Both the position numbers and the translations under genes were made by a program. Below, piece by piece: positions 1 to 64,000 of a DNA stretch of 64,000 nucleotides; positions within the stretch are counted from its first letter, which is position 1, and every line of letters starts with the position of its first letter. The DNA is taken from IMG/VR virus record IMGVR_UViG_3300021373_002787, positions 1-64,000 of that record. One strand, 5' to 3'. The DNA comes from a virus. The notes under the pieces are model-generated. The model was given only the letters and a program-made list of their open reading frames with translations. It ran no database searches and was not told the DNA's origin.

Positions 1-1582
1 CTGTCTCTTCATCAGTTATATCGATCCTATTAGTTTTATATAACTTAGCAAAATTCTGACAGAAGATTGTTTTGTTGTCTGCTTTTAATTTAATTCCGGG
101 CTTCAATGATCTACTATCATGCCTGTGCTTAAATCTAAGAATCATTTCATCCTCAAAGTCATTTTTCTGAGGAAATACTGTTCTTAAATACTGAAATAGT
201 GTTGTTCCATACGTATTGTATTCAACGATCATTTTCACATTCTCATTATAAAAAACATCGACTGCTAGCGTATATAAGACCTTTGCAAAATCTTCAATGA
301 TGTGTTCATTGCTTCTGAATCGTGCAACTTGCTTTAATTTAAAGAAGTCATACATTGCTCCTGGATTATTTACATTCTCTATTTCTTTTAAATCCATTGG
401 AGAAACCTGGAACACATTAATTACTGAATAGTCTCCACCATTTCCTTCTGCAATATCAACGTCAAATAGCCAATAGTTTTCACTATATCTGGCATCTTCA
501 ACATCAAAGTCAGGATCCCAAGCTAAGAACCCTTCGACATCAATTCCAATATTATCAAATTCTTCAAGATCGTGATAGACATACTTCTTCATCCTCTTTC
601 TCATCCTCTTCATATCGACAGGATCCATTAACAGATTTGAAGAACTTACGAATTCATTACCATATTGCTTATTGAATGCTTCAATTGAACAAAGGTTTGC
701 AAGTTCTCGTTGATACCATGCATCATCGCGCTCTGGATGTTCCCACCAATCAATTCGCATTGACTTATACTCATTATCACCGCGTTCCGCAGCAGCATAG
801 ATTTCATAGAACTTATTAAAACCATTCGGAGTTGAGGTAATCGTTAGCCTTGATACTTTCGAAGCTGAAAGTGTAGGATAAACATTTTCATAAAAAGAAT
901 CGGCAATCGATGGGTGAATGTGTGCGAACTCATCAATGTATAGGTTATGAATGGTAAAACCAATACCTGCCTTTGCCGTTGTAGATTGTCCAATTAAACG
1001 ACAACCATTATCACAACGAACATTCATTACATCATACTTAATAATACCTGGCTTCATAAAGAATGGAAGGTTCTCAAGTACAACCTTTGCCTTATCAATG
1101 ATTTCTTTTGTCGTATCACTTTTGTTTGCAAGAAGCAGTGTATTCTTATCAGTATTAAACGTAACGTACCATGCATTATAAATTGATGCTGTTACTGTTT
1201 TACCCATCTGACGAGAGGCTAGTACGATATTAAATCTTTCATGTTGAAAGTTACGTAGCATCCTTTTTTGGTATTCGCGAAGTTTTACTCTCTTGATACC
1301 ATCATCAGTCATTACCACCGCATACTTTTCGGCAAAATATACAATATCAGTCGCACATCTTGCCAGTTCCGCTATCTCTTCATCAGTGTACTCAAAGACT
1401 ATATTACCCTTTCTCAAGAATTGTTTTCCCTCGTAAAAGGGCATCTTGACCTTTGGTCTGTAACCCTGGTCAAGCGCAAGTAGGAGGTCATTGATTTGTC
1501 GAGAAGACCAAACAATTCTTGATGATTCAACGTCACTTTCCTCTTTCGGAATCCATCTATTATCTCCTACGTAATCACTCAT
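1..1582 (-). CDS. 17: Terminase large subunit (gp17-like), 3' end cut by window edge
   Basis: Packaging motor ATPase and nuclease that pumps DNA into the prohead through the portal and cuts the concatemer. Read by hand from an ATG at 1580-1582; about 527 residues are visible and the frame is open to the left edge, against 610 in T4 gp17. The ATPase domain shows Walker A SRQMGKT at about residues 123-129 (T4 has SRQLGKT), Walker B YIDEFA at about 215-220, and the coupling motif TSTPNG at about 249-254. The nuclease domain begins near residue 372 with DVDIAEG, which supplies metal-binding acidic residues. The start overlaps the stop of the preceding gene by 4 nt (ATGA), typical of coupled terminase genes. 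The identification is from motifs and is firm. Confidence 0.95.
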   Translation of the reverse strand, partial: MSDYVGDNRWIPKEESDVESSRIVWSSRQINDLLLALDQGYRPKVKMPFYEGKQFLRKGNIVFEYTDEEIAELARCATDIVYFAEKYAVVMTDDGIKRVKLREYQKRMLRNFQHERFNIVLASRQMGKTVTASIYNAWYVTFNTDKNTLLLANKSDTTKEIIDKAKVVLENLPFFMKPGIIKYDVMNVRCDNGCRLIGQSTTAKAGIGFTIHNLYIDEFAHIHPSIADSFYENVYPTLSASKVSRLTITSTPNGFNKFYEIYAAAERGDNEYKSMRIDWWEHPERDDAWYQRELANLCSIEAFNKQYGNEFVSSSNLLMDPVDMKRMRKRMKKYVYHDLEEFDNIGIDVEGFLAWDPDFDVEDARYSENYWLFDVDIAEGNGGDYSVINVFQVSPMDLKEIENVNNPGAMYDFFKLKQVARFRSNEHIIEDFAKVLYTLAVDVFYNENVKMIVEYNTYGTTLFQYLRTVFPQKNDFEDEMILRFKHRHDSRSLKPGIKLKADNKTIFCQNFAKLYKTNRIDITDEET

Positions 1583-2247
1583 TCTTCAGTCTCGTCTATT
1601 TCAACATCTGTAATGTCATCGTCTTCTTCAGATCCATTCTTAATTCCTGCTTGAATTGCAGCCATTAAGTCTTTTGTACCTCTCTGAATATTACCATCCT
1701 TAGAATCTCCACCGCTTGCTTCGATTTCTCGAGTGTCGTCTCTCTTTTTATAGAGTTCAATGTCTCTTGCAATTCTCTTGGTAGATTCTTCAGCTGCCAT
1801 TAAATACATTGTTTGAGATTTGATAATGTCTAACATTGACTTTTGTAATGTCGCAAGTACCTCGAACATTCTTGGCGCAAGTTCTCCAGCCTCAATTGTT
1901 TCTAATAAAGTTGTAAGTGCTCTTTCACCGGCCTGTAATTGATAGATGAGAGAACTCATTGTCATCTCATCCATCTTTTTCTTAGCTTGAATATATTCGT
2001 CCTTCTCGATAATATCTGCATCAAGATAGAATTTCATCAAACTGGTAATGGTCTTCTTAGCCTTATTGGTTGAAGTTGACTTTATATCGGCATAATTAAC
2101 TGGAGGCAAAGAAGTAGGCTGCTGGACTAGACCCGCATCTTTCGGATCCTGTTCAACTTCTAATCTTTCATCATCTCCAATTAAATTATCAAGCTCTCTA
2201 CGGATTTCGTCGGCCTGATCTTTTATTGTTCTCTTGTTTTCGCTCAT
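1579..2247 (-). CDS. 16: Probable terminase small subunit (gp16-like)
   Basis: A 222-residue acidic, mostly helical protein. In the T4 family the small terminase recognises DNA and stimulates gp17; here that role is inferred mainly from position, immediately upstream of and overlapping the large subunit by 4 nt. The middle (about residues 60-170) is predicted long helix, compatible with the central coiled-coil oligomerisation core of gp16 proteins, followed by a strongly acidic tail (EEDDDITDVEIDETEE). T4 gp16 is 164 residues, so this one is longer. I see no diagnostic motif. A variant late-promoter sequence (GATACATAAC, 2265-2274) lies 17 nt upstream of the start. Confidence 0.55.
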   Translation of the reverse strand: MSENKRTIKDQADEIRRELDNLIGDDERLEVEQDPKDAGLVQQPTSLPPVNYADIKSTSTNKAKKTITSLMKFYLDADIIEKDEYIQAKKKMDEMTMSSLIYQLQAGERALTTLLETIEAGELAPRMFEVLATLQKSMLDIIKSQTMYLMAAEESTKRIARDIELYKKRDDTREIEASGGDSKDGNIQRGTKDLMAAIQAGIKNGSEEDDDITDVEIDETEE

Positions 2248-2278
2248 AAAATGTTCTTTAACAAGTTATGTATCTAAA

Positions 2279-4237
2279 TTATTTGGGATTGCTATATCTT
2301 CTTAACCTAATTGATGGAATCGCATTATCAGTAATTATTGCTAGATCTGAGTCTCTAACTACATATTGTTGAATTACGTTTATTTGCTGCTCCTCTTCAA
2401 TTACCCTTTCAAAGACTCTAAAATTACTAAAGTTAATTGGCGCTGCAGAAAGGCTCCATCCTTTTTCAGCGTCCCATTCTTGCGATCCGTTTAGTGTAAA
2501 TGTCTGGTCAACAACACTAGCAAGAGTTTCCATCTTTTTATGTGGAAGTCCTCTATTGGAATCTGGATCGAGTCTGTAAAGAGCGACTCCAAGATCGTTT
2601 GATTCATTATTTAAGTTAACTACTAGACCATACCAGACGTCTTTTTCAAGTGGAGTGTCATATGTTATTAATTTAGTGACTCCATTAACCTTGATTTCCA
2701 TTGCGGTCTTGCTAGTTGCAATTGATATTCCAGAATTAGGGTTTGCCTCCGCGGTACCGTCAATAAATACGTAACTTGAATTGTCGGTTTCAGTAAACTG
2801 TGGTCTAATCCAACCTGTAACTGCTAAGTTCTGGGATGTTGTTAATTTTGAATGCGCCTTATACGTTAATGCAAATCTTTCACCTACTGTAACCTGGTCA
2901 AGTGCATAGTGATTCTTTGTAATCATCGTCCACTTGTTTCTGATCTCAGCATCTACGATAGTCAAGCTAGAATGCTTACTAAATCTAACATTATCCTCAA
3001 GCTCTTGATATGTTGTCTTATATTGGTCAGGCTTGGTAACTTTTTCAAATTCTTGTTGGATCTCTTCACCAAAGATTTCTTCAACTCCAACCGTCAAATC
3101 ATCTACCTCTTGTTCGATCACAGTATCTGTATGAATTGAGCTTGTTCTGTCTTCCCATTTTCTCAATTGAACTCTCCAATATGTCATTTGAAGATTAAAT
3201 TCATCGGCAAGAGCAACTGTACTCACCTCATACATTCTATTAATTAATGGAAAATAAAGATAGTCTCTATTTCTTGGTTCTTTGTTTAATCCAAACTTAT
3301 TTGTGAACTCATCTCCTGTGATATGAACCTCAAACTCTTCAAAGTCCATACCAAAAATATCGAAGTTAAATTCTCTGGTAGGGAAGGAATTATCAGGAAC
3401 CATAATTTTTAAAGTATTCTCTGCAACAACATTATAGAGTGAGTATTCTTTCAGGATTACATCCCTGCTTCTTTGATCTGGCTCGACTCTAAAATATTTT
3501 ACGTCATGTCCCCACATTTGATTTGTTAAAGCACTTAACTGGCGATAAATAGCCGTCGGCTTTCTTAAGTTATATGGGTTCCAAACCTCATCTGTACAAT
3601 CAATTATGATGTTTGCACAGCCGTCCATCGCATATGGATCTGAGCAATCCTCGCACCAGTTAGGACAAGATTCAATAATACCATCACTAGTCTCAAGTTC
3701 AAATGTAATACTAAGTAGAGAAATTGAGTGTCCATCAGACAATCTATCGACTTCTAGGCGAATATCTAACCAAAGCGGTAAATTATCATCAAATGTCTTT
3801 CCAAATAAATCGCTTGGGTCACTATTCTTATTTAAGTCTCTAAATTCACTAAACTCTCCTCCATCTGGAAGTTCGCTTTGAGAATATCTGTACTTATATG
3901 TAAAATAATTGTTTGGATTTTCTGAAAGATAGAAGTTAAAGTCTCCACCTACTGGAGCCTCTTCTGTAATTGTAAATTGCGTAGCACTAATTACTTGGTC
4001 TACGGTAAATGTCAAGTTACCGACAATAAATTTGTCTCCCGATGTAAGGTTAAGATTTGTTCCTATTCCAGTTACGGTAGTATCTCCAAGTACAAGCCTT
4101 AACTTACCGACGGTATTGGCATTACTCACACCAACCACAATGGTCCAGTCAGTTACTCTAACTACCCTTTCATATGGATCTTTTAACCTGGCAATAAAAC
4201 TATCGCCTATCTGAGTTGCTGTGAAATTATTTACCAT
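2279..4237 (-). CDS. Virion structural protein with C-terminal LamG/concanavalin-like region
   Basis: A 652-residue protein, not recognised as a specific T4 homologue. The N-terminal third is beta-rich; a Cys-rich patch (CPNWCEDCSDPYAMDGC) sits around residues 190-210. The C-terminal third (about 440-620) has the look of a LamG/concanavalin-type jelly roll: phrases such as FALTYKAHSK, VTGWIRPQF, WYGLVVNLNN and FSNFRVFER follow the strand order of such lectin-like domains. This suggests a tail or head surface protein that touches carbohydrate, which is inference. The start overlaps the stop of the upstream membrane-protein gene by one base (TAATG), so the two are translated together. Confidence 0.55.
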   Translation of the reverse strand: MVNNFTATQIGDSFIARLKDPYERVVRVTDWTIVVGVSNANTVGKLRLVLGDTTVTGIGTNLNLTSGDKFIVGNLTFTVDQVISATQFTITEEAPVGGDFNFYLSENPNNYFTYKYRYSQSELPDGGEFSEFRDLNKNSDPSDLFGKTFDDNLPLWLDIRLEVDRLSDGHSISLLSITFELETSDGIIESCPNWCEDCSDPYAMDGCANIIIDCTDEVWNPYNLRKPTAIYRQLSALTNQMWGHDVKYFRVEPDQRSRDVILKEYSLYNVVAENTLKIMVPDNSFPTREFNFDIFGMDFEEFEVHITGDEFTNKFGLNKEPRNRDYLYFPLINRMYEVSTVALADEFNLQMTYWRVQLRKWEDRTSSIHTDTVIEQEVDDLTVGVEEIFGEEIQQEFEKVTKPDQYKTTYQELEDNVRFSKHSSLTIVDAEIRNKWTMITKNHYALDQVTVGERFALTYKAHSKLTTSQNLAVTGWIRPQFTETDNSSYVFIDGTAEANPNSGISIATSKTAMEIKVNGVTKLITYDTPLEKDVWYGLVVNLNNESNDLGVALYRLDPDSNRGLPHKKMETLASVVDQTFTLNGSQEWDAEKGWSLSAAPINFSNFRVFERVIEEEQQINVIQQYVVRDSDLAIITDNAIPSIRLRRYSNPK

Positions 4238-4623
4238 TATGCTTTAATCTTATCTTGTGGCGTATAAACCTCTCCAGCCAACCAACTAGCTACAAAACCA
4301 GTTAATGAAACAAAGTAAACCGCCAGGTCAGTAAGACTTGAACCAAACCAAATCGCTACTCCACCTGCAATGGCCCATAGACCGACAACAGCATAGATCA
4401 TTACCTCTCTTCTAGAGTTTGGACCCTTTTTCATGATACCTGTCTTTCCAGAAGGTCTTTTTGATTCTCCCCAAATATATGTTGCTACGTATGCAGTTAG
4501 GGATCCAAAATAAACTGCAAGTTCTTTTAGGTCAGCGCCTTTTAGAGCTCCTAGAATTCCCATCACTACCCATAAAAATACTGTGATGTAAACTAGTCCC
4601 TCTCTTTTTCCGAGATTTGACAT
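4237..4623 (-). CDS. Small membrane protein with duplicated two-helix module, holin candidate
   Basis: A 128-residue protein with four hydrophobic segments in two similar halves. Half one runs about residues 8-52 and half two about 72-117; both follow the pattern Y-hydrophobic-LW...G, then L(K/T)-(E/D)-LAVYF-x-SLT, then an aromatic/Gly-rich helix ending in GE. The linker is basic. Small multi-helix proteins next to terminase and late genes are often holins, which make the lethal membrane hole, but no family motif proves it here. A GATATATAAA promoter (4644-4653) lies 20 nt upstream of the ATG, which marks it as a late gene. An alternative is a non-lytic membrane protein involved in assembly. 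Confidence 0.5.
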   Translation of the reverse strand: MSNLGKREGLVYITVFLWVVMGILGALKGADLKELAVYFGSLTAYVATYIWGESKRPSGKTGIMKKGPNSRREVMIYAVVGLWAIAGGVAIWFGSSLTDLAVYFVSLTGFVASWLAGEVYTPQDKIKA

Positions 4624-4643
4624 AATGATTCAAGATCTTTTTC

Positions 4644-4653
4644 TTTATATATC
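4644..4653 (-). promoter_or_regulatory. Putative late promoter GATATATAAA
   Basis: An exact copy of the window's late-promoter consensus, 20 nt upstream of the ATG of the holin-like gene at 4623. The same bases encode the last two codons and stop (Asp-Ile-TAA) of the preceding gene, an arrangement also seen at 38243 and 46307. Confidence 0.6.
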
Positions 4654-5295
4654 TGAATCATAATCTGTAATCACCAATACTTCAGGATCATCGTTTTCAT
4701 ATGCTTCTAATACTTCAATGATTCTCATTATCACCGTTGCATTTTCACTAGTATTGTGTTCGCTCAAAAAGATGTCAAGTGAGCGTAGCATTGATTGTAA
4801 TTTAATTACATTATAATGTTTATTGTCCTTTAAGATTCCTGATCTAAGAAGAATCATATTAACATGGGGTAGTTGTTGTGTTGAAAAATAGTCAAACGTT
4901 CTAAAAGTACCTCTAATTATCTTGATTGAAAATTTAATGGTCTTCATCTCGTCGACTGAAACGATTCTCGAATAACCAGCGTTTCTAATATAGTCGATTT
5001 TAATCCATTTCAGGTTCGGCATGTCCTCCAACATTCTCCATATAAAATAGGTTGAAGTTGCCTCTTTGTAGATCATCGCAGTTTCAATTGCTTGAAACTT
5101 ATTGATTTCTTTTCTGAAATTATTTAGGAGTATAGATCTTACAGCAGACGCTTCTACAAGAATTGAGTCACTATCAAGATTTCTAAAACTATTTGTTTTT
5201 CTGATAAGTGCCCAAATCTTTGAATCTACAGAATTATACCGGTAAAGTACAATGTCTGTAATTTCTGAAAAAGTATCTCTATTCTGTGTAAACAT
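4645..5295 (-). CDS. Hypothetical protein
   Basis: A 216-residue protein that I do not recognise. It is soluble, mixed alpha/beta and fairly basic in the centre, with an acidic C-terminus (YENDDPEVLVITDYDSDI). It overlaps the end of the upstream gp62-like gene by 17 nt and follows the RNase H and clamp-loader genes, so a DNA replication role (for example helicase loading) is possible from context only. Its stop codon is embedded in the late promoter of the next gene, so this is probably the last gene of an early or middle operon. Confidence 0.6.
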   Translation of the reverse strand: MFTQNRDTFSEITDIVLYRYNSVDSKIWALIRKTNSFRNLDSDSILVEASAVRSILLNNFRKEINKFQAIETAMIYKEATSTYFIWRMLEDMPNLKWIKIDYIRNAGYSRIVSVDEMKTIKFSIKIIRGTFRTFDYFSTQQLPHVNMILLRSGILKDNKHYNVIKLQSMLRSLDIFLSEHNTSENATVIMRIIEVLEAYENDDPEVLVITDYDSDI

Positions 5296-5707
5296 TAATT
5301 TGCTTCTCTATTTTCTGTAAGTCTTGATAAAGATCTTCCTTCGCGAATTTTTTCATTTCTTCAAACTCGCGATTTCCGATCTCATTACGGTCCATGTATA
5401 TTTGAACTGCAGATTGGTCGGGAATATATTTATCCTTTTCATTCTTTGCAGCCCGCTTGGTCTTTGTGTAGATCCAACCTGGAACGCTTTTAAATCGAGA
5501 AGCAACTAGTGACCAACATTCAACAACATTTCCACCATCAATTCCATTGATATTAAATGCCTCAGCATTTGCTGGATATTTAATAGCAAAGAAACGATTA
5601 ATCATAAAGTGGTGGCGCTTCTTGTTAACCTGTTTAATCTTTTTATAGTCTGATGGCCTCGTGAACATAATCTTCACGAAGTCAAATAGTTTAGTTTCGT
5701 CTAACAT
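5279..5707 (-). CDS. 62: Putative clamp-loader small subunit (gp62-like)
   Basis: A 142-residue basic protein. In T4, gp62 joins gp44 to load the gp45 sliding clamp. Evidence here is indirect: the gene sits two genes downstream of gp44, and the segment around residues 33-50 (HHFMINRFFAIKYP) followed by an Asn-Gly-Ile turn and a W-Y-x-K basic stretch resembles the PF-x-NR pattern of short gp62 proteins in distant T4-like phages. T4 gp62 itself (187 residues) is not obviously similar. It is 13 nt downstream of the RNase H gene in the same operon. Confidence 0.4.
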   Translation of the reverse strand: MLDETKLFDFVKIMFTRPSDYKKIKQVNKKRHHFMINRFFAIKYPANAEAFNINGIDGGNVVECWSLVASRFKSVPGWIYTKTKRAAKNEKDKYIPDQSAVQIYMDRNEIGNREFEEMKKFAKEDLYQDLQKIEKQINVYTE

Positions 5708-5720
5708 GTTATTTAACTTA

Positions 5721-6986
5721 TTAGAATAAGTTGTTTAGATTTTTAGTCTTTGGCTTTGCTTTTGTTTCAACCTTCTTTTTTCCAACCGTCTTTATTGGCT
5801 TTGGATCTTCAGGAATGTCCATGCCTGCAAAAGGATCCGAACCTGCTGGAGCATCTGAGCCCTTAAGCCATTGCGTTCCTTCAAGTATTTTATCTTTATC
5901 GAATAAAACATTCATATTATCAACGGCTCCTTCCCATTCCTGATCAATCTCCTTATAAATTGCCTTTTGAATAGCCTCTGGGATAATTCTATTATGAAGA
6001 ACCATTAATGCCATATTATTATTAAGACTAGACTTAATTAGGTTTTTAGAACTCTTTCCAACTACTCGATAAATTACCTCTGATAGAATATTTTTTTGTT
6101 CATCTGAGAAAAGATATTCGATTGAGAAGTTATCAAACTCCTTGATATATTGTTCCCATATTTTTGAAGCCATCTTATCAGTAATTGAATAGTTGCGAAG
6201 CTTTCCATTCTTCATTTCTTTTTGCCAAGTAACTACCGATGGGATATTATCGCTGCTATCTCCTGTTAGAACCTTCTTAAAGATAAACTCATCACAATTA
6301 ACCTCATTTACTTCAATTTTATACTTATTGATCCAGTTAAGAATATTGTGCTGATATTCATCGCGACCCATGTGTTCGCCACCCATATTGAATAATAGAT
6401 CGTCGGTACTTAACTGTTCTGAAGCCATTAATTCCATGTCAGCTTTAAAACCTTCATAAACATAGAGAGACTTTTTGGTATTCCAATACCAAATTGTGTG
6501 TGCATCATTTGGCTTTGAGTGATTGACTAATTGAATCAAGTCACGATCACCTGTCCAAACAATACATGATTTACCACGACCGTTTAGCGCAACTGACCAA
6601 CCAAAGATAACATCATCTGCTTCGGCACCTGATGTTTGCTGTACCGTTACTCCTCTTGTTTTTAGAATCTTTTGAAACTCTCCGTATACCTCATAAACAT
6701 TTGCCCAATCAACACTACTATCACTCTTTCTTGTTCCCTTATAGTCTGCTTCTGGATAGAGATCTTTTCTCCATGATTTTGAATCTACTGCGATAACGAC
6801 ATCATCGACAAAATCTTGCAACTTTCTTAATTCTGATGCAAGATCAATCGACAACTTACGCATAAATTGTGCTTTTTGTTTTTCGTCTCCTAATAACTTA
6901 CCAGTTTTTGGTCTAGGCATAACGAAAAGTCTACTATATACAAAATAGTTACCGTCTATTAATAGTGTATGTTTTCCCACTTTCAT
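5721..6986 (-). CDS. rnh: RNase H / 5'-3' flap exonuclease (T4 Rnh-like)
   Basis: Removes RNA primers and 5' flaps during lagging-strand synthesis. The 421-residue protein has the FEN-family acidic motifs in order: LLIDGNYFVY near the N-terminus, AVDSKSWRKDLYP with a basic KGTRK helix (about residues 66-87), GAEADDV, WTGDRDLIQL, and LTGDSSDNIPS near residue 240, which begins the helix-hairpin-helix DNA-binding part. T4 Rnh is 305 residues; the extra length is a low-complexity Pro/Lys-rich tail ending in KNLNNLF. That end matches the end of the gp33-like protein (KNINKLF) and is a candidate clamp-binding peptide. It follows the gp44 gene by 66 nt. Confidence 0.88.
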   Translation of the reverse strand: MKVGKHTLLIDGNYFVYSRLFVMPRPKTGKLLGDEKQKAQFMRKLSIDLASELRKLQDFVDDVVIAVDSKSWRKDLYPEADYKGTRKSDSSVDWANVYEVYGEFQKILKTRGVTVQQTSGAEADDVIFGWSVALNGRGKSCIVWTGDRDLIQLVNHSKPNDAHTIWYWNTKKSLYVYEGFKADMELMASEQLSTDDLLFNMGGEHMGRDEYQHNILNWINKYKIEVNEVNCDEFIFKKVLTGDSSDNIPSVVTWQKEMKNGKLRNYSITDKMASKIWEQYIKEFDNFSIEYLFSDEQKNILSEVIYRVVGKSSKNLIKSSLNNNMALMVLHNRIIPEAIQKAIYKEIDQEWEGAVDNMNVLFDKDKILEGTQWLKGSDAPAGSDPFAGMDIPEDPKPIKTVGKKKVETKAKPKTKNLNNLF

Positions 6987-7052
6987 TTTAATCTTGTTTT
7001 ACAGATCTAATATAATCATTTTTCATGACATAAAAAAATCTGGCTAATATTT

Positions 7053-8009
7053 TTATGACCTTATAATTGTCTGTAAAGAATAAACACAACTCAACATTGT
7101 TATTACAGGATCAATTACATGAACTCTTTGTGCTTGGTGTTGAGCTACTGTAATAATAATTTGAGGAATGTGTTGTACATTCTTTTGTTTTTCCTGTTGT
7201 ATGTATTCTATAAATTCTGCGCCAAGTGCCGCAAGAACCTCATCAATTCTATTTGAATAGTTACTTACCAACATTTGATAATTCTTTGCAGGATCAGTTT
7301 CATTAAATATCAATTCAAATACATCTTTGAAGACTGAATTGAATCGCTTAACGTCATTGATTGTAATGTTTGATGTTCCTTGCGTCTTAAATCCTTGAAG
7401 TTTATTTAAGGTATTTCGAAGATCAGGAAAGTTTCTTCGTACAAATTCAACAAGCGCATCTTTTTCAATACTTAGTCCTTCATTCTTACAAACTTGATAA
7501 ACTCTCTTAATATACTTTTTTGTAAGTTCACTCTCTTCCTCTTTATCGAAATCAAAATTAATTACTTCGAATCGTGAAAGTACTGGATCCGGTATTTTAT
7601 TGATGTAATTACAAGTCGCGATAAATCGAGAGTTGCTTGCAAATTGTTCCATTGTAGCACGAAGTGCTTTAAAAAACTGATCACTTACACCATCAACCTC
7701 ATCTAAAATTACCACCTTAAAAGCTCCAGGTTTATCCATGATCGAAACAGTAGAACAAAAGTCAATGATTCGGGTTCTAATCACGTCAACCGAAGTATCG
7801 GTAGATGCATTAATATAAAGATATGGAAGTTCAAATTGATTTACAATAGCCTTTGCCGTCGATGTTTTACCAGTACCTGGGCTACCAGCAAATAACATGT
7901 TCTGGACCAAACCATCATTAAACTTCTTCATAACTCGATCCGGTAGGATCAATTCGTCTAAATTTTTTGGACGATACTTCTCTGTGAAAAGTTGATTTAT
8001 TGATTGCAT
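7053..8009 (-). CDS. 44: Sliding-clamp loader large subunit (gp44-like AAA+ ATPase)
   Basis: AAA+ ATPase that opens the gp45 clamp and loads it on primer-template DNA. I chose the ATG at 8007-8009 (MQSINQLFTEKYRPKNL) because clamp loaders begin with the EKYRP motif; an upstream in-frame start at 8090 would add 27 residues and run into the divergent gene. Visible motifs are Walker A GSPGTGKTS, Walker B VVILDEVDG, sensor 1 IATCNY, and the arginine-finger motif SRF (in PDPVLSRFEV). The length of 318 is close to T4 gp44 (319). A 62-nt divergent spacer (8010-8071) separates it from the only plus-strand gene. Confidence 0.93.
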   Translation of the reverse strand: MQSINQLFTEKYRPKNLDELILPDRVMKKFNDGLVQNMLFAGSPGTGKTSTAKAIVNQFELPYLYINASTDTSVDVIRTRIIDFCSTVSIMDKPGAFKVVILDEVDGVSDQFFKALRATMEQFASNSRFIATCNYINKIPDPVLSRFEVINFDFDKEEESELTKKYIKRVYQVCKNEGLSIEKDALVEFVRRNFPDLRNTLNKLQGFKTQGTSNITINDVKRFNSVFKDVFELIFNETDPAKNYQMLVSNYSNRIDEVLAALGAEFIEYIQQEKQKNVQHIPQIIITVAQHQAQRVHVIDPVITMLSCVYSLQTIIRS

Positions 8010-8071
8010 ACAAAAGTCTTTGATAATTATATTAAGAGATGTTGCTCTTGTTTCTAAAATAAATATAGAAT

Positions 8072-8584
8072 ATGGCGATAAATTACTCAAAGATCACGAT
8101 TAAAAGAACTAACAATCCAAGAGGTGGGTGTAGGTTTGGAGTCGTGCTGAAGCACTTGCCAAAATCATTTCGCCAATTTTTAATTAAGAACAAGAATATG
8201 TCAAGATGGGCAGAGAGCGACCAATGGGTTGAGTGCGCCTTGAAAATCCAGAGACCTAGGATAAAAGATTCTTCGGCATTAAAGATATATTGGGACTGGG
8301 AAAGCAGTTCCGTCGTGGATAAGCAGACACTTGAAAGCAACTACAATACAATAGATTGGATTTGTGCCGTATCTGGTAAACCAATCAGGTCTAAATTTAT
8401 GAACTTTGACCTTGAGAATTTTATTCACTCAGAATATCTTGATGTTTTAAAAGCTCCGATGGTCGATAGCCGAATCTTAAAGAGTTCGATAGAATTTCGC
8501 AAGAAATGCAAAGAACTCCTGCTCAATGAGAGGCAGGAGTTCCTTAATATGGCCCGTAAGAATGCTAAAAAGAGGTTAGACTAA
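8072..8584 (+). CDS. Hypothetical protein, only plus-strand gene
   Basis: A 170-residue basic protein with no family that I recognise. It starts with ATG after an AT-rich leader (AAATAAATATAGAAT). The sequence is rich in Lys/Arg and aromatic residues (for example DQWVECALKI, IYWDWESSS, WICAVSG) and ends in a charged helix (MARKNAKKRLD). It is divergent from the gp44 gene and convergent with the head-protein gene at 8576, overlapping the 3' end of that gene by 9 nt. Its composition looks coding throughout and there is no better minus-strand alternative over most of its length. Opposite orientation in an otherwise one-directional window suggests separate regulation or recent insertion. Confidence 0.7.
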   Translation: MAINYSKITIKRTNNPRGGCRFGVVLKHLPKSFRQFLIKNKNMSRWAESDQWVECALKIQRPRIKDSSALKIYWDWESSSVVDKQTLESNYNTIDWICAVSGKPIRSKFMNFDLENFIHSEYLDVLKAPMVDSRILKSSIEFRKKCKELLLNERQEFLNMARKNAKKRLD

Positions 8585-9997
8585 ATCTAATTCTAATTCT
8601 AGTATTGATATTTGATTTTCAAAAATCATTACGTCAAAATCATAAAGGTTCCAAGATTCTTTTGCACTAATTTTATCTTTTAATGCTTTGGCTTTTTTGA
8701 TTTTATCTTCATTTCCGCTCTCTTCTGCTTTTTTGATAATATCGTCAATTCTTTTGAGTTGATCCTCTTTAGAATTTTTCTTAGTAGAATTAGTATCTTC
8801 ATTATCTTTTTTAGAAGTTAATCCCTCTTTATCGGCTAATTCTTCACGTTCTTTCTTTAACCCATCTAGTTTTTTCTGAGCCTGTTCGATCTTTTCAGAG
8901 TCTCCGGATGCTTGTTCCTTTTTCAATTCAGCGGCAGCAACCGCAATTTCATATCCTTTAATCACAGACGGAGAGTTTGTATCGTCTTTCTTTGCGTTTT
9001 CGAGCTTTTGTTTATTAGTTTCAATTTGCTTATCTAGCTTATCGATCTTTCCTTTAGTTTGATCTCCCTTCTCTTCTTTCTTTCCTTGAGTTCCAAGTGC
9101 TTGCTGAAGTTCTTCATCATTCTTAACTGTCTCTTCATGATTTGCAATCTCTTGTTGAGTTTTTTCTGGGGATCCTTTCTTTGCCGCCTCAGCTTCTTTT
9201 TTCGCCTTTTCAACTTCTTCGGCATATTTGGCGTCCGCTTCAACTGCATTATTATACATCTGTTCATATCTTTCTTTCTCAGATGGCGTAAGTCCTTTTT
9301 CATTATCAAGCATCAATTTTGCAATTTGCATGTTTGACTCTGCATTAAGGGCTGCAATTATATCCTTATCTTTTGGATATTTTGAAGAAAGGGCAGTTGC
9401 ATAATCTTCGGCCGACTTTTTTAACTTTTCTATCTTTTGTTTATATTGGTCAACCTTGCTTTTACGTGAGGCTGCTTTTTTCTGTGCAATTGCCTTAGTT
9501 TTATCTTGTTTTACCGAAGGTGCTTTTTTAGGAGTTGCCTTTGGCGCTGCTACCTCAGCCTCTGTCAAATTATCCATTGCTATTTCCATCTTAGCAGCTT
9601 GTAACTTTGGCTTTCGTACATTCTTTTCAAAGTTCTTTCTAATCTTTGCTCTCCTAATAGCCTTCTTGATTAAGACTCCAATTCCGACTGCTGATCCACC
9701 AACAACCCCTGCTGCAATAAGTGGGATCATATATAATTCAGCAGACATCATTGAGGAAACTGCACCGTCAGCCTCTGTAATTAAGGCAGACTCGTTAGCC
9801 TCTTCTTCTTGACCAATTCCTCTTGCAAGATCTTCTAACTTGCTAATAATTGAATCAACATCGCTTACAATATCTGTTCTAACAGAATCAGTTGGTTGAG
9901 AAACTTGTGTCGTTGTATCAATAGCTACTTCGGTTGCAACTTCAGTTCCCGTTTGAGTAAACTCTTCAAACAACATTAATTTTTTAGATAACTTCAT
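8576..9997 (-). CDS. Lys/Glu-rich coiled-coil protein with membrane segment, likely head-associated
   Basis: A 473-residue protein just downstream of the major capsid gene. The N-terminus KLMLFEEFTQ resembles the capsid-targeting peptides elsewhere in the window (KLFEQF). A hydrophobic Gly/Ala-rich stretch at about residues 89-112 (MIPLIAAGVVGG, then VGIGVLIKKA) can span a membrane. The rest is long charged coiled coil rich in Lys, Glu, Ala and Gln. Two readings are possible: a scaffold or core protein of the prohead, or an internal head protein that enters the host membrane during DNA delivery. A GATATATAGA sequence (10023-10032) lies 25 nt upstream. Confidence 0.5.
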   Translation of the reverse strand: MKLSKKLMLFEEFTQTGTEVATEVAIDTTTQVSQPTDSVRTDIVSDVDSIISKLEDLARGIGQEEEANESALITEADGAVSSMMSAELYMIPLIAAGVVGGSAVGIGVLIKKAIRRAKIRKNFEKNVRKPKLQAAKMEIAMDNLTEAEVAAPKATPKKAPSVKQDKTKAIAQKKAASRKSKVDQYKQKIEKLKKSAEDYATALSSKYPKDKDIIAALNAESNMQIAKLMLDNEKGLTPSEKERYEQMYNNAVEADAKYAEEVEKAKKEAEAAKKGSPEKTQQEIANHEETVKNDEELQQALGTQGKKEEKGDQTKGKIDKLDKQIETNKQKLENAKKDDTNSPSVIKGYEIAVAAAELKKEQASGDSEKIEQAQKKLDGLKKEREELADKEGLTSKKDNEDTNSTKKNSKEDQLKRIDDIIKKAEESGNEDKIKKAKALKDKISAKESWNLYDFDVMIFENQISILELELDLV

Positions 9998-10054
9998 TAC
10001 TGTGTATTTGTGTTTATTATAGTCTATATATCCATAAAACTTAGGGCAAAAAGA

Positions 10055-10078
10055 AAGGGACCCCTTACGGAGTCCCTT
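10055..10078 (-). terminator. Rho-independent terminator after the major capsid gene
   Basis: Read on the minus strand, AAGGGAC-T-CC pairs with GG-G-GTCCCTT around a GTAA loop and is followed by TTTCTTTTT. It lies 26 nt after the gp23 stop, in the expected place to end the head operon's most abundant transcript. Confidence 0.8.
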
Positions 10079-10103
10079 AATATCTAAAGTCTTGGACTAT
10101 TTA

Positions 10104-11591
10104 TTATAGTTCTAGACCTGTTACCTCGAATGAGTAGTACATAGTCTCTGGGTGGAAACCTGCTTCAACTAGAGCGAATCTAGATTTAACAGCTACCTTA
10201 GGAGCCATTGTACCTTCAGCGATAGCTTGTACGCTTTCAGCCATTAGGTAAGGCATGAATACAAGACCAGCACCATTTCCATCACCTTTTCTACCAACGA
10301 TAACTCTGTGAGTTTCAACTGCTGGTGAACCAGCTTGGTAACCTGAGAATGGAATTCTTGGGTCAGTGTAAACATTGATACCAGCTACAGAACCTACTGG
10401 GTAGATTGCACCTGCAACTTGTGATACAGTGTTTGCCATTGGGTTAGGAACGAATCCTGCAACTCCTTGTAGAGCTGAAGCTACTTTAGCATCAACAACT
10501 GCGAAGTTACCAGCACCTCTTCTACCTCTGTTAGCGATTAGGTTAGCAGAAGCTAAGATGTGAGTAAGGATTCTTCTGTTTACGTCACCGTAAGTGTTAC
10601 CACCAGCGCCGTAAGTTAGAGCTAGATCTAGAGAAGTGTTAGCAGCTGCTTTGTTCTCTAATGCTAGTTCGTTGATTCTTCCTAGGATGAAGTCGTTGAT
10701 TGACTGAGTTAATTCGTTAGTTAATACAGCCTCTACTTGAGCTACTGCGTCAACTCCGAATTGCTTAAGATCCTGAACCTGCTCTCTAGTTACTGCAGCA
10801 GCAACTTGGAAAGTTTCAGCCTCTACAGACTTGCTGAATAGAGATAGACCCATTAGCTTGTCAGCAGTTCTTTCACCACCTTCTCTTGAGAAAGGCTTAG
10901 CGAAAGTTGCGTAAGGATCGTTACCAGTGTTAACTCCATCACCAGAGAATCCTGGGATGTGGTCTTCTAGAGCCTTCACTAATTCAACTGCTGCTGAATT
11001 GTTACCTGAAGCCGCTCTGAAGTCAGCTAGTACGTTAGCCTCAACTAGATCACCAGTTACAGAGTAGATAGCGTATCCATCAATTCTTGAGTAACCTACT
11101 CTTGTGTAAGTTGCTGAAGTTGCTGGAGAACCTGGACCGAAAGATGCAGCGTCCTCATCAGACTTGATGTAAGTAGGAGCAGTTGCACCTAATTCGATAG
11201 TACCTCCTTCGTAAGTGAAGTCTAGGTAAGAAAGTAATCCCATAGGACCTGCCATTGGAATAACTGGTACAAGGTCAAGAGCGATAGTTTGAGCTGCAAC
11301 TTGCATCGCTAGTGGAAGTAAAGTTGGAGCCTTATCACCAGAACCTACAGCACCAGAAGTATCACCGTTCTGTGCAGTCTGTGTTGGGAAAGAAACCGCG
11401 CCCATACCTGTTAGGTTCATTGGGCCAGGGTTGTTGCTTAATGACATGATGTTAGCATCTTCATAAAGCTTGTGATTGTGACAGTAAGTTGACATCCATG
11501 CCAGCTTTTCAGAATCGTTAATACCTGTAGCCTCCTCGATAATTGGAGCCCAAGTTGTTCTGATTTCTGCCTCGTTAATTAAATTAGCCAT
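10104..11591 (-). CDS. 23: Major capsid protein (gp23-like)
   Basis: Forms the hexamers of the head. It is 495 residues (T4 gp23 has 521), in the expected order after portal and protease. Recognisable features are the N-terminal TTWAPIIEEATG (compare NKWKPLLE in T4), NLTGMGAVSFP around residues 58-68, and a long region rich in Ala/Gly/Asn typical of the HK97-fold gp23. T4 gp23 is trimmed by gp21 after a hydrophobic-x-Glu site. Here INE7-A8 and IEE20-A21 fit that rule, but I see no site near residue 65 as in T4. Codon choice is narrow and repetitive, as in a very highly expressed gene. An 80-nt leader separates it from its promoter. Confidence 0.9.
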   Translation of the reverse strand: MANLINEAEIRTTWAPIIEEATGINDSEKLAWMSTYCHNHKLYEDANIMSLSNNPGPMNLTGMGAVSFPTQTAQNGDTSGAVGSGDKAPTLLPLAMQVAAQTIALDLVPVIPMAGPMGLLSYLDFTYEGGTIELGATAPTYIKSDEDAASFGPGSPATSATYTRVGYSRIDGYAIYSVTGDLVEANVLADFRAASGNNSAAVELVKALEDHIPGFSGDGVNTGNDPYATFAKPFSREGGERTADKLMGLSLFSKSVEAETFQVAAAVTREQVQDLKQFGVDAVAQVEAVLTNELTQSINDFILGRINELALENKAAANTSLDLALTYGAGGNTYGDVNRRILTHILASANLIANRGRRGAGNFAVVDAKVASALQGVAGFVPNPMANTVSQVAGAIYPVGSVAGINVYTDPRIPFSGYQAGSPAVETHRVIVGRKGDGNGAGLVFMPYLMAESVQAIAEGTMAPKVAVKSRFALVEAGFHPETMYYSFEVTGLEL

Positions 11592-11681
11592 TTTTTCAGT
11601 TTATTTTTTTTAATGGTTATTTTCGACATTATCGGGGCTTTCTGCTTCTGTCGCCCTTATCGTCGATATTCTTTATATATT
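11592..11681 (-). promoter_or_regulatory. Late promoter and structured leader of the major capsid gene
   Basis: AATATATAAA (11672-11681) matches the late consensus with one change. Unlike the other late promoters, which sit 20-22 nt from the ATG, this one leaves an 80-nt leader. The leader can fold: CGAC/GTCG and GGGC/GCCC arms enclose a purine-rich loop (about 11622-11665). It then runs into an A-rich stretch before the ATG. No U-tract follows the arms, so it does not look like a terminator. Confidence 0.5.
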
Positions 11682-13606
11682 TACTTGTTAAATCTTTTCT
11701 TTAACTCTGTAGCGTAGTTAGAAACATCATAACCAAGTCCGTTAGCTTCTTCTTTCTTAGATTCTGTTACCATTTCGATTTTTTCCATCTTTGGTGCAGT
11801 TTCTCTAAGATCTCTAGTTTGCCAGAAGTCTCTTACTTGATATTCTGTCTCTAGTCTGCGGTAATTAGCCTGAGCCTTGATTTGATTTTGTTTTCCTTCA
11901 GAAAGAGCTTCCCAAGTTTCTTTATATTCAGTTGGCATAACTTCAATAAAGTAAGGGGTTGCGTTTCTGTTTTCTACGATTAGAGTTGAGCTCTCGATAA
12001 GTGATTCGATTTGAGATTCAGTCATAAAGCCTCTCTTAGAAACATTATATCTAACCTCTTTCTTAGCATCTTCGTTAAGAGCATTGTATTTCTCTTGTAC
12101 TTTAGAAGAAACAACTTTAAAGAATGAAGGATTTTCATTCTCCTTTTTCGTAGCAGCTTCTACTAGGGTGTTAAGTTTTTCAGAGATTTCATTTTTGTAT
12201 GCGTCAGCTGCTGAAACTTCTTCAGCCTCTGCTACTTCTTTACCAGCACCATCAGCTCCACCTTCTAGATCTGCTTCTAGTTCGTCTGACTTATCTTCAG
12301 CGTCATCTCCTTCTGGAGCAACTTCTTGTTTGCTGTTATCTAGTTCAGAATCCATATCTTCTGTAGGGGTTGCTGCTTCTTCGCCTTCAACATCTCCTTC
12401 TTTAGAGTTATCACCAACTTCAACATCTTTTTCAAGATCTTCAACTTCTACACCAGCTTCAACTCCTTCTTCTTCAACTACTAGATTTTCATTGATAGAT
12501 TCAGCAATATACTCAGCATATTCAGTAACTGATTGTAAGTTCTCTTTCAAGTAGTTAGTGTACTCGATAAGTTTTTCAGCTGACTCAGTGTTTTCGTTGT
12601 GCGCTTCTGCTAAATAATTAGCATATTCCTTAACCTTTGATAGTGATTCAGCAACGTGCTCGCTGTATTGAATTGATTGATCTAGTTTTTCAGCAACGTG
12701 CTCGCTGTATTGAATTGACTGATCTAGTTTTTCAGCAACTGATTCACTGTACTGGATTCCTTGATCTGCTTTTTCAGCAACGTGCTCGCTGTATTGAATT
12801 GATTGATCTAATTTTTCAGCAAGATACTCAACGTATTCTGAAATGTTATTTACGTTTTCAACGATGTGGTCATTGTGAGCTTTGATTCCATCTAGCTCAT
12901 TGTTTTCATTTGCTTCGGTCTCTTTAGTATCTAACGTCTCTTTTAATGATTTAATCTCATTAGCAAGATATTCTGTGTACTTATTAAAGTCTTCAGCTTT
13001 TACAAAATCTGCCATGTCTTTATTTTCTATGATTTGTGTTTGTTCGTTATTTGATTTATTTATCTCATAAATATAGAGACCGTTCTCGTTATTGAATCCA
13101 TAAGATTCATTAACTCTTTTCAGCTCTGCATTTTCGAATCCAGGGTCTGCAACTAAGTCATAAGTAAATAGCTGCTTAATTTTTACTTTACCATTTGATT
13201 CAACAGCACCAGCTGCTCTAGAAGAAATTTGTAGAGGAACTCCAGCGTCAACAAGAGCTTTCGCCTGTCTACCTGCATCAGTATCTAATAGTCTGATACG
13301 TCCCTTTACCTGCTTGGTTTCTTTCTCATAAAATAAATCTTCAATGATGTGTGAGACGTTCTTCAGAGATACGTCAAACTGCGATGGGTGATCTAACTCC
13401 CCTAAAAGCTTTCCAGACTTAATCTTATTCTGAAGTGCTTCGATTTGTGGAACGTATTCATCCTCGCTGTAAATTCTTTGATTCTTATTCTTTACATCGA
13501 TTTCTCCGAAAATACCTTCCAAAACATATTCTTTTGTTCCACCGTCAGCCACCGAAAGAGTTTTCGAAGACATCTCGACGATCAAAAGATCCTTTATATT
13601 TTCCAT
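11681..13606 (-). CDS. 21: Fused prohead protease (gp21-like) and scaffold (gp22-like)
   Basis: Residues 1 to about 165 are the prohead maturation protease: EGIFGEID, GKLLGELDHPSQ (His73) and QISSRAAGAVE (Ser128/129) carry the catalytic His and Ser, and FTYDLVADPGF ends the domain. From about residue 198 the same frame continues into a long acidic coiled coil with four near-perfect 14-residue repeats, as expected of the core scaffold. T4 encodes these as separate genes 21 and 22. The junction holds a candidate self-cleavage site RVNE167-S168, and an internal ATG (13013-13015, MADFVKAEDF) preceded by an A-rich leader that could start a free scaffold. A GATATATAAA promoter lies 20 nt upstream. 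Confidence 0.87.
   Translation of the reverse strand: MENIKDLLIVEMSSKTLSVADGGTKEYVLEGIFGEIDVKNKNQRIYSEDEYVPQIEALQNKIKSGKLLGELDHPSQFDVSLKNVSHIIEDLFYEKETKQVKGRIRLLDTDAGRQAKALVDAGVPLQISSRAAGAVESNGKVKIKQLFTYDLVADPGFENAELKRVNESYGFNNENGLYIYEINKSNNEQTQIIENKDMADFVKAEDFNKYTEYLANEIKSLKETLDTKETEANENNELDGIKAHNDHIVENVNNISEYVEYLAEKLDQSIQYSEHVAEKADQGIQYSESVAEKLDQSIQYSEHVAEKLDQSIQYSEHVAESLSKVKEYANYLAEAHNENTESAEKLIEYTNYLKENLQSVTEYAEYIAESINENLVVEEEGVEAGVEVEDLEKDVEVGDNSKEGDVEGEEAATPTEDMDSELDNSKQEVAPEGDDAEDKSDELEADLEGGADGAGKEVAEAEEVSAADAYKNEISEKLNTLVEAATKKENENPSFFKVVSSKVQEKYNALNEDAKKEVRYNVSKRGFMTESQIESLIESSTLIVENRNATPYFIEVMPTEYKETWEALSEGKQNQIKAQANYRRLETEYQVRDFWQTRDLRETAPKMEKIEMVTESKKEEANGLGYDVSNYATELKKRFNK
12647..12814 (-). 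repeat. Four tandem 42-bp repeats in the scaffold region
   Basis: Units at 12647-12688, 12689-12730, 12731-12772 and 12773-12814 each encode a 14-residue element of the type EKLDQSIQYSEHVA. Three copies are nearly identical in DNA; the third from the left (12731-12772) is diverged (EKADQGIQYSESVA). Related but degraded units continue on both sides (ESLSKVKEYANYLA). Fourteen residues equals two heptads, so adding or losing a unit keeps the coiled-coil register. Confidence 0.9.
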
Positions 13607-13626
13607 ATTTGTGGTTTATTTGTTTC

Positions 13627-13636
13627 TTTATATATC
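13627..13636 (-). promoter_or_regulatory. Putative late promoter GATATATAAA
   Basis: An exact consensus match, 20 nt upstream of the protease-scaffold ATG at 13606, located in the gap after the core-protein gene. Confidence 0.65.
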
Positions 13637-13657
13637 TAATGACAATTCTAAAGTTTT

Positions 13658-14050
13658 TTACATGTTTTCAAGGTCTGCTAATTCACTTTCGATATCATCT
13701 CCGCCCTCTTCAGAATCTTCAGCTCCCGCCTCTGCTTCAGCTCCGGCAGGTGCCTCTTCTTCTTTCTCTGCGTCGGCCTCTTCCTCTTTCTGTTCAGCAT
13801 ACCATTCGTTCCACTTTTGCTTGATTTCAGCAAGTTCGCCCTGTTTAAATGCATTTTGACCATATTTGTCGAAGAAGTAGTCTTCCAATTGCTTTTCATT
13901 CTCAGAATTAACAATTGCTCCAACTATCTCCGCAGATGGTATTGTTTTACCGTCCTCTAGTGTGATGTCGTCTACTGTAACCTCAGATTCTTCTCCAGGT
14001 TTCATAGTGTCTTCCTTAATGAATTGTTCAAATAATTTTACGTATTTCAT
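13658..14050 (-). CDS. Prohead core protein with capsid-targeting peptide (gp67/68 position)
   Basis: A 130-residue very acidic protein between portal and protease, the place of T4 genes 67 and 68, which encode prohead core proteins. It opens with MKYVKLFEQFIKE-D, the same targeting peptide shared by the cargo genes at 33944-43023, with the predicted protease cut after IKE13. The C-terminal half is low complexity (Glu, Ala, Asp, Gly; for example EEADAEKEEEAPAG). Because core proteins of T4 are degraded or trimmed by gp21, this gene may show the ancestral use of the peptide. The start lies 19 nt after the portal stop. Confidence 0.7.
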   Translation of the reverse strand: MKYVKLFEQFIKEDTMKPGEESEVTVDDITLEDGKTIPSAEIVGAIVNSENEKQLEDYFFDKYGQNAFKQGELAEIKQKWNEWYAEQKEEEADAEKEEEAPAGAEAEAGAEDSEEGGDDIESELADLENM

Positions 14051-14069
14051 TTTGTATTTATCTTTTTAT

Positions 14070-15668
14070 TTACATCATTCCACCCATCATATCCATTGCA
14101 TCTGGTTCGTCTGCGCTTTCGGCGTCATCTTTAGCCTTAGCCGCTGCATTTGCTGCCAAGTCATCATCAGATACTTTAAGATATTTTTTAACAAGGAAGT
14201 CCATGTCAAAGAAGTATTCTTCTTCCATCGTCGCTGGGTTTGTTGTCATTAAGCTGTCTCTCATCTGTCCAATAAAGTCTAATCTACGCTCCATGATTTC
14301 GTAGTTCTTTAATTCTGCAAATACATTTTCTTCATTAAATCGAAGTGCAACTTGCGTTTTGAATTGTGGATCGTTCTCGAACTCAGGGTATTTAAGACAC
14401 ATTTGTAAGTAGAGTGGCTTTACCAATACCTCTTGGAAAACTGATCTAAGTCTATTAATAAACTTAGAGAATTTAATTTCATCTCTAATCATTCCATCAG
14501 CAGCAAGGTTAAAATCACCACCACCATCTTCATATAGGAAACGTGAGTAAGGAATTTTAGAAACGTGTTTTAATTTATCACTAAAGTATTTAAGTGCTTC
14601 TGTGTCTGAAAGGTCAGGTCCATCGCCTCCAAGCGTTTCAATTTCTGGCTGTTCACCATCTTTTGAAGGTAACCAATATTCTTTATTGAATTGTAACATT
14701 GGTTTTCCATCAGTTTGAAGCGAAGCACTTTCCCAGTCAAAATCAACATTTTCTTTATATGAGTGCATCAGTTGAGCAAGAGATTGTTTTGCTCTTGTCT
14801 TTGATTTACCACCAACCGGAATAATGAACTTCATTCTAAAGCTCGAGTTTGTTGTTGCCCAAATAACTCGAGTGTGTTCCATAATTCTCAATAGGTTAAA
14901 TGCTCTAACAAGTCTTTCAATATATGAAACTCTACTTGCAGTCGTGATTGAAGAATATGAAATATAGATGATTTGAGAGTCGTATAATTTTCTCTCTTTT
15001 ACTGGATCGTCTTTATATTGTACCCAAACTTTTTTACCGTCTTCGTGATTATATCCAGGAATAAGTGTAATTGGATCAAGTTCTTTAAAACCAATAATCT
15101 CCTTTTGATCTGGAGAATATACAATTTCGAATGCAAGATAACCATCAACTAAGAATTTTCTATAGTAATACCAAGCTGATTGATCTTGTGTAAATCCAAA
15201 GTACTGATAAAGTTGCTTATAATATTTGTTAAGATCTTTTTCAACTTCATCGCTAACTTCCATTCCAATGATTTCAGGTTGAGCAAAGAAATTTCTTTCA
15301 TCATAAACTACAGTCTCATCACACATAATATCGAGAATATCCTCGATCTCGTCGTTAAGTGAAAATCTTCTTAGTTCATCTCTTTTACCTTCATAATCCT
15401 TATCAAAGAATGGGATGTTTTTCTTTAGGTTGACATCAGTCATCGACAGAGCGGCAAACGCTCCATAGATGTCATCATTATCAAGACCCATCGGATTCAT
15501 TTGACCATAGCCAAGTTGATCCTCCATCGGCCCAATTGCTTGAGACTGTCGAAGAACCAAGTCATCGTATCTCATTCCAAACGATGATAGATTTTTCAAT
15601 GCGGTAGAGATCCTAAATGGTCTCTTTCCCGTACTTAATGGTCCATTTCTATCAGTAAATCCTGCCAT
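14070..15668 (-). CDS. 20: Portal protein (gp20-like)
   Basis: Dodecameric vertex ring through which DNA enters the head and to which the neck attaches. It is 532 residues (T4 gp20 has 524). Features typical of the family include DEIEDILDIMCDETVVYD, WYYYRKFLVDGYLAFEIVY, FKELDPITLIPGY, and the region RVIWATTNSSFRMKFIIPV, followed by LPSKDGEQPEIETLGG and SRFLYEDGGG. It is followed by the core protein, protease and capsid genes in the T4 order. An AATATATAAA promoter (15689-15698) lies 20 nt upstream of the ATG. Confidence 0.92.
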   Translation of the reverse strand: MAGFTDRNGPLSTGKRPFRISTALKNLSSFGMRYDDLVLRQSQAIGPMEDQLGYGQMNPMGLDNDDIYGAFAALSMTDVNLKKNIPFFDKDYEGKRDELRRFSLNDEIEDILDIMCDETVVYDERNFFAQPEIIGMEVSDEVEKDLNKYYKQLYQYFGFTQDQSAWYYYRKFLVDGYLAFEIVYSPDQKEIIGFKELDPITLIPGYNHEDGKKVWVQYKDDPVKERKLYDSQIIYISYSSITTASRVSYIERLVRAFNLLRIMEHTRVIWATTNSSFRMKFIIPVGGKSKTRAKQSLAQLMHSYKENVDFDWESASLQTDGKPMLQFNKEYWLPSKDGEQPEIETLGGDGPDLSDTEALKYFSDKLKHVSKIPYSRFLYEDGGGDFNLAADGMIRDEIKFSKFINRLRSVFQEVLVKPLYLQMCLKYPEFENDPQFKTQVALRFNEENVFAELKNYEIMERRLDFIGQMRDSLMTTNPATMEEEYFFDMDFLVKKYLKVSDDDLAANAAAKAKDDAESADEPDAMDMMGGMM

Positions 15669-15688
15669 TTTTTTACTATTATATTCTG

Positions 15689-15698
15689 TTTATATATT
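15689..15698 (-). promoter_or_regulatory. Putative late promoter AATATATAAA
   Basis: A one-base variant of the late consensus, 20 nt upstream of the portal ATG and just before the stop of the preceding gene. Confidence 0.6.
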
Positions 15699-15699
15699 C

Positions 15700-16302
15700 T
15701 TAATTACCTATGTGCTTTCTAAATTGTCTTCTGACCTTTCCGACTGTAGATCCATTTAGATCTATAAAGTCACAAAGTGCTATTGTACTCCAATTCTCAT
15801 ATGAAATCACTGCTTGTCCGCTCTTTAAATTTGGTATATATTGTCTAATTGCAAAGTCAAATCCAAATCTACCCAAGAACTTTTTTGCTCCAGAATATGA
15901 AAGGTTTATTTGTCCTTGTCTTATTGCATCTCCAGACTTACGGCCTTTCATTTGGTTTTTAATTTGGTTTTGCATAATTGTATAGACATAATCAAGAAGT
16001 TCTTCCTTTACTTTAACTGGAAGTAAATTAAGATTAATACCCACGTCATTTCCATTATATGGGTCGAGAGCCAATACCACTGGATTTTTATCCCACCATT
16101 CCAATTTATCTGCCCATTTCGGTGAGGTGTACTCAAAGACATATATCTTTCCAGGTCTAAATCTCTTTCCGGTAGCGGCAACTGACTTTTCATTCATCAT
16201 CTTTTTGCCATTCTCAAACCAAGCATGTGCCTTTACTCTAGCAAGTCTTTTACCACCAGCCTCTTTACTAAGTTTTCTAATTTCAGTCTTAATAACTCCC
16301 AT
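15700..16302 (-). CDS. Possible DNA end-protector-like (gp2) protein
   Basis: A 200-residue basic protein directly after gp4, overlapping its stop by one base. The central segment GKIYVFEYTSPKWADKL, then WWDKNPVVLALDPYNGNDVG and GINLNLLPVKV, follows a pattern (G-x-x-Y-x-F-x-Y-x-PK...LP/EWWD-x-x-P) that I associate with proteins annotated as DNA end protector in marine T4-like phages. T4 gp2 binds packaged DNA ends and lies beside gene 4, which supports the call. I cannot point to a catalytic or binding residue, and a neck or baseplate role is also possible. Confidence 0.4.
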   Translation of the reverse strand: MGVIKTEIRKLSKEAGGKRLARVKAHAWFENGKKMMNEKSVAATGKRFRPGKIYVFEYTSPKWADKLEWWDKNPVVLALDPYNGNDVGINLNLLPVKVKEELLDYVYTIMQNQIKNQMKGRKSGDAIRQGQINLSYSGAKKFLGRFGFDFAIRQYIPNLKSGQAVISYENWSTIALCDFIDLNGSTVGKVRRQFRKHIGN

Positions 16303-16775
16303 TATTTAAGAGATTTTTCAGTTAGGACTACGAATCTCCAGCCTCTCTCTTCGGCCCATTTTTTAGCATATGCATATTTATCTCTATTTTTAACAAACTG
16401 CTCTGCTAGAAACTTATATGATGCAAGTGCCTTCTTTGAGTTCTTTTTTGGAGGCTGTGGCTTCTTGATTTGTTCAGAAGGTTTAATCTCAACTAAGAAC
16501 TCTTCATAACTATCCCCTTTTTGGACTTTCATATAAAAGTCAGGATAATATTTGCGCTCTTTTTTATCGAGAGTAGACCAGTACTTAATTTCTACCGGTT
16601 CAGATGACCAATGAATAACATCATCTCTATTGTCACATAAAACCATAAACTTTCGCTCCCATGAGGAACGAAAGATAATTGGGGTCTTTCCTAAATATTT
16701 GTTTGGATATTTTGGTTCGAAATAACCTTGTATAAACCCTGAATTTTTGGTTGGCTTTACGTTTTTTATTGACAT
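16302..16775 (-). CDS. 4: Head completion nuclease-like protein (gp4/gp50)
   Basis: A 157-residue protein. GFIQGYFEPKYPNKYLG, PIIFRSSWERKFM, W-SSEPVEIKYW, and RKYYPDFYMKV follow the pattern of T4 gp4, needed to finish filled heads before tail joining. The order SWE...E-P-x-x-I-x-Y...YPDF...VEIKP is that of the TnsA/Vsr-type restriction-endonuclease fold, with acidic and Lys residues (PDF, VEIK) in place. It lies between the gp55-like sigma gene and the end-protector candidate, with one-base overlaps on both sides, so the three are translationally coupled. Confidence 0.8.
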   Translation of the reverse strand: MSIKNVKPTKNSGFIQGYFEPKYPNKYLGKTPIIFRSSWERKFMVLCDNRDDVIHWSSEPVEIKYWSTLDKKERKYYPDFYMKVQKGDSYEEFLVEIKPSEQIKKPQPPKKNSKKALASYKFLAEQFVKNRDKYAYAKKWAEERGWRFVVLTEKSLK

Positions 16776-17149
16776 TAAATATTGAACAGTCCTCCCTCTT
16801 CTCCATAGGATCCGCTTGATTTATCAAGACTTAGGGTTGACTTGTATTTTTTAGGGTGGATTTTATTCCAACCTTTTGCATATCCACGTTTAGCAATTTC
16901 AGTAAAATATGCGAATGCATTAGTATACTTAGGATTAAAGTTTCTCCAGTATTTAAGAAGATCCAATAGAGCAAATTGTAAACAGTCCTGTCGATCGTCC
17001 TCGTTTACATAAGACAATTTTCTAATAGCCCGCTCAGCTAGGAGAACCAACATCTTTTCTGCGTCTGGTGTTAATTTGTCCTGTTCTTTTGATAAAACTA
17101 TTTGATCGTACAGGTCTCTATTATTTAGATAATTCTTCTTTCTTGCCAC
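16775..17149 (-). CDS. 55: Late-transcription sigma factor (gp55-like)
   Basis: Directs host RNA polymerase to late promoters together with gp33 and the gp45 clamp. The 124-residue protein starts with GTG (17147-17149) and reads MARKKNYLNNRDLYDQI. Its middle (RQDCLQFALLDLLKYWRNF, NAFAYFTEIAKRGY) matches the minimal sigma-2-like helices of T4 gp55 ([25 protein letters not shown] region). T4 gp55 is longer (185) and ends in a hydrophobic clamp-binding tail; this one ends in GGLFNI, a plausible equivalent. The TATATAAA core 20 nt upstream of its start suggests that it drives its own synthesis. A terminator immediately precedes it. Confidence 0.8.
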   Translation of the reverse strand: MARKKNYLNNRDLYDQIVLSKEQDKLTPDAEKMLVLLAERAIRKLSYVNEDDRQDCLQFALLDLLKYWRNFNPKYTNAFAYFTEIAKRGYAKGWNKIHPKKYKSTLSLDKSSGSYGEEGGLFNI

Positions 17150-17169
17150 GGTTGGATTATTATTTTAAT

Positions 17170-17178
17170 TTTATATAC
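17170..17178 (-). promoter_or_regulatory. Putative late promoter core of the sigma gene
   Basis: GTATATAAA carries the TATATAAA core 20 nt upstream of the GTG start at 17149, the same spacing as the other late promoters. It directly follows the U-tract of the terminator at 17179-17207. Confidence 0.5.
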
Positions 17179-17207
17179 AAAAAAGGCCAATTGTTTCCAA
17201 TTGGCCT
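17179..17207 (-). terminator. Rho-independent terminator
   Basis: A perfect stem AGGCCAATTG / CAATTGGCCT with a four-base loop, followed on the minus strand by a run of T. It ends transcription of the structural gene at 17232-18434, insulating it from the sigma operon. Confidence 0.88.
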
Positions 17208-17231
17208 CTAGATATTATGTATGTGAATCAA

Positions 17232-18434
17232 TTAGATTGAATCGTCAACCATAAGGTCAACGTGTCTCTTAACAACCTTCATTGGTTTGTCTTCTACAAT
17301 CACCGTAATCATATCATCTTTTGCGGCTGATGTATAGTCAAGGGCATCGACTTTAATTGATGTACCTTCTGGGGCTCCGTCATATCCAGATCCTAAAGTA
17401 GCATCCATATAACCGTCATTCTTAGTTAACTCATCATTTTCTAAAATAGAAACGACTGCCTCGAACTTTTTAATCTCATCATTAATTAGCTTATCCGCCT
17501 CTTTAATTTCAGTGATGTTTTTATTTGCTCCGGCAAGAATATTTCTCTGGTCCTTTAAGAATGCAATTAACTCATAGGTCTCTTCTAACTTCGCATCTAT
17601 TCTTGACTTTAAGTCTTCATTTGATTGAAGAACATCTTCGAACATGAATGATACATCCTCTCCTGTTTTTTCAGCAACATAATTAATCGTTGCAAGTGGA
17701 GAAAATTCATTAAATTCTTCTAGTCTAGTTTCTGTGTTATTTCTAAAAGCGTATCCTTTATTTCCAACTCTAAAAGTAGAATAAGATACACCTCCTTCCT
17801 TAACCTCTACTAGGTTTTCTACAACTGAAAAGCTATTAAAGTTTTTAGCAGCTATTTCAAAAGCAGATAGAATAGATTTGTTCTTAAGATTTACATATCC
17901 TGTAGCATATGCTTCATCTGCAAATCCTTCAAGAACCACCTCTCTATTATTAACGTATACTTTGTTTTCTTCTGCGATATATGAATATTTTACGTATGTC
18001 GCGCTCTTCTTTAATTCTTCGATCTTTTTAGTTAGATCTTCGATGATCGTTACTGCTTCAGAAACTGCAACTTCATTGTTTGCCAATTTATGTGTCTTTC
18101 TTAAGGCCTCAACTTCAATAAGTCTCTCATTTAATTCGAATAGTTCGAAATGAGCCTCTACTGATTCATTTAATTTATCATTTTGAAGGTCAGTTGAAAT
18201 GCTTTCAACCACATGTTTGATGCTATTTGCCTTAATATCGTAATAGAATTCGATTCCAGACCCAGTAACGTTGAAGTTTTCTAGTGTCCATGCTAGCGTT
18301 GATTCTAACTGTGTAGGGTTTGTTAGAATTACCCCATTTTCGTTAACTTCAAAGAATCTACCAGCAGAATAAACTCTACTAATTGAATCTTCATTAACAC
18401 AAACCGTAAAGACATTTTTATTTAATGCTGTCAT
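17232..18434 (-). CDS. Hypothetical structural protein
   Basis: A 400-residue protein that I do not recognise. A central helical, Glu/Lys-rich region (about 90-145 and 275-330) alternates with beta-rich segments. It has its own GATATATAAA promoter 21 nt upstream and its own terminator at 17179-17207, and it sits beside a gp15-like tail protein and the head-completion genes. A late virion role (neck or head decoration) is therefore likely from context, but no function can be read from the sequence. Confidence 0.65.
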   Translation of the reverse strand: MTALNKNVFTVCVNEDSISRVYSAGRFFEVNENGVILTNPTQLESTLAWTLENFNVTGSGIEFYYDIKANSIKHVVESISTDLQNDKLNESVEAHFELFELNERLIEVEALRKTHKLANNEVAVSEAVTIIEDLTKKIEELKKSATYVKYSYIAEENKVYVNNREVVLEGFADEAYATGYVNLKNKSILSAFEIAAKNFNSFSVVENLVEVKEGGVSYSTFRVGNKGYAFRNNTETRLEEFNEFSPLATINYVAEKTGEDVSFMFEDVLQSNEDLKSRIDAKLEETYELIAFLKDQRNILAGANKNITEIKEADKLINDEIKKFEAVVSILENDELTKNDGYMDATLGSGYDGAPEGTSIKVDALDYTSAAKDDMITVIVEDKPMKVVKRHVDLMVDDSI

Positions 18435-18455
18435 TTTATCGTTTTTTTGATTTTT

Positions 18456-18465
18456 TTTATATATC
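18456..18465 (-). promoter_or_regulatory. Putative late promoter GATATATAAA
   Basis: An exact consensus match, 21 nt upstream of the ATG at 18434, in the gap after the gp15-like gene. Confidence 0.65.
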
Positions 18466-18471
18466 TCAATG

Positions 18472-19278
18472 CTATTCCTTAAATGGAAGCTCTCTTCCGA
18501 TCACGTTATAGTTATCTCCAAGTACAGACTCGCTAGTCTTACCTGATCCGCTATTTCCAACACTTCCAATTTGATACATTCTATTTCCAGCATGTCTCTC
18601 CGTACTAAAGTCGAAAGAAGGAATGAATGAATTAATTTCAAGAGGGAAAGTTACCCTAAAGTCCTCTTTTTCACCAAATCCAAATTCAACCGGTCTTTCC
18701 ATCGAGTAATCGTCAGGTACTGCATATTCGGATGATATTCTATATAGCCCTTCTTCAAGATGTCCAACCTCTACATTATAATAATTAGAGCGATACATCT
18801 TTTTGATGATTCCTTCGGTTACTTTAAATACGTCTAACTGGCTTGAAAGTACAATTACAACATCAACTCCTATCACGATTGGTATCATATCAAATTCTGC
18901 CATATAGCTCTGCATCGTACCGTTTTCGTCTAGTTTAGCATAGAATCCCTCATTTCTTTTGTTGACCAATTTTGAAGGGTCAACATTAAGTGACGTAACG
19001 TTAATCACACCTCTTGGGATTTGGTCATAGTTTCCGTCTGCCTTTCCAACACCAGGAACACAATTTACTCCCTGTGCTGTCGAGAATAAGAAGTTGTCTC
19101 TTAAAAAGTTCTCATCTCCTGTAATAGAATAATAAAAAGGTACATCAACTTCAACCCTCTGGTCATTAGAGACCTGACGATAAAAGCTCATCTTTTCATT
19201 CAGGTCTGCAAGCAGCCCGATAATTAAGTGACGAACTACGCTATCGTCTTTGTTAAATTTAAGGTTATAAGTTGCCAT
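18472..19278 (-). CDS. 15: Tail sheath-terminator protein (gp15-like), probable
   Basis: A 268-residue protein (T4 gp15 has 272). In T4, gp15 caps the tail tube and sheath and joins to the neck. The order of elements agrees: an N-terminal helix followed by a YRQVSNDQRVEVDVPFYYS strand pair (T4: IKRQLESGDKFIRVPITYAS), a LPRI/IPRGVINVTSLNVD strand, MIPIVIGVDVVIVLSSQLD then a helix (T4: KMIYELSIFTRYEDD), and a final FRVTFPLEINSFIPSFD strand (T4: IEWSLTFEVNGWMYPP). This is pattern matching by eye, not an alignment score. A variant promoter, GATATATACC (19301-19310), is 22 nt upstream. Confidence 0.55.
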   Translation of the reverse strand: MATYNLKFNKDDSVVRHLIIGLLADLNEKMSFYRQVSNDQRVEVDVPFYYSITGDENFLRDNFLFSTAQGVNCVPGVGKADGNYDQIPRGVINVTSLNVDPSKLVNKRNEGFYAKLDENGTMQSYMAEFDMIPIVIGVDVVIVLSSQLDVFKVTEGIIKKMYRSNYYNVEVGHLEEGLYRISSEYAVPDDYSMERPVEFGFGEKEDFRVTFPLEINSFIPSFDFSTERHAGNRMYQIGSVGNSGSGKTSESVLGDNYNVIGRELPFKE

Positions 19279-19300
19279 CTAATATAGAATATTTCTACTA

Positions 19301-19310
19301 GGTATATATC
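19301..19310 (-). promoter_or_regulatory. Putative late promoter variant GATATATACC
   Basis: Eight of ten positions match the late consensus, at 22 nt from the gp15-like ATG. It overlaps the very end of the upstream gene 46 operon, so late transcription would restart here. Confidence 0.45.
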
Positions 19311-20981
19311 CTATTCAATTCTTTCTATTTCGAGCTTTGAGAATCCATTTTCTCTATAGATCTGGATCTTTTTATCAAATATCTCATGCGGTAGGACTGA
19401 GTGATTAATAACAAACGTATTAATTCTGTTTTCTTTAATTACCTGAGAAAGAATCTTTAAAATGTTATGAACTCCATCATTATCAACTGAACTCAATAAC
19501 TCGTCCAAAAAGAGCAAGTTTAATTGTGGGAATCTCAACTTCAATATCTTAATAATCGCAATAATGATAATAAAGTCGGCCTTTTTACGTTCACCTGTTG
19601 AAAGAGTCATTGGATTGATCTCTTCTCCAAGGTGATTAATAATACAATTGAACTTTTCGTCAAATTTAATATGAAATGATAGATGCATCGTTTGAGTCAT
19701 TGCTGCAATATTAGTATTAAGTCCAGGCAGGATAGTTTTAACCGCCAAATTCTTAACGCCATCTTCTCCCAAAATATTTTCAACCATTTCGGTGAATTGA
19801 TATTCGTTCGAAAGTTTACTAGACTCTGCAGACTTATCAGCCTCTTTCTCTTCAAAATCAGAAATAAGTTTATTCAGATGCTCGAACTGATCCCCATCTG
19901 CAGTCTCCTTAATTTTAATCAATTCGTTCTTCAAAGATTGCATATCATACTTAATTTGAGAAATCTTTGACTCGATTTCTCTTTTACTATTATTAAGTTG
20001 ATCAGTTTTTTCTTTTGCGACATCCATCAATTCTTTTTGCTGCTTGATTTGATCAGCACTATCTTTGAGTTTATCGTTATATGTGTCTAGTTTTTGATTA
20101 TGCCATTCACTATCAAGTTTAGTCTCACAGGTTGGACAGTGGCCCTCTTCATAAAGATTAATCTTTTTCTTTAAGTACTCAATCTCATGCTTAAGTGTAC
20201 TAGCCTCGCTTCTAGAGTTTTCATACTCTTCCTTTGAAGTTCCTATCTGAGCAACTAAACCGTCTCGGTCAGCATTTAGACCTTTTACAGTATCATTTAG
20301 TTCTGTCAACTCCTCTTTTAATTGCTTAATTCTCTCCTTATTCTTTTGTGAAGATTCTTCGAGCAATGTATTTAGTTTAGATCTAACTGATTGGATTGAC
20401 TCCATTATTTGATTGAGTTCACTATCATATGCACTAATCTCAAGTTTAATATTTCGCCTTTCCTCTTTAATTTTTTGTTGCATTTCATTCAGGACAGAGA
20501 ATCCAAACATCTTATCGATAATTTGTTTCTTATCACTATTATTCATTGTCAAGAAAGACTTAAAGTCATTAATTGATAGGATGATAATGTTCTTAAATAC
20601 ATGGTACGGAATTCCATACACCTCTTCTTCAAGATACTCCTGTACGCTCTTTTTACCAGCCTTGTCAAATTCAACTCCGTTTAATTTAACCGTAAAAATA
20701 CCTGGATCTAGACCCCTTTCAATATCTACATCAATTGATCCACATCTTAATTTGATGTTAACCCAAAGTTCACGATTAATTCTATTTGGAAGATCGCCGA
20801 GCTTTACACCTTCTACCTTTCCGTATAGAGCAAATATGATGGCGTTTGCGATAGTTGTCTTTCCATCTCCGTTTTTACCAAGCGTTAAGAACAGCTCAGA
20901 ATGGTCCTGTTCGAACTCAATAGTCTGAAGTTTGTTTCCGTAGCTTGCAAAATTCTTAAATGTTATCGAATCTATTCTCAT
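19311..20981 (-). CDS. 46: Recombination endonuclease subunit (gp46-like, Rad50/SbcC type)
   Basis: SMC-like ATPase that works with gp47 to resect DNA ends for recombination-dependent replication and host DNA breakdown. The 556-residue protein (T4 gp46 has 560) shows Walker A GKNGDGKTT (about 35-43), long coiled-coil arms, the zinc-hook CPTC at about 282-285, the ABC signature TLSTGERKKADF, and Walker B LLFLDELLSSVD near the C-terminus. The start overlaps the stop of gene 47 by 4 nt, as expected of a stoichiometric complex. Confidence 0.95.
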   Translation of the reverse strand: MRIDSITFKNFASYGNKLQTIEFEQDHSELFLTLGKNGDGKTTIANAIIFALYGKVEGVKLGDLPNRINRELWVNIKLRCGSIDVDIERGLDPGIFTVKLNGVEFDKAGKKSVQEYLEEEVYGIPYHVFKNIIILSINDFKSFLTMNNSDKKQIIDKMFGFSVLNEMQQKIKEERRNIKLEISAYDSELNQIMESIQSVRSKLNTLLEESSQKNKERIKQLKEELTELNDTVKGLNADRDGLVAQIGTSKEEYENSRSEASTLKHEIEYLKKKINLYEEGHCPTCETKLDSEWHNQKLDTYNDKLKDSADQIKQQKELMDVAKEKTDQLNNSKREIESKISQIKYDMQSLKNELIKIKETADGDQFEHLNKLISDFEEKEADKSAESSKLSNEYQFTEMVENILGEDGVKNLAVKTILPGLNTNIAAMTQTMHLSFHIKFDEKFNCIINHLGEEINPMTLSTGERKKADFIIIIAIIKILKLRFPQLNLLFLDELLSSVDNDGVHNILKILSQVIKENRINTFVINHSVLPHEIFDKKIQIYRENGFSKLEIERIE

Positions 20982-22084
20982 TGGTCAATATCGTGGTTAT
21001 ATGCGCAAAGATCGTGCAGTTGTTTTAACTTATGCTTTAGTTGTTCTTTCGTATCATCGTCATAGTTTAGATTATCAACGTAACTATCGCACAGGCTAAG
21101 TATATTATAGTTCTTATAGATTTCCTCGTCAAGGTCATGAAAGTCCTTGTCAATTATATCATCGTCCTGGTAAATGTTTGGTTCAAGTCTTCGGCCTATG
21201 TTCTGAATTTTATTAATTAATTGGCCAAGAGAATTTGATGCTGCAATTTTACTAGGAACAAATAGGTCAACAAAGTTATTCTTTATCTTTTCTTTAAAAA
21301 CACCCAGAGGAACATCGTACAATTTGGTTATGTTATACTTTAAGAATTTTGGTGATATATTGTTGGGGAAGAAAGTTTCTTCCATATTGTCTAAATCAAC
21401 TAGGTCAAATCCTTTTTGATTCCCTCTATCCGAACGAGTTAATTCATATGGTGTTCCAACCATTAAGAGCTTTTCTTTTTCTTGGCGATAGTGAATATGT
21501 CCGCTATAGACTCGAGTGTATTTGCGATATGTTGAAGGTCTGGTACCATGTTCATTCTTAACCTTTTCGTTTAGATAGAGTCCACTTACTTCAGAATGAC
21601 AAAACACTATCTCAGCATTTGGAAATTCTGCAAGAGTCTCGATTTCATGGTCAACATCACGTCTCCAAGGCATTAAGAGTACCTTTCTTCCGTTCCAGTC
21701 TAATTGTTTTGGTTCTTTATATACCTGTACGTTTGGGATCCATTTCAAAGAGTCAATTGAACTTACGTCATTACTTTTCTTTGCCCATATATCGTGGTTT
21801 CCGACAATAACATGAACTGGTAAAATCTCACCAAGTCTTTCAAATACTTCAACTGCATAGTTTAGTACTTTAATATTGATTGATTGTCTATTATCAAAGG
21901 TATCTCCGACTTGGACTAAAATATCTCCAGGTCTTACATTCTTTTTGAGTGTTGGAATAAAAAGGTTCTCAAAGAAGTCTTTTTGAATCTCGAGCCATTC
22001 TTGGGAATTTGCCCGCACTCCAAAGTGTAGATCACCAAGAATCCACACTCTTTTTACCCCTTCACTTAAATTTCCCTCAATCAT
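20978..22084 (-). CDS. 47: Recombination endonuclease subunit (gp47-like, Mre11/SbcD type)
   Basis: Metal-dependent nuclease partner of gp46. All phosphoesterase motifs are visible in order: GDLHFG, VGDTFDNR, VGNHDIW, a CHSEVSG segment, and YSGHIHYR. The length of 368 is close to T4 gp47 (339). It overlaps both neighbours (4 nt with gene 46, 1 nt with the gp33-like gene), so the whole 24980-19311 block is likely one operon for recombination and replication. Confidence 0.95.
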   Translation of the reverse strand: MIEGNLSEGVKRVWILGDLHFGVRANSQEWLEIQKDFFENLFIPTLKKNVRPGDILVQVGDTFDNRQSINIKVLNYAVEVFERLGEILPVHVIVGNHDIWAKKSNDVSSIDSLKWIPNVQVYKEPKQLDWNGRKVLLMPWRRDVDHEIETLAEFPNAEIVFCHSEVSGLYLNEKVKNEHGTRPSTYRKYTRVYSGHIHYRQEKEKLLMVGTPYELTRSDRGNQKGFDLVDLDNMEETFFPNNISPKFLKYNITKLYDVPLGVFKEKIKNNFVDLFVPSKIAASNSLGQLINKIQNIGRRLEPNIYQDDDIIDKDFHDLDEEIYKNYNILSLCDSYVDNLNYDDDTKEQLKHKLKQLHDLCAYNHDIDQ

Positions 22085-22524
22085 TAGAATAATTTATTGA
22101 TGTTTTTGCGGTCTAATATTCCCGTCTTTCTATCAAGTTCTTCAATTAAATCCTCTTTGTATACATTTGAAAGAGAATTGTAGAACTTGGTTGGATTAAT
22201 ATCGAAGTATGTGCACATCTCACTAAAGATATCGATTCGGCTATAGTTCTTAACCATCTCTCCGACAACGTACCCGTATACATCGTTAATCTCGACCTTC
22301 TTTAACTTTGTGTTTCTTCCATGTTCATCGATCTCATTAAACTTCTTAAATCTAGAGTTGATGACTAATTCGTGAATTGTTGTTGATATTAATTGGTAGT
22401 GAATCTTCTCCTCTTCTGACTTTGAATCAGTCCAGCTAGGATCCAGATTAAATGAGAAGTTTGGAATTATCTCAAAATCTGGTGAATCAAAATTATTATC
22501 AAATATTTTATCTCTGTTTTCCAT
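22084..22524 (-). CDS. 33: Probable late-transcription coactivator (gp33-like)
   Basis: T4 gp33 bridges RNA polymerase and the sliding clamp at late promoters. The 146-residue protein has a helical core (VYGYVVGEMVKNYSRIDIF, then SEMCTYFDINPTKFYNSL) that resembles the T4 gp33 core (IIEKMVEEFGMSYLEA). It ends in KNINKLF, a hydrophobic C-terminal peptide where T4 gp33 has its clamp-binding LDFLL. The same end occurs on the RNase H protein here (KNLNNLF). The gene is coupled to helicase gp41 upstream and gp47 downstream by one-base overlaps. The call rests on size, core pattern and tail, so it is moderate. Confidence 0.5.
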   Translation of the reverse strand: MENRDKIFDNNFDSPDFEIIPNFSFNLDPSWTDSKSEEEKIHYQLISTTIHELVINSRFKKFNEIDEHGRNTKLKKVEINDVYGYVVGEMVKNYSRIDIFSEMCTYFDINPTKFYNSLSNVYKEDLIEELDRKTGILDRKNINKLF

Positions 22525-23840
22525 TATATTCCGTGTAGATTGCTGTTTGTTATTTCGTCTGTTTCAATTAGACGCATATAATTCCAGTTTATATTTAACT
22601 TACATTTGGTGCCTTTGCCTTCACCGTCTCTCATCTTTAAGATTTTAAGCCAGTACTCTTCACTTGCTCGCATTAAATCGTCTTGAATAATACCAAGCAT
22701 AACATCTGCCGTGTGTGAAAGACCTGCGGATTCAGCAATATCGCCCATCGTTATATCGCTTGAATTATAACCATTTCTAGTAATTTGTGTTGCCGTTACA
22801 ATTAACCAATCATGTCTTTGACCCATTGCTCTTAAATCTTCAGCAATTTGCTTAATCTTTAAGTACATGTTTTCACTATTTGGGTTTCGATAATTTGCTA
22901 AGATATTAATGTAATCAATTACAACTGCTCCGATCTTAATTTGCTTTTCTTCTTCAAGTTGTGTAAGATATGCATCAATATCAAGTACAGTTGCCTGTGA
23001 AGTTGGCATTTGCTTAATAAAAAGCTGACCGGGAGGAGTAAATCCGTCGCCAACGGTTTCAAGTCTTCTCTTAACATATTCATAGTTCTTTGCTTTCTCT
23101 GCATAATCATTGATGTCAATACTTAAAAGATTAGAACCAATTCTCTTTACAAATTTATGAGCTGCCATCTCCGCTGTAATGACGACGGTATTAACTCCCA
23201 TCTTTACAAAATTAGCAGCATCATTTGCTAAATAAATTGATTTACCAATATTTTGCTCTCCAGCATATACAACTAAATTACCACCCTTATCATAACCGCC
23301 ATTAAGTACTCGATTAATAAAATTATATCCTGAGTCTATTTTTTCGGTTTCTTTCTGGTCATGATCTTCTGCGTTAAAGAAGTCAAGTCCCAGGTCTGAG
23401 TTAAAGGTAATGTTGTTTCTATCATTAATAAGACCTTTTACCTTCTGGATAATACTATCAGCATTCTCAGGTGTAACCTGTGTTGTTTTAATAAATTCAA
23501 TAGTATCAATCAAAGAAGTATCGAAGGTTCTCCATTTGATCCATGATTCAGCTGTCGATGTCAACCATTCTTCATCGTATTGTGCAAGGTCAACGTCAAA
23601 GATGACATCAAGAATTCCGTCGGTAATCTTTTCTTTTGCCTTCTTGTAATTTTGTATTAGGAGTTTAAGTTGATCCTTTCCAGGAGTCTCGTTAAACTTA
23701 ACATAGAATTTATTCGCAAGATAGCTTAAGACATCAATCTCTTCCGAAGTATAATATCCGGTTTTAATTGATTGAAGATACTTTGGCTTTTCTAATGATA
23801 GACGAAAGAATATTTTTTCGAAGTCTTGTCCGAACTGCAT
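22524..23840 (-). CDS. 41: Replicative DNA helicase (gp41-like, DnaB family)
   Basis: Hexameric 5'-3' helicase of the replication fork. The 438-residue protein (T4 gp41 has 475) has an N-terminal helical domain and a RecA-type motor: GGYDKGGNLVVYAGEQNIGKS (Walker A GEQNIGKS), VVITAEMAAHKFVKRIGSNL, Walker B IGAVVIDYINI, and the H3/Q motif LIVTATQITRNGY followed by IAESAGLSHTADVMLG. It lies 30 nt downstream of uvsX. Confidence 0.93.
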   Translation of the reverse strand: MQFGQDFEKIFFRLSLEKPKYLQSIKTGYYTSEEIDVLSYLANKFYVKFNETPGKDQLKLLIQNYKKAKEKITDGILDVIFDVDLAQYDEEWLTSTAESWIKWRTFDTSLIDTIEFIKTTQVTPENADSIIQKVKGLINDRNNITFNSDLGLDFFNAEDHDQKETEKIDSGYNFINRVLNGGYDKGGNLVVYAGEQNIGKSIYLANDAANFVKMGVNTVVITAEMAAHKFVKRIGSNLLSIDINDYAEKAKNYEYVKRRLETVGDGFTPPGQLFIKQMPTSQATVLDIDAYLTQLEEEKQIKIGAVVIDYINILANYRNPNSENMYLKIKQIAEDLRAMGQRHDWLIVTATQITRNGYNSSDITMGDIAESAGLSHTADVMLGIIQDDLMRASEEYWLKILKMRDGEGKGTKCKLNINWNYMRLIETDEITNSNLHGI

Positions 23841-23870
23841 ATTAATCTTATTTAAAGGTTATAGAGCGGA

Positions 23871-24980
23871 CTAGTCCTCTGTTTCTTCCATCAATTCTTC
23901 ATAATCAAATTCAACTTCAGTGCTGTAGTTAAATATTGGTTTGATTTTCTCTTCTATTTTTTCAAGAACTTCTTGTGTAAATACCTTCTCTGTAAAGAAT
24001 TCACTGTTTGGTACTGTGTGGTCAAGGTGCTTACAGATCCAATTACGTGCTGTTTTCTTAGGAACATATTCACCCTTTTCAATTGTACCTTTAGTTATAC
24101 CAATATCTTCCCAGTCGATATAGTTTTCAAGCCCAACAAAACGGTTCATACCCTCACTAAAGTGTAAGTGGAATTTAATTGGCTGTGGTTTTGCAAAACG
24201 ATTCTTATTTGGTCTTGCTGTAACAATAATACCAGCCTTTTCTCCGCTTGAATCTTTAAGCTGTGCCTTATTAAGGAATAAAACGATAGATGCTGCGTAT
24301 TCAGGACCGGTACCACCGCCCGCAACTTGACGACTAATAAAGTCCTGTGTTTGGTATGTGTGATTTGTAAAAATAAAAGGTACCTTAAGATCTGCAAGTG
24401 GAGTCATAATAATACGGAAGATTGACTTAAGAATCTTTGAACGTGTCATATCTGCCTTTTCAGAACCACTAACTGCGTCATCAATTTCTTTTTGAGTTGC
24501 AAGGTTACCAGCAGAATCAAGGATAATCATCATCTTTGGAAGATCAGCTCCACCTCTCTTTGCCTCTTGCATTCTCTTTGTAATTGTAGTCACAGAAGAT
24601 CTAAACTCTTGAACAGTATTGATCGGCTGATAGTTAACTTTATCGGTATCGATTCCAAATTTTTTCATTAAGGTTTTATCAACTGCCGCTTCTGAATCAT
24701 AGAAGATCACGTTGTAACCCATATCAATTGCTCTGCGGATAGAATTTAAAACTAGATAAGTCTTACCGGTACCTGAAGGTCCAGCAATTGAACATGATCT
24801 GTTATTTGGCCATCCACCAAATAGACTTCCCGATACACATGCATTTAGATGATAATTACCAGTGTCGATCCATTCTGTAACATCGCTAAATGTTGAATTA
24901 GACATAACTGAACCTAGCGGGTTTAATGTAGCCAGCTCTGCATTAATGTCGTCAAAACTAAATTGTTTACTTTTTGCCAT
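23871..24980 (-). CDS. uvsX: Recombinase UvsX (RecA family)
   Basis: Strand-exchange protein. It is 369 residues (T4 UvsX has 391). Walker A GPSGTGKT, Walker B MMIILDSAGN, a FYDSEAAVDK segment in which Glu corresponds to the catalytic Glu of RecA, the loop region FISRQVAGGGTG, and an acidic C-terminus (ELMEETED) are visible. Its start overlaps the preceding small coiled-coil gene by 14 nt. It heads the uvsX-41-33-47-46 gene block. Confidence 0.94.
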   Translation of the reverse strand: MAKSKQFSFDDINAELATLNPLGSVMSNSTFSDVTEWIDTGNYHLNACVSGSLFGGWPNNRSCSIAGPSGTGKTYLVLNSIRRAIDMGYNVIFYDSEAAVDKTLMKKFGIDTDKVNYQPINTVQEFRSSVTTITKRMQEAKRGGADLPKMMIILDSAGNLATQKEIDDAVSGSEKADMTRSKILKSIFRIIMTPLADLKVPFIFTNHTYQTQDFISRQVAGGGTGPEYAASIVLFLNKAQLKDSSGEKAGIIVTARPNKNRFAKPQPIKFHLHFSEGMNRFVGLENYIDWEDIGITKGTIEKGEYVPKKTARNWICKHLDHTVPNSEFFTEKVFTQEVLEKIEEKIKPIFNYSTEVEFDYEELMEETED

Positions 24981-25158
24981 TTTTTTCGTTTATTTTTTTA
25001 TCTTTTTCTCGAAGAGCTTCAAGCTTTCCGATTAGGTCTTTTGCCTCCGCGCTTAACTCTGACATCTGAGACTCCAGATCCTGTAGTCGAGAATGAATTT
25101 GTTGGTATTCATTAACGATTTGTTTTTGTTCTTCTGTGAGCTGATTAAAATCTATCAT
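24967..25158 (-). CDS. Small coiled-coil protein
   Basis: A 63-residue charged protein that is almost all helix with heptad-like spacing (LTEEQKQIVNEYQQIHSRL, then LESQMSELSAEAKDLIGKL) and a Lys-rich tail. It overlaps uvsX by 14 nt and the gene upstream by 4 nt (ATGA), so it is translated with them. No family recognised; a small partner or modulator of UvsX is a guess from coupling. Confidence 0.65.
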   Translation of the reverse strand: MIDFNQLTEEQKQIVNEYQQIHSRLQDLESQMSELSAEAKDLIGKLEALREKDKKINEKNGKK

Positions 25159-25322
25159 CTCTTTATCGAATCCATTTCTTTATTTAGAAAGATCGTAGGT
25201 TGGTTTGGGTCTACTTCTTGTTTTTCAAGAGACCATGCAATTTTTCTTACTTCTTCACCAAACTTAAAATTATTTGGATATTGCTTGTGTAGCTCTAAGA
25301 TAAGTTGTTCTAAGTTTTCCAT
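25155..25322 (-). CDS. Small hypothetical protein (55 aa)
   Basis: A short frame read by hand: MENLEQLILELHKQYP at the start and KEMDSIKR at the end. It fills the gap between the polymerase C-terminal gene (2-nt gap) and the 63-residue coiled-coil gene (ATGA overlap), which is the packing of a real gene in this operon. The protein is acidic, predicted helical with a short loop (KQEVDPNQPTIFLNKEM). No function can be assigned. Confidence 0.6.
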   Translation of the reverse strand: MENLEQLILELHKQYPNNFKFGEEVRKIAWSLEKQEVDPNQPTIFLNKEMDSIKR

Positions 25323-25324
25323 AA

Positions 25325-26527
25325 TTAAAATAGTGCTGAAGCATAAATCAAATTAGTATCGAGAGTTTGAAGTCCAATTGCCTTTAAGACTCGATTAAGT
25401 GGATCAATCATTGACTTTTCAAATTGAGTGTCATAATCTACGGGTGGTGCAAATTCATAAGGATGCTCACTTGGCATATAGGCGAACATATCGCTAATAT
25501 TACCTTTTACATGATAGATTTTTAACTTCTCTCCATTACCAATTAATTTATACTTGTTCTTGTATTTTTTATTGTTATTCAATAGGTAATTATAAAATCC
25601 TGCCGCCTTTACATTTGGAGGACATTTAGATCCGAATTGTAGTTCGATCTGGTCATCAACAATATATTTTTCAATATTGTTTGTTCTCTTGTTAAATGCG
25701 ATGTCATCAACATCTGCTAATTTAAACTCTTTCTTTGCCTGTTTCATGAAATTAACCAACTCTTGTAAATCTTCTGCAGTCGGCTTTTCATGTTTCTTAA
25801 ATAGAATCTTAAGTGCATCTACAAGTTTTGCTCTCGCGAAAGAAGGAGTAGAAGACTGAATTGTATCAAATCCGATTGTCTTAACTTTCTTTAGAGATGG
25901 ATGTCTATCAGTAACCTCAAGTTTATCATCCCATGCGATGTTTTGAATGTACTTCTTTTTACTCATCCAAATACCACTATATGCTATCGTCTCAAGTTCA
26001 AACATTAGGTAGTTATCAGTATTTCTCTTCTCAGCATACTTTTCCATCGCTTTAACGATGTATTCTCTAAGTCTAAGTGCATATAATTCTATGATAAAAG
26101 TATCGATGCTTAATTTTTCATCGAGCCATTCAATAGAATTATACATTTCTTCAAACTGAACATAACAAGAATCCGTATCAATATAGATTACTGATGGTCT
26201 TTCAAGCTTGTGCTTTACTTTAATATTAAAGTGCTCATGTACAGCTGTGTCTTTATGAAAGAATTCTTGGAAGTATTTGTTTAAGATAGCTTCAGAATAG
26301 AGGATGGCATCTTGACCCTGTAGTGTGATCGATTCAGCCATGTCAATATTAAAGAAGTGAAACCACTTGTTACCAAATGCACCATAGATAGAGTTCAAAG
26401 TTACTTTTACCGCCTGTTCATAAGCCGTATACTTAGCAGAGAGCTCCTCATAATGCTTAATGAGGAGTTCTGCTTCGTCTTTGGTTAATTGATCAGTTGG
26501 TTTATTCTTTAACTCTTCTAGAATCAT
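25325..26527 (-). CDS. 43: DNA polymerase, C-terminal half (gp43 part B)
   Basis: Family B DNA polymerase fingers, palm C and thumb. The 400-residue product opens with a short helix and then motif B KVTLNSIYG at about 41-49 and motif C YIDTDS at about 115-120, whose Asp pair binds catalytic metal. The exonuclease and motif A are missing; they are encoded by a separate gene at 31404-32804. Together the parts total 866 residues, near T4 gp43 (898). The protein ends in SALF, a candidate clamp-binding tail. It follows gene 45 after one base, the neighbourhood expected for gene 43. Confidence 0.92.
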   Translation of the reverse strand: MILEELKNKPTDQLTKDEAELLIKHYEELSAKYTAYEQAVKVTLNSIYGAFGNKWFHFFNIDMAESITLQGQDAILYSEAILNKYFQEFFHKDTAVHEHFNIKVKHKLERPSVIYIDTDSCYVQFEEMYNSIEWLDEKLSIDTFIIELYALRLREYIVKAMEKYAEKRNTDNYLMFELETIAYSGIWMSKKKYIQNIAWDDKLEVTDRHPSLKKVKTIGFDTIQSSTPSFARAKLVDALKILFKKHEKPTAEDLQELVNFMKQAKKEFKLADVDDIAFNKRTNNIEKYIVDDQIELQFGSKCPPNVKAAGFYNYLLNNNKKYKNKYKLIGNGEKLKIYHVKGNISDMFAYMPSEHPYEFAPPVDYDTQFEKSMIDPLNRVLKAIGLQTLDTNLIYASALF

Positions 26528-26528
26528 A

Positions 26529-27272
26529 TTAGGCAGTTTGGCAAGTAGATACGGTTAGAAGTGTTTCGCTATCTTTTGATGCGAATAGTACCTTTGAAGA
26601 AGAGATAAAAACATTTTGCTCTTCCTTATCAAGTAGATTCAAGTACTTCTTGTAAACCGTTACATCACCACTACCATTACTTTCTGGATTAATTACAACA
26701 TTAAAAGATTTACCTTTAACGTTTACTCCACTTCCATTTGCTTTGATTGCAAATGTTTCATCTTTATCAAGTGAGAAAAGATTCTTAACTTTGCTAATTG
26801 AATAAGTATCAAGTTCAAAGTTAAATTCGCTACCATCTTTAGAGAAGATTCCTTCAATTTGGTCTTGTGTAAGATCTTTGAATCCAAGAGAAGGCTCTGA
26901 ACATGCAAGAGTAATTTCAAGCTCGTCGTTATGTAGACGAAGTGTTGAAGCTACTAGATCTTCATCATTCTCGATAAATTCAATTTCACCTTTAATAGCA
27001 TCAGTATCAAAGTGCTTAATTGCATCAATAACTTTTGCGCCGTCAAAAAATGCAATCTTCATCTCTTTGTCAGTCTCTGGGGCCGCGTTTAACTTAAAGA
27101 TAGCATCAGTGTTAACAGCATGGTACTTAACGGCATCTCTCTGTGGGAGATAAACTGCCGATGTGATGCGATTCGGATCCATCTTCATGTAGATGAATGA
27201 ATCGATTAGCTTTACTCGATTGATAAAATCAGTCAAAGCATGTTGGTCAACTCGATCAATTACTAGTTTCAT
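26529..27272 (-). CDS. 45: Sliding clamp (gp45-like)
   Basis: Trimeric processivity ring for the polymerase and for late transcription. I chose the ATG at 27270-27272 (MKLVIDRVDQHALTDF); the upstream in-frame start adds 16 residues of leader-like sequence. The product is 247 residues (T4 gp45 has 228). The beta-rich two-domain pattern with an acidic, helix-poor composition, the segment MKIAFFDGAKVIDAIKHFD, and the end EQNVFISSSKVLFASKDSE fit the gp45/PCNA fold. It is directly coupled to the polymerase C-terminal gene. Confidence 0.8.
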   Translation of the reverse strand: MKLVIDRVDQHALTDFINRVKLIDSFIYMKMDPNRITSAVYLPQRDAVKYHAVNTDAIFKLNAAPETDKEMKIAFFDGAKVIDAIKHFDTDAIKGEIEFIENDEDLVASTLRLHNDELEITLACSEPSLGFKDLTQDQIEGIFSKDGSEFNFELDTYSISKVKNLFSLDKDETFAIKANGSGVNVKGKSFNVVINPESNGSGDVTVYKKYLNLLDKEEQNVFISSSKVLFASKDSETLLTVSTCQTA

Positions 27273-27332
27273 ATTTTTTATTTGTTTAAAGAATTTGATT
27301 ATTATATGAGGGCTAGCCAAACTGTTTCACAT

Positions 27333-27363
27333 AAAAAAGCCAGGGAATAGTGAATTCCCTGGC
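27333..27363 (-). terminator. Rho-independent terminator (left of pair)
   Basis: GCCAGGGAA pairs with TTCCCTGGC around a short loop and is followed by T6 on the minus strand. It ends the capsid-targeted gene at 27389 and is nearly the same sequence as the terminator at 27848-27879. Confidence 0.9.
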
Positions 27364-27388
27364 ACGCTCTTTAAAAAATAAAAATAAC

Positions 27389-27799
27389 TTATTTTATTGT
27401 TGAATAGGCTTCAAACCATTCAGGTGTTGAAATAATCTCGCTTATTACGCTTTTGTCATCGACATTGATTTGAATTAATCCACCTTGTTTTTGGATAGAT
27501 TTCCAAAACTTCTTTACAACTCCGATTTTTTTATATTGATTTTCATCAAATTCAAGAACTTCAATTCCAGTAATTTTTAAGACATCGGTCGGCCTAACAA
27601 AGGAATGCATTCCAGATCCAACTGCATTTGTTTTTTCATCTCGACCCATTATTGTTCTTGAGTGAATAACTCCAAAATAGTTTAGTCTTACAAGGTCTGC
27701 TGGTTGAAAGGTTTTAGCATTCTTATATTTGCTTACAAAATCTTCTACCGACATATTTGCCTCGTTTACAAACTGTTCGAATAATTTTACGTGTTTCAT
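27389..27799 (-). CDS. Capsid-targeted cargo protein inserted in the replication block
   Basis: A 136-residue protein that opens with MKHVKLFEQFVNE-A, the shared targeting peptide, with predicted cleavage after VNE13. The mature part begins NMSVEDFVSKYKNAKTF; two other cargo proteins have a related segment here (ITFQDLVNKYKDN at 34317 and MSLQDLVESDAED at 33944). The rest is a small beta-rich domain with no recognised family. It lies alone between the clamp gene and nrdA, bounded by near-identical terminators, with an AATATATAGA sequence 26 nt upstream. It looks like a late cassette dropped into an early region. Confidence 0.75.
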   Translation of the reverse strand: MKHVKLFEQFVNEANMSVEDFVSKYKNAKTFQPADLVRLNYFGVIHSRTIMGRDEKTNAVGSGMHSFVRPTDVLKITGIEVLEFDENQYKKIGVVKKFWKSIQKQGGLIQINVDDKSVISEIISTPEWFEAYSTIK

Positions 27800-27847
27800 G
27801 CTGTTACTTTTTATTTCTAACTTTATCTATATATTCTTAATCTAAAT

Positions 27848-27879
27848 AAAAAAGCCAGGAAGTAGCGAATCTTCCTGGC
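27848..27879 (-). terminator. Rho-independent terminator (right of pair)
   Basis: GCCAGGAAG pairs with CTTCCTGGC, followed by T6 on the minus strand. It ends the nrdB-nrdA transcript. A second small hairpin (CCGTGA / TCACGG, 27885-27900) lies just upstream of it. Confidence 0.9.
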
Positions 27880-27932
27880 AAAATCCGTGAACTTTCACGG
27901 TCCTAAGACGAGGTCTTCAAACCTCACCATCT

Positions 27933-29831
27933 TTATCCATCACATGATAAACAATCGGGATCCATTGCTCTTGTTGCAATATCTCCACGTAGAACGCTCT
28001 CCGTTCTCATGTAATAGAGTGTCTTAATACCTTGGTCATATGCTTCGAGATGAACTTGGTTAATAAACTTAGGTTCAGCCTCTTTTGGAAATGCCAAGTT
28101 TAATGATACTGATTGGTCAACATATTGTTGTCTAACTCCTGCCTGTCTCACCAATTCCATTTGATTGATTTCTTTAAATGTTCTAAAAACATCTTTCATT
28201 GGAATAAAGTTATCTTGATCTGCTGTTAGTTTTGATAACTCTTTTTTATGAATAGGTGTACCAAGACCGTTATTATCATTATATAATGTTCCGTGATGTA
28301 CAAAGTAATCATCCATCCAGGCAATTCCCTGAACGCTTCCTCCGTCCTCTAGTATCTTATTCCAAGTTGTTTTTGTATTCTTACCAATTGCCTCGAGTGC
28401 CGTTTCAAGTGTTGGGTTCTTGCGAATGAATGTTCCTTTTGCCGTTTGCTCAGTAAATACGTTTGCTGCCCATGGCTCTACTCCTGGAGAAACATTACCA
28501 CTCAACTTTGAATTAGAAACTGTTGGAGCAACTGCTCGTAAGTGAGTGTTGCGCATTCCAGTACCAACACACCATAGAGGTTCTCCGTACTCTTTTGCCA
28601 TATCACGACTTGCTTTCTCGCTTTCGGTCTTTAATTCACTAAAGATCTTACGGGTTTCAAATTGAGCTGATAAGCCTTCAAATGGAATGTTACGATCTTG
28701 TAGGTATGTGTGCCATCCTAGGACTCCAAGTCCTAATGCTCTTCCTTTTTCTGCTGAACGAATAGAGTTCTCAAACCCTCGCATGTATTTTGCCTTTTGA
28801 ATAAACTCTTCAAGAACTCCATCAAGGAACCAAGTTGCTGTGTAAATTAGATCAGTATCTTTCCACTCATCATATTTAGTCAAGTTGAGTGATGATAGAC
28901 AACATACAAAAGAATGGTTCTCGTCAGTATGGAGAGCAATTTCAGAACAGATGTTTGTCATAAATACTTTTAGACCATTATTCTTATATGCATCTGGGTT
29001 TGCATTATTTACATTACCCTTAAACATAATGTATGGTTCTCCAGTAGCTCTTCTTTTTCTAAGAAGAGCTGCCCATCTCTTGCGAGCCTCTTTGTCTCCC
29101 TCTTTGATTCTTTGCATAAACCCATCAGGAACAATAACACATTGATGAAGGTTAAGTGATTGTCTGTTTACGTCTCCTTTCGGTTCACGAATTTCTAACC
29201 ATTCCCAAAAGTCTTTGTGTTCAATATCAATATTTACCGATGCTGCTCCTCTACGAACTGAGCCCTGATTTGTCGCAAGAATCGTTGAATCATAAATCTT
29301 ACAAAACGGGACAACACCATCACTGGTACCGTTTCCTCTAATTGTGGCTCCGGCTGGTCTGATTTGGTTGATTCCAATACCAACTCCACCTCCATGTTTT
29401 GCCAACAACATCATCTCTAGATTTTTTGCACCGATATCATGAATTGAATCGGCGACATCAATTCCAAAACAAGAGATTGGCAACCCTCGCTCGGTTCCAG
29501 TATTTGATAAAACTGGAGAAGCAAGGTTTAACCATCCCTTCCAAATATAATCAAAGAATTTACTTGCCATTTCAGGTCTTTGAAGTCTTTTTGCGACTGT
29601 TGTCGCTACTCTCCAATAGGCATCTTTCGGGGTCTCACCTTCTAATAGGTAACCCTTACTTATGGTCTTAACATAAACTTCTGTATTTGCCCATGTTGGA
29701 AAATCAACTCCTAGCTCCCAATCAAGATGAGAACCCTGGTTTTTTTCTGATTGTTCTGAGAAACTGTTGCTAACTGCTTTTTTTTGTATTTCTTTTAATT
29801 CTTTTGAATATGCTTTATCTTGTCTTTGCAT
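27933..29831 (-). CDS. nrdA: Ribonucleotide reductase large subunit (class I, NrdA)
   Basis: Reduces ribonucleoside diphosphates to deoxy forms for phage DNA synthesis. The 632-residue protein shows the substrate-site Cys in LPISCFGID, the N-x-C-x-E active-site triad in TNICSEIAL, the second redox Cys in FVCCLSSLNL, the GGGVGIGI loop, and the thioredoxin/glutaredoxin-reactive pair at the C-terminus (DCLSCDG). E. coli NrdA has 761 residues. The shorter length fits loss of the N-terminal ATP-cone, so it may lack dATP feedback inhibition (inference). It follows the oxygenase gene by 17 nt. Confidence 0.95.
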   Translation of the reverse strand: MQRQDKAYSKELKEIQKKAVSNSFSEQSEKNQGSHLDWELGVDFPTWANTEVYVKTISKGYLLEGETPKDAYWRVATTVAKRLQRPEMASKFFDYIWKGWLNLASPVLSNTGTERGLPISCFGIDVADSIHDIGAKNLEMMLLAKHGGGVGIGINQIRPAGATIRGNGTSDGVVPFCKIYDSTILATNQGSVRRGAASVNIDIEHKDFWEWLEIREPKGDVNRQSLNLHQCVIVPDGFMQRIKEGDKEARKRWAALLRKRRATGEPYIMFKGNVNNANPDAYKNNGLKVFMTNICSEIALHTDENHSFVCCLSSLNLTKYDEWKDTDLIYTATWFLDGVLEEFIQKAKYMRGFENSIRSAEKGRALGLGVLGWHTYLQDRNIPFEGLSAQFETRKIFSELKTESEKASRDMAKEYGEPLWCVGTGMRNTHLRAVAPTVSNSKLSGNVSPGVEPWAANVFTEQTAKGTFIRKNPTLETALEAIGKNTKTTWNKILEDGGSVQGIAWMDDYFVHHGTLYNDNNGLGTPIHKKELSKLTADQDNFIPMKDVFRTFKEINQMELVRQAGVRQQYVDQSVSLNLAFPKEAEPKFINQVHLEAYDQGIKTLYYMRTESVLRGDIATRAMDPDCLSCDG

Positions 29832-29848
29832 TTTTAAACATTTTAATT

Positions 29849-30280
29849 TTATATAAACATCAAGAAGACTGTTCTCTTGCCTTCATGTGAAGTAACCATA
29901 TGCCATTCATCTGATGTATGCGCACATAGGTCGCCGATTGATCTTTCCTGCTTGACAACGTTGGTTTTTCCTTCATCATCAGCATAATATGTTTCTCCTC
30001 CTGTAAAAGATCCATTTAATAAGATAGAAACTCCTACCTGGCACCACAACATATGATTATTGTCACCAGTGTCTTTGTGCCATCCATGTCCTTGTGGCAT
30101 TGTTTCTATTCTCCAATAAGATTCGTCCTTAATTTCAAAGTTAAAATGTTCTCTTAACCTATCAATAACCTTACCGGCTATAGGATTCTGAACCTTATTA
30201 ATCTTATAGGAACCAGGTTTTGTCCCTAATAAGAGGGATATTTCATCCATTGTTAAAAAATCTTTCTCGAATATTCTCAT
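29849..30280 (-). CDS. 2-oxoglutarate/Fe(II)-dependent oxygenase
   Basis: A dioxygenase of the prolyl-4-hydroxylase-like group. I chose the ATG at 30278-30280 (MRIFEKDFLTMDEISLLL) because it sits 2 nt after the nrdB stop; the longer start overlaps nrdB. The metal site is visible as HKD in GHGWHKDTGD and a distal His in DEWHMVTSHEG, followed by the 2-oxoglutarate-binding Arg in KRTVFLMF. SILLNGSFTGGETYY is the usual core strand pair. The length of 143 is a minimal single domain. It is co-transcribed between nrdB and nrdA. The substrate is unknown; protein or nucleotide hydroxylation is possible. Confidence 0.85.
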   Translation of the reverse strand: MRIFEKDFLTMDEISLLLGTKPGSYKINKVQNPIAGKVIDRLREHFNFEIKDESYWRIETMPQGHGWHKDTGDNNHMLWCQVGVSILLNGSFTGGETYYADDEGKTNVVKQERSIGDLCAHTSDEWHMVTSHEGKRTVFLMFI

Positions 30281-30282
30281 TG

Positions 30283-31287
30283 TTAAAACAAATCGTCTTC
30301 GTCCCAATTTTCATCTTCTCCAGCCTTTGAGTAGTCAGTCGGCCTAATCGCAAAAAAGTCAGTGTGTGTTGTTCCTCCAGTCAAATGATAAAACCAATCT
30401 AATTCAGAGGCTTTTTCTTCATCAAACTCCATAAACGGCCCTTCAACATATCCAAGCTCCGCGATCTTTTCATTTGCCCTCTTTATGATAAAATGCTTTA
30501 GGTCATCTGCTTTAAGATTCTCTAGATCGCCCATTTCGAACATCTTTTCGATAAACTTGTGTTCCATTTCGACCATTAACTCAGCGGCTCTGATAACATC
30601 ATCTCGCACCTCATCTTTTAGTTCAGGGTATTCTTCACACATATGACGGAATAGTTGACATCCCATTCTGCTGTGTAATGATTCATCTCGAACTGACCAT
30701 TTCATTTGTTGACCAATACCTTTCAATAAGTTTCTCATTTGGAAAGAGTATAAAACAGCAAATGAACTGTAGAGAGAAACTCCCTCTGCAAATGCCGAAA
30801 AAATAGCAAGACTTCTTGCAACTTGTTTTCTGGCTTCTGAACTTTTTGCTAGGTCTTCGTGTGTCCAGTCTGCTTCAACTGATGTTAAGTGCTCGAATTT
30901 ATCGGCTGTAGCTGGCTCATGTAGAAATGCGGTGAAATCTTCAAGTCCCAGTGTTTCGTTTAAATATGAGTAAGCAGTAGCATGGATCGTTTCTTGTGAC
31001 CCGAACATCATTGCCATTTGTTTTATTTCATGTTTTGGAAACCAATTTGTAACCATTCCAGTCCAATAGTCTGAAACCGCACATTCTGTTTGTGCAAATC
31101 CTAAAAGAATGTTACCTACCAGATTTTTCTCATGTGGTTCCATTCTTTCATTCCAATCTTTTACATCTCCTTGCATAGAGATTTCTGTATGCAGCCAAAA
31201 TGCTTGTGCTTGTTTAAGCCAACCCTCCGTATAATAGATTGGATATTCAAATGGCTTAAATTCTATTCTTTCATGAAATAATGACAT
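30283..31287 (-). CDS. nrdB: Ribonucleotide reductase small subunit (class I, NrdB)
   Basis: Di-iron protein that makes the tyrosyl radical for NrdA. The 334-residue protein has metal ligands spaced as in the family: E in LLGFAQTECAV, E..H in GSQETIHATAYSYL, E in FAEGVSLYSSFAVLYS, and E..H in VRDESLHSRMGC. The end WDEDDLF is the tail by which R2 proteins bind R1. It starts the nrdB-oxygenase-nrdA operon and is preceded by a promoter-like element and a strong hairpin (31321-31375). Confidence 0.95.
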   Translation of the reverse strand: MSLFHERIEFKPFEYPIYYTEGWLKQAQAFWLHTEISMQGDVKDWNERMEPHEKNLVGNILLGFAQTECAVSDYWTGMVTNWFPKHEIKQMAMMFGSQETIHATAYSYLNETLGLEDFTAFLHEPATADKFEHLTSVEADWTHEDLAKSSEARKQVARSLAIFSAFAEGVSLYSSFAVLYSFQMRNLLKGIGQQMKWSVRDESLHSRMGCQLFRHMCEEYPELKDEVRDDVIRAAELMVEMEHKFIEKMFEMGDLENLKADDLKHFIIKRANEKIAELGYVEGPFMEFDEEKASELDWFYHLTGGTTHTDFFAIRPTDYSKAGEDENWDEDDLF

Positions 31288-31320
31288 AATATTCTTATAA
31301 TACCTTATTTTTTAGACTAC

Positions 31321-31350
31321 AAAGGGTCTAAATAGAGATTTAGACCCTTT
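31321..31350 (-). other. Perfect 12-bp hairpin in the nrdB leader
   Basis: AAAGGGTCTAAA pairs with TTTAGACCCTTT around a six-base loop (TAGAGA on the plus strand). It lies between the GATATATAAA element (31366-31375) and the nrdB ATG (31287). On the minus strand it is not followed by a T-run, so it is not a standard terminator for the upstream polymerase gene. It could be a leader control element or a weak or factor-dependent stop. Confidence 0.6.
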
Positions 31351-31365
31351 GGTTGTTGGTTGTTT

Positions 31366-31375
31366 TTTATATATC
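31366..31375 (-). promoter_or_regulatory. GATATATAAA promoter-like element upstream of nrdB
   Basis: An exact late-consensus match between the polymerase N-terminal gene and nrdB, but 78 nt from the ATG and with a strong hairpin between. Nucleotide metabolism genes are usually early, so late activity here would be unexpected. Confidence 0.4.
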
Positions 31376-31403
31376 AAACTCTCCAAAGGGATGATGCACT
31401 TTT

Positions 31404-32804
31404 CTACTTAAATTTTTTTTTAAGTTCATGTGCTTTTTCGTAGTATTCATATGAGGTCTTTTTATAGTCTTTACGTTGAGCATATAGATCACTCAGGATT
31501 CTTTTAAGAATTGAGTCCTCTTTTGAATAGACTACACCATTTTCACAGACAATTTCATCAGGATTCTTCCTACGTTCTTCGATTTGATCCTTTGGTATCA
31601 TATCGATATATGCATCAGGAGAAATGTTAAACTGTCTCATAACTGACGGATATAGGGATGCGAAGTCAAATGCACTTACTCCAGAATAATAACCGACGAT
31701 TGGTTGTTTTACAAATGCTCCAGCATATTTACCGTCCTTCTTGCCTTCTTCTCGATTGTAATCAACTCCAATCTTATGATTTGTTTCAGTAAGCTTTCTA
31801 GCCATTAGAGCCTCGGTAACTGCCACTGGAGAAGCTGCTTTGTAAAGTGGCATCTGTGTAATTGTTGCAAGAGTCAAGAGTACTTCCATTGACTTTAACT
31901 TTTGGTCAATGTAATATACGAGTATTGAATCGACAACATTATAATAAACATACTTTTGAAAGTCGTTTTCATAAAGGTCCTGTAGACCTCCAGTATATTT
32001 AATCTTTGCGACATCAAGTACTTGACCTGAAACAAAATCGAGTTTATTTGACTCTTTTACTTTTACACTTCGATCATACTTATCATAAAGTTGCATATAA
32101 TCGAGAATGCCCATATGGAGAGGACGACTATCATTATTATCAAGAGAACCGGTAACTGCAACATCCGTTAAGTCAATTTGAAGTCTCTTACAACGATTAA
32201 CAATATACTGCCAGTCATAATTGATAAAGTTCCAGCCTGTCATCATTGGAAACTTAGGAAGGAATTTATGTAAGAACGTATACAACATATTGTATTCGTC
32301 TTTAAACTTATAATAACTAAACTCCCAGTCCTGATCGTACTTTTTAAAGTGCTTAAGTGTATCGTCTTCGATCTTTTTAATTTGTTCAGCTGACAAATCT
32401 TCAAGACCCAGCACGATTGCCTTTCTCTCAGGTGTGATTATTGAGAATGTTAAGATTCTACTCTTAGCCTCTTCTGCTCTTGGAAAACCATCGAGGATTT
32501 CAGTTTCAATATCGACAAAGTATGTTCGTGGAATATTAAACTCAAATATTTCTTCGCGATCGCGTTCTGGTAGAGAATCCATAAAATAAACAAGCGAGAA
32601 CTTATTAAATGATCTCGCTCGCTGTCTTTTAATAGGTCTTCCGTCCCAATTTGTGAAACTTCCGTCTTTCCACTTATCTTTTTCTTCTGTAACTACCCAA
32701 TTCTCGAATTGACTGACTGGGTACCTCTTAAATGCTACTTTACCCTCTTTGTTATAATATGATACGATTACCTCTTGGTCTTTTTGTTCTATATCTAATA
32801 GCAT
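31404..32804 (-). CDS. 43: DNA polymerase, N-terminal half (gp43 part A: exonuclease and motif A)
   Basis: A 466-residue N-terminal portion of a family B polymerase. The 3'-5' exonuclease motifs are present: FVDIETE (Asp98, Glu100), GWNFINYDWQYIV (about 190-202) and YYNVVDS (about 287-293). Motif A, DFASLYPS, with the first catalytic Asp, is at about 380-387. The frame ends in a basic helix (YEKAHELKKKFK) before motif B, which lies in the gene at 25325-26527. The break falls in the fingers domain, so the two products must assemble to make an active enzyme. Nrd genes, a cargo gene and the clamp lie between them. Confidence 0.92.
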   Translation of the reverse strand: MLLDIEQKDQEVIVSYYNKEGKVAFKRYPVSQFENWVVTEEKDKWKDGSFTNWDGRPIKRQRARSFNKFSLVYFMDSLPERDREEIFEFNIPRTYFVDIETEILDGFPRAEEAKSRILTFSIITPERKAIVLGLEDLSAEQIKKIEDDTLKHFKKYDQDWEFSYYKFKDEYNMLYTFLHKFLPKFPMMTGWNFINYDWQYIVNRCKRLQIDLTDVAVTGSLDNNDSRPLHMGILDYMQLYDKYDRSVKVKESNKLDFVSGQVLDVAKIKYTGGLQDLYENDFQKYVYYNVVDSILVYYIDQKLKSMEVLLTLATITQMPLYKAASPVAVTEALMARKLTETNHKIGVDYNREEGKKDGKYAGAFVKQPIVGYYSGVSAFDFASLYPSVMRQFNISPDAYIDMIPKDQIEERRKNPDEIVCENGVVYSKEDSILKRILSDLYAQRKDYKKTSYEYYEKAHELKKKFK

Positions 32805-32827
32805 TCAACTTATATTTTAATTAGTGT

Positions 32828-33229
32828 TTATATACGAGAATCGTGAGATGTTTCCACCCGGCTACTTAAATATTTAGCAATAATATGGGCTGCTTTATAA
32901 TTTGTTGCAAGCGGTACATTATGAACATCACATAGCCGCATTAGCATTGAAATATCTACATCATGTGGGTGTTTGTCGAGTGGGTCTCTAAAAAAGATAA
33001 CTGCATCCATTTCTTTTCGGGCAACCATTGCTCCGATTTCTGCATCTCCTCCAAGAGGACCACTGTTGACGCGCTCTACCTTTTCCACTCCAGCGTGCAA
33101 GATGCTGGATCCTGTTGTTCCCGTTGCTACAAGTTCTACGTCTTCCCGGTTGAAAAAGTCTAGTCTCTTCATAACAAAGGCAACCATGTCGGCCTTTTTG
33201 CCATCGTGTGCTATTAGTGCTATTTTCAT
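32828..33229 (-). CDS. mgsA: Methylglyoxal synthase
   Basis: Converts dihydroxyacetone phosphate to methylglyoxal and phosphate, a bypass of lower glycolysis. The 133-residue protein matches bacterial MgsA (152 in E. coli) along its length: IALIAHDG (His8-Asp9), ATGTTGS, NSGPLGGDAEIG with the catalytic-base Asp62, VIFFRDPLDKHPHDVD with Asp82, His89 and Asp92, and PLATNYKAA. All residues known to bind phosphate or act in catalysis appear to be kept, so the enzyme is probably active. It overlaps the HAD gene by 4 nt (ATGA) and is followed after 23 nt by the polymerase N-terminal gene. Confidence 0.92.
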   Translation of the reverse strand: MKIALIAHDGKKADMVAFVMKRLDFFNREDVELVATGTTGSSILHAGVEKVERVNSGPLGGDAEIGAMVARKEMDAVIFFRDPLDKHPHDVDISMLMRLCDVHNVPLATNYKAAHIIAKYLSSRVETSHDSRI

Positions 33230-33831
33230 TTATTATCATTTAAAAATTTAAGTATTTTATCCTTTATGCCGGACTGCTTAATTCCTTCGTTAGATCTTGG
33301 AGTATGTACAAAATTGATTAAACCTGGCTTATTATCCGAGCCATCTTTTGCCGCAAACCTATCTCCTAAGAATTCAACTCCCATATCTAAATCATCAATT
33401 GCAACCCAGTCCGTAACCTCGTTGTTATCTAACCAGTGTTGAATTTCCATACTGCGCTCTAATTCAAGATCTGCCCTAGATCTCAACCTCGACCATTCAC
33501 TTGGAAATAAGTCTTTAAACATTCCAGTAGCGTCAATCGGTCTCTTTATAATACCCTGAGACTCGTAGTAATCTCCCAATTCTTCCAGGTTTGCATGAAA
33601 TCTCCAATCTGATGATACTACTATCTCCGCTCCTGTTTCTTCTAGGATTGAGTTAAGTAATTTGACTGCTTTCTTGTCAAAGTTATCGAAACGCACTTCA
33701 ACTGGCCCATTAGCACCAAAGCCTCTACGGGGGTTATCTTCGGTAAAGAATGCCCTCTGTTTTTTAAAGCGAGTGCCCCAGTTATTTGAGAGGCAGATTA
33801 CACCATCATTGTCCAAAAAGATTACCTTCAT
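33226..33831 (-). CDS. HAD-superfamily hydrolase
   Basis: A 201-residue phosphatase-like protein. The start chosen is ATG at 33829-33831 (MKVIFLDNDGVICLS), because motif I of HAD proteins lies at the N-terminus; a longer frame would translate the intergenic terminator. Motif I is FLDNDGV (nucleophile Asp), motif II VVSSDWRF, and a late acidic motif VAIDDLDMG. The SSDWR pattern and the WL-N...W-x-AIDD spacing fit the small HAD group that includes phage polynucleotide-5'-phosphatase-like proteins. The substrate is unknown. It is translationally coupled to mgsA, which could mean a linked metabolic function or shared early expression only. Confidence 0.8.
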   Translation of the reverse strand: MKVIFLDNDGVICLSNNWGTRFKKQRAFFTEDNPRRGFGANGPVEVRFDNFDKKAVKLLNSILEETGAEIVVSSDWRFHANLEELGDYYESQGIIKRPIDATGMFKDLFPSEWSRLRSRADLELERSMEIQHWLDNNEVTDWVAIDDLDMGVEFLGDRFAAKDGSDNKPGLINFVHTPRSNEGIKQSGIKDKILKFLNDNK

Positions 33832-33884
33832 ATCGTTTATATAGGCAGGTTTACACTTGTTTCCTATGCTAATATAAACAAAAA

Positions 33885-33907
33885 GCCTGACATAAAAAAT
33901 GTCAGGC
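33885..33907 (-). terminator. Rho-independent terminator
   Basis: GCCTGACA / TGTCAGGC stem with an A/T loop; on the minus strand it is followed by TTTTTG. It ends the cargo-gene transcript coming from the right, before the HAD-mgsA-polymerase group. A TATAAATA sequence (33934-33941), identical to the T4 late promoter core, lies just upstream, but its relevance is uncertain. Confidence 0.8.
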
Positions 33908-33943
33908 CAATTATTTTGCAAAAGTGAGTGTTTTATTTATATC

Positions 33944-34264
33944 TTAATAAAGATCATCAAGTAGTGTTTGTAGACGATACACTAACTCACCCCACATATC
34001 AGAACCTGTTGAGACAGGTTCTAACCCAAGTTTATCAAAGCGTTTTGTTTTAGGTTTATATTTTCTCTTAATATTTTTTAGAGATTGTTCTAAATCTTTT
34101 TTTGCATCTGTTACTAAAGATTCATATTCATCTACAAGGCTATTGTAATCATCAACCCATTTATTTATGTCTTCTGCATCACTTTCTACAAGATCTTGAA
34201 GCGACATGGCCTCATTAACGAAGTCATTGCTTAAAAAGCTCTCAAATGTTTTTAAATGTTTCAT
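33944..34264 (-). CDS. Capsid-targeted cargo protein
   Basis: A 106-residue helical protein. The N-terminus MKHLKTFESFLSNDFVNE-A is the targeting peptide with a five-residue insertion; predicted cleavage is after VNE18. The mature part starts MSLQDLVESDAED, related to the segments at 27389 and 34317, then continues as charged coiled coil (LEQSLKNIKRKYK). No enzyme motif is visible. It is the last gene of the cargo cluster, followed by a terminator at 33885. Confidence 0.75.
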   Translation of the reverse strand: MKHLKTFESFLSNDFVNEAMSLQDLVESDAEDINKWVDDYNSLVDEYESLVTDAKKDLEQSLKNIKRKYKPKTKRFDKLGLEPVSTGSDMWGELVYRLQTLLDDLY

Positions 34265-34316
34265 TTTTCTACGTTTTTTTTCAGTGCCGCTAGTTTAATA
34301 AAGTAAAGTGAGTATT

Positions 34317-34868
34317 TTATCTAAAGTCCGCTCTAACTTTAAACTTTCTATCTTTAATAATGTTATTCATCTCGTTAGAAAGGTAGGCTAAGATTTCCAT
34401 CTGAGCATTCTTAGCAGCTTCATCAACAGAATCTTCGGACATATATCTTGAAAAATCTTCCCAATTATTTGCAGTTTCTTTATACCAATCTTTAAACTCT
34501 TCAATTAGGTTCGTTGCTGGTACATCAAAACTCGGTAGTTCAATATATTCTTCATTGACTTTAGATTCATTAACTGTAAGTTCGTATCTGTACTTAAATG
34601 CTTTATCTGCTGTAGACTTTGACATCGTTTTAGCTTTGATGCCCATCTTTTTAAGTTTAGCTTCAGTTTCTTTGCGATCGTAATTATCTTCAAATCTTAA
34701 AACTAATTGATTACCCCAGTTTTCACTTTCGACATACTCAACAGAGTTTGCACCTATGCCATATGGGTTGTCTTTATACTTATTTACAAGATCTTGAAAT
34801 GTGATTGCCTCATTTGTAAGTTCACTAGCTTCATTTACAAATGATTCAAAGTTATTTAAGTGTTTCAT
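34317..34868 (-). CDS. Capsid-targeted cargo protein
   Basis: A 183-residue acidic protein. The targeting peptide is MKHLNNFESFVNE-A, followed by a second possible cut LTNE20-A. A segment ITFQDLVNKYKDN matches the start of the mature cargo at 27389. The middle alternates short strands and helices (LVLRFEDNYDRKETEAKLKK). The C-terminal half is helical. No family recognised. Twelve nucleotides separate it from the preceding gene's stop. Confidence 0.75.
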   Translation of the reverse strand: MKHLNNFESFVNEASELTNEAITFQDLVNKYKDNPYGIGANSVEYVESENWGNQLVLRFEDNYDRKETEAKLKKMGIKAKTMSKSTADKAFKYRYELTVNESKVNEEYIELPSFDVPATNLIEEFKDWYKETANNWEDFSRYMSEDSVDEAAKNAQMEILAYLSNEMNNIIKDRKFKVRADFR

Positions 34869-34879
34869 AATTATTTAAT

Positions 34880-35485
34880 TTATTTTACTTTAATTTCAGT
34901 TCTAATCTGTAAGGTCGATCTTCCTCCATAAATACCGATAACAAATGAAGGTATAATTTTATTTATGTCAAGCAAATATTGAAATGGAACAGCAGTTACC
35001 GGCAATTCTATAAACCAGACCCCATAATTATTATTAGCACTCATTTGATATTTTTTGAATGGTAATATTTTCACCAATTCGTTAATGATGTTTTCAACCT
35101 CTTGAGGGTATTCTCCAGTTTTGGCTTCATTTACAAAGGATTCAAAGTTATTTAAGTGTTTCATTTTTCTTTTCTTTTTTTTGTATTCCTCTTCTGCATC
35201 GCCTTGGCCTGCAGGAACATCACCAGAACCGTTCTCTGTAGATGTTGGAAGCTTGACTGGTCCGATTCCTCCGACGCTATCAATTGAGATATTTTCAACA
35301 ACCTCTGGGAGGCCTTCGTGTTTTGTTTCTGCAAAACCTTTTAATTGTTTTAGAGTCATACCACTGACAAGATCTTTTACTTTGTCTCTATAATCTGAAT
35401 CGACGTCCGAAATCTGCATATCGCCCTTTTTAACAGCGTATGCTACTCCCATTAATCTTTGCTGTGTTTTACTTTGACTTGGCAT
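34880..35485 (-). CDS. DUF3008-like protein fused in frame to a capsid-targeted cargo protein
   Basis: A 201-residue frame with two parts. Residues 1 to about 62 (SKTQQRLMGVAYAVKKG, then KGFAETKHEGLPE) match the DUF3008 type of small phage protein. At residue 108 (ATG at 35162-35164) a complete targeting peptide begins (MKHLNNFESFVNE-A), followed by a small cargo domain. The linker YKKKKRK is the translation of an A-rich leader of the kind that precedes every separate cargo gene. Either a stop codon was lost and the genes fused, or ribosomes also start inside at 35164. Protease cutting after VNE120 would separate the parts in the head. Confidence 0.75.
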   Translation of the reverse strand: MPSQSKTQQRLMGVAYAVKKGDMQISDVDSDYRDKVKDLVSGMTLKQLKGFAETKHEGLPEVVENISIDSVGGIGPVKLPTSTENGSGDVPAGQGDAEEEYKKKKRKMKHLNNFESFVNEAKTGEYPQEVENIINELVKILPFKKYQMSANNNYGVWFIELPVTAVPFQYLLDINKIIPSFVIGIYGGRSTLQIRTEIKVK

Positions 35486-35519
35486 TTACGAAATCTTCAT
35501 ATAGTTTTACGTGCTCTAT
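35469..35519 (-). pseudogene. Decayed capsid-targeting peptide
   Basis: Seventeen codons reading IEHVKLYEDFVNAKSK-stop, clearly related to MKHVKLFEQFVNEA. The start codon is now ATA, the cleavage Glu is lost, and the frame ends in TAA inside the start of the DUF3008-like gene, which is read in another frame. It looks like the remains of a cargo gene start. Confidence 0.7.
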
Positions 35520-35531
35520 TGTTTAAATATT

Positions 35532-35897
35532 TTATAGCTTTAGCCCTATCGAAATTGCAGTTACATATTCTTTGGCGTAAGCAGGTGATCTTTTAGATTT
35601 ACTTACAAATGGTAATTTCTTAATGCTTGATATGGCCCGCTTTACATCAAACTTATCTAATACATGGTTTCGTTCTGCTAGGTCTGTTGCCGTTGCCGTT
35701 AAATTATATCCACCAATTTTATTATCATAACTTGGCAAAGCTTGTATTTTCCAGTACATGTGTCCTGTTGCTTTATAAAGATCATCTTTGATTTCCTTTT
35801 TGTGGGCGTCTACTGCATCGACAACTTTTTTGTAATCTTCTCTGCTCATAGATTCATTTACGATTAAGAATTCTTCAAATAATTTTACGTGTTTCAT
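35532..35897 (-). CDS. Capsid-targeted cargo protein
   Basis: A 121-residue basic protein with targeting peptide MKHVKLFEEFLIVNE-S (two-residue insertion, predicted cut after VNE15). The mature part is a small alpha/beta domain: MSREDYKKVVDAVDAHKK helix, MYWKIQALPSYDN, GGYNLTATATDLAERN and a final basic strand AYAKEYVTAISIGLKL. No family recognised; small basic proteins delivered with phage DNA are often inhibitors of host nucleases or polymerases, which is only an analogy here. Confidence 0.75.
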   Translation of the reverse strand: MKHVKLFEEFLIVNESMSREDYKKVVDAVDAHKKEIKDDLYKATGHMYWKIQALPSYDNKIGGYNLTATATDLAERNHVLDKFDVKRAISSIKKLPFVSKSKRSPAYAKEYVTAISIGLKL

Positions 35898-35908
35898 TTT
35901 TATTTTGA

Positions 35909-36103
35909 TTAGAATTTTTGATATTTTGATGTAAAATCTATCATTTGGGGTCCCATTTTCCTAATAAAATCAATAGTTTGTTGAGATATATCTGAAGTGT
36001 TTTCTAAATAATCACAAGCTTCTTCAATTTCTTTCTTTAATGCTGATGTAGAGATTACCTTTGCTTCATTTACGAAATGTTCAAGTAATTTTACGTGTTT
36101 CAT
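35909..36103 (-). CDS. Small capsid-targeted cargo protein
   Basis: A 64-residue protein, the shortest of the set: MKHVKLLEHFVNE-A, then a helical 50-residue body (ALKKEIEEACDYLENT, IDFIRKMGPQMIDF). After the predicted cut only 51 residues remain. It is 11 nt from the gene at 35532 and 21 nt from the large gene upstream. Confidence 0.72.
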   Translation of the reverse strand: MKHVKLLEHFVNEAKVISTSALKKEIEEACDYLENTSDISQQTIDFIRKMGPQMIDFTSKYQKF

Positions 36104-36124
36104 TTTTATTAGTATAGTTTTTAA

Positions 36125-38221
36125 TTACCAAACGTAATCCATTTTTTTAATCTTAGAGATTCTGTCTTTAATTGACTTAGCGTAGTTCTTCACTTCTCTT
36201 GAATAGTAATTGCTACTATATCCTTCTTCTTCTTCACGCTTTGCTTGATTTGTATAGTCTACATATCTGTTAAAATCATCTAGAAGATTTTGCATTGCGT
36301 TTGAAGCATCTCTTAGTTTAACCTCACGGCCTTTAGGATCCTTTCCGATGATAACATCTCCCCATTTTCCTTTAGCACCAGTAGCTAAACCATCTTTAAT
36401 TTGAGAGGTAACTACATCAATTGCATTTAAGACTTCTTTATCGATAGGCATTTTAGCAGCTCTATCTGCTAGGATCATGTGGTATCTGTCAAGATTTTCT
36501 TTCTTAAAGTCTTTATCATTTTTAAACGCGATTGCTCCTTTTCTTGCAGTAGTTCTTTCATCACGTTTTGCCGAGGTAGAATATCTTGCTTTTAAAATGT
36601 CAAGATCAAGAACATATGCTCTATCAGCAAGTTCAGCTACTTTAGTAATACTTGAGATTCCAGATCCCCATGAGTCTCTAGCGTTAGATTTATTAAACCC
36701 AACAGCATCTTCTTTTTTAGATGTTTTTAATGTTCTATCTCTTGATCCTCCTAGTCTCCTTTGATATCCACTGGCAAGCCATTCATTTTTTCCATTAGTT
36801 GCACCTAATAGTGTGTTTGCGGGAATAGTTTTGTGCCAGGAGTCCGCTGCATATGGGTTCTCCTTTTCATTGGTTGTAAAATACAGATAAACCGCATTGT
36901 TTCTCTTTTCTTTTCTTGCTTCAACTGGATCCATTTCGATAATATCTACATCTTGGATTTTATCAAGTTGAATCTTTGCCATACCGTAGAACACTTTAGC
37001 AAAATCTTTTTGCATAGAGCTTGCGCCCGTTAAGATTGACTGTAACTTCATTGATTGAAATGCTTCTGCAATCATCTCTTCAGATTCATTAACTGACTCT
37101 TTTAGTGTTTCAACGAATTCATTAAATGATTCGTATATAAAATTATTTTTCATTTCTTTATTATTTTTATTATTTTTTGATTCAAATGTTCCTGTTGATG
37201 CTAGGTTGTAAAGGTGGTCGGCAATCTTTTTAGCTTTTGAACCTTTATGTCCATAAGTTGCAACTGTTTCTTCAGCCTCTTCGGGCATCATCTCTGTTAA
37301 TTCCCACGGATCAAACTCATCCATTAAATCATTTAAGATTTGTTTAGCCTCTTTTTCAAATTTATCAGCTTCGTTAACAAAAGATTCATCGAAGTTCCAT
37401 CCTGTAATTTCTTCTTCAGGGATATCAATGTAATCCATTAAATACTCTGCAAACTCTTCTGCATCATCTCTATTCTTAAATTCGAATGTATTGGCAGAAG
37501 TCATCTTACCCATTTTAGAGTAATCAACTCTAAATGCTTCACCAGCTTCTCTAGCGTATCTTACAGACACTTCAATTGCTGGCTTTTTGGATTTAGATAG
37601 GTGGGTAGGTTTTTTATGTTTTTTTAACCAATCGGTCTCGTGAAGTTGATCATCATCTTCTTCGTCTTCAACACCATCGCCGTCCTCATCATCGATTACG
37701 CTAGCATCAAGGCCAGTTCCTCTAGGTACACCAATTGTATCTGCTAGGGCTCCTGTAAGTCCTGGAGCCAGCTTTTTAGCTAGGTTTGGAGCTTTTTCCT
37801 CTAACTCTTCTTCTAGCTCTTCTGAGTTTTCTTTAATTGTAACTGGGAAAGTTTCTCCGTCAAATTCAAATTCTTCTTTACCTTCGTCTTTTGCTTTCTT
37901 AGCGGCAGCTACAAACGCTCTTCCTTCTTCAATGATTGCAATTTGCGAAAGCGCTCTTTTTCCAAATGTAGAAAGCGAGATACCTTCTTCCGAAACGTTA
38001 AAGTATTTTGTATTTCTTCTGATCCACTTTGAAGAATCTTTAGAATATTCTTTTAAGATTGCATCAAATTCTTCCTGCGTAATTTTTCCGTCGGCAATTG
38101 CTTCAAGCATTTTATTTCTAACTCTAGCGCTTTTTCCAACTTGTACTGCAGGGTGATTTTCAGTGTATCTTCTCTTAAGGGTTATTTTACTTCCCTCATT
38201 TAAAAAATCTTGAAAATTCAT
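36125..38221 (-). CDS. Large mosaic capsid-targeted protein (possible polyprotein)
   Basis: A 698-residue protein with at least three targeting-like units. It starts MNFQDFLNE-G. At 278-285 it has DESFVNE-A followed by DKFEKEAKQ, like the DKKIEKEAKKWW of the small cargo at 42175. At 357 an internal ATG (37151-37153) starts KNNFIYESFNEFVETL with VNE379-S; the residues before it, SKNNKNNKE, look like a translated A-rich leader. Residues 95-130 (IIEEGRAFVAAAKKA...FEFDGETFPVT) share a motif with the gene at 44322. No enzyme motif recognised in the basic C-terminal 320 residues. A GATATATAAA promoter lies 21 nt upstream. Confidence 0.72.
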   Translation of the reverse strand: MNFQDFLNEGSKITLKRRYTENHPAVQVGKSARVRNKMLEAIADGKITQEEFDAILKEYSKDSSKWIRRNTKYFNVSEEGISLSTFGKRALSQIAIIEEGRAFVAAAKKAKDEGKEEFEFDGETFPVTIKENSEELEEELEEKAPNLAKKLAPGLTGALADTIGVPRGTGLDASVIDDEDGDGVEDEEDDDQLHETDWLKKHKKPTHLSKSKKPAIEVSVRYAREAGEAFRVDYSKMGKMTSANTFEFKNRDDAEEFAEYLMDYIDIPEEEITGWNFDESFVNEADKFEKEAKQILNDLMDEFDPWELTEMMPEEAEETVATYGHKGSKAKKIADHLYNLASTGTFESKNNKNNKEMKNNFIYESFNEFVETLKESVNESEEMIAEAFQSMKLQSILTGASSMQKDFAKVFYGMAKIQLDKIQDVDIIEMDPVEARKEKRNNAVYLYFTTNEKENPYAADSWHKTIPANTLLGATNGKNEWLASGYQRRLGGSRDRTLKTSKKEDAVGFNKSNARDSWGSGISSITKVAELADRAYVLDLDILKARYSTSAKRDERTTARKGAIAFKNDKDFKKENLDRYHMILADRAAKMPIDKEVLNAIDVVTSQIKDGLATGAKGKWGDVIIGKDPKGREVKLRDASNAMQNLLDDFNRYVDYTNQAKREEEEGYSSNYYSREVKNYAKSIKDRISKIKKMDYVW

Positions 38222-38242
38222 ATTTAATTGTTTCTTTGTTTT

Positions 38243-38252
38243 TTTATATATC
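38243..38252 (-). promoter_or_regulatory. Putative late promoter GATATATAAA
   Basis: Exact consensus, 21 nt from the ATG at 38221. It encodes the final Asp-Ile-stop of the upstream gene, as at 4644 and 46307. Confidence 0.65.
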
Positions 38253-39509
38253 TTTCTTAACTAAGAACTGAGAAAACGTAAGAAGATTCGACTCATCGAT
38301 AGGACTCTCTTGTGTTTTTAACTTTTGATGGTTCAAATAAGTCTTAAAAGGCATTACGCTTGATTCGTTACTCTTTAACATAACAATTGCCTCAATTTTA
38401 TCGACAATTGTATTGATTTGCTCCATTAAGTCTGCATTTATAATATCAGTCTCTTTTGCTCTTTTCTTTCTAAATGAACCAATTGCAATCTTATATAGTT
38501 CTGAAAGAACCCTATTGTTTACGTATTCAATTGTCTTTTCGTTCTTGATAAATTTAGTATTCAATTCAAATTCAGGTCGATCACTAAAGTCTGCGGAATC
38601 AAAACTAACACCAACATATTTTGCTGCATTCTCATTAACATATGCGTTAAATACATTTGAAATTAGTTCAATGTATCTCTCGTCTGCTTGGTCTGATTCA
38701 AGTTGAATATTATCAACATCATATTCAGAAAAGAACTCAACTAGGTCTAATAGTGAAATTTGATATGTGTCGCTTGGTTTTCTAGACTCACTAACCTCAG
38801 TTTTTGTTCCACTAAGTTTAAAGTTTTTTACCGTCTTGCCATCAAAGAAATTAATAACTAAAGAATCAATATCTCCATCAAGATCTTCATTAAGAGCCGT
38901 CTTACTTAACGAATTATTAAAAATGTTATATGCTCTTCTGGTAAAACTTAACGCTTCATATGCTTGATTTCTTTCGGCATCACTCATTTCTAATAGTTTT
39001 ACTAGCTCATCTTTCTGATGAGAACTCAATACTCCTTTAAAAACAACCTGTGGTCTTTGAACATCTAATTTATCTGCCCATTCAAAAAGAACCTTTGGGT
39101 CTCTAATAACCTTCTTTATTAGTGTATTGTCTAGAGGGTTCATTACCTGAATATGTGTTAAGATAAGCCCGTTCTTTGGTGTTTGATCGTATTTAATGTC
39201 AATTGTTTGACTGTCTGTCATGTAGTCAAAACCAAACTTCCAGTCAAGCGGCATTTCAGCCTTTGTCACGTCGTCAACCGATTCAAAATATTTAATTGCA
39301 TTCTCATAATATTTAGCGATTGTGCGATCTACTTTATCCAACGGCTTCTTTTTACCACTCTTAAAATAGGTGTAACCAACTGAATCGTTTTGAACGTGAA
39401 ACGAAGATGCCTGTACTTTTTCAGTAACAACACATGGAGACTTTAGCATCTCCATAAAATCTTCTCTATTCGTTGATTCAAAATATGTATGTAAGCTTTG
39501 TAGTGCCAT
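38244..39509 (-). CDS. Divergent ligase/nucleotidyltransferase-fold protein, putative
   Basis: A 421-residue protein, not firmly recognised. SPCVVTEKVQASSFHVQND near residue 25 resembles ligase motif I (E-K-x-D-G), with VQA in place of the usual x-D-G; a basic stretch FKSGKKKPLDK follows, and WKFGFDYMTDSQTIDIKY with GLILTHIQV fits the positions of motifs III and IIIa. The rest is helical and acidic. If it is a ligase-fold protein, the altered motif I makes catalysis doubtful. The start SLHTYFESTNRE loosely resembles a targeting peptide but lacks the consensus. The neighbouring gene at 43032 has the same order of elements with intact motifs. Confidence 0.45.
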   Translation of the reverse strand: MALQSLHTYFESTNREDFMEMLKSPCVVTEKVQASSFHVQNDSVGYTYFKSGKKKPLDKVDRTIAKYYENAIKYFESVDDVTKAEMPLDWKFGFDYMTDSQTIDIKYDQTPKNGLILTHIQVMNPLDNTLIKKVIRDPKVLFEWADKLDVQRPQVVFKGVLSSHQKDELVKLLEMSDAERNQAYEALSFTRRAYNIFNNSLSKTALNEDLDGDIDSLVINFFDGKTVKNFKLSGTKTEVSESRKPSDTYQISLLDLVEFFSEYDVDNIQLESDQADERYIELISNVFNAYVNENAAKYVGVSFDSADFSDRPEFELNTKFIKNEKTIEYVNNRVLSELYKIAIGSFRKKRAKETDIINADLMEQINTIVDKIEAIVMLKSNESSVMPFKTYLNHQKLKTQESPIDESNLLTFSQFLVKKDI

Positions 39510-39516
39510 AGTTTTA

Positions 39517-40632
39517 TTATTTAGCGATGTCTTCTGGTAGAGGCAGACCTGACATTCCTAGTTTAACTTCAAATTCTTTAAAGATCTCATCTCTCTTTTT
39601 AGGAAACTTAAACATTGATGAGTTAATTAAATCTCTTAAACTCTCATATGTCATTAAATCACTTACTTTTGCGCCATCGAAGAGAAGGTCTGCTATCTCT
39701 TCTGGTAGTCTTGTAATTTCTTTATCGAATTCTTTTAGTAACTTTGCGTTTTTAACCAATCCTCTCTTACCAACAAATGATTTACGAACCTTTACAACTC
39801 CTTGATTCAAGCGAATTACATATGCTTCGTACTCTTTTGTTTCTCCCTCTTCTGTTTGATCTATAATCTCAACAAATGATTTACCAATTGCCGACATTAG
39901 GAGGATGTTTCTATATGCACCTTTATATTTTGACTCGTCTTTTGTAAAGTCTGGAGAGTGGTACATAAATCTACTCCAATTAATATCTCTTGATAACATT
40001 AGGTCGACTTGACCTACTCCATTATTTGATTTACCCTCAATAGGAGCAGCGATTGATACCTGCTGGAATCCTACAGCCATTGAGGTGTCTAACCCTTTTT
40101 CTTTCAATAAATCATTCATATCGAAAAGAACTTTAGCCAGTGAAGTGTCTAAGTGTCCTGCAATCTTATCGGCAGAAACAGCAATATCAATATCTCCGCT
40201 AGTCTCTCCTGGATTCTTTTTTCCAGCGCTTCCAATAACTGCAGCATCCTCTCCGATACCAGCAATTCCAATATGAGGAAAAACATTTTTCTCGATCCAT
40301 TCTAGAGTTGCTGCAACTTCATGTTGTTCAAATGGTCTGGACTGTGCAATTGCATTACCACTTTCACTTACAAACTGTTCAAACGCAGCTGCAACATATT
40401 TACGACCGTGTTTATTATGTAATATGTCTGAGATTAGACCTTCTTTGTCAATCCCTTTAGGGTTACCAATTTTATAACTTAGCGACCACATCTTTCTTAA
40501 TTCAGCAGTTGACGTCTTTTTAAGTTTTTTGTACTCTCTGCGGATTGATTCAGGATCCCTCTTTGAAGAAAAGTTTGATCGCGGAATCTTATCTTCACTT
40601 ACAAACTGTTCAAATAATTTAACGTATTTCAT
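39517..40632 (-). CDS. Capsid-targeted nucleotidyltransferase (pol-beta superfamily), double targeting unit
   Basis: A 371-residue protein starting MKYVKLFEQFVSE-D. A second copy of the peptide is embedded at about 80-91 (YVAAAFEQFVSE-S), whose DNA still matches other cargo starts, so this is an in-frame fusion of two cargo genes. The first unit (14-79) is a small helical basic domain. The second has the nucleotidyltransferase active site: GSAGKKNPGETSGDIDIAV (Gly-Ser at 134-135, Asp147 and Asp149) and a third Asp in VGQVDLML. This superfamily transfers NMP to proteins, RNA or antibiotics. After cleavage the enzyme would be free inside the head and could be delivered to the host. Confidence 0.78.
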   Translation of the reverse strand: MKYVKLFEQFVSEDKIPRSNFSSKRDPESIRREYKKLKKTSTAELRKMWSLSYKIGNPKGIDKEGLISDILHNKHGRKYVAAAFEQFVSESGNAIAQSRPFEQHEVAATLEWIEKNVFPHIGIAGIGEDAAVIGSAGKKNPGETSGDIDIAVSADKIAGHLDTSLAKVLFDMNDLLKEKGLDTSMAVGFQQVSIAAPIEGKSNNGVGQVDLMLSRDINWSRFMYHSPDFTKDESKYKGAYRNILLMSAIGKSFVEIIDQTEEGETKEYEAYVIRLNQGVVKVRKSFVGKRGLVKNAKLLKEFDKEITRLPEEIADLLFDGAKVSDLMTYESLRDLINSSMFKFPKKRDEIFKEFEVKLGMSGLPLPEDIAK

Positions 40633-40640
40633 CTCTATTT

Positions 40641-40994
40641 TTACTTATTATGATATTCTATTTGGTCTTTTAAAAATTCCTTAATTGTTGGAATTACATC
40701 ATCTTCAGAATTAATTTCATCAGCCCAGTTGTCATCACCAAAAACCTCTCCATTTCTAAAAAATCGAATAGATCCGTAATCACGATCATTATCTTTGTAT
40801 TTAGGTCCAGTCAGAATATAATCCATTCTATTTGCCAGAATTCCCTCTTTTTCAATAGTTGCCGGATACCCAGCCTTTTTAAGTATCTTAGCCGCTTTTC
40901 TCAGGTTTAATTTTACACCTCTATCTCTTCCTACTTCTTTAGCAGTTATCGTGTATTCACCTATAAACTGCTCAAATAATTTAACGTATCTCAT
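40641..40994 (-). CDS. Capsid-targeted cargo protein
   Basis: A 117-residue basic protein: MRYVKLFEQFIGE-Y targeting peptide, then TAKEVGRDRGVKLNLRKAAK, a helix, and a beta segment (MDYILTGPKYKDND, GSIRFFRNGEVFGDD). No family recognised. An 8-nt gap separates it from the nucleotidyltransferase gene that follows it. Confidence 0.74.
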   Translation of the reverse strand: MRYVKLFEQFIGEYTITAKEVGRDRGVKLNLRKAAKILKKAGYPATIEKEGILANRMDYILTGPKYKDNDRDYGSIRFFRNGEVFGDDNWADEINSEDDVIPTIKEFLKDQIEYHNK

Positions 40995-41060
40995 TATTAG
41001 TTGTTTGTTTTTAATTACAGTACTAATATAATTAAAAAGTCTGACATAAAAAATTCTGGC

Positions 41061-41666
41061 TTATTTTATTATGTGTTTTCTTAATTTGTCATAGTATTTA
41101 TAAAGATATTTCGGCACCATCTTTTCGAATGCTTCTCTATCATCATTTGCAAGTGCTTCTCTAGTCTTTGTACCGCTAGGTCCTCCTTCTGCTCTTGCAT
41201 CTACCATTTCTAGTTTAAAATCCGGATGTACAACCGTATCGGTCTTTGGTCCAGTAACATATTTAATCTGTGGTGTGTATGCCTTGATTCTGTCGCTTCC
41301 AGCACCTACACCAACAGTCTCATATCCTTGCTCTCTTAAGAATCTAACAAACCAAGGAATTACTGTTCTACCATAGCTATTTGGGTAAATAAAGAAATCT
41401 GCGATCTCCTTCTCGTTCTTTGCAACCTCTTGTCCAATTTGAAGTAGAAGGCTTTCTGGGAATGGAGACTCTTCACGCTTTGAAACTATTTGCATCGCAA
41501 CTACTGGCTTACCAAACATTTTGGCAGCATTTTTAAGGGCTGCGATATGTCCATTATGAAATGGCTGGAATCTACCAGGCATTACCACGACTTCAGTACC
41601 CTCAATTGGTTGAGTGGTGTCTACCGCCTCACTAATAAACTGCTCGAATAGTTTTACGTGTTTCAT
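41061..41666 (-). CDS. Capsid-targeted nucleotidylyltransferase (NMNAT-like)
   Basis: A 201-residue protein: targeting peptide MKHVKLFEQFISE-A, then a complete Rossmann-type nucleotidylyltransferase domain. VVMPGRFQPFHNGH (about 27-40) carries the (H/T)xGH motif, and PSGTKTREAL near the C-terminus is the second nucleotide-binding motif (S-x-T-x-x-R type). VGVGAGSDRIKAYTPQ fits the adenylyl site. This size and pattern are those of archaeal-type NMN adenylyltransferase, which makes NAD from NMN and ATP; other NMP transfers are possible. Finding it behind a head-targeting peptide suggests that the enzyme is packaged and injected. Confidence 0.85.
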   Translation of the reverse strand: MKHVKLFEQFISEAVDTTQPIEGTEVVVMPGRFQPFHNGHIAALKNAAKMFGKPVVAMQIVSKREESPFPESLLLQIGQEVAKNEKEIADFFIYPNSYGRTVIPWFVRFLREQGYETVGVGAGSDRIKAYTPQIKYVTGPKTDTVVHPDFKLEMVDARAEGGPSGTKTREALANDDREAFEKMVPKYLYKYYDKLRKHIIK

Positions 41667-41685
41667 CTTTTTCTTTATTTTTTGC

Positions 41686-42132
41686 TTAGCCTATATAATA
41701 GCTACTAGATTTATCTATATTAAGTTCTTTACCATAGTCATCAGTAAATGCATTGTATGGTTTTTTAGCACTTAGTGAAAATGAATTTGCGTCAATTTCT
41801 TGGATTAAGAAATGTAAAGATTCTACTCTAGCCATTCTTTCTAAACCTGGTCTAATAGTTTCTATAGCTTGGTCAATATCAAACCCATCTTTGGCGTTAA
41901 ATGTCATAAATGTTTTAGAACCTGGTTTAATTGTAACTCTACTAGTTGATAAAGATTGAATATCACTAGGTTTTACGAATTTTTTAACCGATGAAACAAA
42001 ACCCTTTGAATTTTTCCATGGCATATAATTAGTAGATGCTCCTATTCCACCTGCTCTCATTTCAGTATCGCGGTCTACTCCATAGTACTCGGCTTCATTT
42101 ACAAATTGTTCAAATAGTTTTACGTGTTTCAT
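41686..42132 (-). CDS. Capsid-targeted cargo protein
   Basis: A 148-residue protein: MKHVKLFEQFVNE-A, then a mature part with YYGVDRDTEMRAGGIGAS, a Lys/Ser-rich strand region and a helix DIDQAIETIRPGLERMARV. No family recognised. It is 19 nt upstream of the NMNAT-like gene, in the same direction, with the usual A/T-rich leader. Confidence 0.74.
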   Translation of the reverse strand: MKHVKLFEQFVNEAEYYGVDRDTEMRAGGIGASTNYMPWKNSKGFVSSVKKFVKPSDIQSLSTSRVTIKPGSKTFMTFNAKDGFDIDQAIETIRPGLERMARVESLHFLIQEIDANSFSLSAKKPYNAFTDDYGKELNIDKSSSYYIG

Positions 42133-42174
42133 TTTGATGCTATATTTTATTTAAATTAGATGTTTTCCAGCTTT

Positions 42175-42432
42175 CTAACATCTGCACATCGCATAACCTA
42201 GAACGTTTTCAACATATGATTCTAATTCTTCTATAGTAGCATATATTTCATCTGGATCTGTATTTGGATCGTAAAGACCTTTATCCATTAAATAGTCAAT
42301 AAACATGTCCATGTCTTCGTTATCCCAAACATCTCTTCCTTTCATTGTTTTAGCCCACCATTTTTTAGCCTCTTTCTCGATTTTCTTATCGGCTTCATTT
42401 ACAAATTGTTCGAATAGTTTTATGTGTTTCAT
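42175..42432 (-). CDS. Small capsid-targeted cargo protein, copy A of a duplicate
   Basis: An 85-residue protein: MKHIKLFEQFVNE-A, then DKKIEKEAKKWWAKTMKGRD and DMDMFIDYLMDKGLYDPN, a helical acidic/basic domain. It is a close paralogue of the gene at 42775-43023 (same first 30 residues bar three, same central helix). The end differs (GYAMCRC here, GYEFDY there). No family recognised. Confidence 0.76.
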   Translation of the reverse strand: MKHIKLFEQFVNEADKKIEKEAKKWWAKTMKGRDVWDNEDMDMFIDYLMDKGLYDPNTDPDEIYATIEELESYVENVLGYAMCRC

Positions 42433-42441
42433 TGCTTCTTT

Positions 42442-42756
42442 TTATCTTTTAATTTCTATATTATAATAATGTTCATTATCACCATTTTCTTTAACAACCT
42501 GTAGAGCTTTTGCACCAAAATCTTTAATAGCCTCTCTAATATCTTTTGCAATAGATTGGCCCTTCATACCTCTATATGTTATGAAAATATTTTTTGTGTC
42601 TTTAGGTCCTTTTGGAAAAGCATAAGGAACAAATTTACTTTTCATTTCTTGAGCAGTGCCATGATTCCAATCAAGTTCATTTTCAAGGTGCTTGATTAAT
42701 TCATCAACGTTTACAGATTCATTAATATATTGTTCGAATAGTTTTATGTGTTTCAT
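42442..42756 (-). CDS. Capsid-targeted cargo protein
   Basis: A 104-residue basic protein between the two duplicate genes: MKHIKLFEQYINE-S, then VNVDELIKHLENELDWNH and a small alpha/beta domain (NIFITYRGMKGQSI, then KDIREAIKDFGAKALQVV). No family recognised. Its leader and those of its neighbours are alike, consistent with growth of the cluster by local duplication. Confidence 0.74.
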   Translation of the reverse strand: MKHIKLFEQYINESVNVDELIKHLENELDWNHGTAQEMKSKFVPYAFPKGPKDTKNIFITYRGMKGQSIAKDIREAIKDFGAKALQVVKENGDNEHYYNIEIKR

Positions 42757-42774
42757 CTTGGTGTTATATTTTAT

Positions 42775-43023
42775 TTAATAGTCAAACTCATAACCTAGAA
42801 CGTTATCAACATATGATTCTAGTTCTTCTCTAGTATCACTTAGTTCATCTGAATTTGGATCTACTAGACCTTTATCCATTAAATAGTCGATGAACATGTC
42901 CATGTCTTCGGCATCCCAAGAATCTCTTCCCTTCATTGTTTTAGCCCACCATGTTTTAGCCTCTTTCTCGATTTTCTTATCGGCTTCATTTACAAATTGT
43001 TCAAATAGCTTTACGTGTTTCAT
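42775..43023 (-). CDS. Small capsid-targeted cargo protein, copy B of a duplicate
   Basis: An 82-residue paralogue of the gene at 42175: MKHVKLFEQFVNE-A, DKKIEKEAKTWWAKTMKGRD, DMDMFIDYLMDKGLVDPN. The differences fall in the loop after the central helix and at the C-terminus, which suggests selection for variation at those sites or simple drift. It follows the ligase-like gene by 8 nt. Confidence 0.76.
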   Translation of the reverse strand: MKHVKLFEQFVNEADKKIEKEAKTWWAKTMKGRDSWDAEDMDMFIDYLMDKGLVDPNSDELSDTREELESYVDNVLGYEFDY

Positions 43024-43031
43024 TTTACTCC

Positions 43032-44321
43032 TTATTTTTTGTATGCTAAGATACTTCTAATTTGATGGATTGGTGCAAAAATACCAGTGTACTTATAGAC
43101 TTTACCTTTATAAACAAATGTAATACCTTCGGTAGGTACAATGTTCTCTAATCCTCCAACTGCTGCAACTCTACTTAATTCATGTTCAAGTTTTTCAACA
43201 TCTGTCGCATCTCCATTTTTTCTAATAGTATTAATAGCAGTCTCGATCTCTTTGCGCATCTGCTCTCCAGCCTGTGTTGGGTTTGCGGATAAGAAAGCCT
43301 CCATATGTTGCATCATCTCTGTACCAACCTCTAGGAAAAGATTTTCAAGAGGAGCATAGATTTGCTTCTTAATCATCTTTTCATTCTTTTTCTCGAAATC
43401 ACTGTACTCCTTTGTTAAATCGGGACCCATGTCCTTTTTCATTTTAGCAACACTATATGATTTGTTGATCCCTCCAAGTCGATTAGCAATTCCTTCAATT
43501 GACTCTTCTGGAATATCTATGTCAAGTCCTCTAACGACGTTAACCGCTCTACCAACGACAAAATCCTGTACTGTTGAATTTAAGTTAATACCTGCATCCT
43601 GCATGATACCTTTTAGTTTGTCATTATAATACTTTGCTCTCGCTTTGGTATTCTTAAATGGCTTGATAGGAATATCCTGTGGTCCACGAACATAGAACAT
43701 CTCTTGTGCTGCAGCGTTTGCGTCTGCTATCATCTTACCAAGATCTCTACCGGCTTGTTTATCTTCTCCAACTACTTTTCCATCAATGTCGTATTCTACA
43801 ATACCATGAAATACTAGAAGGTCTTGACCATAAGGAACTGTGTTCTGTGTTACTGGAGTCATAATTTCGACGCTTGCGAATTTTGTACCTTCACCAAACA
43901 TCTTTTCTTTATCACCAGGAGAAAGGGCTCCAATTGAAGCACTTAGATCGCGCATTGCTGTGTTGTATGCAATTTCAATGTCTCCTCTGTCTTTGAATTT
44001 TGCGGCAAGATCGGCTGCTGTCATTGCGTTTTCACCAGCATTCTTAAGATGACTCTTATTTCTTGCAGCAATTAGTTGACCATTCTTCCATGAAATTGAA
44101 AGCTGCTGTCCGTCAGTTTTTTCTTGAACGAAGTTTTCTGGACCAAATGCTCCTTGAACTGTAGCATCAATCATATCTTTTACATCCGCCATTGTTAAAC
44201 CTAAGTCTTCAAACGGATGGGTAAGGTGGCCATATGCTCCACCTTCAAATAACGGTTCGAGGTCAGTATTTCTGACCTCTCTTTCCGTTAAAAATTCTTC
44301 GTATGTATATAATTTATTCAT
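43032..44321 (-). CDS. Ligase-fold nucleotidyltransferase (RNA/DNA ligase-like)
   Basis: A 429-residue protein. ENFVQEKTDGQQLSISWK puts the motif I Lys at residue 68 (K-T-D-G), with an upstream HPFEDLGLTMADVK segment seen in a widespread phage family. FASVEIMTP and DLLVFHGIV follow as motifs III/IIIa, and VPTEGITFVYKGKVYKYTG near the C-terminus gives motifs IV and V, so the full covalent nucleotidyltransferase core is present. The start YTYEEFLTE-R resembles a targeting peptide with a cut after LTE13. It lies inside the cargo cluster, between the mosaic protein at 44322 and the duplicate genes. The substrate (RNA, DNA or another) is not readable. Confidence 0.65.
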   Translation of the reverse strand: MNKLYTYEEFLTEREVRNTDLEPLFEGGAYGHLTHPFEDLGLTMADVKDMIDATVQGAFGPENFVQEKTDGQQLSISWKNGQLIAARNKSHLKNAGENAMTAADLAAKFKDRGDIEIAYNTAMRDLSASIGALSPGDKEKMFGEGTKFASVEIMTPVTQNTVPYGQDLLVFHGIVEYDIDGKVVGEDKQAGRDLGKMIADANAAAQEMFYVRGPQDIPIKPFKNTKARAKYYNDKLKGIMQDAGINLNSTVQDFVVGRAVNVVRGLDIDIPEESIEGIANRLGGINKSYSVAKMKKDMGPDLTKEYSDFEKKNEKMIKKQIYAPLENLFLEVGTEMMQHMEAFLSANPTQAGEQMRKEIETAINTIRKNGDATDVEKLEHELSRVAAVGGLENIVPTEGITFVYKGKVYKYTGIFAPIHQIRSILAYKK

Positions 44322-46271
44322 TTATCCTAGTGAAGATTGTAAAGCTCCTACCATAGAACCATAATCTCCTTTATGTTTTGAAATTAAACCATCGACTATT
44401 TCTTGTGCTTTTTCTTCGTCAAATTTATCTCCAAATGCTTTTTGAAGTACTGCAAAAGCATATTCTTTGAAGTCATCATCTGATTTTACTTCAGCTTCGG
44501 TAACTGCTGATTCTTTAATATCAAATGAATGAACTCCACCACCTGACATAATATCTCTCCACTCAACGTGATTTAACTCTACTTCTGGATATAGTGTCTT
44601 TACTTGATCGATTACATAGTCTGGATTTACTTTAAATCCGTATCTAACCTCTAGTTTTTTCTTATCAAGTTTTGTAACTTTTGGTGGTGTATTACCACTA
44701 TACGCTATGCGAAGTTGATATTGTACATCGCTCTTATTTAGACCTTCGCTTACTTCAACATCCGCTGATTCCATTGGCTCAAACATTTTAACCATCATTT
44801 CAAAGTCTTTCTTAAAATAACTTCTTAGGTAACCTCTAACCGCATCGTCAATTAAACCATCTCTATCTCTTTTGTATTCTGGCCAATCATCCCAGTGCCA
44901 ATCAACTGCATTTTCCGCAGCATCTCTTAGTTTTCTATCAAAAGGTGATGGCATTTTCTTAGGACTACCAGCATCTTTATGGATTTGTTGATTCATGATG
45001 CTTTGATCTGAAGAACCCCATTCGTTGACTACTGATTCTCCTGCAAAGTCTTCTGCATTCTCTTTGTCCTCTTTATCTACTGAAGTTACTTTGTACGTTT
45101 CACCGTCAACCTCAAATTCATCTTCACCGTCTGCGATTGCCTTTGCTCTTGCAGCTCCAAACTCATTTCCTTCAAGAATTCTAGCCTCTAGTACTTCTTT
45201 ACTTTCGAATTGAGCGTGAAAATCAGCGATTAATTTTGCGGCCATTGTTTTCTCTCCAATAGAATCTAGGTATAGTGCAGTTCCTTCAACGATTCCTTGT
45301 CCTCCCCAGCCAGCGGCATTTGAAATTCTAGAAGCTTCATTATATAATGCGACTTTAATTCTATCCGCTGAAACTTTAACTTCAATATTACCAAGTCCGC
45401 TTGGTTTTGTTACGATCGGAGAAAGTGCTCCTTTGATATTTTTAGCAATTGCATTTCCCTCTCTAGAAAAATTAGCGTCCTCCATTGCAGCTTGGAAAAT
45501 AACTTTAACTGCCCCAAGTTGCATATTTTTACCATCTACTAAACTTGTGTACATCTTACCAAATAGGTGATTGTATTGAGTTACTACCTTCTTAGCATCT
45601 CTCTTATATTCGATTGGAAAACTTCCAGTTGCTTCAAAAACAAACTTTTCAAAACGAGTAGTTTCAACTGTTTCAAATGCAGGTTTTAGGTCATTATCTT
45701 CATAAGTATCTGCCATATACCATTTTCCGTCTCTTTCATCATATAGATAGATGAATTCTGCCCATGACTGTTTAGCATCTCCAATAAAGTCTCTAATGTA
45801 GCCTGCGTTTCCTGACATTGTCTCCGTATCGTCGTTATAATAATTAATCTTCTTTGGATCAGCCTCTAAACCAGATCCTGCTCCATTTTGAATAACAACG
45901 TCGATGTTTTTTCTCTTAGATCCTGAGTAACCCTTCTTGATTAGTGGTAACATATTTTCTGGATAACCGTCATAATGCATATAAACAGCTTGAATGTCTC
46001 CCTTTTTATTAATTTTACCAAAGAATGAACGTGTTCCCTCTTCAATTAGAGAAAGTGATTCATTAAGATCAGTACCTTCTAATCTTGAAAAGAACTCTCC
46101 TCTCTTTTCTTCGTCTAGTTCAGATACTTTTGTTACTCCGTATTCTGCCAATAGATCTTTGAAACTGCGTGCAGTTTCTTCTCTAGCCTCTGTTTGTTTT
46201 TGTGCTTCCTCTTCAGCTAATCTTTGTGATCTAGCCTTTGTGAAGTCTTCAAATGAATTTAATCCAGCCAT
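44322..46271 (-). CDS. Large head-associated protein, cargo-like
   Basis: A 649-residue protein. The start LNSFEDFTKARSQRLAEEE is weakly like the targeting peptides. At about 375-410 it has RILEGNEFGAARAKAIADG, then EFEVDGETYKVT, the same motif as in the gene at 36125 (IIEEGRAFVAAAKKA and FEFDGETFPVT). The C-terminal 200 residues carry an alpha/beta region (VTKLDKKKLEVRYGFKV) and a helical end. No enzyme motif recognised. A GATATATAAA promoter (46307-46316) lies 35 nt upstream. It starts the late transcript that runs into the ligase-like gene with no gap. Confidence 0.6.
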   Translation of the reverse strand: MAGLNSFEDFTKARSQRLAEEEAQKQTEAREETARSFKDLLAEYGVTKVSELDEEKRGEFFSRLEGTDLNESLSLIEEGTRSFFGKINKKGDIQAVYMHYDGYPENMLPLIKKGYSGSKRKNIDVVIQNGAGSGLEADPKKINYYNDDTETMSGNAGYIRDFIGDAKQSWAEFIYLYDERDGKWYMADTYEDNDLKPAFETVETTRFEKFVFEATGSFPIEYKRDAKKVVTQYNHLFGKMYTSLVDGKNMQLGAVKVIFQAAMEDANFSREGNAIAKNIKGALSPIVTKPSGLGNIEVKVSADRIKVALYNEASRISNAAGWGGQGIVEGTALYLDSIGEKTMAAKLIADFHAQFESKEVLEARILEGNEFGAARAKAIADGEDEFEVDGETYKVTSVDKEDKENAEDFAGESVVNEWGSSDQSIMNQQIHKDAGSPKKMPSPFDRKLRDAAENAVDWHWDDWPEYKRDRDGLIDDAVRGYLRSYFKKDFEMMVKMFEPMESADVEVSEGLNKSDVQYQLRIAYSGNTPPKVTKLDKKKLEVRYGFKVNPDYVIDQVKTLYPEVELNHVEWRDIMSGGGVHSFDIKESAVTEAEVKSDDDFKEYAFAVLQKAFGDKFDEEKAQEIVDGLISKHKGDYGSMVGALQSSLG

Positions 46272-46306
46272 TGTATTATTTTATTTTTTGATTATGTCTG
46301 TACTTT

Positions 46307-46316
46307 TTTATATATC
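46307..46316 (-). promoter_or_regulatory. Putative late promoter GATATATAAA
   Basis: Exact consensus, overlapping the Asp-Ile-stop end of uvsW and 35 nt from the ATG at 46271. It separates the recombination genes from the late cargo cluster. Confidence 0.6.
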
Positions 46317-47816
46317 TCCGTCAAACTTTACCTTTTTAATGTCATACTGAAACTTCTGCTCCTTGTATATCTTACGCCTAGCTTTCGAGTGTCTCATTAA
46401 ATAGTTGTCCCAGTCTGGTGAGCTAATGTCATCTACAAAGTCAACGATCGTTACACTATCTTTTGACTCATGTTGTCTTAATCCACGACCAATTGATTGT
46501 CGAATTATCACCTCTGATTTAAAAGATTCTGTGAAGAATATATTGTGAATTTTCTTAATTGAAATACCAGTAGAGAAGGTACCATAGCTTGCTACGATAA
46601 CGACCTCTTCTCCGATCTCCATTTTCTTTTTGTATTCTTCGCGAATGTCCTTATCGGTACCGCCGTCAACATAGTAAACGGTCTTGTCGCTATCATTGCG
46701 AAGTTTTTCATATATCTTCTGGCCATGTTCAATCCTGTGGAAAAGTACAAGGGAATTGCCGCGTACTCTGGAAATGATGTTACAAATAAAATTGAGCCTG
46801 CCCTCCGAATTAATGATATAGTTTTGTTCAAATTTGAAAACGTCTTTACTTTCATATTTATTAAATGCCATTTCTCTGAAAGCCTCTTTTGCTTTTTCAG
46901 GTGCATAGTCCATCTCAATAACTTTTACGCGACAGTTTGCAATGTAACCCTCAGTTTGAAGGAAATTTGCGCTTACCTCGGTAATTAGTGGACCAGTATA
47001 GGCCATTAGTGTTAGTCGATCCAGTGTTCCAGACTTTGGTATAGTACCGGAAAGGCCATATCGATAGTCGGCATTTTTACACTTCGATAGGATCGTTTTA
47101 ATTGACTGTGATTTTGCTTTGTGAGTTTCATCAATGATCACAGCATCAAATTGGTCAAAGTATTCAGCTTTCTTCTTAATTAATGATTGATATGTACCGA
47201 TCACTACGTTTCTGCCAGCTCTGATCTTTTGACCACTATAAATTTGCTGAATCTTGATGTTTACCTGGTTTCGATAGTTATAGTCCATAAAGTCCTCACT
47301 TGCTTGAATTACAAGTGAAACGTTTGGTACGATAAACAGGATCTTTTCAGCCTTTTGTTTCTCTAAAATATATGCAACTGTTAGGAATGAGATTAGTGTC
47401 TTACCAGCAGATGTTGCAAGCTCTGAAAGACACTTTCTAAATTTTAATATGTTATATGCAGCGTCGATTTGATAGTCGCGGGGTGTTATCTCTGAATCAT
47501 CAAAGAAATCTAATGCCCATTTTTCAAAAGACTCGGCACTAATGTCCCTATCGAAAAGTTCGGTAATTCCATTAATCTTTAGCTCGTACTTGTATTCCTT
47601 ACAAATGTCAACCACCTCTTTCCAAAGACCAGATGGAATCCATTTATCGTCCTTGACATAGGAAATGTAGCCGTCCCATACCCCCTTTTTGACAAGTGGA
47701 TTGAATCTCCACGAGTCAATTCTTTTGGTAAGTGATATATTCAGCTGCTCGAGTTCTAATGAAGTCGCATCATCGATTCTAAGCAACTGTTTATTTTCAG
47801 TTAAACTGAGCTCCAT
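46308..47816 (-). CDS. uvsW: Recombination helicase UvsW
   Basis: SF2 helicase that remodels R-loops and branched DNA and shifts replication from origin to recombination mode. The 502-residue protein (T4 UvsW has 503) shows an N-terminal DNA-binding part, Q-like RDYQIDAAYNI, Walker A LATSAGKT, DEAH-type IIDETHKAKS, motif III GLSGTIPKS, and the C-terminal motifs VVIVASYGTFSTGISI and IIRQSIGRGLRQ. It is coupled in order with uvsY, primase and gp32. Confidence 0.95.
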   Translation of the reverse strand: MELSLTENKQLLRIDDATSLELEQLNISLTKRIDSWRFNPLVKKGVWDGYISYVKDDKWIPSGLWKEVVDICKEYKYELKINGITELFDRDISAESFEKWALDFFDDSEITPRDYQIDAAYNILKFRKCLSELATSAGKTLISFLTVAYILEKQKAEKILFIVPNVSLVIQASEDFMDYNYRNQVNIKIQQIYSGQKIRAGRNVVIGTYQSLIKKKAEYFDQFDAVIIDETHKAKSQSIKTILSKCKNADYRYGLSGTIPKSGTLDRLTLMAYTGPLITEVSANFLQTEGYIANCRVKVIEMDYAPEKAKEAFREMAFNKYESKDVFKFEQNYIINSEGRLNFICNIISRVRGNSLVLFHRIEHGQKIYEKLRNDSDKTVYYVDGGTDKDIREEYKKKMEIGEEVVIVASYGTFSTGISIKKIHNIFFTESFKSEVIIRQSIGRGLRQHESKDSVTIVDFVDDISSPDWDNYLMRHSKARRKIYKEQKFQYDIKKVKFDGDI

Positions 47817-47841
47817 TCATGATAGAGTCTTTTTATTCTCC

Positions 47842-48270
47842 TTACAGGTCTTTAATGGCTAACCTGTTTCGGATGGCAAAGCCCATATTATCTAGGGTTT
47901 TTACCGACTCCTTGAAAAAGTCTAATTGATTTTCAAGGTGTGAGAGTATGGCATTTTCGTCAGCTAGGTCGGCCTCGATGAATCGCTCTTTTTGCTTTTC
48001 ACCAAGTTTGTAGTCATACTCATAGTAACGTAGATATGCTTCTCTATAACGATCTGCTATCTTACGCTTCTGATCTTTAATCTTCACATTGATATATGCG
48101 ATGTGATCGATCATCTTTTGGCGATTGGAGAGAACCATTGCAATAGTGTCCTCCATGCCATTTATGTATCTTAGTGATTTTGCTAGGTCCTGGATCTTTA
48201 AAGTCCATTCTTCTCGCTGTTCACTTAATTTCTTATCCAGTGCTAGGATCTTTTCTCTATTTGACATCAA
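47842..48270 (-). CDS. uvsY: Recombination mediator UvsY, probable
   Basis: In T4, UvsY loads UvsX on gp32-coated DNA. The 142-residue protein (T4 has 137) is a basic helical protein with the same outline: EEWTLKIQDLAKSLRYING, KDQKRKIADRYREAYLRYY, and a conserved end LDNMGFAIRNRLAIKDL (T4 ends ...IKSRGFAIKHIQD). It sits 25 nt from uvsW and beside primase and gp32, its functional partners. MM at the start leaves two possible start codons one codon apart. Confidence 0.72.
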   Translation of the reverse strand: MMSNREKILALDKKLSEQREEWTLKIQDLAKSLRYINGMEDTIAMVLSNRQKMIDHIAYINVKIKDQKRKIADRYREAYLRYYEYDYKLGEKQKERFIEADLADENAILSHLENQLDFFKESVKTLDNMGFAIRNRLAIKDL

Positions 48271-48278
48271 TATTATTA

Positions 48279-48500
48279 TTAAAACAGTCCCTTGTCCTTG
48301 TTATTCTTTCTTATAAACTCCGATACCCTTAATTTCTTTTTAAACTTCGGCTTCTCAATATCGATCTTTGGAGCATCATGGTCATAATTGGCGGAAGTAA
48401 AGCCAAGCATGGCTTTCATCCCTTTAAACCTGTCTCGGTCCCTGTAAAAATCATCAAGATCCTTGTCTACCATCTCTGTAATTCCTTCTATACGTACCAT
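48279..48500 (-). CDS. Small hypothetical protein with LF tail
   Basis: A 73-residue basic protein between primase and UvsY, overlapping the primase stop by 13 nt. It has an acidic N-terminal helix (KDLDDFYRDRDRFKGMK) and ends KNNKDKGLF. The LF end matches the C-termini of several replication proteins in this window (RNase H, gp33-like, polymerase), so it may bind the clamp. No family recognised. Confidence 0.65.
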   Translation of the reverse strand: MVRIEGITEMVDKDLDDFYRDRDRFKGMKAMLGFTSANYDHDAPKIDIEKPKFKKKLRVSEFIRKNNKDKGLF

Positions 48501-49564
48501 AGATCTAATTGACTTGAAGTGAAATAATCATCCAGTTTTTTAATTGCTGGGTTCTTTAGCTCGAAACACTTAATAACCAAATCGTTCAGATCTTTTATAT
48601 CATATGTATCTAATTTATTTTCTTTTAAAAATTTAGACCACATAAATACAGATCTGCCCTTCTTTAATTTTTCAGCCATCTTTTTCTTACCAGTTTTGTC
48701 ATTATCAAACATATAACGAACAGTTGCCATTTGGTCGAACTCTTCAGTGTTACGACCAGCCGTTGCAAGTGCAAGGCTATTAGTCATAAACTTAGAGTCG
48801 ATTGGACCCTCAAAAATCGTAACTGGTCGTTGGAAATTTATTTGCATAATTCCAAACAGAGTCGATAGTTTTGTTATCTTTTCAAGTTCTTCTTGACTGA
48901 CTTCTAATTCCTTACCTAGCTCTTCATATAATTTTGGAAGGTCATATGTTAGGTATCTTTGTCCCTTTCCTTTCATTCTTCGACTTTGTGCCGACATAAT
49001 CTTACCATCTCCAGTAAAATTAAGAATCCAAAGGCGATTGTCTCTTGGGCTAAATAGGAACTCTTCACTCTTTTTATGAAGCAGTCTCTTTTTTAGATAG
49101 AGCCAAATCCAGTCTCCAGGTTCTATTTCTCTCGCAGCAAATCCACGCTTAAACTCTTCAACTGATATTGCTAAGTCACTTACACTTTGAAATACAGAAT
49201 GTGTTAGGGTATCTGCCTGTGATGTTACTGACCTATTGTGTTTGATATAGTCAATAATAGTAAATGAATCCTCTGAACTGGGAAGTCTTACCTCGTTCTC
49301 GCGAAGAAGTGTCTTAAGATCGGTGTGATAACCACAGTTGTAACAATGATATTGGAGGGTGTCCCAGTACATGTTACCCCTCTTCTTTGTATCGTCATTA
49401 TGCGAATCCCCACAATAAGGACACGCCATAGTAATTCTACCAGGCATGTCCTTTAGCATTTGCTTGTTGGGATTTGAATGCGCCGTTAGACATACGTCCT
49501 TCAGCGCTTTCATAATCTTTAATCTAAGCTCTTCAGTAAGCTGTGGATTAGATGTCGAGGTCAT
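48488..49564 (-). CDS. 61: DNA primase (gp61-like)
   Basis: Makes RNA primers with helicase gp41. The 358-residue protein (T4 gp61 has 342) has an N-terminal zinc ribbon, CPYCGDSHND and YHCYNCGYH, then a TOPRIM-type core with FEGPIDSKFM (Glu) and YMFDNDKTGK (Asp-x-Asp). The start overlaps the end of the gp32 gene by 17 nt, which links primase production to single-strand binding protein. Confidence 0.92.
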   Translation of the reverse strand: MTSTSNPQLTEELRLKIMKALKDVCLTAHSNPNKQMLKDMPGRITMACPYCGDSHNDDTKKRGNMYWDTLQYHCYNCGYHTDLKTLLRENEVRLPSSEDSFTIIDYIKHNRSVTSQADTLTHSVFQSVSDLAISVEEFKRGFAAREIEPGDWIWLYLKKRLLHKKSEEFLFSPRDNRLWILNFTGDGKIMSAQSRRMKGKGQRYLTYDLPKLYEELGKELEVSQEELEKITKLSTLFGIMQINFQRPVTIFEGPIDSKFMTNSLALATAGRNTEEFDQMATVRYMFDNDKTGKKKMAEKLKKGRSVFMWSKFLKENKLDTYDIKDLNDLVIKCFELKNPAIKKLDDYFTSSQLDLWYV

Positions 49565-50456
49565 CTAGGAAAGAGTCTAGATCGTCATCACTTGAAACTT
49601 CAGTGGTTGAAGATTCTGTACCCGCAGTTTCTGCAACTTTTTCTTTCTTAGGAGCAGCTTTCTTAGCCTCTTTTTTAGGAGCTGAAGAAGTTACTTCAGA
49701 AATTGCATCACCTGGATTTAGGTACATCTTCAATACACCATTTACAAAGTCTCTTGTTTCACCGTCCCATGCTTTGTATTCATAAGATGTGAGTGAAGGT
49801 GCGTTTTCTAGCTCTTCTTTGATCGCTGCCATCGATTCCTTTGTGCGTTCTGCTGGAGAACCCGAAACATCGATTGCTGAACGAGATGAAGAGAACTTCG
49901 ACTTGTCATAGTTATTGTATTCACCTTGACGGGTAATGATTAACTCAAAGTTCTTTCCTTCAAATAGATCGAATACTTGAGTTGGTTCGCCAAAGTCTGG
50001 TTTTAGTTCTGCGTCAATCTTCTCTTTGATCTTGTAACCGAACTTGTAAATCATGTAAGTTCCTTCCAAGTCTGGATTTTGTGGATCCTTAATAATCTTG
50101 ATTAGAGAATAGTATTGTTGACGTCTCTTAAGTTTTTCTGATGCTTTACGGTCAACTGCTGAATCAGAGTTGCGAAGCTTCCAGAATACGTCTGCGATTG
50201 GGCATTTTTCACCAATTGAAGATGGTGAGTCAACCAATTTACCGTCACCGTTTGAGTCTGTCAACCAGTGAACGTATTTTTGAACTAGAGAATTACGAGG
50301 ATTCTCAGGGTTTGGAACGAAGCGGATTAGCGCTTTGTAAGTTCCGTCTTTTCCATCGTCAGCTGTTGGTTTGTAAACCTCACTAACGGAGTTTGTTGTG
50401 GGCTGATGCGTTTCTACGTCTTCTACGCCCAAATTAAAAATGTCAAAATCTGCCAT
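49548..50456 (-). CDS. 32: Single-stranded DNA-binding protein (gp32-like)
   Basis: Coats single-stranded DNA and organises the replisome. The 302-residue protein (T4 gp32 has 301) has an OB-type core (ALIRFVPNPENPRNSLVQKY, then VHWLTDSNGDGK; YSLIKIIKDPQNPDLEGTY) and an acidic tail DDDLDSFLDDLDI that in T4 contacts partner proteins. T4 gp32 binds zinc through one His and three Cys; only one Cys (EKCPIAD) is visible near that site, so the zinc is probably absent. A linker rich in Ala and Lys precedes the tail. Confidence 0.9.
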   Translation of the reverse strand: MADFDIFNLGVEDVETHQPTTNSVSEVYKPTADDGKDGTYKALIRFVPNPENPRNSLVQKYVHWLTDSNGDGKLVDSPSSIGEKCPIADVFWKLRNSDSAVDRKASEKLKRRQQYYSLIKIIKDPQNPDLEGTYMIYKFGYKIKEKIDAELKPDFGEPTQVFDLFEGKNFELIITRQGEYNNYDKSKFSSSRSAIDVSGSPAERTKESMAAIKEELENAPSLTSYEYKAWDGETRDFVNGVLKMYLNPGDAISEVTSSAPKKEAKKAAPKKEKVAETAGTESSTTEVSSDDDLDSFLDDLDI

Positions 50457-50763
50457 GTCTTTAATTTACCTTTAATTTTTGTTAAACTTTAATAGTACTT
50501 ATATTACTTAAAATGACAATGTTTCAAATTCAGCTAAAACATCCTACTAATTCTATGTTACCTACGCGGTCGACGTTACTCCTAATTGAGTCTACTTTGT
50601 GATTAGTAAGAATGAATTAAGACAAAATAAGTTATCCATCATCATAGTTTATATATCTCACGTAACATAAGTTTCAATGTTGCTTGAAAACTTTTTTACT
50701 TATTTTTGAAACAAAATAGAGATGCTTGCATAAAACCTTTAAGTTCTTGAAGGAGAGATAAGG
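50457..50763 (-). promoter_or_regulatory. 307-nt non-coding control region upstream of gp32
   Basis: The longest gap in the window. I see no good frame, tRNA or repeat. It contains an exact GATATATAAA (50648-50657), 191 nt from the gp32 start. The rest is AT-rich with a short GC patch (about 50569-50580, ACGCGGTCGACG). T4 gp32 controls its own translation from a structured leader, so an untranslated leader of similar purpose is possible, but no clear pseudoknot was found by eye. Confidence 0.5.
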
Positions 50764-51417
50764 TTACTTGGACTGCGGAAGGGAAATCATGGCTGCGAGG
50801 AAAAAAGCGTCTACCAAATCATCAATAGGCTTAGGAATCTTTTTCCCAAAGTCCTGACTCTTGATCCACTCATAAAAAGGACTCTTCTCTAGATTTTCGT
50901 CCCCTATCCCATTATTAAAAAAGACCTCAAAGAGCTGACTCTTGTTCATGTTACCTTTCCCAGCGAATTTCTTAATCGTAGTAGGCGCGACTGTCATTAG
51001 GTCTTCTGGCATGAGAGTCTTTAAAAGTTTTAGCTTAAGGATAGCGGCACCAGCCGCCATATCGATCATATTATTAGTGCCCATCTTAGATCCATAGCTG
51101 GTCCCCTCAAAGGCAATTGTAAATCCATCACCTTTAAAACTTTCCTGTAAAACTAAATTGATAATGTCATCAGCCATTCGATCATATCTCTTGATCTTTG
51201 CTAATTCAACACTTGAGAATTCCTCCTCTTTACTAAAATCAGGTTGGCTAACAAGAGTCACGTCTTTTAATAGACTCATCTCTTCTTGAAGTTTTTGATC
51301 CTTCTTTGTACCGGTACCCGGCTTCATATATGAAATGAAGTGGTACTTTTTACTCTTATCATTATAGAGACAAACTCCTGGAGAATTTAAAGAAAAGTCA
51401 ACTGCTAGGTAATTCAT
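50764..51417 (-). CDS. RuvC-like Holliday-junction nuclease, probable
   Basis: A 217-residue RNase H-fold protein. LAVDFSLNSPGVCLY gives the first catalytic Asp, FTIAFEGTSYGSK the Glu, and KPIDDLVDAFFLAAM the closing Asp pair, the acidic order of RuvC resolvases. A central basic segment (VAPTTIKKFAGKGNMNKSQ) fits the K-x-x-x-G-x-G-x-x-x-K-x-Q pattern of that family. T4 itself uses the unrelated gp49 to clear branches before packaging, so this gene may replace it. It starts at 51417, right after the glycine-rich membrane protein gene. Confidence 0.75.
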   Translation of the reverse strand: MNYLAVDFSLNSPGVCLYNDKSKKYHFISYMKPGTGTKKDQKLQEEMSLLKDVTLVSQPDFSKEEEFSSVELAKIKRYDRMADDIINLVLQESFKGDGFTIAFEGTSYGSKMGTNNMIDMAAGAAILKLKLLKTLMPEDLMTVAPTTIKKFAGKGNMNKSQLFEVFFNNGIGDENLEKSPFYEWIKSQDFGKKIPKPIDDLVDAFFLAAMISLPQSK

Positions 51418-51798
51418 TTAGATTCTTTTACCAAGTGCAGATCCCAATGCGGCACCTACTAACCTTGAAGTTAATAAATCATATAGAATTCCCTTTTGAA
51501 TCCCAAGAACTTTAGCGACCATCTTACCTACTGTTTTACCAAGTGCAAATCCAGCTAAACCACCAAAAATAGAACCTAACATACCTTCATTAGTTACCTC
51601 TTCATTAAATCTATTAATGTCTAGTTCTCCATTCTCGTTTGAGTATTCTATTATAAATTCTTCTAGAGCTGCATCTACCTTAGCCTCTAACTCGTCGGTC
51701 CATTCCTCTTGTAAACCTTCTGTCAAGATTCTCAAATCTTCTTCTGTAACATGCTGTTCAGTAAGGTACTCGTTAAATGTTTTAATTGTATTGCTCAT
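51418..51798 (-). CDS. Glycine-zipper membrane protein with targeting-like N-terminus
   Basis: A 126-residue protein: KTFNEYLTE-Q at residues 6-14 resembles the targeting peptides (F-x-x-[FY]-L-x-E). The middle is acidic helix, and the C-terminal half is a Gly/Ala-rich membrane-type region (LGSIFGGLAGFALGKTVGKM, then LVGAALGSALGKRI) with glycine-zipper spacing. Glycine-zipper proteins packaged in virions can form membrane channels during DNA entry; that role is inferred. A GATAAATATAG sequence about 28 nt upstream may be a promoter. Confidence 0.6.
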   Translation of the reverse strand: MSNTIKTFNEYLTEQHVTEEDLRILTEGLQEEWTDELEAKVDAALEEFIIEYSNENGELDINRFNEEVTNEGMLGSIFGGLAGFALGKTVGKMVAKVLGIQKGILYDLLTSRLVGAALGSALGKRI

Positions 51799-51805
51799 AA
51801 TTTAG

Positions 51806-52357
51806 TTATTGTATTTCTAACTCTATATTTATCTTATTATAAAAGAACGTTACTTCAAACGTACTAAAATCTGCGACATTCTCACTCATGTTAAGGTTTA
51901 ACTCATTGATCGAGTTCATGATTGGGTTCTCAAACTTAAAATATGCAACACTTGCGCCTTCAGCATCTAAAACCCTTAGAGTCAAGTCCTGTGTATATGG
52001 CTCTTCAGTTGATCTTGCGTAATAATACAAGAGAGTGTCTTGCATAATCCAATAATTAATGAAGCCATCGAGAAGTTGCATCGTTACGGTAAACTGTCTC
52101 TCTACCGTGTTTTGGATTGGAATAGCACCTCTATGGTATCTAATCGTACCATCACTATCTTGTTGGGTTACAGGGTCGAAACTCATTCCAGGTACATTTA
52201 GTCCTTGGATTGAATAATTTATAAAGTCAATCGGTTCTGCAAGAAGATTACCTGGAATTTTTTCCAAATATTTCTTATACTTGTTTGCAACCTCTTCCGG
52301 AATAAACTTTCTTGGAAACCTAAAGTCGTATGTATTATTTCTACTATTTAAAATCAT
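51806..52357 (-). CDS. Tail-tube-like protein (gp19 family), probable
   Basis: A 183-residue protein with the sequence order of tail-tube proteins: INYSIQGLNVPGMSFDPV (T4 gp19: FQCKATALPAGIVEKIPV), VERQFTVTMQLLDGFINYW (T4: FDDWTVTVMNDEAHDARQ), DLTLRVLDAEGASVAYFKF, and a C-terminal VADFSTFEVTFFYNKINIE (T4: NEIQTFEVTLALDYWE). T4 gp19 has 163 residues. It lies with other tail genes and overlaps the next large structural gene by one base. A tube-related baseplate protein (gp48 or gp54) is the alternative. Confidence 0.55.
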   Translation of the reverse strand: MILNSRNNTYDFRFPRKFIPEEVANKYKKYLEKIPGNLLAEPIDFINYSIQGLNVPGMSFDPVTQQDSDGTIRYHRGAIPIQNTVERQFTVTMQLLDGFINYWIMQDTLLYYYARSTEEPYTQDLTLRVLDAEGASVAYFKFENPIMNSINELNLNMSENVADFSTFEVTFFYNKINIELEIQ

Positions 52358-54441
52358 TACTCAACTGTAAAGTTACCTTTGATGACCGCGGTTTCTTCGC
52401 TACCATTATCAAGTCCGATATAGAATTTTCTTGCTGTCATTCCTCTAACTTCAGCCGCATTTCCCTCATCGACTCTAAACAGAATTTCTCCTGCGCTCAT
52501 ATCAATATCTTTATTCGGAATATGATTAAACCTTTTACGAACTTTTCCATCTACAAAGTTGAGCGTCATATTTTCTGCTGAAGTAAAGTCAAGCATTTCA
52601 AAGTCGTCTCCATTCTTTTTAGCGATTTTAAACTTAAAGTATGTTGTCATTGGATAGATTCCAATTTCTAACTTGTCTGAAGTTAAAAAGTTAGGACTAT
52701 CAAAATATCTATCGTTTACTGCAGCAAGGTCACCAATGTCATTTACTGAACTTTCAGCAGGGTTAGCGACTGCAACTACATTATATCTTTCAACAAAAGT
52801 CTTAACATTCTTAGTTGTTCTTGGAATAGTTGCAGCAATTGCGTCTCTAACGCTTCTATTTCCAGACAGGTTTGGTAGAGTATTGAATACCTCGGTAATT
52901 GTATTACTACCTGAAATATTTACACCTCCTAAGAATTTTCCGTATTTTGGAGCCTGGTTTACGGTTAAACTTGCTCTTTTAACGATTTGTGTATTATCAG
53001 TCTCATTATAAATTCTCATCGTTACATCGATTGAGAAGTTAACTGCAACATTTGCATTTTGAATTACTGGACGGTATAAAATTGGTGTGTCAAAATCTTC
53101 TGCTTGCGTAAATGTAGTATCAAACGTCTTGATTTGATTTAAACCAACTTGCTCATACGTCTCAACCTCATATAAAACGACAATATCGTCAGAACTTGTA
53201 TTGATTCTATTTAAGATATATGCCTCAAATGCACTTGCACTTCCATCTCTTTCTCCATAAATTTTAAAGTAATCTCCATCTTCAGCATCTTCTACAACAA
53301 CAGTAAAGTCTTGGAATTCATCTTCTCTTGCGATTGTAAACGCATTTTCTTCTCCTAAATGAATATAGTCAAATCCTGATTCAGTCGATATTCTATCAAT
53401 CAGTGTAAATCTAATCCCATAGTTAGATGTTGGGTCAAGATTGGAACTTCCTGCGGTCCCATCGCCAAAAAAGAAATCATTAAATTCAGGGTTCTGATTG
53501 CCAATAACCGTTGGAACTTTAATTTCAATAAATTTAGCAAAAAGAGTTTCACCCAAAACAAATGGCTTTGGATTTGAAATCTCATAATTACTTTGATTTA
53601 AGTAGACTAATTGAGTTAAATTATTCTGAACACCACCGGTTCTATCAGCTAGAACTTGGAATAAAAATCCTTCATATCCTCTAGCAGCAAAATTATAACC
53701 GCTTCTTAAATGTAGTCTTATTTTATCGTATCGAATAAAGTTAATCGCAGTATATGCAGCAGCTTGCGATGTTATTAAATCAGCCTCATCTCCACCCGTC
53801 CAACTATCATTATTGTTTATATAGTTGAATTGGTCATATGCTCCAGTAGAATCATATCCAAGTAGTGCCCATTTTGTAGCGTCTGCTGGTGTTTTTACCG
53901 CATGAAATCTACCTCTTAATTGGTTAATGTCGTTTCCAGTGTCCTCATCTGGTGTAGAAAAAAGTGGATTTGCCTTCTCAGAAACATTTATAACTCCTCC
54001 TTTCAGTAATATCGAAGTATCATTATATTCATATGCTACTGTACCGACACCATTAGGGATAAACGTACATACTTGAGTGGCTGGAGAATACGTACATATT
54101 CCAAGATTCCCAGTAATTACAAATTTAGTTGGATCTGGAAGAGCACTTAAATCAAACTTATATGATTTTCCAACCTGTAAAAGTAACTTTCTAGCCGCAA
54201 AACCTTCAATTGCTAAATATCCAGCGCTATAGGTAACGTCAAAGTTAACTACATCTCCACCAAGCTCGTGAATTAGATGCCTCTTCGAAAACGAATCACC
54301 ATCGACAGTATCAAGAACTTTGATCTCGCTGCCGTTATCGTCAACCTCAATATCGTATAGAGTTGGGTTTGACTGATCGTGATAGATGAATTCTAAAAGA
54401 ACATCTTCATCGATTCTAAAGTATGTTGATGATTGCGCCAT
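52357..54441 (-). CDS. Virion structural protein
   Basis: A 694-residue, beta-rich protein in the tail gene block, overlapping the tube-like gene by one base. It has an N-terminal Ig-like strand pattern (VVNFDVTYSAGYLAIEGFA), a Gly/Asn/Asp-rich middle and several short repeated strand motifs near the end (TSDKLEIGIYPMTTYFKFKI). This composition is common in baseplate or fibre-attachment proteins. I cannot match it to a specific T4 gene. Confidence 0.6.
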   Translation of the reverse strand: MAQSSTYFRIDEDVLLEFIYHDQSNPTLYDIEVDDNGSEIKVLDTVDGDSFSKRHLIHELGGDVVNFDVTYSAGYLAIEGFAARKLLLQVGKSYKFDLSALPDPTKFVITGNLGICTYSPATQVCTFIPNGVGTVAYEYNDTSILLKGGVINVSEKANPLFSTPDEDTGNDINQLRGRFHAVKTPADATKWALLGYDSTGAYDQFNYINNNDSWTGGDEADLITSQAAAYTAINFIRYDKIRLHLRSGYNFAARGYEGFLFQVLADRTGGVQNNLTQLVYLNQSNYEISNPKPFVLGETLFAKFIEIKVPTVIGNQNPEFNDFFFGDGTAGSSNLDPTSNYGIRFTLIDRISTESGFDYIHLGEENAFTIAREDEFQDFTVVVEDAEDGDYFKIYGERDGSASAFEAYILNRINTSSDDIVVLYEVETYEQVGLNQIKTFDTTFTQAEDFDTPILYRPVIQNANVAVNFSIDVTMRIYNETDNTQIVKRASLTVNQAPKYGKFLGGVNISGSNTITEVFNTLPNLSGNRSVRDAIAATIPRTTKNVKTFVERYNVVAVANPAESSVNDIGDLAAVNDRYFDSPNFLTSDKLEIGIYPMTTYFKFKIAKKNGDDFEMLDFTSAENMTLNFVDGKVRKRFNHIPNKDIDMSAGEILFRVDEGNAAEVRGMTARKFYIGLDNGSEETAVIKGNFTVE

Positions 54442-54442
54442 A

Positions 54443-55276
54443 TTAAAATCTTAACCATTTTGGAGACCAATATAGACCAACATTAATTGATGGTCCAAAG
54501 ACAACATTTGAAGATGATGGATCATAATTTAAACCATATCCAATCCCCATTCCAATGTTGAATCCTCCTGTTTTATCTATCTTATTTTCTTTATTCAACC
54601 TATCGTTAATCAAATTAATATTCTCAATCCCAGTAATGGTCATTCCTGGATAAGAACTTGAAATTTTAAGCACGTCTCTTCCTTCACTTTCAGCAATCGC
54701 CGCTCTTAGTGATAGAGTTTGAGCGATTGATAAATTTACTGGAGAACTATAAAATCCTTTCGATACCGTGTCATAAGTTACCGTTAGGTCTCCAATAACA
54801 CTGCGAGTATTTCCAGAACCAAAGTCGTCCTTTTTCGTAAAGTCAATTTTACTAGTTAAATCGTTAATTGATGTAACTGATGTAAGAGCCAATAAACTGT
54901 CTTTAACCTTTATCTCTGCAGAAAGAAGTGAGTTAACTCCAATTAAGTCTCTATTTAGTCCAAGTACTCGAACGTATTTATTATTGATGTCAATATTTGT
55001 CTTCTCTAAATCGCTCAACTGAAATTCAAAGCTTGAGATTTTAGCAACTTTATCACCGAGTTCGTTTTCAAAGTATTCAATAGAATCTTTTGCTGCCAGG
55101 TAATTATTAAAATTGGTTGCTGAAACCTCTTTCTGAAATTGTAAGTCCTCTTTTAGATTCGAGATAGTATTACATTGTCTCATCATAAAGAGCATAAGAA
55201 TTGCTCCTCCGATAAAAGCAAGTGTCTTTGTATCAAGATTCTTTAGAAAGCTGTATATTTTAAGTAAATAGTTCAT
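54443..55276 (-). CDS. Membrane-anchored coiled-coil protein with outer-membrane-like C-terminus
   Basis: A 277-residue protein in three parts. A transmembrane helix lies at about 18-34 (LAFIGGAILMLFMMRQC), followed by coiled coil to about residue 130 (NLKEDLQFQKEVSATNF, FEFQLSDLEKTN). The last 40 residues read as amphipathic strands (GGFNIGMGIGYGLNYD, VVFGPSINVGLYWSPKWLRF) ending in Phe, the classic C-terminal signature of outer-membrane barrel strands. An inner-to-outer membrane linker working at lysis (spanin-like) or at DNA entry is possible. It sits between structural genes and is probably late. Confidence 0.6.
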   Translation of the reverse strand: MNYLLKIYSFLKNLDTKTLAFIGGAILMLFMMRQCNTISNLKEDLQFQKEVSATNFNNYLAAKDSIEYFENELGDKVAKISSFEFQLSDLEKTNIDINNKYVRVLGLNRDLIGVNSLLSAEIKVKDSLLALTSVTSINDLTSKIDFTKKDDFGSGNTRSVIGDLTVTYDTVSKGFYSSPVNLSIAQTLSLRAAIAESEGRDVLKISSSYPGMTITGIENINLINDRLNKENKIDKTGGFNIGMGIGYGLNYDPSSSNVVFGPSINVGLYWSPKWLRF

Positions 55277-55290
55277 TTATTTAGTTTATA

Positions 55291-57177
55291 TTAAGCGCCT
55301 TGAAATTGCTGTACTCCACCTCCGGTAGAATATGTTGTTCTACCAGTATTAACTATCGTTGGCATATTAAAGCTAAACGCTATCTCCATCGGCGTTGCTG
55401 TTGTACTAGCAAGTCTATTAATTTGACCAGGAGAAAGAGACTTTTTCCTCATTTCTAAGTCTGTTGCAGTACCACTAGTTGCTACATTTTGTTGTATAAA
55501 ATATAGTTTAATAAAGCCTTTACCAGGCGGAATCAGTCCAAATATTTCAACATTTTGATATTCTTTAACATGTTGAGTAGCCGAAGTGTGTGTATTTATA
55601 TCAACTCCCCATATTTTAACATCAACTAAAATATCTGAGTCGCTACTATTTATGAATGGGAATTGAGATGCATTTGAACTATCTCCACCGTTTTCTCCTA
55701 AGCCAATAATCAAAGTATCGTTAGTATCATCTGCGTTTGCATTATTAGGAAAAGTTGCAGGTAGCTGAATTTGATAATAACCATTGACAAACACCTGATG
55801 TCCTATCTTAGTATATGTTACTTTAGTATCGCTCTCTTTTACAAATTCCCCGGAACCTGTTCCTTGATTAAACCAAATTGGAGTTAATCCATCAGCATTA
55901 GCATATCCAAAAACCCAAGCATCTCCACTGGTTGCGGCTGGAGAATAAGAATCCATATAGAAGTAGTCGTTCAAGTTCCTCGTTGATTCAGCCGAATTAT
56001 AACTTGGAGAAGAATATTGAGCTTGATTATTTGGTGGAAGAGAATTTGGTTGTAAACTTCCAGCAGGATAAATTACCCCTTCATCATTTCCAAGAATATA
56101 AATATCATGTCCGCTATCTACTCTAACATCTTGATACACATCAACCGCCGTATTACTCGTCTTAATTACATCACTTCCAGTAGTGTCCTTAATCTTTACC
56201 TCAGTACTTGAAACACTGACCATCTTATTTCCTTGAGTAACAAGGTTAATTTTAAGCCCCTCACTATCCGCATAGTCATTATCTTGCTCTACTGAAACAT
56301 AGACTGTCTTTTGTGCATTTGAAAGTCTTTGAAAATCTCTCCAAGTTCCAGTATAACCTTCAAATTTACCAGTCGTACTGTTATATCTCATCATCCCAGT
56401 TGCTGGGGTAAATATTGATGGATCTCTCTGTGCTGTTGTTCCAACTGGAGCCTTTAAATAACTAGTTGAATTAACGGAAACATAATCAGCAAAATTAGCA
56501 GCTCCTGTCACATCAAGATAACCTGAAATGTCAGCTCCATCGTTATGTATGTTAGTAACTCCATTTCCAGTAACTTCCACGTCACCAGCTGCATCGATAT
56601 TAACATTTCCATCTGATGAAATACTGATTAGTTTTGCATTTATTAGAATTTCAGTATCTGTTGCTTGACCCTCTGGTTGAATAATCCACTTAGTTGCAGG
56701 GCTTTGGCCAACTCCAGCCTCTCCTCTAATCGATAGATTATCAGTACCTGACGAAGGAATCCATTTTTGATTGTAAAAGTATGAATCAGCATATACGGTC
56801 AACTGTGCTGAAGGGTCTAATTCTCCATCAGCATTACCTTCATCATACGCAATATCGCCAATAATAACCGCAGCCTGATCGTCTCCTGTGTTATTTTTAG
56901 GTTTTATAACCCATGAAGTTATACCCTGTGTTGTGCTTGAATATCTTTCCCAGTAATTTGTTGAGGTTCCAGTAGCTCCTTTTTCACCAAGGTCTCCCTT
57001 TTCTCCTTTATCTCCTGTTGTTCCAACAATTCCAGTTGGACCAACAGATCCCTTATCACCTTTAGGACCCTCTTTACCGCCAGTCGCGATAATTTGGTCA
57101 AAGTTATAATTAACCTTTTCCCATTTGATCGAATCACTGTCACTTGGATATAGTATTTCTTGAATATTAATCGGCAT
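55291..57177 (-). CDS. Collagen-like tail fibre protein
   Basis: A 628-residue protein. After a conserved-looking N-terminus (INIQEILYPSDSDSIKWEK), residues about 34-70 form Gly-x-y collagen repeats (GPKGDKGSVGPTG, GDKGEKGDLGEKG). A long beta-helical type region follows with many short Asn/Asp/Thr-rich turns (NVNIDAAGDVEVTGNG). The C-terminal part is globular. Collagen-like stalks and a trimerising tip are typical of phage fibres that bind host surface. It has a 1-nt gap to the giant protein upstream, suggesting expression with it. Confidence 0.75.
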   Translation of the reverse strand: MPINIQEILYPSDSDSIKWEKVNYNFDQIIATGGKEGPKGDKGSVGPTGIVGTTGDKGEKGDLGEKGATGTSTNYWERYSSTTQGITSWVIKPKNNTGDDQAAVIIGDIAYDEGNADGELDPSAQLTVYADSYFYNQKWIPSSGTDNLSIRGEAGVGQSPATKWIIQPEGQATDTEILINAKLISISSDGNVNIDAAGDVEVTGNGVTNIHNDGADISGYLDVTGAANFADYVSVNSTSYLKAPVGTTAQRDPSIFTPATGMMRYNSTTGKFEGYTGTWRDFQRLSNAQKTVYVSVEQDNDYADSEGLKINLVTQGNKMVSVSSTEVKIKDTTGSDVIKTSNTAVDVYQDVRVDSGHDIYILGNDEGVIYPAGSLQPNSLPPNNQAQYSSPSYNSAESTRNLNDYFYMDSYSPAATSGDAWVFGYANADGLTPIWFNQGTGSGEFVKESDTKVTYTKIGHQVFVNGYYQIQLPATFPNNANADDTNDTLIIGLGENGGDSSNASQFPFINSSDSDILVDVKIWGVDINTHTSATQHVKEYQNVEIFGLIPPGKGFIKLYFIQQNVATSGTATDLEMRKKSLSPGQINRLASTTATPMEIAFSFNMPTIVNTGRTTYSTGGGVQQFQGA

Positions 57178-57178
57178 T

Positions 57179-60100
57179 TTACGATTGTATTTTTATCAGG
57201 GCTCTTATGCTATAAGAATAACCTAGCTTTTTGTTATATATTAACCTAAAATTAAGTGACTTTTTACCATGAACCTCATATGTGAAGTTATTGTCATTTT
57301 CATACCCACCATTATCGATTAAATCAATTGACGCTGATGAAACGACCTCAGAACCCGATCCCTTAAATTTGTTTGTGTAAATATCGATGCTATCAATATT
57401 ATAGAGAGGAACCATATTATCAAGAGCATACAATATCGCATCGTCTTCAACCGTTTCTTTGTCTCCGGCTGAATTAGCAGGGTCAACAAATTTTTCTATT
57501 GTCGCGCTTAATCCGTCCTCTCCAATTATCTTTGCAATTAAGTCATCCAAATAGAAGTCAGCAAGTATTACATCTTTATCCTCGAAGAACACTACGTCTG
57601 TTGTATTGTTTGACTTAAGCTTGATTCCATCGAGCGTAGTCTCAGAATTAACAGAAGATGTTGTAAATTCATAGATTGCGTAAGAAGGTTTCGTCTTTAC
57701 AGCAGAAGAACCTAAGTAAGATTTCTCTTCAAGAGTTGATATTGTTCCTGGAACGCTTTCAACTCCTCCACCATTTAGAGATCTTGTATAATATCCAGCC
57801 TCCCATGAAGACTTAAAGACGTTTACATCTTTCTTATCAATCGCAACCTCTCCAATTAGAGGGTACTGCGGAAGATACTCACTACTTTCTGACAATTTAG
57901 TTACTGAAAGAGTATTAATCTCATTAACCTTGTGGTAGAAGTGATTCTTAATCATTCCCCAATCTTTATCATGTTCTCCTCCATCACTAATAAATCCAAG
58001 ATTGAAAGCAACTCCAAGTCTATTAAATTTATTATAGAACGCAAGAGACTTATAAATATCATAGGTTGAAGAAATTCTCATTTTATAGTAGGGCTCTTTC
58101 AGCGATCTATTAAATGGCTCATAGTCCTTTTGGTTTCTTAAAACCTTGTTAAAACTATAGATGTCGGTAAATGTAACAACTGGTTTTAAACCAACCGTGT
58201 AATTTCCGTTATGTCTAATTAGGAAAGGATAGTATGGATTTTGGCTTACAATATCATATCCAATTGTTTGTTTGCTAAGCTTAAACGACTTTGGTCTGTT
58301 TACATCATCAACTGCAACCAACGTAGATTCTTTAACAATTTCATTACCATCGTCTAAGCCTACTGCATACTGGTTAGTTAGACTTGTTCCATTCTCAGAA
58401 ATAGTAGTAAATGTTACCTCTCCAGGGTTATTATTAACTAAATTGCTAAAGTAATTAGCCGAAAGCTGGTTAAATAGAACCTCATATGCGTTAACACCAC
58501 CTCCAATATATGTGTATGTTGCTGCTGTCTGAACAGAGTAAGGTATTGCTAATGGGTTTAGGTTAACTTTTAACCCAGTGTTTGCATCTGTATAATATGG
58601 CGGGCCTGAAATTTGTAGTTGCTCATTCCCTAAGACACTTACAACATCAATAAAGACATCTTCACCATTTGGCGTATAGTTTTGACCATAATCTATCTTA
58701 ATTCTTCCAAATGTACCATCTCTTCCTGGGGCTATTTGTTGGTCAAATCTAGATACCGTTCCGTTATTGTGGGGTATTCCAGTAGCAACATAAGGACCCG
58801 GTTGGTTAAATTGAATATTTGTTACATCAATCGCACCATCAATTTCAACATCAGCATATACATAAATTGGGTTACCACTTGTATCAAATGAGCTTACAAT
58901 TCTATGTTGAAGCTCGTACATGTATTTTCTATTAATATAATTAACAAACGAATCATCAATATTAATATCAATCATCAAGATTATAAACTTAAACTTATCG
59001 TTCTTGATAAACTCATAATCTATTGAATTGGTTCCAGAGTTAGTTCTTGTCTTAGCTAGAACCGAGAATCTATAACCATTAAAATCAGAGTTCTTCACAA
59101 ACTCTGTTGCAACTATAGACTGGTCCTCTTTTCTCTTTTTAAACGTGAATTTTAACCCTTTAAATATTGTAGAACTAAAATCAACATCAGAACCTCCATC
59201 AATTAGAGTATATTTCTTGGTTAGATTTGCTTTAGACCAGAAAATTGGATTGTATAAAACTCCTCCATCATTAATAAATGTTGAAGTTTCCGTTCCTTCT
59301 CCAACCATGAATCTATCAAAGTAATCATATTGAGTTGATTCAAATAGAGACTTTGTTATTTCAAAATCATTAACAAAATTAATGTAGCTGAATCCTTTGT
59401 TAAAGTCGTCTGAATACGCACCAATGTTTCCAGAATTTACAGTATCTGGCATAAAGTAAGTCGGCCAATTATCAATATAGAACCACTCATGTGTAAATGA
59501 CCCAGGTTCTCTTCCCTCTTTTGTTATATCAGGAGAGAAATTAGTTCTACCAAAGGCCTCGTTTGTGTTCAAATGATATGGTTCTTCTCTAACTGTAGTT
59601 CCATCTTTTAGAACCCATTTATTAATCGTAGGAACAACTCTTGAATCGGTTGATTTTTCCTTTGTGTAATTTTCTTTAAGTCTATCATACTCACTGTAGA
59701 TCTTCTCAGTCTCAACTGTTTTAGAGTCTTCATTCTTTAACAGTGGTAATAGATTTCCAAAATAGTCTATTGGATCGTTTCCAAATTCAGGAGATATAAT
59801 TTCATTCTTAGAGTCCTCAAGAGTTCCAACACCAAGAGTTACGGCTGGATCATTTGAATCTACCTGTGGCTGATATGTCACATTGGTTGAATTCTCAAGA
59901 TCTAGCTCTTTTAGGTCTGAATTTGAAGTACTATAAAAGTCAAAGTCCATATCATACATATCATATGCTGAGAATAGACCTAATGTAACTCTATTGTTTG
60001 CAAAGATATTATAGTCTCTGGTTTTTAGAGCATTCTTATCTTTCAATACTAATTTTTTATATGTTCCATTTCTATTGGTCGTGTCATCGGAAATGTGTAT

Positions 60101-63100
60101 CACTTGATTGTAAACTCCAGTGTAGTTTGTTGGAATAAAGTCTCCAGCCTCAATAACGCCAACTGTCTCAGAAGGAACAAATACTGATTTTCCAGCTGAA
60201 TTACCTCCTGTAAAGAAGTGAGCATTAAATAACGAAAGTATGTCGCCTCCAAGATTTAATTTATTTGAAGTGTCTACATTTTCAGCTTGAATAAACTGGG
60301 TTAGATTAGAACTTCTAATTAATAGAGTCGCATTTTTTAAGTCATATCCATTTACCTTGCTCTTAACATATACTGCATCTCCGATACTATATGAATCGAA
60401 GTCACTATTATTTCTTATAGCACTTGATAGAGCAAACGCAATATCATTATAAGATCCAAGTCCAGAAAAACTATCGCTAGTAAATCTTTTTCTTCCAAGA
60501 CCTCCTGAAATATCGGCAAAGAAATTACCAATTGTTGGATTAACGTTTGTGTAAATCTCATCAGCTGCAATAATTGTAGAACCGGTTGAAGTAACAACTA
60601 GCTCATTGTCTACTAAGTTTGATTTTCTCTCGACAAATACGACCGAATTGTTTTGGTTTGTTATTTCGAGGCTTAAATCATATCTATTGTAAAATGCATG
60701 TTCTGCTGCTGAATAGATTCCCGTGTTGTTTTCAATATCATATTCAACCTCACTCCATTTTAAAGATAGATTGTTCCAAGTATCGTTTCCAGTAGCTCCT
60801 GTAGAAAACTCAACGTAATTACCCGCAAAATCAGTTATCGTAATTGTTTCACCGTTTACGTTCTTAATAACTTTAAACCTTACCGCCTCTTTTTTAATCA
60901 TTGAAACCTTGATCGAGTCATTTAACCCGGGAGTTCCAACAATTTTAAACTTAATATAATCAGCATCTGCGTTTGGATTATTAATCAATTCGGCGCTAAC
61001 TTCTTTACTTGTAATTCCAAGCCTAGACTTTACAACCTCGTCATTTGCCCCAATAGAAACATTAAACCTTTTAGCATCATATGTTTTTAGAGGATCAAGC
61101 GTATAAAAATCATCTCTTATTTTTGCATATGCTAGAAGACCAGTATCTCTTAATAGCCTGTGTTCTGGAATAGCAAATGTTGGATCTCCTCCTTGTAAAT
61201 ATGAGTCAATGCTTTTAAATTTAATTATCCTATCCTGTACATAAGAAACCTCACCAATTCCTGAATCAAAATCATCAACGTATAGACCAAAGTATCTGTT
61301 AACTGAATATTCTCCAGCAGTTGGATCGTCAAACATAAACTCTAGGTTAACTAAATTAGCACATGCAACCTTGTTTCTTCTAAATCCATCAGTAATAAAG
61401 TCATTCGCATCGGTCATCGAAAGATCCGACTTTACATAATCATCATAAATGTATTCTCCTTTTTGAACAAATCCACCTTTAATCAAGTCAATCCCATTGA
61501 ATGTTGATTTTTCACCTTCTTCCATCGTCACTGTGATTGGAGAACTTGGGAAAAACTCATCTTGAACATATGACCTTAAGTATTTACCAATTGAACTTTG
61601 TTTTGAAAGATCAAATACCTTTACAATTTCTGAATTTGCAACTGCTTTTAAGATTCTGCTCTTTTTACCAACTGCACCATCTCCTAAATCCAAATCAGGG
61701 TTAGGATTGTTCAATCGGTAAATTACAAACTTTTTAGGTACATTTAAGTCTAACCAAATAGGAGCAAGAATTCTGTACTCTTCGTCATATAACTTAGACT
61801 TGTTTATTTTTGTACCATATTGATACATTTCTTCGATTTGTTTTCTATATTGATCTAATACAGAAAAGTCTGAGTATTCTCTAAATACATCGAAAGTTGA
61901 ATCAATCGGTGTTTTATTATCACTGTAGAATCTAGAAACATCATATGCATAACTAGAATCTGCGCTAATTTCGTATCTCTTATATTTTGAATCTGCTAAA
62001 TTTTGATTAGCATCGAAAGAATCCATATAGATGTTATCTAAACCATCAACGACAACCTTAACATTGGTGCTGAGTTTTGGATTAGTTCTTAAAAGAGGCT
62101 TTGATACATTATCTAGCTCATAGTTCTTCTCAATATCCATATTTGGACCAGGAACTATTGGGGCAGGAGTCTCATACTCTGCCATCGTATAGAGCAATGG
62201 ATTATTTGCAATTGCACAGTTTCCACAGTCTGGGAATAATGAAACAACCTCTAAGCTTCCTATTCCAATTTCAGTTGGAGAAACATCAACCACGTTTGGA
62301 TAGTAATTTTCCAATAACAACTTAGCGCTATCAATATCTTCAGAACGGAGCGTATGTGCGTATTCTAAACACTGACATACCCCGTTCACAGCACTTGAAA
62401 GTACAAGCTTATTCTGAACCTTCATATAATCAATAAGATCAGATATCGGACTTGTCTCTCCAATTCTGTGTAAACCATCTACGACATACATTGTATGTGC
62501 ATCAAAACTGGTTGGTGAGGACTGGTTTATTGCGGTAGGATTACATCCATAAAACACATAGAATACATTATATCCTCCATCATCTAATAATTCTGACTCA
62601 CTAATTGAAGGACTTACAACCAAGGGGCATGTAAGTCCATTTGTCATACCTGTATTTGGTATTTGCTGGTATGTAGTTTGTACATTCCCAGAAGAATCTC
62701 TACCGATATAATACCCTCCAGTAAATTGCAAATATTCGTCACTTACAATACTACCATCTGCCGCCATTAATAACACGTCGCTTCCCTCACCAACAATTAA
62801 ATTGTAGTCGCTATTAATTGCAGCCTGTTCTGTCGTATATAGGTAAATATTGTATTGCGCTAGCGTTATTAAGTCAACTGTAGCGGCTGACATATAATAA
62901 AGAGTGGTTGTCTCTTTTGGATAGTGACAAATTGATAAGACGTTATTGCTTGTATCACATTTCGCTAAATTAACATCAATTGACCTAGGGGTAAGATTTC
63001 CACCTAAAATACAATTACCCGTAGTTCCCCATCCACTTGCACCTATAAACTGTGTATAAAATATGGTGTTTTCTCCATAATACCCTAGTGGTGCAAATCC

Positions 63101-64000
63101 ACTTGTTAATGTCTGAGGGCAATAATAAAATCCAACCGCATCTTCTAGGTTTGTAAATAACGGAATGTTATAATCACTAACTATTTCATCATATGTTAAA
63201 GTTTCACCGCCATAGTAGTAGTAAAATGTAGTTTGCGTGGCAGAACTACAATAGTCAGTAGCGTCGTTAGAATAGTATAGGCTTATTTCTGTACCCGCAC
63301 TTGGAATATTATTTGCACATTTAAAAGGAAGATATGCGTTTAGTGCAACTCCACCTAAAGAATCAAAGTTTTCATAATCAAATGGATCACCATCCGCGTG
63401 ATGCCAATCACCATTAGTATCAAATAGATAAAACTCATTAATATCATCACCATAGTAACCTGCAAAGCTACCATCAAATGGTCGCATTCCAGGAGTGGTA
63501 GCTAAATCAGAAATCGAAACAGTCTCCGGTGGAGGACATGTTTCAAATATGTAAAGAGTCTCTGGAGTACCTGCGTTTTCTTGATTGTATATTAATTCTT
63601 CAATTGAAGAAAATTCAGTACCGCTCAGGTAATAAAAAGTTACCTGACCCTTTTCAATACAATATTCGCCATTTGGACTATTAGGATCGGTCAGAGAAAA
63701 GTATGCCGTCAATGACCTTATTTCAGGATAACCTAAACCATCAAAAACACATGGAGTTGGATATTGACCATCGACCCTTCCTCCGTTTTGTAATCTCCAA
63801 GGGGCTATTGAACCGGCAACTGTGTTATCAAACGCTACTTCTGAAATCCATCCATTTTCAGGAGGTTCACCAAACGAACCTGGAGTATCAGTTATAAATG
63901 TCGGTATATTAGCGCTATTAAGCTGTGTTAACGTCATTCCTAACTGTGCACCTGGGCTAGAAGGAGAATAATATAACCTATATTGACCGCTCAGTGCACC
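57179..64000 (-). CDS. Giant virion structural protein, 5' end beyond the window
   Basis: At least 2,273 residues are visible. The frame stays open from the first internal ATG (63937) to the right edge (codons read GALSGQYRLYYSPSS), so the true start is outside. The N-terminal 550 residues hold several diverged copies of a Cys/Tyr-rich beta module (TFYYYYG, LYYMSA, FYYLSG phrases followed by a YN-x-P/L segment). The middle and C-terminal parts are Asn/Asp/Tyr-rich beta structure without recognised domains. It is much larger than T4 gp7 (1,032), the largest T4 baseplate protein. A tail-fibre or baseplate role is likely from position. Confidence 0.8.
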   Translation of the reverse strand, partial: GALSGQYRLYYSPSSPGAQLGMTLTQLNSANIPTFITDTPGSFGEPPENGWISEVAFDNTVAGSIAPWRLQNGGRVDGQYPTPCVFDGLGYPEIRSLTAYFSLTDPNSPNGEYCIEKGQVTFYYLSGTEFSSIEELIYNQENAGTPETLYIFETCPPPETVSISDLATTPGMRPFDGSFAGYYGDDINEFYLFDTNGDWHHADGDPFDYENFDSLGGVALNAYLPFKCANNIPSAGTEISLYYSNDATDYCSSATQTTFYYYYGGETLTYDEIVSDYNIPLFTNLEDAVGFYYCPQTLTSGFAPLGYYGENTIFYTQFIGASGWGTTGNCILGGNLTPRSIDVNLAKCDTSNNVLSICHYPKETTTLYYMSAATVDLITLAQYNIYLYTTEQAAINSDYNLIVGEGSDVLLMAADGSIVSDEYLQFTGGYYIGRDSSGNVQTTYQQIPNTGMTNGLTCPLVVSPSISESELLDDGGYNVFYVFYGCNPTAINQSSPTSFDAHTMYVVDGLHRIGETSPISDLIDYMKVQNKLVLSSAVNGVCQCLEYAHTLRSEDIDSAKLLLENYYPNVVDVSPTEIGIGSLEVVSLFPDCGNCAIANNPLLYTMAEYETPAPIVPGPNMDIEKNYELDNVSKPLLRTNPKLSTNVKVVVDGLDNIYMDSFDANQNLADSKYKRYEISADSSYAYDVSRFYSDNKTPIDSTFDVFREYSDFSVLDQYRKQIEEMYQYGTKINKSKLYDEEYRILAPIWLDLNVPKKFVIYRLNNPNPDLDLGDGAVGKKSRILKAVANSEIVKVFDLSKQSSIGKYLRSYVQDEFFPSSPITVTMEEGEKSTFNGIDLIKGGFVQKGEYIYDDYVKSDLSMTDANDFITDGFRRNKVACANLVNLEFMFDDPTAGEYSVNRYFGLYVDDFDSGIGEVSYVQDRIIKFKSIDSYLQGGDPTFAIPEHRLLRDTGLLAYAKIRDDFYTLDPLKTYDAKRFNVSIGANDEVVKSRLGITSKEVSAELINNPNADADYIKFKIVGTPGLNDSIKVSMIKKEAVRFKVIKNVNGETITITDFAGNYVEFSTGATGNDTWNNLSLKWSEVEYDIENNTGIYSAAEHAFYNRYDLSLEITNQNNSVVFVERKSNLVDNELVVTSTGSTIIAADEIYTNVNPTIGNFFADISGGLGRKRFTSDSFSGLGSYNDIAFALSSAIRNNSDFDSYSIGDAVYVKSKVNGYDLKNATLLIRSSNLTQFIQAENVDTSNKLNLGGDILSLFNAHFFTGGNSAGKSVFVPSETVGVIEAGDFIPTNYTGVYNQVIHISDDTTNRNGTYKKLVLKDKNALKTRDYNIFANNRVTLGLFSAYDMYDMDFDFYSTSNSDLKELDLENSTNVTYQPQVDSNDPAVTLGVGTLEDSKNEIISPEFGNDPIDYFGNLLPLLKNEDSKTVETEKIYSEYDRLKENYTKEKSTDSRVVPTINKWVLKDGTTVREEPYHLNTNEAFGRTNFSPDITKEGREPGSFTHEWFYIDNWPTYFMPDTVNSGNIGAYSDDFNKGFSYINFVNDFEITKSLFESTQYDYFDRFMVGEGTETSTFINDGGVLYNPIFWSKANLTKKYTLIDGGSDVDFSSTIFKGLKFTFKKRKEDQSIVATEFVKNSDFNGYRFSVLAKTRTNSGTNSIDYEFIKNDKFKFIILMIDINIDDSFVNYINRKYMYELQHRIVSSFDTSGNPIYVYADVEIDGAIDVTNIQFNQPGPYVATGIPHNNGTVSRFDQQIAPGRDGTFGRIKIDYGQNYTPNGEDVFIDVVSVLGNEQLQISGPPYYTDANTGLKVNLNPLAIPYSVQTAATYTYIGGGVNAYEVLFNQLSANYFSNLVNNNPGEVTFTTISENGTSLTNQYAVGLDDGNEIVKESTLVAVDDVNRPKSFKLSKQTIGYDIVSQNPYYPFLIRHNGNYTVGLKPVVTFTDIYSFNKVLRNQKDYEPFNRSLKEPYYKMRISSTYDIYKSLAFYNKFNRLGVAFNLGFISDGGEHDKDWGMIKNHFYHKVNEINTLSVTKLSESSEYLPQYPLIGEVAIDKKDVNVFKSSWEAGYYTRSLNGGGVESVPGTISTLEEKSYLGSSAVKTKPSYAIYEFTTSSVNSETTLDGIKLKSNNTTDVVFFEDKDVILADFYLDDLIAKIIGEDGLSATIEKFVDPANSAGDKETVEDDAILYALDNMVPLYNIDSIDIYTNKFKGSGSEVVSSASIDLIDNGGYENDNNFTYEVHGKKSLNFRLIYNKKLGYSYSIRALIKIQS

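Follow-up and report, generated by a model that had tools for sequence, protein, structure and literature searches.

A gp21-type prohead protease and a putative scaffold joined in one reading frame in T4-related phages

In phage lambda the scaffold Nu3 is nested in frame within the gene of the protease C, a ClpP-like enzyme, and in herpesviruses the protease and the scaffold share one frame (UL26) and a shorter, scaffold-only protein (UL26.5) is made from a separate transcript. Phage T4 has two genes for these functions, encoding the protease gp21 (MEROPS S77) and the scaffold gp22. The cut rule of gp21 is L/I-X-E, N- and C-terminal self-processing have been suggested for it, and it has an internal start of its own at Met45 (PMC9026906); C-terminal processing has been suggested elsewhere as well (PMC5694885). 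In phage P2, gpO joins an N-terminal protease and a C-terminal scaffold in one protein, with no scaffold-only product described (PMC7552001).

The gene considered here would work like UL26/UL26.5 or lambda C/Nu3 if it gives two products, or like P2 gpO if it gives one. Its protease is homologous to T4 gp21 (structure 5JBL), and the gene order and the N- and C-terminal LxE candidate sites are also as in T4, whereas the two T4 genes are one frame here and the scaffold part has no detectable homology to gp22. With UL26/UL26.5 it shares a protease and a scaffold in one frame, a related protease fold and, as predicted below, a shorter scaffold-only product; it differs in having no internal promoter-like motif. 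The fold of the lambda protease is unrelated to the one here. The same fusion, with a C-terminal FW domain, is present in the complete genomes of Tenacibaculum phages PTm1, PTm5 and pT24 (annotated as 'prohead core scaffold(ing protein and protease)') and of the Lak megaphages, which differ in lacking a Met at the aligned internal-start position. PTm1 and PHROG entries contain the long protein; no published description of a gp21-scaffold fusion was found, in a search thin on subscription papers.

The fused frame and its distribution

The window (the whole 64,000-nucleotide stretch analysed, from IMG/VR record IMGVR_UViG_3300021373_002787, itself a partial, 86 kb fragment) carries on its minus strand a single open frame of 641 aa with an ATG start and without an internal stop, flanked as follows:

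14070-15668, minus strand: portal protein gp20, upstream neighbour (Pfam Portal_T4, PF07230, E 1.4e-67)
13658-14050, minus strand: small acidic core protein in the gp67/68 slot (by position; capsid-targeting-like N-terminus)
11681-13606, minus strand: protease-scaffold fusion gene (641 aa; open in ~160 relatives)
10104-11591, minus strand: major capsid protein gp23, downstream neighbour (Pfam Gp23, PF07068, E 4.8e-44)

An earlier reading of the letters alone (the sequence-only reading) had placed a protease and a scaffold in one 641-residue frame, and that frame is indeed present. It fills the gp21-gp22 slot, with the portal gene (gp20) on one side and the major capsid gene (gp23) on the other. 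Given these flanking genes, the order in the window (20 - small acidic ORF - fusion - 23) keeps the T4 order 20-67/68-21-22-23, with 21 and 22 in one frame.

An IMG/VR scan from the window returned 80 relatives, and another that started from a 735 kb phage added 80; wherever the contig reaches the protease/scaffold junction, none of these approximately 160 relatives has a stop there. A stop codon hidden between the two parts by a sequencing error, about which the sequence-only reading had been wary, is thereby excluded. The metagenomic source might invite the suspicion that an assembly or sequencing error joined two genes, but isolate genomes have the same open frame, as do ~160 loci taken from many samples, which refutes the suspicion; such an error has practically no chance of being the explanation, and the fusion is virtually certain to be real.

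Fused genes occur in the complete isolate genomes of Tenacibaculum phages PTm1 (564 aa), PTm5 and pT24 (527 aa), in Prevotella Lak megaphages (581 aa in Lak-B2, under code 15), in LR756500-504 and LR745206, which like Lak-B2 are complete genomes, and in huge phages of 460-735 kb. Bacteroidota are the predicted hosts of this large family, also for its members among the largest known phages. No relatives were found in the genome_contigs collection. Two separate genes are carried by cyanophage S-RIM32, Salmonella phages SD-1_S14 and Munch, Campylobacter Los1, Sinorhizobium phiM9 and phiN3, Stenotrophomonas Mendera, T2, Vibrio D479, Salicola SCTP-2 and Pseudomonas PA5oct. The search for the fusion among relatives, which had been proposed from the sequence alone, has found it to be general in a large clade; separate genes, which in close relatives would have spoken against it, were seen in distant T4-like phages and in Sphingomonas phage PAU.

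In a protease tree of 36 rows, the 24 fused proteins and PAU form one group (support 100/99). The tree needs two state changes, the simplest course being one fusion with a later loss in PAU; several branches are long, which leaves the fine placement unsure. PTm1 and Lak share residues P558, F594 and W595 in the C-terminal domain, while the MP..W...FW pattern is retained in pT24, and these shared invariants argue for a fusion that arose once.

PAU (L181, 3411-4987) is the lone member of the fused clade in which the protease and an annotated scaffold are separate (gp151 and gp152); this scaffold has no C-terminal FW domain and starts with a CTS-like MKTLTQLYEA. Some relatives (L016, L022, L064) have an inserted ORF with a CTS leader, e.g. 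MQYVKLFEQFINEAK, immediately after the fusion and before the capsid gene.

Protease domain, junction and second half

An S77 protease (residues ~25-165) comes first in the protein; after a disordered linker follow a long region of helices, a stretch of acidic character and a helical domain at the C-terminus. The features are as follows (a slash marks a candidate cut):

13574-13585, minus strand: N-terminal LIVE11/M, counterpart of the T4 gp21 LIE-9 candidate site (PMC9026906)
13112-13534, minus strand: gp21-type serine protease domain, residues ~25-165 (Pfam S77; 5JBL profile and fold; pLDDT ~80-89)
13388-13390, minus strand: His73, predicted catalytic (invariant; aligns with T4 His85, Ala in the 5JBL chain)
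13223-13225, minus strand: Ser128, predicted nucleophile (invariant; aligns with T4 Ser140, Ala in the 5JBL chain)
13157-13159, minus strand: Asp150 (invariant; aligns with T4 Asp168)
13103-13117, minus strand: RVNE167/S, predicted self-cleavage site at the protease/linker boundary (E167 invariant; pLDDT <50 from residue 166)
13016-13105, minus strand: linker, residues 168-197 (variable in length and sequence; in clade A, the window's clade, E and Met are 30-41 aa apart)
12482-13015, minus strand: long helical region of ~14-aa repeats, residues 198-375, rich in [LIV]xE (15 sites vs 6.1 shuffled)
12212-12481, minus strand: acidic disordered stretch, residues 376-465 (pLDDT ~25)
11684-12211, minus strand: C-terminal helical domain, residues 466-641, with invariant P558, F594 and W595 (shared with PTm1, pT24 and Lak)

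By profile and by model the protease is a member of the S77 family. Residues 18-138 match Pfam Peptidase_S77 (PF03420) at E 3.6e-13 and 49.9 bits against a curated cut-off of 27, PHROG_207 'head maturation protease' matches residues 8-534 (E 8.8e-39), and a family profile finds the T4 gp21 structure 5JBL at E 1.9e-48. The AlphaFold model of the whole protein is of low confidence (mean pLDDT 57, pTM 0.30), and therefore only its protease and C-terminal domain were used; the protease part matches 5JBL in Foldseek at E 4.3e-8 (rmsd 2.0, TM 0.69 by target), the next PDB match being the VZV protease (E 0.008). Where the sequence-only reading had pointed to Ser128/129, S128 is the probable nucleophile, because the T4 residue with which it aligns, S140, is replaced by Ala in 5JBL.

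The RVNE-S at the junction (residues 164-168), which had been said to fit the phage's own protease rule, is present as described, and its glutamate is invariant across the family: E167 is kept in all of 21 aligned proteases, 13 fused and 8 stand-alone, with mostly L, I, V or M two residues before it and S, G, A or N after it. The model turns disordered at residue 166. The T4 counterpart by alignment is E187 (ITE/S), near the C-terminal processing region suggested for gp21. Because it is invariant in fused and separate proteases alike, this glutamate has the look of the ancestral site of C-terminal processing in gp21, an old site that was kept when the scaffold was joined. The protein is, on this conservation, quite probably cut at E167; folding instead of cutting could also be the cause of the conservation.

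Potential cut sites of the [LIV]xE type number 30 in the linker and scaffold against 15.4+-3.2 in shuffles, a twofold excess, and 3 against 2.8 in the protease domain. Candidate substrates with a like motif are this phage's CTS-like leaders (FVNE/A) and the major capsid proteins of relatives (INE/N or LNE/N), and two sets of features in the window are of this kind:

within 10104-11591, minus strand: candidate propeptide sites of the major capsid protein, INE7/A, IEE20/A and LYE44/D (by motif)
8576-9997, 13658-14050, 27389-27799, 35532-35897, 35909-36103, 39517-40632, 40641-40994, 41061-41666, 41686-42132, 42175-42432, 42442-42756 and 42775-43023, minus strand: ORFs with CTS-like leaders

These ~12 otherwise unlike ORFs, all on the minus strand, share the near-identical leader MK(H/Y)(V/I)KLFEQF(V/I)(N/S)E. 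The leaders resemble T4 capsid-targeting sequences, with KLFE/ and FVNE/A sites, and suggest a large set of head-packaged proteins that would be freed by the protease. The ORF at 41061-41666 looks like a nucleotidyltransferase (GRFQPFHNGH).

The second half of the fusion is very probably the scaffold, as judged from its position, helices, acidity and cut-site density and not from homology to gp22. Comparison with gp22 by hhalign gave probabilities of 1.6% and 0.2%, with no significant similarity, PHROGs gave no scaffold match for this half, and a PDB profile search returned nothing significant. In structure it is most like other fused proteins and an uncharacterised viral protein; a Foldseek match to Campylobacter gp22 (E 1.9) was disregarded. 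The scaffold proposed from the sequence alone is favoured by position and properties, and its kinship with gp22 found no support in sequence comparison.

The internal start and the rival readings

The features that bear on how many products are made from the gene are as follows:

13626-13634, minus strand: late-promoter-like TATATAAAG ahead of the fusion (by motif)
13016-13055, minus strand: A-rich leader of the internal start, without Shine-Dalgarno (62% A over 40 nt)
13013-13015, minus strand: predicted internal start codon, Met198 (55/55 clade A genes; near-zero synonymous variation in codons 194-202)
11671-11679, minus strand: late-promoter-like TATATAAAG before the capsid gene (50 of 54 clade A loci have such a motif here)

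Met198 is present in all 55 distinct clade A genes, at a spacing of 30-41 aa from E167. The 30 nt before it have a mean A content of 0.678 in clade A, against 0.377 at other internal Met, and this 68% is comparable to the 62% A in the 30 nt preceding the gene's true start; within the window only 3 of 384 internal ATGs are equally A-rich over 30-40 nt. The window's own leader has G rather than A at -3 and -12. Such leaders fit initiation in Bacteroidota, the host group inferred from related isolates, because ribosomes there initiate without a Shine-Dalgarno and upstream adenines are favoured (PMC6847099). Codons 194-202 are near-fixed (GAA 29/29, AAA 26/26, AAC 26/26, GCA 32/32, GAA 28/28, GTA 36/36), the gene mean ratio being 0.79 (sd 0.17) for comparison, and synonymous codons are frozen too at the true starts that served as positive controls, those of the portal (GCA 21/21, GGA 20/21, TTT 20/20) and the major capsid protein (AAT 35/35, TTA 37/37). 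Fixed synonymous codons are not explained by protein constraint and therefore count against a plain conserved Met198. The leader and codon constraint speak for a start, not for a rate of initiation.

The internal ATG with a normal leader that the sequence-only reading had noticed is thus codon 198, and in the window's clade it has what true starts have: an A-rich, non-Shine-Dalgarno leader, conservation and frozen codons. On these signs the start is very probably used in this clade; the claim does not carry over to PTm1, pT24 and Lak, in which no Met was seen at the aligned position and a single product like that of P2 gpO is therefore possible.

In clade B (the 735 kb phages and their relatives) the Met is kept in 56/56, but its leader, with a mean of 0.47 A, is not rich in A: 23% of the other internal Met attain the median. 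An internal start judged by an A-rich leader is unsupported in that clade, and the constraint sits in a different element upstream. This element, AACTTTAGGATATATGAn..TCCGAnGAGTCAAAA, is ~45 nt long and in the coding frame, ~35-75 nt 5' of the internal Met (L097-L176, L095, L096), has frozen rare codons (e.g. AGG 42/47, GAG 44/46) and is nearly absent elsewhere in those loci. Some copies hold an inverted repeat, GGATATAT-G-ATATATCC.

With regard to transcription, TATATAAA occurs 16 times on the minus strand of the window against 2 on the plus strand, and (G)ATATATAAA, often just 5' of genes (minus-strand positions 4651, 11679, 13634, 15696, 17177, 18463 and others), is a likely late promoter of this phage group. 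The late-promoter-like motif TATATAA precedes the capsid gene in 50 of 54 clade A loci and occurs inside the fusion gene in none of the 54; internal translation is therefore more likely than a separate transcript, and an internal promoter in clade A was rejected. The DNA encoding YIYE, upstream of the leader, was likewise rejected as a promoter, its codons varying freely. Late-promoter-like copies in clade B have a conserved AAAATGGAAAAA..TGAC..TTTTTT in front. The leader of the capsid gene (11623-11666, minus strand) holds a hairpin, TCGAC..GGGC-GACAGAAGCAGAAA-GCCC..GTCGA, whose inner stem shows compensatory changes among 24-25 clade A loci (GGGC/GCCC, GGGT/ACCC, GGAC/GTCC, GGAG/CTCC, GAGT/ACTC) and whose loop, GAAGCAGAA, is conserved among them; Rfam gave no match anywhere in the window.

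The best explanation of the locus, and a likely one on these patterns, is a nested protease/scaffold gene. Initiation at the first ATG would give a minority of full-length protease-scaffold and initiation at Met198 on the same mRNA a larger amount of scaffold-only protein, and the two products would co-assemble via their shared helical and C-terminal regions, so that the protease would reach the core with no targeting signal of its own. Once the shell has closed, it would free itself at RVNE167/S, and perhaps also at LIVE11/M, and would then cut the scaffold at its many [LIV]xE sites, together with the capsid propeptide and the leaders of internal proteins, whereupon the fragments would leave. 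The point made from the sequence alone, that fusion by itself would put one protease on each scaffold unless internal initiation adds scaffold, is sound as an argument on stoichiometry.

It might instead be that the full-length fusion alone is made, each scaffold subunit bringing one protease that self-cleavage at E167 frees and Met198 being merely a conserved residue. P2 gpO is itself a protein of this build (PMC7552001), and PTm1, pT24 and Lak are fused without the Met; in the window's clade, however, Met198 is fixed behind a variable linker, the A content of its leader matches that at true starts, and synonymous variation in codons 194-202 is near zero as it is there, so that we regard a single product as unlikely. 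A scaffold-only protein translated from its own internal transcript, with a promoter inside the gene, would have a model in UL26 and the 3'-coterminal UL26.5 annotated in herpesviruses (PMC3462797), and the conserved DNA element 5' of the clade B Met could be read in the same direction. That element nevertheless lacks the sequence that precedes late-promoter-like motifs in clade B, and both the lack of the motif inside clade A fusion genes and the free variation of the YIYE codons argue against such a promoter, which makes this arrangement very unlikely.

There is also some reason to ask whether the C-terminal part is another core or targeting protein, with the scaffold encoded elsewhere, given that no gp22 homology is detectable and that the partial, 86 kb record leaves room for a second scaffold. 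Yet the part occupies the exact gp22 slot, is acidic and built of helices and has a twofold excess of protease sites, and in PTm1 and pT24 the next large gene follows the fusion with no other ORF in between; we therefore think this rather unlikely. As to the origin of the nested gene, it seems highly improbable that a herpesvirus-type arrangement with a related fold in T4-related phages predates the split of the lineages and is not convergent, which would make the two-gene state of T4 the derived one.

Meaning for the Bacteroidota phages

In the T4-related lineage of Bacteroidota phages that includes Lak and the 735 kb phages, the scaffold appears to be hidden as the unannotated C-terminus of entries named 'prohead protease'. 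The fusion bears on how gp21 enters the core and on the reason for its C-terminal cut, in that the C-terminal propeptide of gp21 in fused phages would be the scaffold itself. If two products are made as predicted, the gene would be to these phages what UL26/UL26.5 is to herpesviruses, with proteases that are related.

What the first reader, a model, noticed from the sequence alone, without database searches (positions are those of the whole stretch)
33944..46271. A large capsid-targeted cargo system: many proteins behind one protease-cleavable head-targeting peptide
Seen directly: at least thirteen genes start with variants of MKHVKLFEQFVNE-A or MKHLNNFESFVNE-A, always with [VIL]-x-E before Ala, Ser, Asp or Tyr. 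Known: in T4, the internal proteins and some core proteins carry a similar N-terminal peptide that sends them into the prohead, and gp21 cuts after a hydrophobic-x-Glu site. The same peptide here is also on the core protein at 13658, next to the protease gene. Inference: the cluster is a library of proteins loaded into the head and injected with DNA. T4 has only a few such proteins; this phage has more than a dozen, including enzymes.
Basis: partly seen in the sequence, partly recalled or inferred. Interest (0 to 1): 0.88.

Follow-up and report, generated by a model that had tools for sequence, protein, structure and literature searches.

The report
Giant phage's tagged head cargo set
A giant-phage genome fragment puts one short, apparently cleavable peptide on the front of more than a dozen mostly unrelated proteins, most likely to load them into the virus head for delivery into the bacterium, an enlarged version of a system known in small form from phage T4.

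Summary
Of 16 ORFs in 33944-46271, 12 begin with the tag (M-K-x4-F-E-x-F-[VIL]-x-E before A/S/D/Y), 36125 has a short form, 34880 carries it internally; 38244 lacks it at its start and 44322 has an imperfect form. 27389 and 13658 (between portal and prohead protease) are tagged too. An unsupervised comparison of N-termini finds 13 of 82 genes here (controls: none) and clusters of 8-40 in six relatives. Across 11 records, 170 tagged genes fall into 106 body families. The tag keeps the spacing of the four T4 residues mapped for targeting and cleavage. Cultured phage PAU has its own tag on 19 genes, including the annotated scaffold and all three annotated 'internal capsid proteins' in the stretches read. 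Best reading: an expanded, lineage-private T4-type capsid-targeting system. New: its scale, modules stacked in single ORFs with the Glu site kept, and enzymes among the cargo (cytidylyltransferase-like; nucleotidyltransferase by motif; a tagged 3'-phosphatase in a relative), beside an RNA-ligase-fold gene and an RNA-repair phosphatase that lack the N-terminal tag. Cleavage, packaging and injection are inferred, not shown.

The parts
33944..34264 (-). tagged ORF, 106 aa, MKHLKTFESFLSNDFVNE-A (site shifted); body unknown
34317..34868 (-). tagged ORF, 183 aa, MKHLNNFESFVNE-A; in G002 and G003 the same body sits behind DUF3008 plus internal tag
34880..35485 (-). DUF3008 domain followed by an internal tag and a further body, 201 aa
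   Evidence: PF11450 2.3e-09
35123..35164 (-). internal tag MKHLNNFESFVNE-A inside 34880-35485 (residues 108-121); has its own ATG
35532..35897 (-). tagged ORF, 121 aa, MKHVKLFEEFLIVNE-S
35909..36103 (-). tagged ORF, 64 aa, MKHVKLLEHFVNE-A
36125..38221 (-). 698-aa multi-module ORF with short tag MNFQDFLNE-G and internal sites; modules occur as separate tagged genes in relatives
37367..37390 (-). internal site DESFVNE-A (Glu 284) in 36125-38221
37082..37102 (-). internal site KESVNE-S (Glu 379) in 36125-38221
38244..39509 (-). RNA-ligase-fold protein, 421 aa, no N-terminal tag; tag-like C-terminal tail LLTFSQFL
39517..40632 (-). tagged nucleotidyltransferase (by motif only), 371 aa, with an inserted module
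40360..40383 (-). internal site FEQFVSE-S (Glu 90) = N-terminal tag end of the uninserted relatives
40641..40994 (-). tagged ORF, 117 aa, MRYVKLFEQFIGE-Y
41061..41666 (-). tagged cytidylyltransferase-like protein, 201 aa
   Evidence: PF01467 9.9e-08, phrog_3041 1.3e-11, alignment
41686..42132 (-). tagged ORF, 148 aa
42175..42432 (-). tagged ORF, 85 aa, paralog of 42775
42442..42756 (-). tagged ORF, 104 aa
42775..43023 (-). tagged ORF, 82 aa, paralog of 42175
43032..44321 (-). tagged (weaker form) 429-aa protein with KxDG motif, only weakly like RNA ligases
44322..46271 (-). 649-aa multi-module ORF, imperfect tag, internal sites
   Evidence: phrog_1987 1.3e-15
33226..33921 (-). HAD phosphatase of the Swiss Army Knife RNA-repair type, no tag, next to the cluster
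   Evidence: PF18143 2e-22
27389..27799 (-). tagged ORF, 136 aa, outside the cluster
51418..51798 (-). ORF with weak tag MSNTIKTFNEYLTE-Q, 126 aa
13658..14050 (-). tagged core-position ORF, 130 aa, between portal and protease
11681..13606 (-). prohead protease with scaffold-like C-terminal region rich in [VIL]-x-E
   Evidence: phrog_207 8.8e-39
10104..11591 (-). major capsid protein
   Evidence: phrog_138 8.3e-43
14070..15668 (-). portal protein

Best explanation
The 13-residue peptide is a capsid-targeting sequence of the T4 kind. During head assembly it docks each tagged protein on the scaffolding core of the prohead, through the aromatic residues at positions 7 and 10. The prohead protease (11681-13606) then cuts after Glu13 and frees the cargo inside the head, where it is packed with the DNA and delivered at infection. 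The cluster is a fast-changing cargo locus around a stable set of enzymes. In some ORFs cargo modules are stacked behind one docking tag; internal copies keep the cleavage part while the docking part decays, so the protease could cut one chain into several cargo proteins. Shown here: the tag, its T4-like spacing, its unrelated bodies, its presence on core-position genes, the swapping of modules between separate tagged genes and multi-module ORFs. Inferred: docking, cleavage, packaging, injection.
For: N-terminal cluster of 13 of 82 genes with none in controls, and 8-40 in six relatives. 170 tagged genes, 106 body families. T4 IPIII: targeting maps to residues 4 and 7, processing to 8 and 10 (PMC9026906 section 10); the same spacing here: aromatic 7 in 165 of 170, aromatic 10 in 168, aliphatic 11 in 157, Glu 13 in 138, all four in 128 (partly circular, because tags were chosen by likeness to seeds). 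MA9V-2 MKTFTYFINE-A, between portal and protease, aligns without gap to T4 MKTYQEFIAE-A. gp21-type protease present with a scaffold-like part rich in [VIL]-x-E, 27 against 14.2 expected. Core-position genes tagged in four of five lineage records. PAU: scaffold gp152 and gp142, gp154, gp199 ('internal capsid protein') carry its private tag. Internal site Glu 90 kept in 9 of 9 aligned nucleotidyltransferases, with inserts in three of them. Module swapping.
Against: No proteomics. The capsid protein has no counterpart of the T4 site FLTE-A; a conserved L/I-x-E at 44 is only a candidate. LR756500 has no gene between portal and protease. Cargo bodies are not specifically poor in [VIL]-x-E sites: an Asp control behaves alike. 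The Lak-B2 homolog of 39517 has no tag. 38244 lacks the N-terminal tag. T4, PTm1 and Mel-JY01 show no large cluster (4, 2, 3). Internal tags are only modestly enriched overall, 29 against 11.3 in shuffles.
Confidence: 0.8

Rival explanations
1. The tag does bring proteins to the prohead core, but most tagged proteins are core or assembly parts that are destroyed or expelled at maturation and never injected.
For: 13658 sits in a core gene position and PAU's annotated scaffold is tagged; many bodies are small and without known domain.
Against: Enzymes among tagged proteins; fast turnover of bodies between near relatives; the scaffold part is rich in [VIL]-x-E sites while tagged bodies are at chance level (although the controls there make this weak).
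Confidence: 0.15
2. The shared N-terminus is a by-product of DNA recombination or of a translation-start cassette copied from gene to gene, without a sorting role.
For: Identical codons are somewhat above expectation in three of four records tested: 0.67 against 0.50 here, 0.58 against 0.52, 0.59 against 0.47.
Against: By eye, upstream DNA is not shared among the 18 genes and one internal tag printed; in LR756500 codon identity is below expectation (0.69 against 0.77); the peptide drifts between lineages but keeps the aromatic and Glu positions; PAU uses other letters on head genes.
Confidence: 0.05
3. The tag is another sorting signal, for example to a replication compartment or the membrane, or a degradation signal.
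For: No localisation data exist; some tagged genes lie far from head genes (27389).
Against: T4-like spacing, core-position genes and PAU's annotated internal capsid proteins.
Confidence: 0.04

Closest known systems
Phage T4 internal proteins IPI, IPII, IPIII and Alt with the capsid-targeting sequence, processed by gp21
   Same: Short N-terminal peptide on unrelated bodies, same spacing of aromatic, aliphatic and Glu residues, gp21-type protease.
   Different: 13-40 tagged genes per record instead of a few; tag three residues longer; modules stacked in single ORFs; tag-like C-termini; many enzymes.
SPN3US and phiKZ-type giant phages: many ejected head proteins cut by the prohead protease
   Same: Large load of head proteins, some with N-terminal propeptides removed by a gp21-related protease (PMC5694885, PMC10052503, passages).
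   Different: Propeptides mostly over 100 residues, with [A/S/G]-x-E specificity; here short and shared.
Phage P1 DarB and the Dar set
   Same: N-terminal capsid targeting of a counter-restriction protein (PMC9024508, passages).
   Different: The passages describe one targeted protein, DarB, of 250 kDa, not a short shared peptide.
Polyvalent proteins of phages and plasmids
   Same: Multidomain proteins thought to be packaged and injected (PMC5512222, passages).
   Different: Here the module borders carry prohead-protease-like sites; the abstract passage there speaks of likely processing in general.
Jumbo-phage RNA-repair sets
   Same: RNA ligase, Swiss Army Knife HAD phosphatase and a nucleotidyltransferase together (PMC7824862, section 21).
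   Different: The nucleotidyltransferase does not match RlaP and carries a head tag; head loading of such enzymes is not mentioned in that section.

Membership tests
T4-type capsid-targeting sequence system | Short N-terminal peptide shared by proteins with unrelated bodies | tested here: met
   13 of 82 genes; 170 genes, 106 body families in 11 records
T4-type capsid-targeting sequence system | Residues mapped in T4 for targeting (4, 7) and processing (8, 10) kept in register | tested here: met
   all four in 128 of 170; map from PMC9026906 section 10
T4-type capsid-targeting sequence system | gp21-family prohead protease encoded with the head genes | tested here: met
   phrog_207, 8.8e-39; BLAST match to T4 gene 21, 7e-09
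T4-type capsid-targeting sequence system | Tag also on core or scaffold proteins | tested here: met
   13658 by position, four of five lineage records; PAU gp152 annotated scaffolding
T4-type capsid-targeting sequence system | Capsid protein processed at the same kind of site | tested here: inconclusive
   T4 site not kept; L/I-x-E at 44 conserved
T4-type capsid-targeting sequence system | Tag removed by the protease; cargo in virions and ejected | not testable with these tools
   needs mass spectrometry and infection experiments
Jumbo-phage RNA-repair set | RNA ligase of Rnl1/Rnl2 type | tested here: inconclusive
   38244: best fold match T4 Rnl2, E 1.5e-6, TM 0.33/0.41, model pLDDT 68.5, pTM 0.39; TEK invariant in 9 of 9 of A2, but N for K in LR756500; no Pfam or PDB sequence match
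Jumbo-phage RNA-repair set | Swiss Army Knife HAD phosphatase | tested here: met
   33226, PF18143 2e-22; found in 4 of 9 records
RlaP nucleotidyltransferases (PF10127) | Match to the RlaP profile | tested here: not met
   0 matches in this record; 1 of 11 records matches (LR756502); 39517 is polymerase-beta-like by motif only

The most novel reading that the evidence does not exclude
A clade of giant phages carries a private-tag cargo system in which tag-bounded polyproteins are cut by the prohead protease into several cargo proteins, and the load includes RNA-end-repair and nucleotide-transfer enzymes that act before any phage gene is expressed, for instance to undo tRNA cleavage or nucleotide depletion by host defences. 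Each lineage evolves its own tag together with its scaffold, so the injected set can be read straight from the genome by comparing N-termini.
Probability: 0.35. Interest if true: 0.86.

Novelty: new variant of a known kind. Interest (0 to 1): 0.7.

Why it matters
What giant phages inject is an open question, so far answered by laborious virion proteomics. A short, lineage-private tag that can be found by comparing N-termini within one genome would turn it into a reading exercise and gives here a list of 106 body families, most without known function and plausibly rich in counter-defence. It also suggests a polyprotein-like way of packing cargo, and offers new tags for loading proteins into large phage heads.

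Tried and rejected
Sequence profiles of 43032, 39517 and 38244 found nothing among solved structures. The AlphaFold models are of middling quality (pLDDT 63.5 for 43032, 68.5 for 38244), and the 43032 model has no significant fold match (best E 0.13). A test whether cargo bodies avoid protease sites was inconclusive, because the Asp control behaved alike; in the scaffold test a Gln control was also raised, 3 against 0.6. The capsid protein cleavage site could not be settled. RlaP membership was rejected. A DNA-cassette origin was judged unlikely but not excluded. A large N-terminal cluster is not general: T4 4, PTm1 2, Mel-JY01 3. My first tag pattern matched nothing. One search failed on a programming error and was rerun.

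Papers. Passages only: PMC9391042, PMC3012670, PMC5694885, PMC10052503, PMC9024508, PMC5512222, PMC9503650, PMC10537231. Passages plus one whole section: PMC9026906 section 10, PMC7824862 section 21. All other papers: search listings only. I saw no description of a shared tag on a dozen or more proteins in those listings and passages; this is limited to that open-licence library and those searches.
Full report
What is there. The window is the first 64,000 bases of an 86,216-base IMG/VR virus record. It carries T4-type head genes on the minus strand: portal 14070-15668, protease with a scaffold-like region 11681-13606 (phrog_207, 8.8e-39) and capsid protein 10104-11591 (phrog_138, 8.3e-43). The best capsid match among 50,697 phage records is the 462-kb uncultured phage LR756500 (51%); Lak phages, other huge phages, Tenacibaculum PTm1, PAU and Chryseobacterium MA9V follow by capsid or portal. 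So the fragment belongs to a giant T4-superfamily phage. A Bacteroidota host is my inference from those relatives.

Observation. Of 16 ORFs in 33944-46271, 12 carry the N-terminal tag, 36125 a short form and 34880 an internal one; 38244 has none at its start and 44322 an imperfect one. Outside, 13658 and 27389 are tagged, 51418 weakly. Comparing all N-termini without a seed gives a cluster of 13 among 82 genes and none in five control draws from internal methionines. The same procedure gives 22/206 genes (G003), 26/139 (G010), 8/64 (G011), 23/321 (G006), 18/162 (G009) and 40/687 (LR756500); the largest control cluster in any of these was 8 (LR756500), and 5 in G006. T4 gave 4, PTm1 2, Mel-JY01 3, close to their controls (2-3). 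The tag DNA pattern occurs 10 times here, 18 in G003, 18 in G010, 30 in LR756500, 0 in T4, 1 in PTm1, 2 each in Mel-JY01 and Lak-C1; the reversed pattern matched 3 times in all 18 records together.

The bodies. 170 tagged genes in 11 records fall into 106 families by BLAST after removal of the tag, 79 of them single. 43032, 41061, 39517, 38244 and homologs of 36125 follow in this order in all seven relatives whose locus spans them (L004-L007, L016-L018), and the first four also in L009; L015 begins inside the set. Small tagged genes between and around them come and go even among near relatives (43032 85-98% identical). By eye upstream DNA is not shared (18 genes and one internal tag). Identical codons in the tag are somewhat above expectation here (0.67 against 0.50), in G003 (0.58/0.52) and G010 (0.59/0.47), and below it in LR756500 (0.69/0.77). 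Selection on the peptide, with some copying, fits best.

Mechanism. In T4 IPIII ten residues suffice for packaging; targeting maps to residues 4 and 7, processing to 8 and 10 (PMC9026906, section 10). Our tag has the same spacing three residues later: aromatic 7 (165 of 170), aromatic 10 (168), aliphatic 11 (157), Glu 13 (138), all four in 128. Tagged genes were chosen by likeness to seeds, so these counts are partly circular. Less so are the sharp Glu peak (81% at 13, 2-15% at 14-40) and the A, S or G that follows it in 90 of 135 tags with a clear site. MA9V-2 has MKTFTYFINE-A between portal and protease, which aligns without a gap to T4 MKTYQEFIAE-A; six of its 271 genes form such a cluster. 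In PAU another tag, MK[TSG][LI]xx[LM][YF]E, is on 19 of 300 genes (controls at most 3), 8 of which continue to Asn-Glu at 13-14. Fourteen of the 19 lie within 100.2-121.1 kb, around portal and capsid genes. They include the annotated scaffold gp152 and gp142, gp154 and gp199, the only genes annotated 'internal capsid protein' in the stretches read (96.3-165.0 kb). How the depositors made that annotation is not known to me. The PAU pattern matched none of eight other records, so tags are private to lineages. In the 735-kb phage LR756501 (first 360 kb read) two further clusters, 16 and 13 of 488 genes, end in F-[VI]-x-E-[AS] or in F-E-[AS].

Core position. The protease was found in five lineage records. 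A tagged gene lies between portal and protease in this record and in G003. In G006 and G009 the gene next to the protease is untagged as called, but tagged ones follow within four ORFs (NYTDWLNE-A and HIQTFESFLNE-S; YNYEEWLAE-S). LR756500 has no gene between portal and protease.

Stacked modules. The nucleotidyltransferase body starts directly after its tag in six aligned relatives. Here, in L007 and in L006 an insert separates a full N-terminal tag from the body, yet the old site before SGN keeps its Glu in 9 of 9, while the docking half decays (FEQFVSE, PESFVVE, PESFISE). No Met stands at that site, so an internal start cannot replace cutting. The first insert of L006 is a DUF5661 domain, which is a separate tagged gene in LR756500. 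The AGKLGYN module is a tagged gene in L006 but sits once in the large ORF of L005 (G003) and twice in those of L004 and L007; in L004 each copy is followed by IKESVNE-A. Tagged stand-alone relatives exist of residues 1-98 of 36125 (L016, L017, L018) and of residues 208-276 (L005). The DUF3008 protein ends in a tag-like peptide in L006 and LR756500; here and in G002, G003 and G005 the ORF runs on into a cargo body, and in G002 and G003 that body is the one which here is the separate tagged gene 34317 (96% and 83%). That internal tag has its own ATG, so internal initiation cannot be excluded there. Over all proteins of the lineage, tag-like stretches above threshold 11 number 187 at N-termini (1.0 in shuffles), 7 at C-termini (1.0) and 29 inside (11.3); in the four control phages 7 (2.7), 2 (0.7) and 11 (6.0).

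Cargo. 41061 is cytidylyltransferase-like. 39517 has a polymerase-beta signature only and is not RlaP. 38244 has an RNA ligase fold by a middling model (T4 Rnl2, E 1.5e-6, TM 0.33/0.41, pLDDT 68.5); it lacks the N-terminal tag but ends in LT[FY]SQF[LF] in 6 of 6 records (this one and five near relatives). 43032 has a KxDG motif and at most weak likeness to RNA ligases (E 0.13). 33226 is a Swiss Army Knife phosphatase without tag. In LR756500 a tagged gene is a polynucleotide 3'-phosphatase, and one ORF without tag fuses the ligase and cytidylyltransferase homologs. Of 147 tagged proteins scanned, 29 Pfam families matched at E 0.001 or better (25 shown), each in one to six members. Before that scan I dropped 20 proteins from the near-duplicate records G002, G004, G005 and G008 and three others (two cut at fragment ends, one of 50 residues). 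Jumbo phages are known to pair RNA ligases, such phosphatases and nucleotidyltransferases (PMC7824862, section 21). That part of this set is preloaded in the head is my inference.

Against the reading. No proteomics; the T4-position site is missing in the capsid protein; the Lak-B2 homolog of 39517 has no tag; cargo bodies are not specifically poor in protease sites. Injection rests on the T4 precedent.

Verdict. A real, conserved and ordered feature, best read as an enlarged, lineage-private form of the T4 capsid-targeting system: confidence 0.8 for head targeting with cleavage, about 0.65 that most of the cargo is injected, 0.35 for the boldest reading with polyprotein cutting and a preloaded RNA-repair kit.

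Noticed in passing
L023 (LR756508), 26205-38997, and elsewhere in that record: A different N-terminal motif, M[KR]LTExKLRxIIREE, is shared by 21 of 712 genes (controls up to 6), several of them between portal and protease; it may be a second, unrelated tag type.
   Followed up: partly
L009:9986-11725 (same in L008), homolog of 43032: The homolog is 579 residues long with an insert; one of seven aligned homologs matches an intein splicing domain (PF14890, 9.9e-13), which by length must be this one.
   Followed up: no
window 36125-38221 and 44322-46271: A stretch EGxAFxAAxxKAxxxGxxEFxxDGxxYxV recurs in both large ORFs and their relatives; meaning unknown.
   Followed up: partly
window, upstream of tagged genes: The 35 bases before the tagged starts look A/T-rich and mostly lack a Shine-Dalgarno-like stretch by eye, as would fit a Bacteroidota host; not tested statistically.
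   Followed up: no
L086 and L095 (LR756500), L055 (G006): Leucine-rich-repeat proteins (6 members) and DUF285 proteins (5 members) occur among the tagged genes as paralog families.
   Followed up: no
window 32828-33229: MGS-like domain protein (PF02142, 2.9e-15) beside the RNA-repair-type phosphatase.
   Followed up: no
L066:552-1289 and three more genes of G009: A second tag variant, Y-x-x-W-L-A-E before K, S or G, on four genes of one genome, one of them upstream of the protease.
   Followed up: no
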